DNA of 33,644 nucleotides. Origin: a virus. Position 1 is the first letter of the stretch; every line of letters begins with the position of its first letter. The notes under the pieces were generated by a model. That model searched no databases. It had not been told where the DNA came from and saw only the letters and a program-made list of their open reading frames with translations. Shown one piece after another: positions 1 through 33,644 of this stretch. Location of the stretch: positions 1 through 33,644 of IMG/VR virus record IMGVR_UViG_3300042556_002952. One strand, given 5' to 3'. The translations under genes and the position numbers were made by a program.

Positions 1-43
1 GAGCACAGAGGCGGAACTTAAAACTTAATTCTTAAAACTTCTG

Positions 44-589
44 ATGCTCCCCCCGAGCCGCCCACAACAAGCCAAATCCAAAACGCAAGCCCTGCTCACA
101 AAGGCCCGCGTCGGCGATGAAGTCGCTCTGGTGGGTATTCGCGGGTATTACCGAGACACCATGGGAGTGTCGGGAAAGAACGACCGAGGCATCTATGATG
201 ACGCGATTTTTCTCATCAGCCCAAACGCCTACGCAACCTTCAACGCCAACACCGATCCGTCGATCCGCCGCCAAGGCATCGCCGTTTTGAAACCCGGCGT
301 CCACCGCTACCGCAAAGGCAAGCACGGCCTCAGCAAGCCCGGCGGCGGCTACCCCGCCCTGCGGCCCGCCACGCCTGGCGAACAACTCCCCGTCCACCGC
401 GACGGCGAAGGCGACTCCATGGGCATCGCCATCAACATCCACAAAGGCGGCACCCGCACCACCAGCAGCGAAGGCTGCCAGACGATCTACCCCAGCCAGT
501 GGCCTGCATTCATTTCCCTGGTCTATTCCGAGATGGACCGCGCTGGGCAGAAGACCATCCCCTATTTACTCGTCGAGGAGGAAGCATGA
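44..589 (+). CDS. L,D-transpeptidase-like phage protein (putative cell-wall enzyme)
   Basis: A 181-residue protein. The C-terminal half carries a histidine about ten residues ahead of a Ser-Glu-Gly-Cys stretch (INIHKGG, then SSEGCQT). This resembles the His and S-x-G-C catalytic signature of YkuD-type L,D-transpeptidases, which act on peptidoglycan through the cysteine. No signal peptide is seen, so export would need a holin or use inside the virion. ATG 44 is the first start after the in-frame stop at 26-28. The 3' end overlaps the next gene by ATGA. The role could be lysis or local wall opening during entry; the family assignment rests on the motif only. The fold and activity are inference. 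Confidence 0.6.
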   Translation: MLPPSRPQQAKSKTQALLTKARVGDEVALVGIRGYYRDTMGVSGKNDRGIYDDAIFLISPNAYATFNANTDPSIRRQGIAVLKPGVHRYRKGKHGLSKPGGGYPALRPATPGEQLPVHRDGEGDSMGIAINIHKGGTRTTSSEGCQTIYPSQWPAFISLVYSEMDRAGQKTIPYLLVEEEA

Positions 590-837
590 GCCGCCTGCGC
601 AAACCCAAAGCCTCCCCACCGAAAGACCGCGAGGCCGTCATGCTCCAGGTGCGCTCCTTGCTTGCCGAGCATTTCGATGTCGGCATTGCCGTGGTCTCTT
701 GGGAGGACGGCGGCGAGACCTACTACATGGATTTTAAGTATGGCAACGACTACGCCGCCCGCGCCCTGTGCCGCGAGGCCGACGAAATCCTCTGGCCCTA
801 CGAAACCGAAGACGACGAGGAGGACGACGACGAATGA
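586..837 (+). CDS. Small acidic-tailed phage protein, function unknown
   Basis: An 83-residue protein with a basic N-terminus and a strongly acidic tail (ETEDDEEDDDE). It starts at the ATG that overlaps the stop of the preceding gene and its own stop overlaps the start of the metallophosphoesterase gene, so all three look translationally coupled. I do not recognise a family. The acidic tail could be a DNA mimic or a contact surface, but nothing in the sequence proves it. The longer in-frame version from 499 would run inside the upstream gene and is less likely. Confidence 0.65.
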   Translation: MSRLRKPKASPPKDREAVMLQVRSLLAEHFDVGIAVVSWEDGGETYYMDFKYGNDYAARALCREADEILWPYETEDDEEDDDE

Positions 838-1820
838 AAACCAACAAACTGCAAAACATCGTTCACGCAAGCCAAGTCACCGCCGCGCAGAACGAAGCCG
901 CCCAAGCCCGCTCGCAGCTCGAAGCCGAGCGCCGCGCCCATTCCGAGACCGTCAAAGCTCTGGAGCGTTCGCGTTTTGCCAAGGTTCCCAAGAAGATCAC
1001 TCCCACCACCTCCAAAGCCGGAACCGGTGACATTGTGGAAGTCATCTGCAGTGATGTTCACGGCAACAAGCACGACCCCGCCGCGATGGCCGCTTTCCTC
1101 GGCGATCTCAAAACACTCAAGCCCGACCGTCTCATCATTGGCGGCGATTTTATTGACTGCGGCGGCTTCCTCGCCGAGCACCACACCCTCGGCTATGTCG
1201 CCGAGACCGAAGATTCCTACGAAGACGACATCGCCGTTGCCAACAGCCTCCTCGACCAAATCCTCGCCGCCGCCTCACCCTCCGAAGTGCATTACATCGA
1301 AGGCAACCACGAATGGCGCGTCGAGCGCTGGGCGCTCACCCAACGCCTCGCTCACCACAAAGACACCGACCTGCTTCGCCGCACCTTCTGCCCCGAGCAT
1401 GTCCTCCGGCTCAAAGACCGAGGCATCCGCTACTACCACCAAGGCAAAACCCACGGCGACTGCGACACGCCAGGCTGGGTCAAAATCGACAAGGCTTTTT
1501 TCGTTCACAAGATCAGCAACGCCCGCGACGCCGCCGGACAAGCCATGGCCAAGGCCGCTGCAAACATCGTTTTCTTCGACACTCACCGCGCCGCCTACAA
1601 GCCCATGCACCTCCCCGGCGTCGGCCTCATTTCCGCATGGAACCCCGGCTGCCTGTGCAAACGCCAGCCCCTCTACGCCAACACCCGCCCCACCGAGTGG
1701 ACGCACGGCTACCTTGTCCGCTTCATCAGCAAAAAGACCGGCAACTTCCAGATGGTGAATGTCACCATCAACGAAGGCACCAGCTACGCCAGCCTCCTCC
1801 TCAAACCCAAGTCCGCATGA
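834..1820 (+). CDS. Calcineurin-like metallophosphoesterase
   Basis: A 328-residue protein. Residues 1-50 are Gln/Ala/Glu-rich and probably a coiled coil. The catalytic domain follows with the metal-binding motifs in the usual order: S-D-V-H-G at 73-77 (D74, H76), G-G-D-F at 103-106 (D105) and G-N-H-E at 157-160, with later His candidates in the C-terminal half. The family hydrolyses phosphoesters with two metal ions; the substrate cannot be told (nucleotide, nucleic acid or phosphoprotein). It sits in a four-gene ATGA-coupled set before the tail genes and is followed at once by a helix-turn-helix gene. The phage role is unknown; nucleic-acid processing at entry or late in infection is a guess. 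Confidence 0.88.
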   Translation: MKTNKLQNIVHASQVTAAQNEAAQARSQLEAERRAHSETVKALERSRFAKVPKKITPTTSKAGTGDIVEVICSDVHGNKHDPAAMAAFLGDLKTLKPDRLIIGGDFIDCGGFLAEHHTLGYVAETEDSYEDDIAVANSLLDQILAAASPSEVHYIEGNHEWRVERWALTQRLAHHKDTDLLRRTFCPEHVLRLKDRGIRYYHQGKTHGDCDTPGWVKIDKAFFVHKISNARDAAGQAMAKAAANIVFFDTHRAAYKPMHLPGVGLISAWNPGCLCKRQPLYANTRPTEWTHGYLVRFISKKTGNFQMVNVTINEGTSYASLLLKPKSA

Positions 1821-2272
1821 ACAAACTCGCCGCCATCGCCCTCAAGCACAAAGCCCTCAAATACGGCATCCCTCCGAACCAAGGCTGGCTCACCCGCCAG
1901 CAAGCCGCCCGCCAACTCGGCTGCCCCGAGCGCAATGTCCACGACCTCCTGCGCGACGCCATCGAAGCCCGCGACATCGAAACCAAAAAATTCAGCGATT
2001 GGGACGCCGCCACCATGCGCCCCGTGCAAGTCACCTGCTACCGCATCATCGAGCCCGGCACCCCCAAGCCCGCCAAATCCTCGCCCGCCGCAGCGGAAAC
2101 CATCCCCGGCATCCCCGCCGACCTATTGCCAAAAGTCCGCGAGAAAATCCTCGCCCACCCGCACAAAACAGCCAGCGCGATCAAGGATCTGTTTAGCACA
2201 AACAACCGCACGCGCCTGAGCGTAGCCGCCATCCGCAGCCTCCTTGACAAGCCCCCGCAGAATAGAAGGTAG
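1817..2272 (+). CDS. Helix-turn-helix protein, possible late regulator
   Basis: A 151-residue protein. Residues about 14-45 (GWLTRQQAARQLGCPERNVH) look like a helix-turn-helix with the usual A-x-x-L-G turn. A Pro/Ala-rich linker and a second helical region with a repeat-like SAIKDLF and LSVAAIRSLL pattern follow, which could be a second winged helix. It overlaps the metallophosphoesterase stop by ATGA, and the next gene begins on the base after its stop. Its place just before the tail genes would suit a late-gene or assembly regulator, but no binding site can be assigned. Confidence 0.65.
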   Translation: MNKLAAIALKHKALKYGIPPNQGWLTRQQAARQLGCPERNVHDLLRDAIEARDIETKKFSDWDAATMRPVQVTCYRIIEPGTPKPAKSSPAAAETIPGIPADLLPKVREKILAHPHKTASAIKDLFSTNNRTRLSVAAIRSLLDKPPQNRR

Positions 2273-4174
2273 ATGCCCGACGACCAAACCATAGTAGAAG
2301 GCGATGCCGGATTTCTCGGCATGGCCTCCCGCTTAAACCCGCTCCAGTTGCAAGCGGGCATGGTCCAATACGCCGAAAACATGCGCCTTGATCGTGGCGT
2401 GGCTCAGACGCGCAAAGGCGCGAAGCGGCTGGGTGATGGCATTTCGGCAGGCACGCAGCCTCTTACTCTGCCCTTCGTGCTGGATGCCAATGCCCGCGTG
2501 CGCACGATCTACAGCGGCGGCATCTTCGCCAGCGGCGTTTTCTCCTCGCCAAACTACGATGATGAAAATGAATACATCGTCCTTTGCGGGCCGACCTCGG
2601 CGTTTCTCTACCGGCAGGATGAGCCTATTGAGGAGATTAGCTATCCCGCCACCGGCACAGCGTCCGACGAGATCATCGAGCCCACGGACAGCGTTTCGAC
2701 GATACAGGCTTTCAATCGTTTCTACCTCCTGCGCGAGGCCGACATGACTCTGCCTGGCTGGGATTGGAAATACACCACCGCCAGCGGCATCGCAGTCTCT
2801 GGCACCACGGCCACCGTCCACATCACCGCCCATGGCCTCGCTGCTGGCCAGCGCGTGCGGATAGAGGAGGGGAGCCAAGCGGCATTTCAGGGGCATGAGT
2901 ATGACATCCTCGCCGCTACGGCCAATGCCTTGACCCTCGCCGTGCCCGCTGGCACATTGCCGGATGTCGCCGCCGACATCGCAATCCGCCGCGTCAAAGC
3001 CCCGCTCTGGTGGGATGGCTCGACGATGGAGTTTCAACGCGCCGCCTCGGGCGTGCCTGCCGAGGGCGTGAGTTTCAAAACCCTGCGCTCTACTGGCTGG
3101 GCCAGCTACATCGGCAACCGCCTGTGGATCCCCGATGGCCGCGACACCGTGGCCATCTCGGATGTTCTCGACCCCGACCTCTACGACCCTTTTTTCCAAT
3201 CCTTCCGCGCCAACCAAGGCAGCAACGACTACTTGGTGGCAATTCATGCATGGGTCGAGGGGCAGGCGCTGGTCTTCATGCGCAATAGCATTTGGCTGGC
3301 CAACCTCACCGACACCAGCAACGCGACGGGCGACACCTTCACGGTGGACTCTGCCGTTTCCCGCCTCACGCTCCTCACCGACGAGATCGGCTGCGTAGCC
3401 CGCCGCTCGATCCAGACGGCAGGGCAGTTTGTTTTCTTCCTTTCGGACGCCGGAGTTTACCGGCTAGACACCCAGCTCGACCTCAAGCTCCGGGCCAACA
3501 CCCAGCCGCTCTCGGACCCCATCGCCGACCAGATCGACGAAATCAACACTGACTACGCACACCTCGCCGTAGGGAAATGGTGGAACAACCGCTACTACCT
3601 CGCCGTGCCCATCGGCGAGAACGCCACGGCCAACAACACGCTCTTCCTCTGGAATGCGCTTAACTCGCAATGGGAAAGCCGCGACACCTACGCCATCAAC
3701 CTCGACGAGCTCCTGGTCGCCGCCTACTCCAGCCAGCGCCGACTCTTTGCAGCCAGCCGCGCCGGAACCCTCTTCCTGCTCGATGAGCTGGACTACGGCG
3801 ACGATGTGCCCTACGCGAACGCGCAAGACCTCTACACCGAAATCCCCTCCGAACTCATTACCCGCCGCTACGGCTGGGGAAGCCTCAATACCAAGCGCCT
3901 CACGCGAGCCAAGGCCAGCGTGCTCCTGCCAGACGCCTCCGCCTGCACGCTCGATGCCGTGACCACCGACTACGACGCGGACTTCCAAGTCGCCGCCCTG
4001 GAGAACACCGCCGGCGAGGAGGAGGACTACACGCTGAAGGCCCCCCTGCGCTGCAAAGCCACCGGCCTCGACCTCCGCTTCCGCACACAAAGCGGACGCC
4101 CCATTCTCCGCCAGATCAGCGCCGAAGCCACCCGCTCCGCCCTCGACCCCACCGAAACCCGCACCCTCAACTAA
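2273..4174 (+). CDS. Probable tail nozzle / tail tubular-like structural protein
   Basis: A 633-residue protein beginning directly after the previous stop. It is rich in beta strands and short aromatic/Gly turns and has the N-terminal pattern seen in podoviral tail proteins (mature-length region starting GFLGMASRLNP). The middle repeats blade-like segments ending in WxxGxA or FxxSDAGVYRL, suggesting a beta-propeller such as those in nozzle proteins of short-tailed phages. It lies directly upstream of the tail fibre gene, which supports a tail role. The exact component (nozzle, stopper or tubular B) is not resolved. No enzymatic motif is seen. Confidence 0.6.
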   Translation: MPDDQTIVEGDAGFLGMASRLNPLQLQAGMVQYAENMRLDRGVAQTRKGAKRLGDGISAGTQPLTLPFVLDANARVRTIYSGGIFASGVFSSPNYDDENEYIVLCGPTSAFLYRQDEPIEEISYPATGTASDEIIEPTDSVSTIQAFNRFYLLREADMTLPGWDWKYTTASGIAVSGTTATVHITAHGLAAGQRVRIEEGSQAAFQGHEYDILAATANALTLAVPAGTLPDVAADIAIRRVKAPLWWDGSTMEFQRAASGVPAEGVSFKTLRSTGWASYIGNRLWIPDGRDTVAISDVLDPDLYDPFFQSFRANQGSNDYLVAIHAWVEGQALVFMRNSIWLANLTDTSNATGDTFTVDSAVSRLTLLTDEIGCVARRSIQTAGQFVFFLSDAGVYRLDTQLDLKLRANTQPLSDPIADQIDEINTDYAHLAVGKWWNNRYYLAVPIGENATANNTLFLWNALNSQWESRDTYAINLDELLVAAYSSQRRLFAASRAGTLFLLDELDYGDDVPYANAQDLYTEIPSELITRRYGWGSLNTKRLTRAKASVLLPDASACTLDAVTTDYDADFQVAALENTAGEEEDYTLKAPLRCKATGLDLRFRTQSGRPILRQISAEATRSALDPTETRTLN

Positions 4175-4176
4175 TC

Positions 4177-5376
4177 ATGGCAACCATCACCAAAGGCAAA
4201 ACCTTCGTAAACGGCGAACTCGTCACCCCTGCCAACCTCCACCAGATGGTCGATGCCGCCACCGTCGCCAACATTGTCAACGCCGACATCGCCTCAAATG
4301 CCGCCATCGCCGACACGAAGCTCGCCACCATTTCCACGGCAAACAAAGTCGCCCAATCTGCGGTTGCAAACCTCACGACCGACCTGGCTGGGAAAGCTGC
4401 TTCCTCGCACACGCACACGATTGCCAATGTGACGGGCCTGCAAACGGCGCTCGATGGCAAGCAGGCGTCTGGAAGCTATGCGCCTGCAACGGGTATCGCG
4501 CCAAGCGCCATCACTGGAACGGCGGTGGTGACGAGCGACCCGCGCTTGTCGGATGCCAGGACGGCTGTGGCGCACACCCACGACGACCGCTATTACACAG
4601 AGTCCGAGATGAACACTCTGCTTGCCGGTAAGCAGGCGTCTGGAAGCTACGCGCCAGCAACAGGTATCGCGCCAAGCGCCATCACTGGAACGGCCGTCAT
4701 CACGACCGACTCCCGCCTCTCGGATGCGAGGACGCCGACCACGCATACGCATGATGATCGTTACTACACAGAGACCGAGGTCAATAGCCTGCTCGCAGGC
4801 AAGCAAGCGTCTGGCTCTTATGCCGCTGCCACGCATACGCATTCCGCCAACGACATTACCAGTGGGACTCTTGCAAACGCCCGCACCACCGCCACGAGCA
4901 GTAATTTAATCAATACTATTGTAGCTCGTAATAATTTCGGTGGCATAGACATTGCTCTCATAACAGGCGTTTCGCCTGGGCCTAGTAGTGGAATATACAA
5001 TATAAATACATCGACAGGAACATACATTGGCGGAATTTTAACCAACAGCACAAACACAGGCGTCATTTATAGCACTAGCTCCGACCACCGGCTTAAAACC
5101 GACCTCGAAAAACTAACCGGCGCATTGGATCGCTTGTCGGCCTTGCCGGTCCATCGGTTCAAGTGGGTTGGCCATCCCGCCGCACCGAAAGTCGATGGCT
5201 TCCTAGCCCACGAAGCGCAGGCCGTTGTGCCCGAAGCCGTCACCGGCACCAAAGACGCCGTGGATGCAGACGGCAAACCCATCCATCAAGGCATCGACCA
5301 AAGCAAGCTCGTCCCCCTCCTCGTCGCCGCCGTGCAAGAACTCGCCGCCCGCGTCGCTGCCCTCGAAGCCAAATGA
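4177..5376 (+). CDS. Tail fibre / receptor-binding protein with S74 intramolecular chaperone
   Basis: A 399-residue protein. Residues 1-90 form the probable virion-attachment part, with His-Thr-His motifs. Three tandem 57-residue repeats follow (GKQASGSYAPATG, then HTHDDRYYTE), the third partial, typical of trimeric fibre shafts. A low-complexity Ser/Thr/Asn tip region comes next. The last ~100 residues form a peptidase S74 chaperone: S302-D-H-R-L-K307 keeps the Ser and Lys, five residues apart, needed for self-cleavage, and a C-terminal helix ends VAALEAK. In this family the chaperone guides trimer folding and then cuts itself off. The codons for the tip (about 4905-5070) are far more AT-rich than the rest. 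The gene overlaps the SET gene by ATGA. Confidence 0.9.
   Translation: MATITKGKTFVNGELVTPANLHQMVDAATVANIVNADIASNAAIADTKLATISTANKVAQSAVANLTTDLAGKAASSHTHTIANVTGLQTALDGKQASGSYAPATGIAPSAITGTAVVTSDPRLSDARTAVAHTHDDRYYTESEMNTLLAGKQASGSYAPATGIAPSAITGTAVITTDSRLSDARTPTTHTHDDRYYTETEVNSLLAGKQASGSYAAATHTHSANDITSGTLANARTTATSSNLINTIVARNNFGGIDIALITGVSPGPSSGIYNINTSTGTYIGGILTNSTNTGVIYSTSSDHRLKTDLEKLTGALDRLSALPVHRFKWVGHPAAPKVDGFLAHEAQAVVPEAVTGTKDAVDADGKPIHQGIDQSKLVPLLVAAVQELAARVAALEAK
4456..4850 (+). repeat. 171-bp tandem repeat in the fibre shaft
   Basis: Three units begin at 4456, 4627 and 4798, an exact period of 171 bp or 57 codons. The first two units are complete and nearly identical in protein; the third fades after about 50 bp. 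Such repeats can expand or contract by recombination and change shaft length. Confidence 0.85.
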
Positions 5377-5771
5377 CCCCCGCCCCCACCATGCTCCGCC
5401 CCGAGCCATACCACGCGACCAAGCTCGCCGTGCGCCGCTCCCCGTTGCACCGGTGGGGCGTCTTCGCCACGGCTCCCATCGCCAAGCACGAAGTGCTGGA
5501 AGAGGCCCCCTACGCCTGCGTGCCCAAGCGGCAACTCGCCAAAGCCCCTGCCTGCGAGACCTACAGCTACTACCTCGATGACGCCACTAGCATCCTCGGC
5601 TTCGGCCTCGCCCCCCTCTACAACCACCACGACACCCCCAACGCCTGCCATGAGATCGACCAAGTAAACGAACTCATGCGGCACTACGCCCTGCGCGACA
5701 TCGCCGCAGGCGAAGAGATCACCCTCAACTACGGCGCAGAAAACGCCAAGCACTTCTTAGAAAAGGAATAA
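5373..5771 (+). CDS. SET-domain protein (putative protein-lysine methyltransferase)
   Basis: A compact 132-residue SET domain. The signature parts appear in order: R27-W-G-V-F-A32 (S-adenosylmethionine contact), Y83-N-H-H-D-T-P-N90 (the N-H-x-x-x-P-N type motif) and E114-E-I-T-L-N-Y-G121 (E-x-x-x-x-Y catalytic end). Known SET enzymes methylate protein lysines. This one has no pre-SET or post-SET domain and is close to the minimal size. It begins at an ATG overlapping the fibre stop, a place where tail-fibre assembly factors often sit. The target could be a virion protein or a host protein; this is not shown by sequence. A second ATG at 5391 would remove six residues only. Confidence 0.85.
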   Translation: MTPAPTMLRPEPYHATKLAVRRSPLHRWGVFATAPIAKHEVLEEAPYACVPKRQLAKAPACETYSYYLDDATSILGFGLAPLYNHHDTPNACHEIDQVNELMRHYALRDIAAGEEITLNYGAENAKHFLEKE

Positions 5772-5777
5772 AATACT

Positions 5778-8102
5778 ATGCCAGCAATGAACATGAGCGG
5801 TGGGGGCGGAGGAGGGGGAATGTCCGGCGGCGGTGGCGGTGCCATGAGCCAAGCCATGAGCGAAGCGCCCGCTATGTCCGCAGCCATGTCCGACAACAAC
5901 ATGGGCGGCAACGCCATGTCCAGCGGCATGAGCGCCGCCACAGCCATGTCCGGCGGAGCGATGTCTGGCGGCGGCATGAGTGGCAACCCACTCCGCACCG
6001 GCATGTCTGTAAACCCTCGTCAAGCGCCCCGCACGCGAGATTTTGGCAATGAGTTATCAGCCATACGCACGGCCAGCGGCCAAATCGCCCAAGATCAAGC
6101 CAACACGGTTGTCGATACCGCAGGCCGCCTCAGCGACCAAGCCATCGAAAGCACCGGCGACATCGCCAAGAAGCTCGAAGACAGCACCTACACCGCAGCG
6201 GCAAACCAAAATATCCGCGACGCCGGAACCTCAGCCGCCCAGCTCGGCCAGAGCTACAACCAAGTCGGCCAGACTGCCGACCGTGTAGCCGCCTACAACG
6301 ACCCCGCCCAAGCCCGGCTGAACCAGATGGCCATGGGCCAGCTCTACCGCCCAGACCAGCTTTCCTCCCAAAATGTCGCCGCCGACCAGGCACAAGGTGC
6401 CCGCGTCGCCAATGTAGGCCAGATGGACTACGCCCGCCTGGGCCAAGTTGCCGATGTCCAAGGCCCAGCAGGCTACACGCCTGACCAAATCCGCGCCCAA
6501 CGCATCCGCGCCGCTCAAGCGGGGGCCGTGGCCGATGTCAACGCCCAGCAAATAAACGCCGCCAGCACCGGAGGCATCGAGCGTGTTGGAGGCACGCAGG
6601 TATCCTCGGTGGACCCCATGCAAGCCGCTCGCATCCGCCGCACGCAGGATGTCGCATCCCGAGACATCCGCGCCAGTGCCGCCGAGCGTGGCCTGATGGA
6701 CGAAGCCCGAGGCAATGGACTCTATGGGCAACTCCGCGACCAAGCCAGCAACGACCTCGCCCTCGGCCGGTCTCTCTCCGCCGAGCAGAGCCGAGACGCC
6801 ATCCAATCCTCCCGCGCCGCATCCTCTGCCCGTGGCCTTGGCCTCGGCCAATCTGCCATGGCTGCAGAGCTTTTAAATCGTGACCGCTTCGGCACTGCCA
6901 GGGAAAACGAACGCCGCACCTTCGCTGGCAATGTCCTTGGACAAGGCACCGCCGTCCAGCAAGCCGCCAACCAAGCCTACATGGGCCGCCAAGAAAGCAA
7001 TGTCGGCCGCTCACTCCAAGCAGGGCTCGCCAACCAATCCGTCGCTGCCAACCGATCCCTACAGCAAGCCCAGCTCCAGCAGCAGGCCAACCTCACCACC
7101 AACCAAAACGAACAACAGCGAGTGCTCGCCGAGGCCGGTTACGCACAACAGGCCGGTCTTTCCAACCAAAGTTTGGGTTTCCAAAGCGCAAGTCAGGATG
7201 CTCAATTTTCCCAAGCCGCAGCCCTGGCAAACCAAGACGCCTCACTTCGAGCCGCCCTGGCAAACCAATCTGCGGGTCTCACATTAGGCCAAACAAACGC
7301 CCAGCTCTTACAGCAAAGCCGCCTCGCCAACCAATCTGCCGGTCTCCAGGCACAGCAAGCCAACCAAGCCGCCAACGCCCGAGCCCTTGAATTTGCGCAG
7401 CAGGGCGGGCTTCAAGCCTCCTTGGCAAACCAGCAAGCCGGACTCTCCCAAGCCTCCGAACAGGCCCGCCTGCAACAAACCGCCATTGGCGCGTCCTACG
7501 ACGCATCCCAACAACGCGCCATGGCCGATGCAGGCTACGCGCAACAGGCCGCTCTCTCAAACCAAGACGCCAACCTCCGCGCCGCCCAATACAACTCCGG
7601 TCAAAACCTCGCCGCGCAGCAGGCGAACCAATCGGCAAACTACAACGCGAACTACGCCAACCAAAATTTCCTCCAAGGAGTCGCGTCGCAAAACTTCAAC
7701 CAATTTTCGGGACAGCAAAGCATGCTCGGCAGTCTCTACGGCCAGCAAGCAGGCATCGCCCAAAACCAATACGCCAACAACCTCGGCCTCGCGCAGGCCA
7801 ATGTCGCCCTCGACCCCTACCAACGCGCCCTCGGATCCAACATCCCCATCGCCAGCCAAGGCAACGCCGCCAACATGATCGGCACATCCTACGGAAACAC
7901 CATGACCTACGGCAGCGACCTCTTCAACACCAACACCAACATGCAGGCGTCGATCTACAACAGCTTCCAAAACAACCAAGCCTCGTTGCAAGGAGCCCGC
8001 TTGCAAGCCGGAGCCACCGCTGGAGCCTCGCAAAACTCCATGATGGGCTCCGGCATAGCCGCTGGTGGCATGGTCCTCGGCATGACCGCTCTTGCTATTT
8101 AA
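5778..8102 (+). CDS. Gly/Met- and Gln/Ala-rich virion protein (putative internal/ejection protein)
   Basis: A 774-residue low-complexity protein. Residues 1-85 are Gly, Met, Ser and Ala repeats (MSGGGG, AMSGG). From about 130 on it is Gln/Ala/Asn-rich with a recurrent motif of about eleven residues, such as LANQSAG or LSNQDA, implying a long amphipathic helix. The last 30 residues are Gly/Ala/Met and hydrophobic (GIAAGGMVLGMTALAI), like a glycine-zipper membrane segment. There are no enzyme motifs. It has an AAGGA-type ribosome site before ATG 5778. Composition and position suit an internal virion or ejection protein that spans the envelope. The stop overlaps the next start (TAATG). Confidence 0.6.
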   Translation: MPAMNMSGGGGGGGMSGGGGGAMSQAMSEAPAMSAAMSDNNMGGNAMSSGMSAATAMSGGAMSGGGMSGNPLRTGMSVNPRQAPRTRDFGNELSAIRTASGQIAQDQANTVVDTAGRLSDQAIESTGDIAKKLEDSTYTAAANQNIRDAGTSAAQLGQSYNQVGQTADRVAAYNDPAQARLNQMAMGQLYRPDQLSSQNVAADQAQGARVANVGQMDYARLGQVADVQGPAGYTPDQIRAQRIRAAQAGAVADVNAQQINAASTGGIERVGGTQVSSVDPMQAARIRRTQDVASRDIRASAAERGLMDEARGNGLYGQLRDQASNDLALGRSLSAEQSRDAIQSSRAASSARGLGLGQSAMAAELLNRDRFGTARENERRTFAGNVLGQGTAVQQAANQAYMGRQESNVGRSLQAGLANQSVAANRSLQQAQLQQQANLTTNQNEQQRVLAEAGYAQQAGLSNQSLGFQSASQDAQFSQAAALANQDASLRAALANQSAGLTLGQTNAQLLQQSRLANQSAGLQAQQANQAANARALEFAQQGGLQASLANQQAGLSQASEQARLQQTAIGASYDASQQRAMADAGYAQQAALSNQDANLRAAQYNSGQNLAAQQANQSANYNANYANQNFLQGVASQNFNQFSGQQSMLGSLYGQQAGIAQNQYANNLGLAQANVALDPYQRALGSNIPIASQGNAANMIGTSYGNTMTYGSDLFNTNTNMQASIYNSFQNNQASLQGARLQAGATAGASQNSMMGSGIAAGGMVLGMTALAI

Positions 8103-9196
8103 TGAACCAACACCTGCAAAACCTCGTCGATCAAACCCTCTACCGTGCCGAGCACTGGCTGCGGGAATTTCGCAACCCCGTCGTCCTCTGGAGCGGAGGC
8201 AAGGACAGCACCGCCATGCTGCACCTCCTCATCTTCAAGCTCGGCGTGCGACTGCCCTGCGTGCAGTGGCGTGAACCCCGCTTCCGCCACCGCTACGCCC
8301 ACAGCGACCTGCTCGCCCGCGAGTGGGACTTGACCCTCTTCGATTACGCTCCCGGCCGCATCGCCATCCAAGATGGGTTCGACATCGAGACCGGCCAGCC
8401 CCGTTTCGACTTCCTCAAATACTATCAATGGGGCCACCACAGCGCCCTCGTCCTCAGCCTCGGCACCGAGCACCCCAAGGAAGGCGAGCCCTACTTGTGC
8501 GGCCTCACCGATGTCCTCCAGCGCCCCACCGGCTCATTCAACTGGCCGTGGGACGCCGCATTCCACGGACAGAAAAGTGCCGATGTCGATCTCATCAAAG
8601 GCGGCGTCCCGCTTGCCCAAGATGTGCGCCGTGTGGATGACAGCCCGACCCAGCTTTTCCTCATGCGGCATTGGACCGACGACGACATCTTCGACTACCT
8701 CGAAGCCGAAGGCGTCCCCATGGACCCCACCCGCTACGACCGCGCCTCGGGAAAGTGGGGCCACAAGCAGGACAAATCCCACAACGCCGACTACTACCCC
8801 ATCTGCTGGAACTGCGTGAACCGCCACCTCACCGCCCCCGTGTGGTGCCCCAAGCTCCGCAGCGAAGTCAATAGCATCGCCCACCTCGCCCCCTACGAAG
8901 ACAACTCCATCCCAGAGCAAGGCTTCAAACCCACATGGAATCCCAACTCGACTGTCAACGGTGTGGCGCATGTTGCTCGCACCGTTGGAGCTGGCCCGTG
9001 CTCCGGCGCGACCGCTCCGACGCCACCGGCATCCCTGCCGACTACCTCCGCACCGACTACCCCCTCCTCAAGACCTCACCCTGCGGACGCTGCATCGCCC
9101 TCCGTGGCCAGGTGGGCCGAGGAGTCGCCTGCGCAATATACGAATCCCGCCCATCCGCCTGCCGGTCCTTCCAGCCTGGCAGCCTCCTCTGCCTAG
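8102..9196 (+). CDS. Phosphoadenosine phosphosulfate reductase-family protein (PP-loop)
   Basis: A 364-residue reading frame. S31-G-G-K-D-S36 is the PP-loop of the PAPS reductase/ATP pyrophosphatase family, and the fold continues to about residue 275. C235-W-N-C238 and C249 form a cysteine cluster that may bind metal. Such phage proteins are common, but the reaction is usually unknown (sulfur transfer or nucleotide modification are options). The last ~85 residues are Pro/Ala/Thr/Ser-rich and overlap the YkgJ-like gene in another frame, so they may be a lost-stop readthrough and not part of the fold. The start is the TAATG overlap with the previous gene. Confidence 0.85.
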   Translation: MNQHLQNLVDQTLYRAEHWLREFRNPVVLWSGGKDSTAMLHLLIFKLGVRLPCVQWREPRFRHRYAHSDLLAREWDLTLFDYAPGRIAIQDGFDIETGQPRFDFLKYYQWGHHSALVLSLGTEHPKEGEPYLCGLTDVLQRPTGSFNWPWDAAFHGQKSADVDLIKGGVPLAQDVRRVDDSPTQLFLMRHWTDDDIFDYLEAEGVPMDPTRYDRASGKWGHKQDKSHNADYYPICWNCVNRHLTAPVWCPKLRSEVNSIAHLAPYEDNSIPEQGFKPTWNPNSTVNGVAHVARTVGAGPCSGATAPTPPASLPTTSAPTTPSSRPHPADAASPSVARWAEESPAQYTNPAHPPAGPSSLAASSA

Positions 9197-9228
9197 AAGC
9201 CCGCCAATCCAAAAACCTCCCCACCTAA
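8935..9228 (+). CDS. YkgJ-type zinc/iron-chelating cysteine-cluster protein
   Basis: A 97-residue protein with the complete family pattern: C7-x2-C10-x2-C13-C14, then C50-x2-C53, C66-A-I-Y-E-S-R-P-S-A-C76 and C86. The I-Y-E-x-R-P-x-x-C-R signature makes this a firm call. These proteins bind a metal or Fe-S centre; their reactions are mostly unsettled. It overlaps the PAPS-family frame by 262 bases in a different frame. The neighbouring pair of Cys-cluster and PP-loop proteins suggests a shared sulfur or metal-dependent modification, which is inference. Confidence 0.85.
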   Translation: MESQLDCQRCGACCSHRWSWPVLRRDRSDATGIPADYLRTDYPLLKTSPCGRCIALRGQVGRGVACAIYESRPSACRSFQPGSLLCLEARQSKNLPT

Positions 9229-9232
9229 TCCC

Positions 9233-9730
9233 ATGCCATACGCCCCAACCGTCAACGACAACTCCGGCCAAATCCTCGCCGGATACCAAACCAAATCCGC
9301 CGAAATCAAAGCCGCTGGCAACGAAGCTCTGGCTAAAGGTATCACCGATGGCGTGACGAGCATAGCAGGGGGCATCGGTGGGGCCATCGCAAAATCCCAA
9401 GCCAACACCGCCAAGCTCCAAGGCATCCAAGCCACCGGCTCGGCCATGCAAGCCATCCTCCCCCAATACGGCGAGGAAGGCATGGCCCTCGGCCAAGCCC
9501 TCCAAAGCGAACTCGGCAAAGCAGGCACCAACCCCGACAAGATGGCCGGAGCCATGATGGCCTTCATGCCCGCCATGGAAAACCTCCAAAGCCGCTTCAA
9601 TCAAAACAATCAATACACCCAAGCCCTCAATCTCGCCAAACAGAAAGCCGCCCTCGGCATCGGCGGAGGCGGTGGGTCTTCGCCCATGTTTAGCGTCGAT
9701 GTGGCGGATGGCGTTGACATCTCTCAGTAA
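9233..9730 (+). CDS. Small virion-associated protein with glycine-zipper segment
   Basis: A 165-residue protein. Residues about 35-55 (ITDGVTSIAGGIGGAIAKS) form a Gly/Ala/Ile stretch like a glycine zipper, followed by a helical Gln/Ala/Lys part and a GGGGGS linker near the C-terminus. It starts five bases after the YkgJ-like stop. Position among virion genes and the membrane-like segment suggest an internal or ejection protein. I do not recognise a named family. Confidence 0.55.
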   Translation: MPYAPTVNDNSGQILAGYQTKSAEIKAAGNEALAKGITDGVTSIAGGIGGAIAKSQANTAKLQGIQATGSAMQAILPQYGEEGMALGQALQSELGKAGTNPDKMAGAMMAFMPAMENLQSRFNQNNQYTQALNLAKQKAALGIGGGGGSSPMFSVDVADGVDISQ

Positions 9731-9739
9731 AATCGTTCC

Positions 9740-10789
9740 ATGGCCTCCCCCGCACAAAACGCTTTTGTAAATTCCGTGCCGCTTCCACGGCAGGCCAATC
9801 TCGACAACGACCAGGTTGTGCCGATCCCGGTGAACCCCTCTGCCGACGCTGATCCAAATAACATCATGCCCTTATCGGCAGCGTTTGATGCCGTCGATCC
9901 GGCCACCCAGCAACAACCGGTGGGCCAAGCCCTCGATGCCGTGTCGGGTCAAGACGACGAGCCTTTCGATGCCGTCGCCGCCCGGCTCGCCCAGGGAGCC
10001 CGCGTTCGCATCACCAGCCAAGAGCAATGGAATGCCCTCTCCCCGCATGAGAAGGAGGCGATCCGCGCCACCAAAGCCTCGGGCGGCAGCGTCAACGCCC
10101 GCGACGCTCTCCGCGTTTACCAAGACAGCGTAAAGCGTGCCCGCGCAACGCAAGTCCAGACCGTGACACTCAGCGATGGCCGCAAGGTGGATATGGTAAA
10201 TGGCACATATCCTCCAGCAGCCAAGCAGGCCGAACCGGTGAAAATGGAAATCAAGCAAGCCGAGGATGGCACGATGGTTATGATTGACCCGCTCACGGGC
10301 CGCAGCTTCCCGGCATGGAATGAAAACACCGGGGAAGCCGTTCGCGGCCCCGCGAAACTTTCCCCCGCGCAAGAGGAAAAAATCAAATTACTTCAACTAA
10401 ACAGCGAAGACAAAGGAGCCAGGTTGGCCGACCTGACGCGTTTTACAGAATCCGATTCTGTCCAATACAACGACGCTACCGGAGGCTATGAGCCTGCTGG
10501 TTTTTTTGGAGGGTCTAAAGTCAAAGATTTAAGGAAAGAAATCGAAACTGAAAAAGACAAATACGATAAGCAAATTGAAATGGCCCTGCGCCCCGTGAAC
10601 CGCTCCTCCAAATCCTCCCCCGCTCCCGCTGCCACGCCAGCGCCGACCCCTGCCACCCGCTCCGCCGCCCCTTCCCAAACTCCCCGCCCAAACCCCATGC
10701 CCACGCCTGAGAAATTCCAAGTCGGCAAACGCTACCGCGATGCCGCTGGCAATGTGAAAACCTACCGGGGCAACGGAGCTTGGGAATGA
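9740..10789 (+). CDS. Phage structural-module protein, function unknown
   Basis: A 349-residue protein. Residues 1-80 are Asp/Pro/Ala-rich and look disordered. A helical region with SPAQEEKIKLLQLNSEDKG and a lysine-rich coiled-coil end (KDLRKEIETEKDKYDKQIEM) follows. A Pro/Ala/Ser linker then leads to a short C-terminal motif, FQVGKRYRDAAGNVKTYRG, a pattern common at the ends of phage internal proteins. Its stop overlaps the next ATG. Function is not assigned; a scaffold, cargo or ejection partner of the giant protein downstream is possible. Confidence 0.6.
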   Translation: MASPAQNAFVNSVPLPRQANLDNDQVVPIPVNPSADADPNNIMPLSAAFDAVDPATQQQPVGQALDAVSGQDDEPFDAVAARLAQGARVRITSQEQWNALSPHEKEAIRATKASGGSVNARDALRVYQDSVKRARATQVQTVTLSDGRKVDMVNGTYPPAAKQAEPVKMEIKQAEDGTMVMIDPLTGRSFPAWNENTGEAVRGPAKLSPAQEEKIKLLQLNSEDKGARLADLTRFTESDSVQYNDATGGYEPAGFFGGSKVKDLRKEIETEKDKYDKQIEMALRPVNRSSKSSPAPAATPAPTPATRSAAPSQTPRPNPMPTPEKFQVGKRYRDAAGNVKTYRGNGAWE

Positions 10790-13700
10790 GTTTCGATCCC
10801 TCCACCGCCGTTCTCATCGAGGACGAACCGGCTGATTTCGAGGCCGCCTCCGCCGTGCCGGTGGAGGAGGAGCCGATGGGATTCGATCCCACCACCGCCG
10901 TTCTTGTCGAGGACGAGCCCGCCTTGCCCGCTGCCACGCCTTCGCCATTGCCCGCACCGAATCCCGAACTCGATGCCGCCCGCGATGCCGGGATGCGCGA
11001 GGATCAACTTATCCGCGAGGAGGGGATTTTCCCCGAGGGCAGCCAATCTTGGAAAGTCCTCGATGGCCGCATCTACATCGACCCCGCCCGCTACAACTCC
11101 GCCGTCGAGAATCTGTGGTCCGCCGGGGTGATCGACTCCGACTCCTACACCCAGCTCCAGAAAGGCACCGTGGATCAATGGGACGAAGCCTCCCGCACCG
11201 TGATCCCCTCGGTGGAGAAAGCCACCGCCGCCCGCCGCGACTTGGAGCGCCGCGCCGGAGCTTTCCCCGAAGCCAAAGCCGCCGCCTCCGGCCTGCTCAA
11301 AGGAGCCATGCAAACCGGAGCCGCCATCGTGGGAGGGGGAGCCGCCGCCACAGCCACCGGCTTTACTGGACCGGGGGCCATCGCCGTTGGCATTGGCGCA
11401 GGCACCGCCGCCGCGCTCGGCACCGGAGCCGCCTACGACAAGCTCCTCGAACTCTCCTCCAAGGAAAGCGACCTGCTTGATAGCTTCTACGCCGCGAACC
11501 AACTCAAGCCCGGCTACAACACCGGCGGCCAGCTCGTCTCGATCCTCGCCCCCACGCCCGTTTCCATCTCCCGCCTGGCGAATGCCGCCAATCTCATCCA
11601 AGCCGAGAAAGGCAGCGCCGCCGCCGCCAAGTTTGTCACCGGAGCCTTCGGCGCAGGCGCAGGCATCGGCGTGGCTACCGACGCCACGATCCAAGTCGGC
11701 AACCTCGGCCTCGATAAACTCCTGCACCAAGACATCAGCAAGGAAGTGGCGATGGAGCATTTCCGCCAGACCGGCGAACAACTCGCCCCCCGCCCGCAAT
11801 ACAACCCCGCCAGCACCGGCATCTCCGCCATCTTCGGCGGGCTCGGCGCGGGCCTCGGGGTGAAGGCTCGTAATAAAACCTACGCCCCCGAGGAATTGGT
11901 GACGCTTGAATCCCAGGTCAAAACTGGCCGCGCCACCCGCCAAGAGGCCGAGGACTACCGAGTCATGCGCCAAGCGGTGCAAACCCTCCGCGCCGACGAA
12001 CGCCTCCTCGACGCCCAAGCCATCCGCCGCGCCACCGTGGACGCCGCAGGCTTCCGTTTCCTCGATACCACCGAGATCATCAACCCCCGCTTCCAGCGCG
12101 AGCTTTTGGCTTACGCCGCCGAGAATCCCCAAGCCGCCGTGCCGCTTTCTGGAAGCCCCGCCGCCTACACCGGCCAAGCCTTCATCAACCGAGGCGGCCC
12201 CGCGCCAGCCTTCCAAGGCGGCACCAACGCCCTGCCCGGCCCCGAGGGCGTGCCTGCTTTACCAGGGCCCGCCGCCGAGCCGTCGAACATCCTACCCTTC
12301 GACCCCACCACCGCCACGCTGGTTGACGACATTCCCCCAACCGCCTCTGCTCCCGCAGCAAGCGCACCAACAGCGCCTGAACTGACAGGCTCACCCGAAA
12401 TGATCGCCGGGGAGGGGGCCACGCCTTCGCCGCCCGCCAAGCCCAAGCGCAAGTTCCCCCGCATCTCCTACGATCCCGGCACATTTCCTATCCTTTCCGC
12501 GCTTCAAGAAAGCCCGATGCGCCCAAGCTCTAGCGGCACAGCGGGCGGAGAGAATGATTTTTGGAACGAAATCCGCCGCACCGGCAGGCACTTCGCCGAG
12601 ACCCACCGCTCGACAGGCCAACCCTACGATGTCCGCGCCCAAGAACTTTTCGAGCGAGGTTTATTGCCCGACCCCTCGCCGGATACTTTGTTCAATGCCT
12701 ATATGTCGGAGGTCAATAGCTACCGCCAAATCAAGGATGGCGACCCCACCGAGGCCGAGCAAAATAAAATCCAGAAGCAATACGACACCTTCACTAAGCA
12801 AGCCCTCGACCCCTCGAAGACAAAGAAATCCAAACTGCAACCGGTCACGACCAGCGACCTCAAGATCGGCGACCGCGTGAAGATCGCAGACGAATGGCTC
12901 AATGTGAAAGCCATCGACCCCGAGACCTTCACCATTTCCCTGGAAGACGGCGCAAAGTTTGGCCTCCAGAAAGTGGAAGACGGCACGCAAATGTGGGTGC
13001 AGGAAACCGAAATCTCCCCCTCACAGGATGATGGCTTCTCATTTCTGAATGAGACCGACACCGCGCCCGCCGCACCCCCGCAGGCCGAGCCCTTCTCAGG
13101 CAACCTTTTTACCCCTGGCGAAATGCCATTCAGCCTCGACCGCCCGCTGGATGACGAGAGCTTAAAGCTGCAACGCGAAGCCGACGAAGCCAACCGCCAG
13201 CAAGCGGCCTACGAGGAAGCGCAGAAAAGCCAAACCAACATGGCCTTTGCCGATGCCGGTCCCCCCGCCAAATCCTCCCGAGGCGGCAAGACCATGGCCG
13301 ACGCCGGGCCGCCCGCGCCGCTCCTCTCCACCACCGCCACGCTCCCTAAGCCCCCGCTCGAAACCTACAACGACGCCCAGGTCTTCGCCGACTTCCCCGA
13401 TGCGGTTGGCGTGGTGCGTTCCACAAAGGGCAGCGGCTGGACGATGCCTCTGATCCTCGGTGGCACGGACAAGGTGCCCGTCATGGAAATGCCCGAGCTG
13501 GTGGAAATGGTGCGCTCCCTCACCGGCAACGACCCGAAGTTGAAACGAATGCCCAAAGCCCTCGGCACATTCAACCCCGGCTCCGGCATCATCACGCTCC
13601 GCCCCGACCTCTTCCAAAACGAAGCCAGCGCCATGATGACCTTTGCCCACGAGATCGGCCACCTCGTGAGCTGGATGGATGAGCGCAACATTAAGCTCGG

Positions 13701-16700
13701 CAACCTCGGCGGCCACATCATGAATGTGGGCAACTATCTCAAGAGCACCTTTCCAATAACGCCCGGCGCAGGCCCGGCCCTCACCACTGCCGACCGCCGC
13801 AAACTCCAAGCCCAAGCCAAAAGCGAGAATCCTTCCGATCCCGACGCCCGCACCACCCGCTACCGTGAGCTTGTGCAGCAGACCATGGACACTCGGAACC
13901 TTGGTGCTGTCTCCGAGAAGCAAGGCGGCTACTCGCCGAACATCCGCGAAGAACTCATCAACCTATCCGAATGGTGGAAGCCCTTCAGCTATGACGATGC
14001 CAAGGATAGCTATGTGGACTACCGCCACAGCGCCGAAGAACTCTACGCCGACGCCATCAGCGTGCTCTTCAACTCCCCAGCGGACCTCCAAGCCCGCGCC
14101 CCCGTATTTTACAAAGCCTTCTGGAACTACGCCGACGCTCGCCCGCAGGTAAAAGCCAGCATCTTTGAAATCCAAAACCGCATCCTCATGGGCCGCGATG
14201 CCGTGCTGGATAAGCGCCTCGCCCGCGACTTGGAATCCTTTAAGGCCGGGGCCGAGGTTTTCGTTGGCAAGCAGGCCGCCGCTGCCGCCCGCCGCGCCAG
14301 CCTCACGGGCTGGTGGGAAAACCTCAAAGACCAATACTGGAACCGCTACCAACCTCTCATCGAATCCGCCGCCAAGGCCCGCGCCGCTGGCACCATCACC
14401 AAGGCGGAGGAGGACGGCATCCGCTGGCTTACCGAGGAGCACCCGCTGGCCGATAGCAAGCTCCAGCTCAAGCTCGCCGACATTGGCCGCCTCTACCAAA
14501 GCCTCGATGCGGCAGGCGTGCCGCGTGATTATTTCGGCGTCTGGCTCAAGCATCACCGCATCGCCAACGAACGCTACGAAGTCACCGAGAAAATTAAGGG
14601 AATGGATCTCACGGTGGAGAAAGGCCGCGCCGTGATGGCCAACCCTGGCGGCGAGACCGCCCGCACCTCCGCCGAAATGCTCGCCTCTCTCCAGCAGCGC
14701 CTCGGCCCTGAGAAAACCGCCGCCCTCGAATCCGCCGTCGCGGGATTCCGCGATGTTGTTTTCACCATCATGGAGGATGCGAACGACGCCGGGCTTTTCT
14801 CTGCCGACCTCTGGGAAATCATCAGCGCCAACCGCGACAACTACGCCGCCTTCACCCCGCTGGAATATGTGCAGGAGTATCTGCCCTCAGCGATCCGCAA
14901 GCAGGTGGGAACCTTTAAGGAAATCGCCGACCCGCTCCAGCAAACGGTGCTTAAATCCATCAGCATCCACCGCGCCGCGCAGAACAACCGATTCAAACGC
15001 GCCGCCGTGGAGGCCATCCGCCAGACCGCGCCGGAGCTGGTGAAGCCCGCGCCCATGAAATACAACGGCAAAGCCATGGTGCCGCAGGAGTCACAGGAAA
15101 CTGGCCTCTCCTTGGTGCAATGGAAGGACGATGGCCAACTCACCGGCGTTCATCTCCCCGACCGCTACGCCCGCATGTGGGAGGATCAATCCCCCGCCGA
15201 GCGCGACGCCATTCTCAAGCTCCTCTCGACGGGATTCCAACGCCTCGTCTATGGCGCGATCATCCGCTACAACCCGGCCTTCCAGCTTTTCATGTCGCCC
15301 GCCCGCGACCTTCAACGATCCATCACCAATATGCCTGGCGGCATCCAAGGCCGCGCCCGTTTCCTCCAGCGCCTCCTCGATCCCGAAACCTGGGGAGCCT
15401 CCGTGGAATGGGCGAGGGGAGACATCGGCAAGACCGAACTCCTCCGCGAGATGATTGAGAACGCCGCCACAGGCGGACCGCACAGCGCCTTCGGTGGCCG
15501 CATGGGGAGCGACGACGACAGCCTCGACGCCATCCTCCGCAAGTATCACCTGCAAGATCAGCAATCCCGAAATGGTTTTGTCCGCGCCCTCATGGCCCCG
15601 CTCAAAGGCATCGAGTTTGCCGGGCAAGTCCTGCAACTCCTACCCAAAGCCGCCGCCTACAAAGTCTTGGTCAAAGATACCGGCATCCCCGCCCCGCAAG
15701 CCGCCAACACCATCCGCAACCACATCGGCATCCCGAACTACTACAAGAAAGGCCGCCACGCCCAAGCCGCAGGTGCGCTGGTGCCGTTTCTCAACATCTT
15801 CCTCCGCTCCTACGACTCGCTGCAACGCAACCTCCGAGGAGCCGAGCGCAACATGGGCGGCAAGGAATGGTGGCTGGCCTGGGCGCTTACCGGCGGCGGC
15901 CTCATCGCCGTCATGCAAACCCTCGCCAAAGAAGGACTCTTCGGCGAAGACCTCAAAAAGCTCTACTCCCGCGTGCCTACTTGGGACATGACGAACTTTG
16001 CCGTGCTGCCTCTCGGCGAAGTCCCCACCGGAGAGACCGGCGGCAAGACCGTCTATGCCCGCTTGCCGCAAGATGAAGGGCTGCGCGTCATCAACGGCGT
16101 CGTGAGTAAAATGCTCACCTCGGCCATCCGCTCCGCTAAAGGCGATCCCTCCGCGCCGCAACTCGGCGAGGTTTTCGCAGGCATCAGCTCCCAAGTCCCC
16201 GGCACCAACACCATCGTCGAACTCGGCCAGAACTGGACAACTTTCCTGGCGGGCCGCAATCCGCGTGATGATTTCCGCAACCGCTACATCCTCTCCGACG
16301 ACCAATGGCTCGCCGGGGGATGGGAGGCCACCAAGCCCATGCTCGGCTGGACGCTGGAGCAAACCGGCATCACCAACTTTTTCACTTACGATCCCAAGGC
16401 CGACACGCTCACCGAAACAACCCTCAGCGCCGCGCCTATATTGAATCGGTTCATCAAAATCAGCGACCGAGGCGTTTATCAAAGCGAAGCCAAGGCCGAC
16501 GAAGCCGACAAGCGCGACATGGCCAAGGTCCGACTCTCGCTCCCCGACCAGGTGAACGGCCTCCGCACCGAATACAACTACCTCAAAAACCGAGGCGAGA
16601 ACCGCAGCGACCGCGAAACTTTGCGCTACTACGAACTCGGCCAATGGTATCGCACCTACCGGCAAGCCATGGACGAGGTGGAAACCAACATGGAGTTTGG

Positions 16701-16770
16701 CAACCGCGCCGCCGCGCAATCCGCCATCCGTGGCCTAGTCCAAGACAGCAAACTCTACAAAGCCCGCTAA
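10786..16770 (+). CDS. Giant polyvalent phage protein with zinc-protease motif
   Basis: A 1994-residue protein. Near the N-terminus are repeats of the F-D-P-[ST]-T-A-x-L-[IV]-E-D-E-P type; a related copy (FDPTTATLVDDIP) recurs near residue 505. Two or three Gly/Ala membrane-like segments lie between about 165 and 365. A metalloprotease motif H955-E-I-G-H959 follows, with E1084-E1085 (AEELYADAIS) as likely third ligand. From about 1505 (ARDLQRSITNMPGG) to 1680 (VPFLNIFLRSYDSLQRN) it resembles the large polyvalent protein associated LPD38-type region. This layout is typical of proteins packaged in virions and injected. The ATG overlaps the preceding stop by ATGA; it ends tail-to-tail with the integrase, sharing 3 bases. 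Confidence 0.75.
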   Translation: MSFDPSTAVLIEDEPADFEAASAVPVEEEPMGFDPTTAVLVEDEPALPAATPSPLPAPNPELDAARDAGMREDQLIREEGIFPEGSQSWKVLDGRIYIDPARYNSAVENLWSAGVIDSDSYTQLQKGTVDQWDEASRTVIPSVEKATAARRDLERRAGAFPEAKAAASGLLKGAMQTGAAIVGGGAAATATGFTGPGAIAVGIGAGTAAALGTGAAYDKLLELSSKESDLLDSFYAANQLKPGYNTGGQLVSILAPTPVSISRLANAANLIQAEKGSAAAAKFVTGAFGAGAGIGVATDATIQVGNLGLDKLLHQDISKEVAMEHFRQTGEQLAPRPQYNPASTGISAIFGGLGAGLGVKARNKTYAPEELVTLESQVKTGRATRQEAEDYRVMRQAVQTLRADERLLDAQAIRRATVDAAGFRFLDTTEIINPRFQRELLAYAAENPQAAVPLSGSPAAYTGQAFINRGGPAPAFQGGTNALPGPEGVPALPGPAAEPSNILPFDPTTATLVDDIPPTASAPAASAPTAPELTGSPEMIAGEGATPSPPAKPKRKFPRISYDPGTFPILSALQESPMRPSSSGTAGGENDFWNEIRRTGRHFAETHRSTGQPYDVRAQELFERGLLPDPSPDTLFNAYMSEVNSYRQIKDGDPTEAEQNKIQKQYDTFTKQALDPSKTKKSKLQPVTTSDLKIGDRVKIADEWLNVKAIDPETFTISLEDGAKFGLQKVEDGTQMWVQETEISPSQDDGFSFLNETDTAPAAPPQAEPFSGNLFTPGEMPFSLDRPLDDESLKLQREADEANRQQAAYEEAQKSQTNMAFADAGPPAKSSRGGKTMADAGPPAPLLSTTATLPKPPLETYNDAQVFADFPDAVGVVRSTKGSGWTMPLILGGTDKVPVMEMPELVEMVRSLTGNDPKLKRMPKALGTFNPGSGIITLRPDLFQNEASAMMTFAHEIGHLVSWMDERNIKLGNLGGHIMNVGNYLKSTFPITPGAGPALTTADRRKLQAQAKSENPSDPDARTTRYRELVQQTMDTRNLGAVSEKQGGYSPNIREELINLSEWWKPFSYDDAKDSYVDYRHSAEELYADAISVLFNSPADLQARAPVFYKAFWNYADARPQVKASIFEIQNRILMGRDAVLDKRLARDLESFKAGAEVFVGKQAAAAARRASLTGWWENLKDQYWNRYQPLIESAAKARAAGTITKAEEDGIRWLTEEHPLADSKLQLKLADIGRLYQSLDAAGVPRDYFGVWLKHHRIANERYEVTEKIKGMDLTVEKGRAVMANPGGETARTSAEMLASLQQRLGPEKTAALESAVAGFRDVVFTIMEDANDAGLFSADLWEIISANRDNYAAFTPLEYVQEYLPSAIRKQVGTFKEIADPLQQTVLKSISIHRAAQNNRFKRAAVEAIRQTAPELVKPAPMKYNGKAMVPQESQETGLSLVQWKDDGQLTGVHLPDRYARMWEDQSPAERDAILKLLSTGFQRLVYGAIIRYNPAFQLFMSPARDLQRSITNMPGGIQGRARFLQRLLDPETWGASVEWARGDIGKTELLREMIENAATGGPHSAFGGRMGSDDDSLDAILRKYHLQDQQSRNGFVRALMAPLKGIEFAGQVLQLLPKAAAYKVLVKDTGIPAPQAANTIRNHIGIPNYYKKGRHAQAAGALVPFLNIFLRSYDSLQRNLRGAERNMGGKEWWLAWALTGGGLIAVMQTLAKEGLFGEDLKKLYSRVPTWDMTNFAVLPLGEVPTGETGGKTVYARLPQDEGLRVINGVVSKMLTSAIRSAKGDPSAPQLGEVFAGISSQVPGTNTIVELGQNWTTFLAGRNPRDDFRNRYILSDDQWLAGGWEATKPMLGWTLEQTGITNFFTYDPKADTLTETTLSAAPILNRFIKISDRGVYQSEAKADEADKRDMAKVRLSLPDQVNGLRTEYNYLKNRGENRSDRETLRYYELGQWYRTYRQAMDEVETNMEFGNRAAAQSAIRGLVQDSKLYKAR

Positions 16771-17861
16771 AGCGGCTTCGGCCTTTCCAGCAGGGCGTGG
16801 TAGTGCTTCTCGACGACATCCATCGAGTCGCGCAGCAGCTTTGCCGCAACCTCCAGGCCGTCCCGCTGGGCGATCCGGCTGCCGTATTCCTTTCTCAAAT
16901 TATAGGCTCCCTTCGCGCCATCGGGGATGAAGCGCCGCACAAATTCGTTGATGCCATCGTGCGTCAGGTCGTCGGCCTCGGTCTTGTGAGCGCGTGGAAC
17001 GACATACTCGCCCTCGCCAAGCGCGGCCTGGATCAACCGCATCAGGCGGAGATTCGCAGGCACGCGGCCATACTTTCCATTTTTACTGTGGAAGTCGTGC
17101 CGTTTGATGAGAACCAAATCCACGCCGCGCTTGTTGGGTAGCCAATCCACCCAATCCCACCGGAGCTTGGCCACCTCGGAGTTTCGCAATCCTGCCCGCC
17201 GCATCAGCCAGTAAATCGCCCACACGCGGGGATTTTCCCGCCGCAGGGGAATCCTCGCCGCCGCATCCATCCGCCGCAGGATGTCGCGGGGGATAGGCTC
17301 GTAGCTTTGATCCTGGGCTTTTCCGCCCGAGACTTTCCAGAACTCCGTCAAATCCGGCAGCGTCAAATCCGCGAAGAGGTGCATCCGCCGCTGGGCCACC
17401 ACTTGCTTGACCGTCTGCACACTCGACCTCACGCCCGCCTCGGTGCAGCCCGCCGCCATCCGCGCCGTGATCCAGCCTCGCAAGACCGGAGCCGTGAGCA
17501 CCAAGTGAGAGGACACGCCGCGCCAATCCGCCTTGCCGCTGGCCTCGGCGACATACTTGGCAAAGCCGCTCGCAGCCTTCACCGCCGATCCGCCAGGGCC
17601 GTGGAGCTTGAACCGGTCCACGATCTCCCCAGCCGTGGCATAGCCTGGACGCCGGACGACCTTCGCCAGCTCCTCCTCGTTGCCCGAGCGCAATCCCTCG
17701 GAAATCTTTTTAGCCTTCGCCTCCGCCGCCGCCCGACCGGCTTTGTTGTTGATCGAAACCCCCGTCGCCTTCATGACCCGCTTGCCGTCAAGCTGCACGC
17801 GGTAATACCAGCCATTGCGGGATTCTAACCAGTAAACCGAAATCTCGTTGTGTTTTCTCAT
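16767..17861 (-). CDS. int: Tyrosine recombinase / phage integrase
   Basis: A 364-residue protein from ATG 17861. The N-terminal part is a probable arm-binding domain, followed by a core-binding domain. The catalytic domain has R-A-G-L-R-N-S-E-V (box I Arg), a likely Lys in NGKYGR, Y320-N-L-R323 in the place of H-x-x-R, and nucleophile Y354 in EKHYHAL. The box II His is Tyr, and the usual H/W position appears to be Asp, so the active site is divergent. A GTG at 17897 would add twelve residues, but they would be encoded by the arm-site repeats, so 17861 is favoured. It ends convergent with the giant virion gene and is the last gene of the minus-strand block. Confidence 0.88.
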   Translation of the reverse strand: MRKHNEISVYWLESRNGWYYRVQLDGKRVMKATGVSINNKAGRAAAEAKAKKISEGLRSGNEEELAKVVRRPGYATAGEIVDRFKLHGPGGSAVKAASGFAKYVAEASGKADWRGVSSHLVLTAPVLRGWITARMAAGCTEAGVRSSVQTVKQVVAQRRMHLFADLTLPDLTEFWKVSGGKAQDQSYEPIPRDILRRMDAAARIPLRRENPRVWAIYWLMRRAGLRNSEVAKLRWDWVDWLPNKRGVDLVLIKRHDFHSKNGKYGRVPANLRLMRLIQAALGEGEYVVPRAHKTEADDLTHDGINEFVRRFIPDGAKGAYNLRKEYGSRIAQRDGLEVAAKLLRDSMDVVEKHYHALLERPKPL

Positions 17862-17863
17862 AC

Positions 17864-18120
17864 GGTCGCCACTTTTGTCCGCCACTTTGTCCACCACTTC
17901 AATCTGAAATTCTTTGGATGGGGTAAACGCATTAGACAGTCAAAAGCTGGAAGTTTCTGACAAGTTACCTAGGGAAACCGAAGATGTCCGCCACTTTGAG
18001 GGGTAGAGTGGGGTGCAGCCGGAAAGACTCGAACTTTCAACCTTCTGATCCGTAGTTTCTGAATCTATCATTATGTTTCAATAATTTAAGTTGTGCGTCC
18101 GCCACTTTGTCCGCCACTTT
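17864..18120. other. Phage attachment site (attP-like) with core and arm sites
   Basis: Direct repeats of GTCCGCCACTTT flank a tRNA-like core. Left arm: 17864-17900 holds three tandem copies (10/12, 12/12 and 10/12 matches) and 17986-17997 one perfect copy. Right arm: 18097-18120 holds two perfect tandem copies. The core at 18014-18055 is on the minus strand and reads as the 3' part of a tRNA. The arrangement, next to the integrase start, matches the P and P' arms of lambda-like attP sites. The arm copies at 17877-17900 overlap the upstream GTG option of integrase. Confidence 0.8.
18014..18055 (-). other. tRNA-Arg(ACG)-like 3' segment, attP core
   Basis: On the minus strand the segment gives anticodon loop CTACGGA (anticodon ACG, arginine), a 3' anticodon stem, a T arm of GAAAG-TTCGAGT-CTTTC and the 3' acceptor strand CGGCTGC plus A. 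The next bases are CCC rather than CCA. The 5' stem and D arm are absent, so it is not a gene. Integrating phages often carry such a tRNA 3' end so that insertion rebuilds the host tRNA; here the likely target is a tRNA-Arg gene. Confidence 0.75.
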
Positions 18121-18352
18121 ACATTTTGATGCGGCGGCGTTCTTCTTCGGTGGGTTGGGTGGGGCGTCCGGTGGCTTGGTTGAGTTGCTGGCGTATCCAG
18201 GCGCTTAATTTTTCGGGGTGGGAGGCTCGTATCCAGGCGGACTTTTCTTCGGGCCAACAGAAGAATTGGATTTTGGCGGTCATGTTCTCGGCGTCGGGGT
18301 CGCGGGCGGCGTTGCGTTTGCCGGTGTTTCCGTGGAGTTGTTGGTCGTTCAT
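18119..18352 (-). CDS. Small RHH-like/plasmid-type DNA-binding protein (tentative)
   Basis: A 77-residue protein. The N-terminus (GNTGKRNAA) and centre (MTAKIQFFCWPEEKSAWIRA, then KLSAWIRQQL) resemble small ribbon-helix-helix-like or MobC-type proteins, with one strand and two helices. The start ATG overlaps the stop of the gene upstream (ATGA) and the stop abuts the right arm sites of attP. It could help integrase or excision, given the position, but this is not shown by sequence. Confidence 0.6.
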   Translation of the reverse strand: MNDQQLHGNTGKRNAARDPDAENMTAKIQFFCWPEEKSAWIRASHPEKLSAWIRQQLNQATGRPTQPTEEERRRIKM

Positions 18353-18516
18353 TGATTGGTTGGATATTTTGTTAGGATTGTCTCGGCGTTTTTGATGGCG
18401 ATGACAAGGAACTCGATGTTGATTTTTGTGGCAATGGGGTCATCGATCTCTTGGGTGAGGCGCTTGGCGCAGTCGGTGAGCAGCGCGAGGGTGTTGTAAA
18501 TTTTAAGGGTTTCCAT
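18349..18516 (-). CDS. Small unknown protein, 55 aa
   Basis: A 55-residue helical protein starting METLKIYNTLALLTD. It starts at ATG 18516, eight bases after a GC-rich hairpin repeat, and ends ATGA-coupled to the RHH-like gene. Charged and Leu/Ile-rich composition suggests two helices. No family is recognised. The sequence has no Shine-Dalgarno in front of the start. Confidence 0.6.
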   Translation of the reverse strand: METLKIYNTLALLTDCAKRLTQEIDDPIATKINIEFLVIAIKNAETILTKYPTNQ

Positions 18517-18522
18517 GGTGTC

Positions 18523-18550
18523 GGTGCCGGAAGCCGTCCGGCGCGGGTTG
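18523..18550 (-). repeat. GC-rich hairpin repeat copy A before a start codon
   Basis: The element has a stem of six pairs (GCCGGA and TCCGGC, 18526-18531 with 18537-18542) and sits a few bases upstream of ATG 18516. A 28-bp identical copy lies at 20321-20348 and a diverged copy at 21253-21275, each before a minus-strand start. Confidence 0.8.
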
Positions 18551-18606
18551 AATTTTTATGGGGGTGGGTTGGTTTGCTTTTAATTTTTGCGGCCATCCGC
18601 CTTGTT

Positions 18607-18771
18607 TTATTCCGGCTCGGGGGTAGTTACCGGCTGCCCGTCCACGAGGGCGGGGAGGATTTCGGCGTCGTCGGCGGCCAGCTCGGCCTCCGTGGTGTGG
18701 CCGGGCTCGATGTCGAGACGATAAAGCGCCGCCTCCATCGAGGCGGCGCGGTTGGGTTGGTTGGGGGTCAT
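18607..18771 (-). CDS. Small acidic unknown protein, 54 aa
   Basis: A 54-residue protein, acidic in the second half (AELAADDAEILPALVDG), with MTPNQPNRAASMEAALYRL at the N-terminus. Its ATG overlaps the stop of the gene upstream by ATGA. A perfect 10-bp inverted repeat lies inside its 5' codons (RAASMEAA). No family is recognised. Confidence 0.6.
   Translation of the reverse strand: MTPNQPNRAASMEAALYRLDIEPGHTTEAELAADDAEILPALVDGQPVTTPEPE
18726..18749 (-). promoter_or_regulatory. Perfect 10-bp stem hairpin in a small gene
   Basis: GCGCCGCCTC-CATC-GAGGCGGCGC forms a ten-pair stem and four-base loop. In the minus direction it is followed by TTTAT, so it has an attenuator- or terminator-like look despite lying in coding sequence. 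The T-tract is short, so termination strength is uncertain. Confidence 0.4.
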
Positions 18772-19001
18772 GGCTTGGGAATCAAATGGTATTTTCCTGT
18801 TTCGTCGGTTTTGTAGAGCTGCCCTGTAGGAAGATCCATTGCGAAGGGGTCCATTGTGTCCCTTGGGTAATAACCGGCGGGTGTATCAACCTGGGTAATG
18901 TTTGGTTTTTTCTGCATGATTTCGGCGGCCTGCTCGGGGGTGATTTTCTTCGAGACAACGGCCCGCGTGCCGATGGTTTGGAATTTGATTTCGGTTTTCA
19001 T
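18768..19001 (-). CDS. Small unknown protein, 77 aa
   Basis: A 77-residue protein, start MKTEIKFQTIGTRAVVSKKI. A longer frame from 19082 would overlap the upstream gene more and lacks a good start. The start at 19001 is chosen because it overlaps the preceding stop (ATGA) and has the ATGAAAAC context seen in its neighbours. A TPEQAAEIMQKKPNITQVD segment suggests a helix and turn. No family is recognised. Confidence 0.65.
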   Translation of the reverse strand: MKTEIKFQTIGTRAVVSKKITPEQAAEIMQKKPNITQVDTPAGYYPRDTMDPFAMDLPTGQLYKTDETGKYHLIPKP

Positions 19002-19273
19002 TTTGTTGGAACGATAAATTTTGCAACCAGTTTTCCGAGCGTCAGGGTTTGAAAAGCGGGGTCTTCGTCCTCGCCGTCCCATTTGTAAATCTCATATTCG
19101 TGGCGGGTGTTGCTTAATCTTCCGCCGTTATCGTCCCAGTCCCAGCGCCGGAGCACTGCGAGCTCTCCCCATATTGCCTGGCCTGCGTTGTGAGGGTTGC
19201 CCTGGTCTTCCGGTGGCGTTATGTAGGTGAGGCTTTCGATTTCGTCTTGTTCTTGTGGTGTTAAAGTTTTCAT
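18998..19273 (-). CDS. Small acidic unknown protein, 91 aa
   Basis: A 91-residue acidic protein (MKTLTPQEQDEIESLTYITP) with a Trp- and Asp-rich middle (LAVLRRWDWDDNGGRL). Its stop overlaps the downstream start and its ATG overlaps the stop of the upstream gene. The ATGAAAACT start context is shared with neighbours. No family is recognised; an antirepressor- or inhibitor-like role is only a thought. Confidence 0.65.
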   Translation of the reverse strand: MKTLTPQEQDEIESLTYITPPEDQGNPHNAGQAIWGELAVLRRWDWDDNGGRLSNTRHEYEIYKWDGEDEDPAFQTLTLGKLVAKFIVPTK

Positions 19274-19473
19274 TTTGTAATTTTAATTACTTGTTCCATG
19301 GTTTCGGTGGCGGTGGTTTTGATGGCTGTCCAATCTCCTGGCGTGATTTCGCCGAGGATGCAGCCGATCTGCCAGCCTTCTGGCAAATTGTAGTTTGCGG
19401 CTTCTTCGCCTTTTTCGTCCGTGTAGGTGTCGCGGTATTTGGCGATTTCTAGCAGTGAATATGTGGTTTTCAT
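19270..19473 (-). CDS. Small unknown protein, 67 aa
   Basis: A 67-residue protein (MKTTYSLLEIAKYRDTYTDE) with a compact mixed alpha/beta pattern. It starts after an A-rich CCCAAAAA leader without a Shine-Dalgarno and ends ATGA-coupled to the next gene. Its function is unknown. Confidence 0.65.
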   Translation of the reverse strand: MKTTYSLLEIAKYRDTYTDEKGEEAANYNLPEGWQIGCILGEITPGDWTAIKTTATETMEQVIKITK

Positions 19474-19492
19474 TTTTTGGGATGGTTGGGGG

Positions 19493-20137
19493 TCATTTGA
19501 AAACCTGATCGTGGCGGAGGATTTCGGCGTCGAGGTGGTAGGCTAGATTTGTGGCGCTGCCGAAATTTAACAGCGTGGCGGCTGTGGCGTGGGTCCAGTC
19601 GATTTGGGCGGGTTCGCCGAGCATGGCCGGGACTAGGTTCAGAAATTTCCCGGCTTTTTTGACCAGGCAAATTTCGTTGATGCTGCGCGGTCGGTGCGTT
19701 TCCATCGTGGAAAGATATTTTTCGGCAAGTTCGGCGGGGTTTTCTATTTCGGTTTGTTCGCGGGTGCTGGCATCGTCCCACACGGCGAGGTCGTGGACCT
19801 TGGCGGGGACTTCGCCGGTAAATGTATCATGGTTTTGGCCAAGGTCGGTGAACTGAGCTTCCCAGTTGTCGCCCCAGACGCGGAGGCCTGCGGCGTTGAG
19901 TTCGGCGTTGAACCCTGCGGAGATCAGGGCGGTGTGTGCGGATGTTTTGGTTTTCATTTTTTGGGTTGGTTTGGTTGGTTTTTGGGTTGGTGTCAATAGT
20001 TGGTCAAATTCCACATCAGCGATGCCCTGGGCGTCGCTGGTGGTGCAGCCTTCGGCTTCGAGTTCTTCGACTCGGGCGACATAGGCGGCGTGCTGCGGGC
20101 TGGCTTCGTGGCAGGCTGGTAGTGCTGTGGTGCTCAT
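19493..20137 (-). CDS. Small-gene-operon protein, possibly two fused genes
   Basis: A 214-residue frame. Residues 1-49 (MSTTALPACHEASPQHAAYV, then TSDAQGIADVEFDQLL) look like a small phage protein of known style. Residues 50-60 are a Pro/Thr/Lys/Gln linker matching a C/A-rich leader. Residue 61 is a Met (ATG 19957) with the same AAAAAATGAAAACC context as the starts at 19473 and 20314. The rest is a 154-residue domain (HTALISAGFNAEL) with no recognised family. It may be one protein, or two genes joined in frame by stop loss, or one gene with an internal start. Confidence 0.6.
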   Translation of the reverse strand: MSTTALPACHEASPQHAAYVARVEELEAEGCTTSDAQGIADVEFDQLLTPTQKPTKPTQKMKTKTSAHTALISAGFNAELNAAGLRVWGDNWEAQFTDLGQNHDTFTGEVPAKVHDLAVWDDASTREQTEIENPAELAEKYLSTMETHRPRSINEICLVKKAGKFLNLVPAMLGEPAQIDWTHATAATLLNFGSATNLAYHLDAEILRHDQVFK

Positions 20138-20143
20138 TTCGGT

Positions 20144-20314
20144 TCAAAGGTTGGGGTTGAGTTTGCAGGCGAGGAGGCCGAGGGCGGCGAATGCTGCCGC
20201 TCCGGCGAGGTAGGCGGCTGGGCCGTGGGCCAGGGTGAAGGCCGCGCCAAGGGCGAGGCTGCTGAGTGATGCCCAGGCGAGAGCTTGGGCGAGGGCGTGT
20301 TTTGTGGTTTTCAT
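20144..20314 (-). CDS. Small Ala-rich membrane protein, 56 aa
   Basis: A 56-residue protein. Residues about 8-52 (ALAQALAWASLSSLALGAAF, then AYLAGAAAFAALGLLA) form one or two hydrophobic segments, so it is a membrane protein. ATG 20314 follows hairpin repeat copy B by about six bases. Function unknown; a holin-like role is possible but its place in the repressor block is against that. Confidence 0.6.
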   Translation of the reverse strand: MKTTKHALAQALAWASLSSLALGAAFTLAHGPAAYLAGAAAFAALGLLACKLNPNL

Positions 20315-20320
20315 TATTTA

Positions 20321-20348
20321 GGTGCCGGAAGCCGTCCGGCGCGGGTTG
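20321..20348 (-). repeat. GC-rich hairpin repeat copy B before a start codon
   Basis: The 28 bases are identical to copy A at 18523-18550. The stem GCCGGA/TCCGGC lies seven to twenty bases before ATG 20314. The leader beyond it is rich in CCAACC. Confidence 0.8.
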
Positions 20349-20377
20349 GTGGTTGGGTTGTTCTGGGGGGAACGGGA

Positions 20378-21244
20378 TCAGGCGGTTTTGAGCTTTTTCA
20401 TTTCCTCGGCCAAGGTCCAGAGGGCTCGGTTGATGTTGGTGTTTTGGTCGATGCCGGAGATTTCCCTGGTGCGGCGGCGGGCGACGAGGTGGCCGCGTTC
20501 GTTGCGTTGGTTGTAGCGTAGGCCGCCACGGATGAGGTTTTCTTGAACGGCGTTGAGGGTGTTCCACATGGTGGGGGCTGCGTCTTCATGGCGGCGGAGG
20601 GTGAGAACCTGATCGGCGGTGACGGGCTTGAGCTTGTCGGGGTCGTCGTATTTGGCGACGAGGGCGGCGCGGGCGAAGGCTTGGCGCTCGCCTTCGGTGA
20701 GTTGGAGGCTGGCCATGGATCGGACGCTATCGGAAACCTCGGGCAGCCGGTCGAGGATGCTGACGCAGCCGTCAAGGACTTGGCCCTGGATATCTCCCTT
20801 GTGGGGGACGCGGATGTCGTCGATGAGGTTTTGAGCCACGACCATGCCGTTTCCGCAAATGAGGCGGAAGACTCCGGCCATGAGGCGGTAGGCTGAGGTG
20901 CCGTCGTGGGAGTTCAGCAGAACGATCTCGTTATGAGTGCCGCCGACTTCGAGGGGCTGGCTGTCGTGGCGGAGGCGGATGAGGTGCTTGGTGAAGCCGC
21001 GTTTGTCTTCGTCGCGGCTGCCGCCCTGCATTACGGAGTAGGGGCGAAATCCTTCTCGGGCGAGGCCGGTGAGGATTTGGCTGGTGGGAATGTAGCTGTA
21101 TTTTTCGGACCGGCTGCCGTGGGCCTGCTCGGCGAATACCGAGGGGGCAATCTGGCGGAGTTGGTCGAATGGAATGGAGCCGCTGCGGCTGGTGTAGTTG
21201 ATGGCTCCGTTGCTGCGTGTCCTAGCGAATCGTGTGATGTTCAT
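20378..21244 (-). CDS. DUF932-family phage/plasmid protein
   Basis: A 288-residue protein. The stretch from IPFDQLRQIAPSVF through EKYSYIPTSQI to GFRPYSVMQ and the LMAGVFRLICGNGM part match the DUF932 family seen in phages and plasmids. The biochemical role of DUF932 is not established. It is preceded by hairpin copy C and a possible promoter at 21333-21360, and its C-terminus is charged (WTLAEEMKKLKTA). Confidence 0.85.
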   Translation of the reverse strand: MNITRFARTRSNGAINYTSRSGSIPFDQLRQIAPSVFAEQAHGSRSEKYSYIPTSQILTGLAREGFRPYSVMQGGSRDEDKRGFTKHLIRLRHDSQPLEVGGTHNEIVLLNSHDGTSAYRLMAGVFRLICGNGMVVAQNLIDDIRVPHKGDIQGQVLDGCVSILDRLPEVSDSVRSMASLQLTEGERQAFARAALVAKYDDPDKLKPVTADQVLTLRRHEDAAPTMWNTLNAVQENLIRGGLRYNQRNERGHLVARRRTREISGIDQNTNINRALWTLAEEMKKLKTA

Positions 21245-21252
21245 TTTTTTCT

Positions 21253-21275
21253 GTGCCGGATACCGACCGGCGCGG
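21253..21275 (-). repeat. GC-rich hairpin repeat copy C before a start codon
   Basis: The stem is GCCGG/CCGGC with a seven-base loop, ten bases before ATG 21244. It is diverged in the loop from copies A and B but keeps the stem and the flanking GCGG and GTGCC. Confidence 0.75.
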
Positions 21276-21332
21276 TTTTTTTGGTTCGAGGTGCCGCCTC
21301 GGCGGGCGGGCCGTTTGTGGCCTGCGGGATTA

Positions 21333-21360
21333 AATCTACGGAGAAATAAAATGAGTGCAA
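21333..21360 (-). promoter_or_regulatory. Possible sigma70-type promoter (weak)
   Basis: On the minus strand TTGCAC, a 16-base spacer and TAGATT could serve as -35 and -10 in front of the DUF932 gene. The matches are weak (3-4 of 6 each) and the region is AT-rich, so this is a candidate only. Confidence 0.3.
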
Positions 21361-21441
21361 GGATATTTTATTTTTTGCTGAAACTTTTTTTTGAGATTTT
21401 TGTTGACAGGCGCGGAGGCCGATGGAATGGGGCTCGGCGGG

Positions 21442-21861
21442 TCAGCGGGTTTTTTTCTGCGTGAGAGTTTTTGCGTCGGCTCGGAGGGAATCGAGGAGGG
21501 GATTGGATGCGCCAGGGCAGACGATGGCGATGTGCTGCGGGGGCATTTCGGAGGGTTGGAAAAGCTCAAAGGCGCAAGCTCCGTTTGGCCAGCGGGCTCG
21601 GAAGTAGTGGGTGAGGGCTCCGGTCTCGGGCCAGCGTGGGCGGCCTGCGAAAGTGGTGTCGGGGCGGATTTTTAAGACGACGGGGGCAGCGCCAAGAACA
21701 TTCCCGTTCCAATCGACGATCCCGCCGGGTGGGCTGGTCTCGATGAGGATTTCCATGGGGGCATGGGCGGCGATGGCGCGGGGCGCAAAGGTTTCGCGGG
21801 GGTCGGGCTGGGTGGCGCAGCCGGTGAGAGCTAGAGCTAGGAAATAGGCGGCTGGGCGCAT
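21442..21861 (-). CDS. PEGA-domain lipoprotein
   Basis: A 139-residue protein. Residues 1-14 are a signal peptide and L12-T-G-C15 a lipobox, so the mature protein would be lipid-anchored on Cys15. Residues about 37-65 (IETSPPGGIVDWNGNVLGAA) match the PEGA pattern. A second beta-rich part contains two Cys (GACAF, IVCPG). It starts four bases after the upstream membrane protein stop and is in the repressor operon, so it may be made in lysogens. Superinfection exclusion is a reasonable inference; nothing proves it. Confidence 0.8.
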   Translation of the reverse strand: MRPAAYFLALALTGCATQPDPRETFAPRAIAAHAPMEILIETSPPGGIVDWNGNVLGAAPVVLKIRPDTTFAGRPRWPETGALTHYFRARWPNGACAFELFQPSEMPPQHIAIVCPGASNPLLDSLRADAKTLTQKKTR

Positions 21862-21865
21862 GGTT

Positions 21866-22180
21866 TTATTTTTTCTCGGGGAAGAAATAAATGTAACCGA
21901 GAAGGGGCAGGGTGATGAGGAGCTGCAAATCTTGGTAGGCGTGGGCGGCGATCCAGGCGATGAAGGTGGCGGCCATGCAGGAAAGGGCGAGGCGTTGCTT
22001 TTTTGTGAGGGTGGCGGGCATTTGCTCGCGGAATACCTGGGCGAGGCCGAGGAGGATCAAGGCAAAACCGGCGTGCCAGGTGCGTTCGGCTGGGAGGAGC
22101 GTGCCGGGTGGCGGAAATTCGTTGAGGGTGGGCAGGAATGAGGCGGCGATAAGGATGCAGCCGGGAATGAGGATTTTCAT
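21866..22180 (-). CDS. Small polytopic membrane protein
   Basis: A 104-residue protein with three hydrophobic segments (about 1-17, 38-52, and 66-98 which may be two). ATG 22180 is chosen because it follows the repressor stop by four bases and begins the hydrophobic part. The upstream in-frame extension would be hydrophilic and overlaps the repressor gene. Function unknown; see the lipoprotein for a suggested shared role. Confidence 0.65.
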   Translation of the reverse strand: MKILIPGCILIAASFLPTLNEFPPPGTLLPAERTWHAGFALILLGLAQVFREQMPATLTKKQRLALSCMAATFIAWIAAHAYQDLQLLITLPLLGYIYFFPEKK

Positions 22181-22184
22181 GGGT

Positions 22185-22577
22185 TTATTTCGCAGATTTC
22201 CGCCCGGTGCCCTTCTGGTAGCGAGTCGGGGTTTTCGCTGTTTTCGACCCACCAGCGGATTTGTCGGATGGATCGTGGATCGAGTCCCCATGGGCCTCGG
22301 AGGGTGTTGTCTTGTCGTTCAAATGAACGCGAGATAAAGGCGCATGATTGGGAAATAATTTTTCTTTGAGGTAGGTTTCAAGGTTGCGCATGTCGGCCTC
22401 GGTGAGGGCGCGGTTGCCGTTCGCTCGGTAGGTGCGGACGAACCATTCGCAGGCCTGCTCGACGACATTGTTGCGGGTGATGTTCAGGCCGGTATTTGAG
22501 GCAATTTCGTCGAGCAGGGCGATGACCTCCTCGGGGAGTCGAATCGAAAAGTTGCGTTTGGTTTTTTCCTCTTTCAC
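22185..22577 (-). CDS. Ribbon-helix-helix repressor-like protein
   Basis: A 130-residue protein from GTG 22577; TTG 22586 would add three residues. RNFSIRLPEEVIALLDEIAS and the following NVVEQACEWFV form a CopG/Arc-type ribbon-helix-helix. The long C-terminal tail is basic and Ser/Thr-rich (KTAKTPTRYQKGTGRKSAK). It is divergent from a second RHH gene at 22659, with a palindrome and direct repeats between them, so it is the likely lysogeny repressor. The family normally binds DNA as a dimer with its beta ribbon. Confidence 0.75.
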   Translation of the reverse strand: MKEEKTKRNFSIRLPEEVIALLDEIASNTGLNITRNNVVEQACEWFVRTYRANGNRALTEADMRNLETYLKEKLFPNHAPLSRVHLNDKTTPSEAHGDSIHDPSDKSAGGSKTAKTPTRYQKGTGRKSAK

Positions 22578-22586
22578 AGGTTGCAA

Positions 22587-22658
22587 TGTAACACAAATAA
22601 ATTTTCTGCAATTTTTTTGTTGCTGGTTCGGTGAATTTGTAACATAAATTCACCCGCA
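22587..22658. promoter_or_regulatory. Divergent switch region: palindromic operator and promoter
   Basis: A perfect 9-bp inverted repeat GGTGAATTT-N7-AAATTCACC lies at 22630-22654. Its centre holds TAACAT (22640-22645), a -10-like box 17 bases from TTGTTG for the plus gene, so a bound repressor would block polymerase. Direct repeats TGTAACACAAAT (22587-22598) and TGTAACATAAAT (22638-22649) lie 51 bp apart, one by each start. The region is AT-rich against GC-rich neighbours. Confidence 0.7.
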
Positions 22659-22805
22659 ATGAAAACGATCAGCATTCGATTGCCAGCAGAACTTCACCGG
22701 GAAATCGCCCGGATGGCCGATGAACAGGGCCTCAAGCCCGGACAGGTGATTCGCTCACTACTCCTTCGCATGGTGAAATCCAAACAACAGGAGGTGGCAA
22801 TATGA
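22659..22805 (+). CDS. Second ribbon-helix-helix protein, 48 aa (Cro-like role possible)
   Basis: A 48-residue protein. MKTISIRLPAELHREIARMA and GQVIRSLLLRMV follow the RHH layout and share the S-I-R-L-P start with the opposite repressor. The predicted transcript leader is only about six bases. It would be the first rightward gene, so it is a Cro-like or autoregulatory candidate. It overlaps the next gene by ATGA. Confidence 0.75.
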   Translation: MKTISIRLPAELHREIARMADEQGLKPGQVIRSLLLRMVKSKQQEVAI

Positions 22806-22948
22806 GCCGCCTTTTTTTATGCCGGGCGGTCGATCCGTTCACCGGACCTTTTGGGGACTATGTGAGGGCTTCGAGCCGGGAGGCTGCGCGGGCGCGGTTT
22901 TTTGAAATTTTCGGACTTCGGCCTTTTTCCGTGGAGGTGGAGAAATGA
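22802..22948 (+). CDS. Small unknown early protein, 48 aa
   Basis: A 48-residue protein (MSRLFLCRAVDPFTGPFGDY) with a helix from about 25 to 36. Both ends are ATGA-coupled, which supports its translation. No family recognised. Confidence 0.55.
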   Translation: MSRLFLCRAVDPFTGPFGDYVRASSREAARARFFEIFGLRPFSVEVEK

Positions 22949-23142
22949 GCGGCCTTTATACAATCAGACACGAGCAGGGCGCATGGGAAGTGGTGCTTTC
23001 GCATTGCGTCAAGGTTTGCTGGACCAAGGCTGCTGCCAAATTTTGGGCGGACGCCTGGAACGAAGGCCGGAACCCGCTTCCCGAGGAAATTGCCGATGCG
23101 TTGTCCCGCGATTGGCCGAAGGTCAAGGAGGGCGGAAAATGA
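22945..23142 (+). CDS. Small unknown early protein, 65 aa
   Basis: A 65-residue protein with two beta strands (YTIRHEQGAWEVVLSHC) followed by a helix (TKAAAKFWADAWN). It is ATGA-coupled on both sides. Function unknown. Confidence 0.55.
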   Translation: MSGLYTIRHEQGAWEVVLSHCVKVCWTKAAAKFWADAWNEGRNPLPEEIADALSRDWPKVKEGGK

Positions 23143-23246
23143 GCGGGGCGGATTTTTTACGGTTGGCCGGGTATGCGTGGGAGTTTGCCTGGGCAATCAG
23201 TCCGGCGCTTTTTTTGGCGGGGTTGACCTGGAGGGTCTCCCGATGA
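23139..23246 (+). CDS. Very small membrane protein, 35 aa
   Basis: A 35-residue protein. GYAWEFAWAISPALFLAGLT is a probable membrane segment. Start and stop are each shared with a neighbour by ATGA. Its shortness lowers certainty; coupling is the main support. Confidence 0.45.
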   Translation: MSGADFLRLAGYAWEFAWAISPALFLAGLTWRVSR

Positions 23247-23473
23247 TTGAAAAGCACTATTCACCGACCGAGTTGGCGAAGATCTTGGGCATCTCGCGGG
23301 CGGGAATGCACCTCCGGCTTCATGACGGGACTTTCGGCCATGTCCGCCTCGGGGATCGCGTGCTGATTCCCGAAAGTGAGGTCCAAAGGGTGCTGGATCA
23401 GTGCCGGGTCGAGGGTGCTGATGCCCGGCCGGCGCGGCCTGCCCACCGGCGCAATCTTTTTGCCCACGCCTAA
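23243..23473 (+). CDS. MerR/excisionase-like helix-turn-helix protein
   Basis: A 76-residue protein. YSPTELAKILGISRAGMHLR, then HVRLGDRVLIPESEVQRVL, is the winged helix layout of excisionase-type DNA-binding domains. Placed at the end of the first early operon, it may be the Xis that reverses integration, or a regulator. A hairpin with eight T follows at once after its stop. Confidence 0.7.
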   Translation: MIEKHYSPTELAKILGISRAGMHLRLHDGTFGHVRLGDRVLIPESEVQRVLDQCRVEGADARPARPAHRRNLFAHA

Positions 23474-23476
23474 TCC

Positions 23477-24394
23477 ATGCCGGACCCTGCCGCCGATCCG
23501 GCTTTTTTTTGTGCCAAAAATTCTGATGGGGTGAATACCCCAGAGGGAAACACCCCATTGCAGGCTGTGAAAGCAGCAGCCGCCGCCTCGCCTTTTCTTT
23601 TTAATTTTGAGGAATTGAGTGCAGAGAAGCTCGAGGGCGTCGGGGAGTTCACCGGCGAGCGTTTGCTTGCCCGCAGGCCGGATGCTTACCAGGCGATTAT
23701 CCGAATGAGTGCCGAGGGGTTGAGTATTTCCGCCCAGGCTCGGGCGCTTGGGGTGAGTCGGAACACGGTTTGCGCCGTGAGGGATCGGGAAGGATTTTCT
23801 ATAGAGCAGGATAAAAAGGATTTATTGCGGGATGTTCGGCGGGCTGCCCGGCTTTCGGTAGAGAGGGCCATCGAGTTGGTGCCGGGAATCCAGAGCGCCA
23901 AAGACGCGGCCATCGTGGCTGCCGTCATGATCGACAAGATGCAACTCCTGAGCGGGGAGGCAACTGCCCGGGTCGAGCGGGTCGAGGTTAGCCAGGACAA
24001 ACTCTCGGAGATGCTGGCCAGCCTGCCGGTCCTCGAGGCCGAGGTGCTGCCGCTAACCGGTCCAAGCGCCGACGCGCCGGAACAAAAGGGGACCGCTGCC
24101 CTGCCTGGCGTGATGCCTGCCGGGCTTGGCTCTGATTCGTTATCAGATGTTTTGCCCCCCTTTACAGATAGAGGCTCGGCGATGTCCGCCACTTTGTCCG
24201 CCACTTCGCCCCACGCCGCCGGTGTCGAGCCGGTCGAGGCCGAGGCCGGGCTGGTCGATCAGGAGGGGGGGGAGGGGGTCGCGGATTTTGCACCCCCCCC
24301 ATCACAACCCACTGGTTTGGGTTCACAGAAAATTTTTGACAAAGGGGTCTCGTCTGCCCCGCAGGACGCTTCGGATTCATCAACCCTACCATGA
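23477..24394 (+). CDS. Helix-turn-helix early protein, function unknown
   Basis: A 305-residue protein. Residues about 78-100 (LSISAQARALGVSRNTVCAV) form a helix-turn-helix. A helical segment with KDAAIVAAVMIDKMQLLSG follows. The C-terminal third is Ala/Pro/Ser/Gly-rich and looks disordered; it is also where two integrase arm-type sites lie (24184-24207). ATG 23477 sits on the arm of a terminator-like hairpin; an in-frame GTG at 23531 is an alternative start that avoids this. A regulator or small terminase-like factor is possible. Confidence 0.65.
   Translation: MPDPAADPAFFCAKNSDGVNTPEGNTPLQAVKAAAAASPFLFNFEELSAEKLEGVGEFTGERLLARRPDAYQAIIRMSAEGLSISAQARALGVSRNTVCAVRDREGFSIEQDKKDLLRDVRRAARLSVERAIELVPGIQSAKDAAIVAAVMIDKMQLLSGEATARVERVEVSQDKLSEMLASLPVLEAEVLPLTGPSADAPEQKGTAALPGVMPAGLGSDSLSDVLPPFTDRGSAMSATLSATSPHAAGVEPVEAEAGLVDQEGGEGVADFAPPPSQPTGLGSQKIFDKGVSSAPQDASDSSTLP
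23479..23510 (+). terminator. Probable intrinsic terminator
   Basis: GCCGGA and TCCGGC form a six-pair stem (23479-23484 with 23497-23502) around a 12-base loop, followed by eight T (23503-23510). It starts six bases after the excisionase-like stop and overlaps the start of the next frame. Confidence 0.65.
24184..24207 (+). repeat. Second cluster of integrase arm-type sites
   Basis: GTCCGCCACTTT at 24184-24195 and GTCCGCCACTTC at 24196-24207 repeat the attP arm site in tandem. The 16 bases GATGTCCGCCACTTTG are identical to 17983-17998. They lie within the coding region of the helix-turn-helix gene. Confidence 0.75.
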
Positions 24395-24669
24395 GCAATA
24401 AAAAACAAAAAAACGCCGCGCCGGAGCCTTCTCTGGCTCAGGACACGCCGACGCCTCCTGCGCCGGAATACATCAATGCCCGCCTCCTTGGGCATGAGCT
24501 AAACAAGCAGTTCCTCACGCTCTCCGTTCCCGATGGGTCGGGGGGCTTCACCCGCGCCCGGATGCGCGTTCCGCTCCGGCTTTCCCATTGCTTCAAAAAA
24601 AACGCCGTCGTCCGTGTGCGCCGCACGAACGATCCCCTTGTAGTCGAACCCTTTCCCTCGATTTTATGA
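24391..24669 (+). CDS. Small unknown protein, 92 aa
   Basis: A 92-residue protein. A disordered start (SNKKQKNAAPEPSLAQD) leads to a beta-rich part (ARMRVPLRLSHCF, VVRVRRTNDPLVV), compatible with an OB-fold-like or binding domain, but it is not a recognised family. Coupled by ATGA on both sides. Confidence 0.55.
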   Translation: MSNKKQKNAAPEPSLAQDTPTPPAPEYINARLLGHELNKQFLTLSVPDGSGGFTRARMRVPLRLSHCFKKNAVVRVRRTNDPLVVEPFPSIL

Positions 24670-24812
24670 AAAAACCACCCGTCACCCTCTATACCACCGC
24701 CTCGGAATCAGCGGCTTTGTTCCGCCGATTTCTGGAAAAACAATCCCCCCGCATCACCGCTGCCTCGTTCTTGGCTGCCTTTCGCGCTCGCCGCGCAAGG
24801 AGGTCCGCATGA
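24666..24812 (+). CDS. Small basic protein, 48 aa
   Basis: A 48-residue basic protein (FLEKQSPRITAASFLAAFRA, then RRARRSA) with an amphipathic helical end. ATGA-coupled to both neighbours, with AAGGAGG before the exonuclease start inside its end. Function unknown. Confidence 0.5.
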   Translation: MKKPPVTLYTTASESAALFRRFLEKQSPRITAASFLAAFRARRARRSA

Positions 24813-25378
24813 AGTCCCGTCTTGTCGTCATAGATACCGAGACCGGCGGCCTCGATGCCGAGCGCCACGCCCTCCTGAGCGTCGCTGCCGTGGATAGCAC
24901 AGATGGCGAGGCGTTTGTCGGCCTCATTCGACCCCATGCCGATTGGATCACCGAGCCCGAGGCGTTGGCCAAGAACGGCTTCACCCTTGAGTTTCTGCAA
25001 AAAAACGGACGCCCCGAGCGCGAAGTCCTCCAAGACCTCGCCCTCTGGCTGGCCCAGCGCCGGTTCAGCATCCTCGCCGGGTGCAATGTCGCCTTCGACC
25101 GCGACTTCCTCCGCGCCGGATTCGCTCGCCACGGCATGACCTGGCCCATGCACAAGAGCATCGACCTCCAAGCCGCCGCGTGGCTCGCCTACGAGGCCGG
25201 TCGGCTCCCGCTCCCCGAGGGCAAGGACGGCCTGCCCCGCCTCAGCCTCGACCACATCGCCGCCGCCATGGGCTTCTCCCGATCCAGCAGCGTCCACAAC
25301 GCCCTCGAAGACGCCCTCATGACCACGGCCTGCCTCCGCCGCCTCATCGACCGCCTGCCCGCCCCCACCATTGTATGA
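24809..25378 (+). CDS. DnaQ-like DEDDh 3'-5' exonuclease
   Basis: A 189-residue protein with the DEDDh residues in order: D9-T-E11 (motif I), N93 and D97 in NVAFDRDFL (motif II), and H163-N-A-L-E-D168 (motif III). The family removes nucleotides from 3' ends and needs two metals; here it would serve replication proofreading, recombination or host DNA breakdown. It precedes the replication initiator and has a good AGGAGG before ATG. Confidence 0.88.
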   Translation: MKSRLVVIDTETGGLDAERHALLSVAAVDSTDGEAFVGLIRPHADWITEPEALAKNGFTLEFLQKNGRPEREVLQDLALWLAQRRFSILAGCNVAFDRDFLRAGFARHGMTWPMHKSIDLQAAAWLAYEAGRLPLPEGKDGLPRLSLDHIAAAMGFSRSSSVHNALEDALMTTACLRRLIDRLPAPTIV

Positions 25379-25542
25379 AAAAAAACGGCCAAGAATTTCT
25401 GGAAGTTCTCGACGACCGCGACGCTCGGGCCGGTTGGAAGCTCGCGGGCGGTGGCCGCGACATTGACCGCGCCTGCGCCCGCTGGCTCGAAAAAAACACC
25501 CCCCCCTCCAAAAAGAAAAAACGCCGCTTCGGCAACTACTAA
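25375..25542 (+). CDS. Small basic-tailed protein, 55 aa
   Basis: A 55-residue protein with a charged helical start (FLEVLDDRDARAGWKLAGGG) and a basic end with KKKKRR, which suggests nucleic acid contact. ATGA-coupled to the exonuclease and two bases before the initiator gene. No family recognised. Confidence 0.5.
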   Translation: MKKNGQEFLEVLDDRDARAGWKLAGGGRDIDRACARWLEKNTPPSKKKKRRFGNY

Positions 25543-25544
25543 TT

Positions 25545-26444
25545 ATGAACTGGATTAAAATGCGTAGCAATCTTTGGAACGACCCCCGCGTCACCAAAAT
25601 TTGCGACATCACAAACAAGCCTGAGCGCGAAGTGATCGGCTGCCTGTATTGGCTCTGGGCCATGGCCGACGATCAAAGCGTTGACGGGCGGCTTGACGGC
25701 TTCTCTGTCGCGGCTATCGACCGCAAGACCGGATTCAAAGGCATCGGAGCCGCCTTGGTAAAAGTCGGCTGGCTTTTAGAAACTGAAGACGGCGTGGAGA
25801 TTGCACGCTTTGACGAGCACAACGGAGCCTCCGCAAAACGCCGCGCTTCCGAGGCCAAGCGTATGCAGTTCGTTCGCAAGCCCAAGGAAACTTGTTCGCA
25901 ACCCATGCGAACGGAAAGCGAACACCATGCGCAGCTAGATAAGAATAGAATAGATATATCCCCTATAGTCCCCACAGGGGACATGAATTTGGAAGTCGAA
26001 GAAACTCCCAAACCCGAGGAAACACACCCCCACCTCGCCCGGCTCCGCGCCCTCTTCCGCATCCAGCCCTCCACCCCGCTCGATACCTCCTCCCTCCGAG
26101 CTTGGGAGAAAAATAAAAAAAGCGCGGCGGCCCTCACCGAAAACGAGTGGCGCACCCTCGAATGGGCTTACCGCCAAAAAGAAGGCCCCGCCGCGCAGTT
26201 CCGCCGCAAGGATTTATCCACCCTTCTGAATAACCTCCTCGCCGAAGTCACCCGCTCCGGCGAGTGGGCCACCCGCTCCGGCTACCACCCCAGCGCCACC
26301 GCCACCGCCCCCGTCGAACCCGCTGGCTGGCGCGACCTTATCGAGACCGAACACCCCGAATGCAACCTCACCACCTGGGCCGCTCTCCCCGACAGCATGA
26401 AAGCCTGGGTCCGCGAAAAACAACGCGAACTTTCCGCAGCCTAA
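25545..26444 (+). CDS. Phage replication initiator/replisome protein
   Basis: A 299-residue protein. The N-terminus (MNWIKMRSNLWNDPRVTKIC, then EVIGCLYWLWAMADDQ and GWLL) is the winged helix-like part of phage replisome organisers. A linker at about 105-150 holds iterons, an AT-rich stretch and a hairpin, just as lambda O holds its origin. The C-terminal part (WEKNKKSAAALTENEWRTLE) is helical and may contact the helicase. It lies upstream of dnaB; a role in origin binding and helicase loading is the natural inference. Confidence 0.75.
   Translation: MNWIKMRSNLWNDPRVTKICDITNKPEREVIGCLYWLWAMADDQSVDGRLDGFSVAAIDRKTGFKGIGAALVKVGWLLETEDGVEIARFDEHNGASAKRRASEAKRMQFVRKPKETCSQPMRTESEHHAQLDKNRIDISPIVPTGDMNLEVEETPKPEETHPHLARLRALFRIQPSTPLDTSSLRAWEKNKKSAAALTENEWRTLEWAYRQKEGPAAQFRRKDLSTLLNNLLAEVTRSGEWATRSGYHPSATATAPVEPAGWRDLIETEHPECNLTTWAALPDSMKAWVREKQRELSAA
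25872..25982. other. Candidate replication origin inside the initiator gene
   Basis: GTTCGC occurs at 25872 and 25894 and its complement GCGAAC at 25907 and 25918, giving four half-sites, the middle pair being GTTCGC-N7-GCGAAC. An AT-rich stretch follows at 25933-25967, then a perfect hairpin GTCCCC-ACA-GGGGAC at 25968-25982. This order, iterons then easily melted DNA, matches lambda-type origins inside the initiator gene. Confidence 0.6.
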
Positions 26445-26460
26445 ACAAAACAAAAACAAC

Positions 26461-26787
26461 ATGATCAACTACATCGAAACCATCGAAGAAGCCACCGACG
26501 GCCCCCGCGTCGTCACCCGCCACTACCCCGATTGCGTGAATGACTTCCTCACCTGGCAAGTCGGCATCTACACCGCCCGCCCCGTCGAAGAACCTCTCTA
26601 CGAGACCATTTACGACGAGAATGGCCAGCCCATCCTCACCGAGTCCGACGCCATCCAGCACCGCCTCATCGGCTACGAGACGAACCCCACCGTCTTTGTC
26701 AAAGTCTTCCACCTCCTCGGCTTCGGTGCAGATTTGAAAATCGCCACCGCCGCCGCCTCACCCAAGCTCGCCGCCCTCGCCGCCTGA
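26461..26787 (+). CDS. Unknown protein between initiator and helicase, 108 aa
   Basis: A 108-residue protein (MINYIETIEEATDGPRVVTR) with mixed alpha/beta content. The start follows an A-rich leader, AAACAAAACAAAAACAAC, without a Shine-Dalgarno. TGATGA couples it to the helicase. Its position suggests a helper of the replication machinery; no family is recognised. Confidence 0.6.
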   Translation: MINYIETIEEATDGPRVVTRHYPDCVNDFLTWQVGIYTARPVEEPLYETIYDENGQPILTESDAIQHRLIGYETNPTVFVKVFHLLGFGADLKIATAAASPKLAALAA

Positions 26788-28151
26788 TGAAAAGCTCCCT
26801 GCCCGAAAACCTCCTCGCCGAGCGGGCCGTCCTCGGAGCCGCCATCGCCGATGGCCGCCACGCCGATGCCGTCCTCGAAGTCGTGAGCCCCGACCAGCTC
26901 ACGCACCCCGCCCACCGCCTCATCCTCTCCTGCCTCGCCACCATGCGACAGGAGGCCCGGCCCGTCGATCTCATCTTGGTTACGACCGAGTTGGAAAAAC
27001 TCGGCCAGCTCGAAGAGTGCGGCGGCCACCACGGCCTCACCGATCTCGTCCAAGACCTCGCCGTCACGGCCAACTGGCGCTACTACGCCGTCGAAGTCCT
27101 CGACATCTGGCGACGCCGCGCCATGCGCTCCGCCGCCCTCGCCATGGCCGAAGCCGCCAACGACCCCGCCCTCACCACCGACGACGCCATGGAGCGCTGC
27201 GAAGTCGCTCTCTACGGCCTCCGCGAGCAATCCACCAGGGAAAACCCCGTCTCCCATTGCAAAACCGCCGTCCTCGCCGCCGTCGATCACATCGAGAAAG
27301 TCTATGCCAACCGAGGCCAATGCGTCGGCCTTTCCACCGGCATCCACGATCTCGACCGCTCCACCGGCGGATTCCTCGGCGGCCAGATGATCATCATCGC
27401 CGCCCGCCCCGCCTGCGGCAAATCCGCCCTCGGCATGCAATTCGCCCTCCACGCCGCCATGGAGGCCGCCGTGCCCACCCTCGTCTTCTCTGTCGAAATG
27501 CCCAGCACCGAACTCATGGTCCGCGCCCTCTGTTCCGAGGCCGGGGTCGATCTTCAGCGCATCCGGGATGGCTTCCTCGGCACCGCCCAGCTCTCCGGCG
27601 TCGGAGCCGCCGCCGGTCGCCTCGCCCAGGCCAAGCTCTACCTCGACGACACCCCCGGCCTCACCGTCGCCCAATTCCGCTCCCGCGCCCGACGAGCCAA
27701 GACCCAGCACGGCCTCGGCCTCATCGTCGTGGATTACCTCCAATTCATGCACGGCAGCTCCAAGAGGGCAGGGGAGAGCCGCGCCCTCGAAGTCAGCGAG
27801 ATTAGCAAAGCCATCAAGACCACCGCCAAGGAGTTAAACATCCCCATCATCGCCCTCGCCCAGCTCAACCGCGACGCCGACGAAGGCTCCAAGCCCAAGC
27901 TCTCCAACCTCCGCGAATCCGGCAGCATCGAGCAAGACGCCGACACCGTTTTGTTGATTCACCGCCTCGACAAAAACAAAAAACGCGACGCCGACGAAGA
28001 GCCCATGGATCACAACACCCTGCTCATCTTAGCAAAACAAAGAAACGGCCCCACCCCCGAGATCAAGCTGAACTTCATCGGCCAGCACACCGTCTTCCGC
28101 AATGTCACCGAAAAACAATACAGCAACAACCAGAACGAAAGGCAGAAATGA
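26787..28151 (+). CDS. dnaB: DnaB-like replicative helicase
   Basis: A 454-residue protein. The N-terminal helical domain (ENLLAERAVLGAAIADGRH) and a RecA-type ATPase are present. Walker A is A206-R-P-A-C-G-K-S213, slightly unlike the usual G-x-P-G form. Walker B is LIVVDYLQFMHG; the ALAQLNRDAD and SGSIEQDADTVLLIHR motifs are present. It would unwind DNA at the fork, loaded by the gene two before. It starts by TGATGA coupling and the stop overlaps the DUF551-like gene. Confidence 0.92.
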   Translation: MKSSLPENLLAERAVLGAAIADGRHADAVLEVVSPDQLTHPAHRLILSCLATMRQEARPVDLILVTTELEKLGQLEECGGHHGLTDLVQDLAVTANWRYYAVEVLDIWRRRAMRSAALAMAEAANDPALTTDDAMERCEVALYGLREQSTRENPVSHCKTAVLAAVDHIEKVYANRGQCVGLSTGIHDLDRSTGGFLGGQMIIIAARPACGKSALGMQFALHAAMEAAVPTLVFSVEMPSTELMVRALCSEAGVDLQRIRDGFLGTAQLSGVGAAAGRLAQAKLYLDDTPGLTVAQFRSRARRAKTQHGLGLIVVDYLQFMHGSSKRAGESRALEVSEISKAIKTTAKELNIPIIALAQLNRDADEGSKPKLSNLRESGSIEQDADTVLLIHRLDKNKKRDADEEPMDHNTLLILAKQRNGPTPEIKLNFIGQHTVFRNVTEKQYSNNQNERQK

Positions 28152-28432
28152 AAAACACCGAAACCAACTCCATCATCACCTGGTCGCCTGCCAAGCGCGG
28201 CCTGCCCGATAGCGACATCACCGTCCTCGTCCACCTCGCCGATGGCGAAGTCTGGACCGGCTTCCACGATGGCGAGGTCTGGCGATTCGTCTCCGGCGAC
28301 CGCATCGAGTCCCAAGTCGTGCATTGGGCACCATTCCCCGAACCGCCCACGAAGCAGCCAGAAAAGCAAATCGAACTGCCCAGTGATCATTCCAAATGGG
28401 CAACTTACATTCAACCCAGCGTCACCCAATGA
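28148..28432 (+). CDS. DUF551-like small protein
   Basis: A 94-residue protein. The pattern LPDSDITVLVHLADGEVW, then VHWAPFPEPP, matches the phage DUF551 type: a small beta domain ending in H-W-x-P-x-P-E-P-P. Function is not established. ATGA-coupled on both sides. Confidence 0.7.
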   Translation: MKNTETNSIITWSPAKRGLPDSDITVLVHLADGEVWTGFHDGEVWRFVSGDRIESQVVHWAPFPEPPTKQPEKQIELPSDHSKWATYIQPSVTQ

Positions 28433-28689
28433 AAAACACCATCGACCCCACCATCGCCTGCCCCGCCTGCCGCCGCGAGTGGCAGGACCACCCCGGCGTC
28501 GCGCATACCTGCCGACTCGCCACCGAGTTAGCCGCCAGCCTGCGCGACATCCTCACCTATGTCCGCGCCCCCGAATACTCCCGCGACATTACCGAGCAGG
28601 AAATCTTCTTCGACCTGGTGGAAAACGCCCGCCGCCTCGTCGTCAAAGCCGGGCATTTCCAAGACTATCCCCCCGAGCCCCATCCATGA
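28429..28689 (+). CDS. Small Cys-containing protein, 86 aa
   Basis: An 86-residue protein. CPACRREWQDHPGVAHTC is a C-x2-C-x12-C-like arrangement that may bind zinc. A helical part follows. ATG 28429 is favoured over one at 28396 because it couples to the preceding stop. Confidence 0.6.
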   Translation: MKNTIDPTIACPACRREWQDHPGVAHTCRLATELAASLRDILTYVRAPEYSRDITEQEIFFDLVENARRLVVKAGHFQDYPPEPHP

Positions 28690-28880
28690 GCAAAACACCC
28701 GAAACAGACCATGTGAGAAAATCAAACGACTGCAATGCAGCGGGCTTTGCCCGCATGATGTTGCACGCTCGCAAACTGGAGCGCGAGCGAGATGAAGCGA
28801 GGAATGCGATGAAGCAAGCTATGATCGCCTACGCTGAGTCATGCAAAGCGGTTGATAATTGGAGGGCGAGAGATGAATGA
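28686..28880 (+). CDS. Small coiled-coil protein, 64 aa (paralog of next gene)
   Basis: A 64-residue protein. MSKTPETDHVRKSN, then ARKLERERDEARNAMKQAM, has a heptad-like charged helix. The next gene has the same layout (T-P-x-T-D, then M-E-R-E-R-N-Q-A-R-D), so the two are probably tandem paralogs. Such small proteins are common in phages and unassigned. Confidence 0.65.
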   Translation: MSKTPETDHVRKSNDCNAAGFARMMLHARKLERERDEARNAMKQAMIAYAESCKAVDNWRARDE

Positions 28881-29052
28881 CACGCCCAAGACAGATGCTT
28901 TCTTCTTTAAAAGGGGATCGTGGAGCGACGACATTTTAGCTTTTTGCCGCCGCATGGAACGCGAGCGCAATCAGGCGAGGGACCAGGTGGAAGAACTCAC
29001 AGCCGTCATCAAAGGGCTCCGCGCCATCATGCGACAGGATGCCAGCAAATGA
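28873..29052 (+). CDS. Small coiled-coil protein, 59 aa (paralog of previous gene)
   Basis: A 59-residue protein (MNDTPKTDAFFFKRGSWSDD, then CRRMERERNQARDQVEEL). It overlaps the previous gene by eight bases at ATGAATGA and the next one by ATGA. It may have arisen by duplication; function unknown. Confidence 0.65.
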   Translation: MNDTPKTDAFFFKRGSWSDDILAFCRRMERERNQARDQVEELTAVIKGLRAIMRQDASK

Positions 29053-29282
29053 CCTGCCCCATCTGCCAAGCCGAGACCGGCGTTGTCACTTGCCGGGCGG
29101 AGGGCCATCAAGTCCACCGCCTGCGCGAGTGCGCTGCCGGGCACCGCTTTTACACCTGCGAATTGCCCGCCGAAGGCCGGTATCCCTGGCCAAAAAAACC
29201 CGCCCCCAAACGCCCCAAGCCCAAACCCAAACAACAATCCACCCACTGGCTCGCCCGCATCGCCGCCTTCGTTTCCGCATGA
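29049..29282 (+). CDS. Zinc-ribbon protein, NrdR N-terminus-like
   Basis: A 77-residue protein. M-T-C-P-I-C, then L-R-E-C-A-A-G-H-R-F-Y-T-C-E, fits the first zinc ribbon of NrdR-like or similar proteins (C-x2-C and C-x3-H). The rest is Pro/Lys-rich and then hydrophobic (LARIAAFVSA). It lacks the ATP-cone, so it cannot be a full NrdR. It may bind DNA. Confidence 0.6.
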   Translation: MTCPICQAETGVVTCRAEGHQVHRLRECAAGHRFYTCELPAEGRYPWPKKPAPKRPKPKPKQQSTHWLARIAAFVSA

Positions 29283-29485
29283 ACTCCCTCCGCGACTACC
29301 TCACCGCCCGCCGCTTCGATCCCGACCACGCCCTCAATCTCCTCCAAGACCACGGCATCATCTCCGACGAATGCGTCACCCCCGAAGATGTCGGCGACTC
29401 GGGAAAAGCCATCACCTGGTTAAGCCTCCGCGAAGATAAACTCAAATCCTCCTCTGTGCCCTCTGTGTCCTCTGTGGTCAAATGA
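29279..29485 (+). CDS. Small protein with repeat-encoded C-terminus
   Basis: A 68-residue protein (MNSLRDYLTARRFDPDHALN, then CVTPEDVGDSGKAITWLSLR). The last 12 residues (SSSVPSVSSVVK) are encoded by a CTCTGTG-type repeat at 29451-29479 that elsewhere is intergenic. The stop overlaps the terminase start. The protein may once have been shorter. Function unknown. Confidence 0.6.
   Translation: MNSLRDYLTARRFDPDHALNLLQDHGIISDECVTPEDVGDSGKAITWLSLREDKLKSSSVPSVSSVVK
29451..29479 (+). repeat. CTCTGTG-type repeat, coding copy
   Basis: The unit CCTCTGTG-CCCTCTGTG-TCCTCTGTG-GTC repeats a nine-base word three times. A similar copy lies at 31192-31220, a CTCCGTG variant at 31988-32019, and the reverse complement of the word begins the window (1-12). 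Confidence 0.8.
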
Positions 29486-31185
29486 TCCCCCAAACCCCCA
29501 ACCCCGTCATCCCCCCCATCGAAGTCGAAGGCCGCCGCGCCGATGGCTCCTTCGTCGTCCGCTACCGAGGCCAAAAGCTCGCCGCCACCGAGGCCCAACT
29601 TCTCGCCATCCACCGCGAGCGCGAAGAGCAGATCGCCCGCATGGTCGAAGACCCTTGGCGCTACGGCTGGCTGAACCCCGCCTGGCAGCGAGCCGATTCC
29701 GCCTACGACAGCCTGCGCGAAAAATTCCCCAAAGGCGTCACCGAACTCTTGATCCTCGGCGGCAACCGCTCCGGCAAGTCCCGCTACTTCGCCCGCCGCG
29801 CCATGCAGCACCTCGTCGAGAAACCCGGCGCGAAAGTCTGGTGCCTCCAATCCACCGAAGCCGCCAGCATTCAAAACCAGCAGCCCTACTTGTGGGAGTA
29901 TTTGCCGAAAGAATGGAAACCCAGCGCCAGCGGCAAACTCAAAAAAGGCGCAGTCGCCAACATCACCTACTCCCAGAAAGGCGGCTTCACCGAAAACAGC
30001 TTCGTGCTGCCGAATGGCTCCCAATGCTGGTTCAAGTTCTATTCGATGGATGTCAGCTCCATCGAAGGCGCGGAGTTGAATTTCTGTTGGGCCGACGAAC
30101 TTGTCACCCCCGATTGGCTCGAAGCCCTGCGCTTCCGCCTGCTCACCCGCGACGGCGAACTCGGCATCGGCTTCACGCCGGTTGAAGGCTACACCACCAC
30201 CGTCAAAGAATACCTCGATGGCGCGAAGACCTTGGAGGAATGCCCCGCCCCGCTTCTTCCCCGCTACCGCGACGGCCACCTCCTCGGCGTCGAGAGCGTC
30301 CCCCGCATCCAGCAATGCACCAGGGAAAAAGCCCGCGTCGTGTATTTCCACACCGCCGACAACCCCTACGGCAACCCCGAGGCCATGGAGACCGAGCTGC
30401 GCGGCAGCAACCGCGAACGAATCCTCATGCGAGCCTACGGCGTCCCCACCAAAGCGCGGATGTCCATGTTCCCGAAATTCCGCGAAAATGTGCATGTCGT
30501 CCCCCACGACAAAGTTCCCACAGCGGGAACCGTCTTCCATTTTGTCGATCCCGGCGAAGGGAAAACTTGGGCCATGTTGTGGATTCGATTCACCCCCGAT
30601 GGCCGGTGCTGGATTTACCGCGAGTTCCCCGACCAGCTCGACTACATCGAGGGCGTCGGCTACCCCGGCCCGTGGGCCGAAGCCGATGGCAAACTGCAAG
30701 ACGGACGCCCCGGCCCCGCGCAAAAAGCCTGCGCCGGGTTTGGCTTCGAGGACTACAAGCGCCTCATCGAAGCCGCCGAGAAAGCCGACTCCGCCGAGCC
30801 CGCCGAGCGTTGGATGGATTCCCGCTACGGCAACACCCCCACCATGACGCATGAAGGCGTGCGCACCCTCATCGAGCAATGCAGCGAGCGCATCGGCCTC
30901 GACTTCCGCGCCACCAGCGGCCAAGCCATCGTGGAGGGCGTCACCCTCATCAACGACTGGCTCGCCTACAACGACGAAGCCCCCGTCGATGCCCTCAACT
31001 CCCCCCGCCTCTACATCAGCGAGCGTTGCCAAAACCTCATCTACGCCCTCAAGACTTGGACCGGCAGCGACGGCAAACGCGGAGCCACGAAAGATTGGAT
31101 CGACCTCCTCCGCTACATCACACTCTCCGGCGTCGAATACGAAGACCCCGCCTCCCTCCGCACCCGAGGAGGCGGGTGTTACTAA
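29482..31185 (+). CDS. terL: Terminase large subunit
   Basis: A 567-residue protein. Walker A is G93-G-N-R-S-G-K-S100 and Walker B F201-C-W-A-D-E206, forming the packaging ATPase. F354-V-D356-P and the C-terminal KDWIDLLRYI supply nuclease-type acidic residues. The enzyme cuts and pumps phage DNA into the procapsid. It starts by overlap with the previous gene. No typical small terminase subunit lies immediately upstream; the helix-turn-helix protein at 23477 or a missing gene may fill that role. Confidence 0.92.
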   Translation: MIPQTPNPVIPPIEVEGRRADGSFVVRYRGQKLAATEAQLLAIHREREEQIARMVEDPWRYGWLNPAWQRADSAYDSLREKFPKGVTELLILGGNRSGKSRYFARRAMQHLVEKPGAKVWCLQSTEAASIQNQQPYLWEYLPKEWKPSASGKLKKGAVANITYSQKGGFTENSFVLPNGSQCWFKFYSMDVSSIEGAELNFCWADELVTPDWLEALRFRLLTRDGELGIGFTPVEGYTTTVKEYLDGAKTLEECPAPLLPRYRDGHLLGVESVPRIQQCTREKARVVYFHTADNPYGNPEAMETELRGSNRERILMRAYGVPTKARMSMFPKFRENVHVVPHDKVPTAGTVFHFVDPGEGKTWAMLWIRFTPDGRCWIYREFPDQLDYIEGVGYPGPWAEADGKLQDGRPGPAQKACAGFGFEDYKRLIEAAEKADSAEPAERWMDSRYGNTPTMTHEGVRTLIEQCSERIGLDFRATSGQAIVEGVTLINDWLAYNDEAPVDALNSPRLYISERCQNLIYALKTWTGSDGKRGATKDWIDLLRYITLSGVEYEDPASLRTRGGGCY

Positions 31186-31191
31186 ATCCTC

Positions 31192-31220
31192 CCTCTGTGC
31201 TCTCTGTGCCCTCTGTGGTC
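31192..31220 (+). repeat. CTCTGTG-type repeat, intergenic copy
   Basis: CCTCTGTGC-TCTCTGTGC-CCTCTGTGG-TC, three nine-base words directly after the terminase stop. Confidence 0.8.
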
Positions 31221-31260
31221 AATCCCTCCCTTGACTCCTTCCCGTAAAATCTCCCTAAGC

Positions 31261-31413
31261 ATGAAACTACTCCGCCGCCGCGATGTCATGGCCCGTCTGG
31301 GCGTTTCCGCAAAGCAAATCACCAAACTCATCGACTCCGGCATTCTCCGCCCGATTCGCCGCCAAGGAGCCCGCGCCTGGTATCGCGCCGCCGACCTCGA
31401 AAAACTCGCATGA
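31261..31413 (+). CDS. Small excisionase/MerR-like helix-turn-helix protein
   Basis: A 50-residue protein. RRDVMARLGVSAKQITKLID, then RAWYRAADLEKLA, is a compact winged helix of the excisionase type. It is the first gene after the terminase and couples to the next gene by ATGA. It may regulate late genes; a second HTH of this type is at 23243. Confidence 0.7.
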   Translation: MKLLRRRDVMARLGVSAKQITKLIDSGILRPIRRQGARAWYRAADLEKLA

Positions 31414-31664
31414 GCACCAAACGCACCGACAACCACGGCAGCCTGAGCCGCAACAAGAAAAAGGAAAAGGAAACGCACCCCACGCACAAAGGCTCCTGCA
31501 CCATCGAAGGCCGCGAGTATTGGATCAGCGCGTATGTGAACGAAAGCCGCGACAGCGGCGAAAAGTATTTCAAGCTCTACTTCGAGCAGAAGAAGCCCCG
31601 CGAGGATTCCGTTGCCGAGCCGCATTCCGCCTCGCTCCCCGAGTCTCCAGACATTCCCTTTTGA
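31410..31664 (+). CDS. Small basic/beta protein, 84 aa
   Basis: An 84-residue protein. A Lys-rich start (GSLSRNKKKEKETHPTHKGS) precedes a beta-rich domain (CTIEGREYWISAYV, KYFKLYFEQK). No family recognised. Its stop overlaps the next start by one base (TGATG). Confidence 0.55.
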   Translation: MSTKRTDNHGSLSRNKKKEKETHPTHKGSCTIEGREYWISAYVNESRDSGEKYFKLYFEQKKPREDSVAEPHSASLPESPDIPF

Positions 31665-31900
31665 TGAGCGCCGAAGACTTGCAAGCCGCCTGGTGCGTGC
31701 CGCCCGAGGAACTTTGGTTCCGCAGCGTCATCGCAAAAATTACCGACGCCATCGAGGACGCCGCCGAGATCACCTGCATGCCGCAGACCGCGCAGAACCC
31801 CGGCCTGCTCGCCCACAGCGCCGGTGGCCTCGAAGCCCTCCGCACCCTCCGCGAAGAAATCGAGCGCACCCGCTCCGAGGCTTTCCTGGCGAAGAAATAA
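31664..31900 (+). CDS. Small unknown protein, 78 aa
   Basis: A 78-residue helical protein (SAEDLQAAWCVPPEELWFRS, LRTLREEIERTRSEAFLAKK). It has two Cys but no clear metal motif. Followed at four bases by a perfect hairpin, the operon may end here. Function unknown. Confidence 0.6.
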   Translation: MSAEDLQAAWCVPPEELWFRSVIAKITDAIEDAAEITCMPQTAQNPGLLAHSAGGLEALRTLREEIERTRSEAFLAKK

Positions 31901-31987
31901 TCATTTCGTTGGCGTCAACGAATTGATCCCCCTCCGTGTCCTTTGACTCGCTCGCTCCCGCGAGTCCCGCTCCCTCTTTCTTCCCCC

Positions 31988-32019
31988 CTCTCCGTGCCCT
32001 CCGTGTTCTCCGTGGTTAA
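31988..32019 (+). repeat. CTCCGTG-type repeat, third copy
   Basis: CTCTCCGTG-CCCTCCGTG-TTCTCCGTG-GTTAAA repeats the nine-base word with C in place of T. It is the same family as the copies at 29451 and 31192. Confidence 0.7.
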
Positions 32020-32030
32020 AAATTATTTAA

Positions 32031-32070
32031 CCCCCGTTAGCACCCATTAGCACCCGTTAGCGCTCATTGC
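32031..32070 (+). repeat. 10-bp tandem repeat
   Basis: Four consecutive 10-bp units: CCCCCGTTAG, CACCCATTAG, CACCCGTTAG and the degenerate CGCTCATTGC. The period fits one DNA turn, which would place binding sites on the same face. Confidence 0.7.
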
Positions 32071-32216
32071 GCCAGCACCCCCTTCCGCTTCGCAATTTTC
32101 GCAGGCATTTCCTTTCGCAAGCGAGGGCTGAACTGCTCGCCGCGAACTCCGTGGAAACCGTGCGGAGCCGCATAAAACCTCAGTTCTGACACCGCGACTT
32201 GGACGCACCACAAACC

Positions 32217-33263
32217 ATGGACCAGACAGAATCAGCATTCAGCATCGGCGAAGTCATCGACGCGCTGGGAGTCACCCTCCCCACCGTGGATGAGACAACT
32301 CCGGCGGCCCCTGAGGCCGACCAGGAAGCAATCGCGGATGAGACCCCTGACAATACAACCGAAGAAACCGAGACCGAAGATTCCCCCGAAGATTCGTCCG
32401 ATTCGTCTGATCCCTCCGACGAAGCAGACGAAGAGCCTGAGGAAACCGACGCCGACACCGACGACGAAGACCCCGACGAGGAGCCTGTAGAGGCCGAGCC
32501 CGCCGCCGTGAGGAAACTCACCAAGCGCGTGGACAAGCTTACCGCCCGCGCCAAAAGCGCCGAGGAGCAAGCCAACACCCTCCAAGCCGAACTCGCCGCC
32601 GCCCGGGATGCGCTGACCAAAGCTCAGCCCATCGTGCTACAAGACGCTGCCGACCCACTCGGCGATGTCACCACCGCCGACGCCCTCGAAAGCCGCCTCG
32701 CCGCCGCCAACACCGTCCTCGACAATGTGCCCGACCTCATTGCCAAAGCCGACATGGAAGGCGAAGTGGAAGTGCCTATGGGAGACGGGTCCACCCGCAA
32801 GTTCACGAAGCAAGAGCTTCAAGACCGCCTGCGAGTCGCCCGCCAAATCCTCAAGTCCGAGCCCGCCCGCCGGAACTACCTCGCCCAGCGCGAGACCTTC
32901 CAGCAAGAAGCCCGGCAAGTTTATCCCGAGCTTTTCCAGGAAGACGCCCCGGCCCGCAAGATGATGCTCACCACGCTGCAAGCGTATCCAGGCATCGCCA
33001 AGCTCCCGAATCTCGAACTCATCATCGGCGACGCCATTCGCGGCCAAGCCCTCCGCTTCCAGCAAGCCGAGGCCATGGCCAAAAAATCCGCAGCGACCAA
33101 GCCAAAAGCTCCCGCCGCTCCCGCGAAAACCGCCGTCGCTCCCAAGGTTGTCAGCCCCTCAGCCGCCCCCAAAACCAAGTCCAAAGCCGACCCGCTCGAA
33201 ATGTTGAAGAAGTCAGGAAACCGTGATGCCGCCGAGAATTTCGTCGCCTCACTTTTCAACTAA
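32217..33263 (+). CDS. Probable capsid scaffold protein
   Basis: A 348-residue protein from ATG 32217; an upstream TTG at 32199 adds six residues. Residues about 25-95 are very acidic (DETPDNTTEETETEDSPEDS). A coiled coil (KLTKRVDKLTARAKSAEEQA) follows, then a helical part and a basic Ala/Pro/Lys-rich tail (AATKPKAPAAPAKTAVAP). The acidic start, coiled coil and basic end, just upstream of the capsid gene, are the standard scaffold layout. It helps shape the procapsid and leaves before DNA packaging. Confidence 0.75.
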   Translation: MDQTESAFSIGEVIDALGVTLPTVDETTPAAPEADQEAIADETPDNTTEETETEDSPEDSSDSSDPSDEADEEPEETDADTDDEDPDEEPVEAEPAAVRKLTKRVDKLTARAKSAEEQANTLQAELAAARDALTKAQPIVLQDAADPLGDVTTADALESRLAAANTVLDNVPDLIAKADMEGEVEVPMGDGSTRKFTKQELQDRLRVARQILKSEPARRNYLAQRETFQQEARQVYPELFQEDAPARKMMLTTLQAYPGIAKLPNLELIIGDAIRGQALRFQQAEAMAKKSAATKPKAPAAPAKTAVAPKVVSPSAAPKTKSKADPLEMLKKSGNRDAAENFVASLFN

Positions 33264-33300
33264 ACCCAACCCAAAACTTAAAACCCCCCAAACCACCACC

Positions 33301-33644
33301 ATGGCAGCAACCCCCATCACCACAGTCAAAGGCCAACGCGAGGATCTTTCCGACGCGATGGTCCTCATCGAACCAGGCGACACGCCCCTCTTCTCGCTTT
33401 GCAAAAAGTCGAAAGAGCCCGCCAATGTTCTCTTCCAATGGCCCGCCGACCGCTACAACGACCCGCAAACCGCTGGCGTCATGGCCAACGATGATGTCAC
33501 CAGCTTCGACGACCAGCACGCCAACCGCGTCCTCCTCTCCGGCCGCATCCAAAAAGTGCGCCGTTCGTTCCAAGTGGACGACCTCGTTGAGAATGTCGCC
33601 GACCTCGCAGGCGTTGGCAAAAAGCAAGCTTTCAACAAGTCCGC
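33301..33644 (+). CDS. SU10-type major capsid protein, N-terminal part (cut by window end)
   Basis: The frame is open to the window edge (114 residues seen). MAATPITTVKGQREDLSDAM, then DTPLFSLCKKSK and VLLSGRIQKVRRSFQVDDLV, match the SU10/DUF5309 family of major capsid proteins. It follows the scaffold gene by 37 bases with an AAACTTAAAACCCC-type leader and no Shine-Dalgarno. The rest lies outside the window, so length and completeness cannot be checked. Confidence 0.8.
   Translation, partial: MAATPITTVKGQREDLSDAMVLIEPGDTPLFSLCKKSKEPANVLFQWPADRYNDPQTAGVMANDDVTSFDDQHANRVLLSGRIQKVRRSFQVDDLVENVADLAGVGKKQAFNKS

Follow-up and report, generated by a model that had tools for sequence, protein, structure and literature searches.

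A putative RHH/RHH immunity switch and a constant lipoprotein, a candidate superinfection exclusion protein, in Verrucomicrobiota-linked temperate phages

Introduction

Envelope proteins encoded directly behind a phage repressor raise the question of what they would do for a prophage, and of whether they are kept there as a unit. The locus considered here lies in an IMG/VR record that corresponds to the complete window (the whole stretch of DNA that was analysed, 33,644 bases). A preliminary description had recognized in it an RHH repressor gene, a polytopic membrane protein and a PEGA lipoprotein, and had suggested that the latter two, as envelope genes of the repressor operon, would be expressed in lysogens and could block superinfection. 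The features referred to below are the following:

16767..17897, minus strand: tyrosine integrase (phrog_1 at E 4.5e-14; Pfam Phage_integrase under its cut-off)
21442..21861, minus strand: constant lipoprotein of 139 aa, with lipobox LTGC (Cys15) and a PEGA-like beta-sandwich at residues 36-114
21866..22180, minus strand: optional membrane protein (MEMB) of 104 aa, with four hydrophobic segments
22185..22586, minus strand: RHH repressor gene, starting at TTG 22586 or at GTG 22577 (the start chosen in the preliminary description), with ribbon RNFSIRLP
22587..22598, plus strand: operator-like repeat TGTAACACAAAT, at the start of the repressor gene
22630..22654, no strand assigned: operator-like inverted repeat GGTGAATTT / AAATTCACC with a 7-nt centre, before the divergent RHH gene (8 of 500 shuffles gave one as long)
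22638..22649, plus strand: operator-like repeat TGTAACATAAAT, the second copy, within the inverted repeat
22659..22805, plus strand: divergent second RHH gene (rhh2) of 48 aa, in a Cro-like place

Phage type and host

The plus strand of the window codes for a terminase, a DnaB-like helicase, a replication initiator, a tail fibre and a very large virion-type protein, and the lysogeny strand on the minus side carries the cassette at its head and the integrase as its final gene. The presence of an integrase on the cassette strand indicates that the window is a temperate phage. The late gene cluster also includes a SET-domain protein (5373-5771; Pfam SET, E 2.2e-13).

No match to the lipoprotein and the RHH protein was obtained among annotated phage records. 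One contig with the cassette, L048, belongs to a Verrucomicrobia MAG, and a search of 387 Verrucomicrobiota genomes returned six lipoprotein matches at E<=0.001, of which two are convincing (E 6e-52 and 1.5e-43) and the other four partial (E 5e-5 to 9e-4). As prophages integrated between host flanks were not observed, the link to a Verrucomicrobiota host is modest; the hosts are taken to be uncultured bacteria of a freshwater type.

Organization of the cassette

The three genes of the cassette all lie on the minus strand, separated by two gaps of 4 nt each (22181-22184 and 21862-21865), an order and spacing that had been given correctly to the base. The terms under which the envelope proteins had been introduced also hold: the membrane protein is indeed polytopic, with hydrophobic segments at residues 3-19, 34-50, 64-80 and 85-101, and the lipobox is clean. 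The domain names RHH and PEGA are weak for the window proteins taken singly, both of which fall below the Pfam cut-offs, but are supported by their relatives. The window repressor scores 16.5 bits against the RHH_1 cut-off of 20.5 and matches phrog_876, a transcriptional repressor family, at E 2.8e-4, and a relative from repressor class rep3 exceeds the RHH_1 cut-off (23.7 bits). The window lipoprotein scores 13.9 bits against the PEGA cut-off of 20.8, and all 36 aligned lipoproteins match PEGA at E<=1, the best at 0.0012; on these scores the protein is PEGA-like and is not assigned to PEGA.

A simple scan of positions 20100-23200 revealed no sigma-70 promoter-like site, and the claim of co-transcription therefore rests on spacing. 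Judging from gene order, spacing and the sites described below, we consider it highly likely that the three genes form a repressor-side operon with a divergent RHH/RHH switch. The genes downstream of the repressor would, from this anatomy, ride on its transcript and be on in the prophage state.

The divergent RHH/RHH switch

Repressors at this position fall into seven classes over 56 loci (RHH, 14 loci; rep2, 11; rep3, 9; rep4, 2; rep5, 5; rep6, 4; rep7, 11). A pattern search located a second small RHH-like gene opposite the repressor in 49 of the 56 (it was not found in 7), and throughout these 49 loci each repressor class is paired with a single partner cluster, the two genes facing each other across operator-like sites that are palindromic or repeated. 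Within the 72 nt that separate the window repressor gene from rhh2 lie an inverted repeat of 9 bp and TGTAACA(C/T)AAAT in two copies; across the window, the 14-mer pattern of these sites occurs at these two places only, the expected number being 0.01.

Within the RHH class, the sites vary with the residues of the ribbon. RNFSIR is accompanied by TGTTACA in both sites in five of five loci (the window, L050, L069, L091 and L098), TQFSVR by TGATTCA or TGATACA in another five of five (L051, L062, L092, L097 and L099), and VQFS(I/V)R by a third site type in four loci (L048 and L100-L102); the 14 loci of this class being related, the link is a pattern and does not amount to 14 independent tests. The partner gene occurs as two haplotypes, and because each of them is found with both the first and the second site types, the sites track the repressor ribbon and not the partner. 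Long inverted repeats, sought in 16 loci, stood out in the window, L051, L069, L056, L059, L067 and L049, and none rose above background in L062, L050, L100, L064, L063, L057, L082, L078 and L048; palindromy is not general, and the link between ribbon and site therefore rests on shared words. The repressors of L097 and L098 differ at 7 of their first 15 residues and at 1 of the other 117, a distribution that resembles a swap of specificity through recombination.

On these data, the RHH protein very probably reads the spacer sites. In the proposed mechanism, the repressor would recognize the two repeated sites between its own gene and rhh2, close the divergent early operon and set the immunity class. 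No description of an RHH/RHH pair as the main immunity switch was found in the literature searched.

Two further observations concern the same region. A CAACAAAAAAATT-like word, at 22610-22624 in the window, recurs between the two divergent genes in most repressor classes, and is perhaps a shared promoter element. In addition, unrelated RHH domains carry in many loci a common low-complexity C-terminal tail (SPAKTPIRYQ, for example), which may represent a recombination joint between modules.

Turnover of immunity classes and constancy of the lipoprotein

The lipoprotein query matched 43 viral loci, and a query built from a 36-row alignment matched 60 viral contigs; since contigs found in this manner contain the lipoprotein by selection, its constancy was counted from exo and int anchors. 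Among 58 exo-anchored loci, 21 show no repressor (19 end too early, and L159 and L161 are distant, with 32% exo) and 6 more end directly behind it; the 36 int-anchored loci include 5 that stop short of the place. Where the place is visible, the lipoprotein is present in 31 of 31 exo-anchored and in 31 of 31 int-anchored loci, jointly 48 of 48 contigs, the overlap between the two sets having been counted by contig name.

The lipoprotein tree (53 rows) requires 22 changes of repressor class and the exo tree (39 rows) 18, the minimum being 6, and in two sets of phages the exo proteins are identical but the repressor class differs. On the evidence of these trees, repressor classes jump among near-identical phages and the lipoprotein stays. 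That it is kept while the immunity class turns over fits a shared defence against heteroimmune kin.

Constancy also bears on the possibility that the operon serves lysogenic conversion without exclusion, the prophage altering the envelope to the benefit of the host (in stress, grazing or surface properties) in the manner for which Bor of lambda is the model. A conversion gene is expected to come and go, and the lipoprotein is retained in every visible contig across swapped repressors. Nevertheless, a place in the repressor operon is equally fitting for conversion, and two further facts lean the same way: the lipoprotein is independent of the type of virion protein encoded nearby, and a relative of it (L200, 1336-2205) is found in a Verrucomicrobiota MAG contig that has no RHH cassette. 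Conversion is, in our estimation, possible but unlikely. The genes after the lipoprotein relative in L200 are, as we read them by eye from the sequence, presumably DUF262- and DUF1016-like.

The independence from virion proteins emerged at the other end of the lysogeny strand, where two unrelated giant virion-type proteins of about 2000 aa adjoin the integrase (10780-16770 in the window; 9180-14939 in L173). The second type is accompanied by lipoproteins 87-92% identical to that of the window (L166, L168 and L173), and a tie between the lipoprotein and the giant protein next to int was rejected, near-identical lipoproteins being found with both types. This would be unexpected if the lipoprotein blocked that protein specifically; its target might instead be a receptor or a different step of entry, or its action might not concern phages.

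The optional membrane protein

The preliminary description knew of no system with this exact pair of envelope proteins. The pair is present in the window; it is not a stable unit, the membrane gene being absent or replaced in most relatives. The membrane-protein query matched 3 viral loci. A membrane gene occurs in 22 of the 57 loci in which the sequence preceding the lipoprotein can be seen, and the other 35 carry none of the families recognized. These are six unrelated families (MEMB, 6 loci; the others 6, 5, 2, 1 and 2), so that a fixed membrane-lipoprotein pair is ruled out. The pair does occur beside other repressors, MEMB and the lipoprotein standing together behind the unrelated classes RHH, rep3, rep4 and rep5. 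Because membrane families are optional and shared across repressor classes, the pair first described is one of several assemblies, and the membrane protein could be an optional, exchangeable helper or a second exclusion factor. Imm-like or holin identities were considered for the membrane proteins and rejected, no notable Pfam or PHROG match having been obtained.

The same distribution weakens a toxin-antitoxin interpretation, in which the RHH protein would be an antitoxin and the small membrane protein its toxin. RHH proteins are frequently antitoxins, and weak matches to antitoxin families were seen; however, no membrane gene stands behind the RHH gene in those 35 loci, no toxin gene is fixed, a single membrane family follows unrelated RHH classes, and the repeated sites lie in a divergent region shared with a second RHH gene. 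We regard such a module as very improbable.

All 22 membrane genes end within 9 nt of the lipoprotein start or overlap it. In many loci that lack one, the gap between repressor and lipoprotein is 25-143 nt (values of 370 nt in L065 and 408 nt in L083 are artefacts, caused by a repressor stop read in the wrong frame, the ORF lists giving 52 and 90 nt). Such gaps would leave room for a promoter, and hence for a lipoprotein acting early in infection from its own promoter and not in lysogens, keeping out second virions or sparing receptors, as modelled by Llp of T5. Two facts argue against this scheme, which we consider quite unlikely: spacing is tight in the window and wherever a membrane gene is present, and the cassette shares the strand of the repressor and not that of the early and late genes. 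In L029, L064 and other loci without a membrane gene, CCACCAG-type heptamer repeats lie between repressor and lipoprotein, just before the lipoprotein start.

Nature of the lipoprotein

The lipid-bearing Cys is invariant in 36 of 36 aligned lipoproteins, as is much of the core from P35 to P116. Median pairwise dN/dS is 0.34 (834 pairs of 60 sequences, the pairs not being independent); in the same phages, exo stands at 0.15, int at 0.19 and DUF932 at 0.14. The lipoprotein is under purifying selection that is looser than that on housekeeping genes and loosest in the tail (residues 117-139). MEMB has a median dN/dS of 0.27 (6 pairs), and by these values for the lipoprotein and the membrane protein the cassette genes are real. 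In L060 and L061 (3300042111_000226 and 3300042141_000196), the lipoprotein frame is broken near 8001, signal and lipobox lying in one frame and the core in another; both, like L096, which is truncated, were treated separately or excluded from trees.

AlphaFold2 predicts a beta-sandwich at residues 36-114, with a mean pLDDT of about 90 across much of that stretch. Neither PDB nor BFVD returned a fold match at E<=0.001, and a PDB sequence search yielded nothing, its one match being at E 0.85. VIA-align reached a best Z of 6.0 (rmsd 3.9, 76 aligned), with many transthyretin/carboxypeptidase-type sandwiches at Z of about 4, likenesses between predicted and known structures that imply no function. 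The literature searched held no description of the protein. After export and lipidation at Cys15, it would form a small beta-sandwich anchored in the envelope.

A role in lysis, as a spanin-type lipoprotein, is suggested by a match to phrog_456, an Rz-like spanin, at E 0.033. This match covers residues 5-46 only, that is, signal and lipobox, and the gene is on the wrong strand and in the wrong operon for a spanin, with a conserved beta-sandwich core unlike a short or coiled-coil spanin; this role is extremely unlikely.

Comparison with known exclusion systems

The window proteins showed no homology to known exclusion protein families or PADLOC models (PHROGs, Pfam, NCBIfam and PADLOC). Ltp of Streptococcus thermophilus phage TP-J34 is transcribed from the prophage and blocks DNA injection, and in the lysogeny module of that phage ltp is listed ahead of a putative metallo-proteinase and the crh repressor, with cro on the opposite strand (PMC3952083). 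The window lipoprotein resembles Ltp in being a lipobox lipoprotein encoded on the repressor strand, between repressor and integrase. It differs in having no Sie-family match (in comparisons with database profiles), in its PEGA-like core and in the Gram-negative type host of its phage; the TP-J34 switch is of the HTH-type CI/Cro kind, whereas that of the window is RHH/RHH.

The lactococcal proteins Sie2009 and SieF7/2AB are presented as small membrane-associated proteins coded between integrase and repressor, one sie system consisting of two genes (PMC7693887). The window cassette has the same position; however, the description consulted names no lipoprotein there (PMC7693887), and no homology was found in the window. 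By database profiles, the window lipoprotein thus appears unrelated in sequence to Ltp or to lactococcal Sie. Exclusion is proposed because the lipoprotein is kept across immunity classes and because ltp and the sie genes occupy the same position, between integrase and repressor.

SieA of P22 is a small polytopic membrane protein with three segments, expressed from the prophage of a short-tailed phage, that occurs as three sequence types less than 30% identical and excludes via ejection proteins (PMC10883804). MEMB is likewise small and polytopic, but has four segments and gave no homology match; SieA lies in the immI/ant region, outside the repressor transcript, and is without a lipoprotein partner.

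The RHH fold is also that of Mnt and Arc. These two small repressors control one region of P22, immI (PMC2629481). There they govern an antirepressor, the main immunity repressor being C2, whereas in the window an RHH pair occupies the place of CI and Cro.

A proposed lysogeny operon and its implications

The expectation that envelope genes in the repressor operon would protect the lysogen is partly supported: operon position, the integrase, the operator-like sites and the constancy of the lipoprotein speak for it, whereas a fixed pair is not supported. By analogy, an RHH/RHH switch with a constant envelope protein most likely points to exclusion of the Ltp/Sie kind, and we predict, with roughly even confidence, that the lipoprotein is a superinfection exclusion protein. 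It would keep related phages from entering, also where a different immunity class places them beyond the reach of the repressor.

The complete picture is put forward tentatively: a group of uncultured, Verrucomicrobiota-linked temperate phages would combine a two-RHH switch, in at least seven classes with private immunity, with a universal, hitherto undescribed exclusion lipoprotein that stops heteroimmune kin, tuned by exchangeable membrane partners. If this is true, these phages would provide a natural series in which the immunity class is free and the candidate exclusion protein fixed, so that two layers of prophage protection could be separated. The lipoprotein would then represent a new family of Sie lipoproteins, in a phylum of which few phages are in culture, and the switch would be one for lysogeny in which RHH proteins take both the CI and the Cro places and specificity changes through a few ribbon residues.
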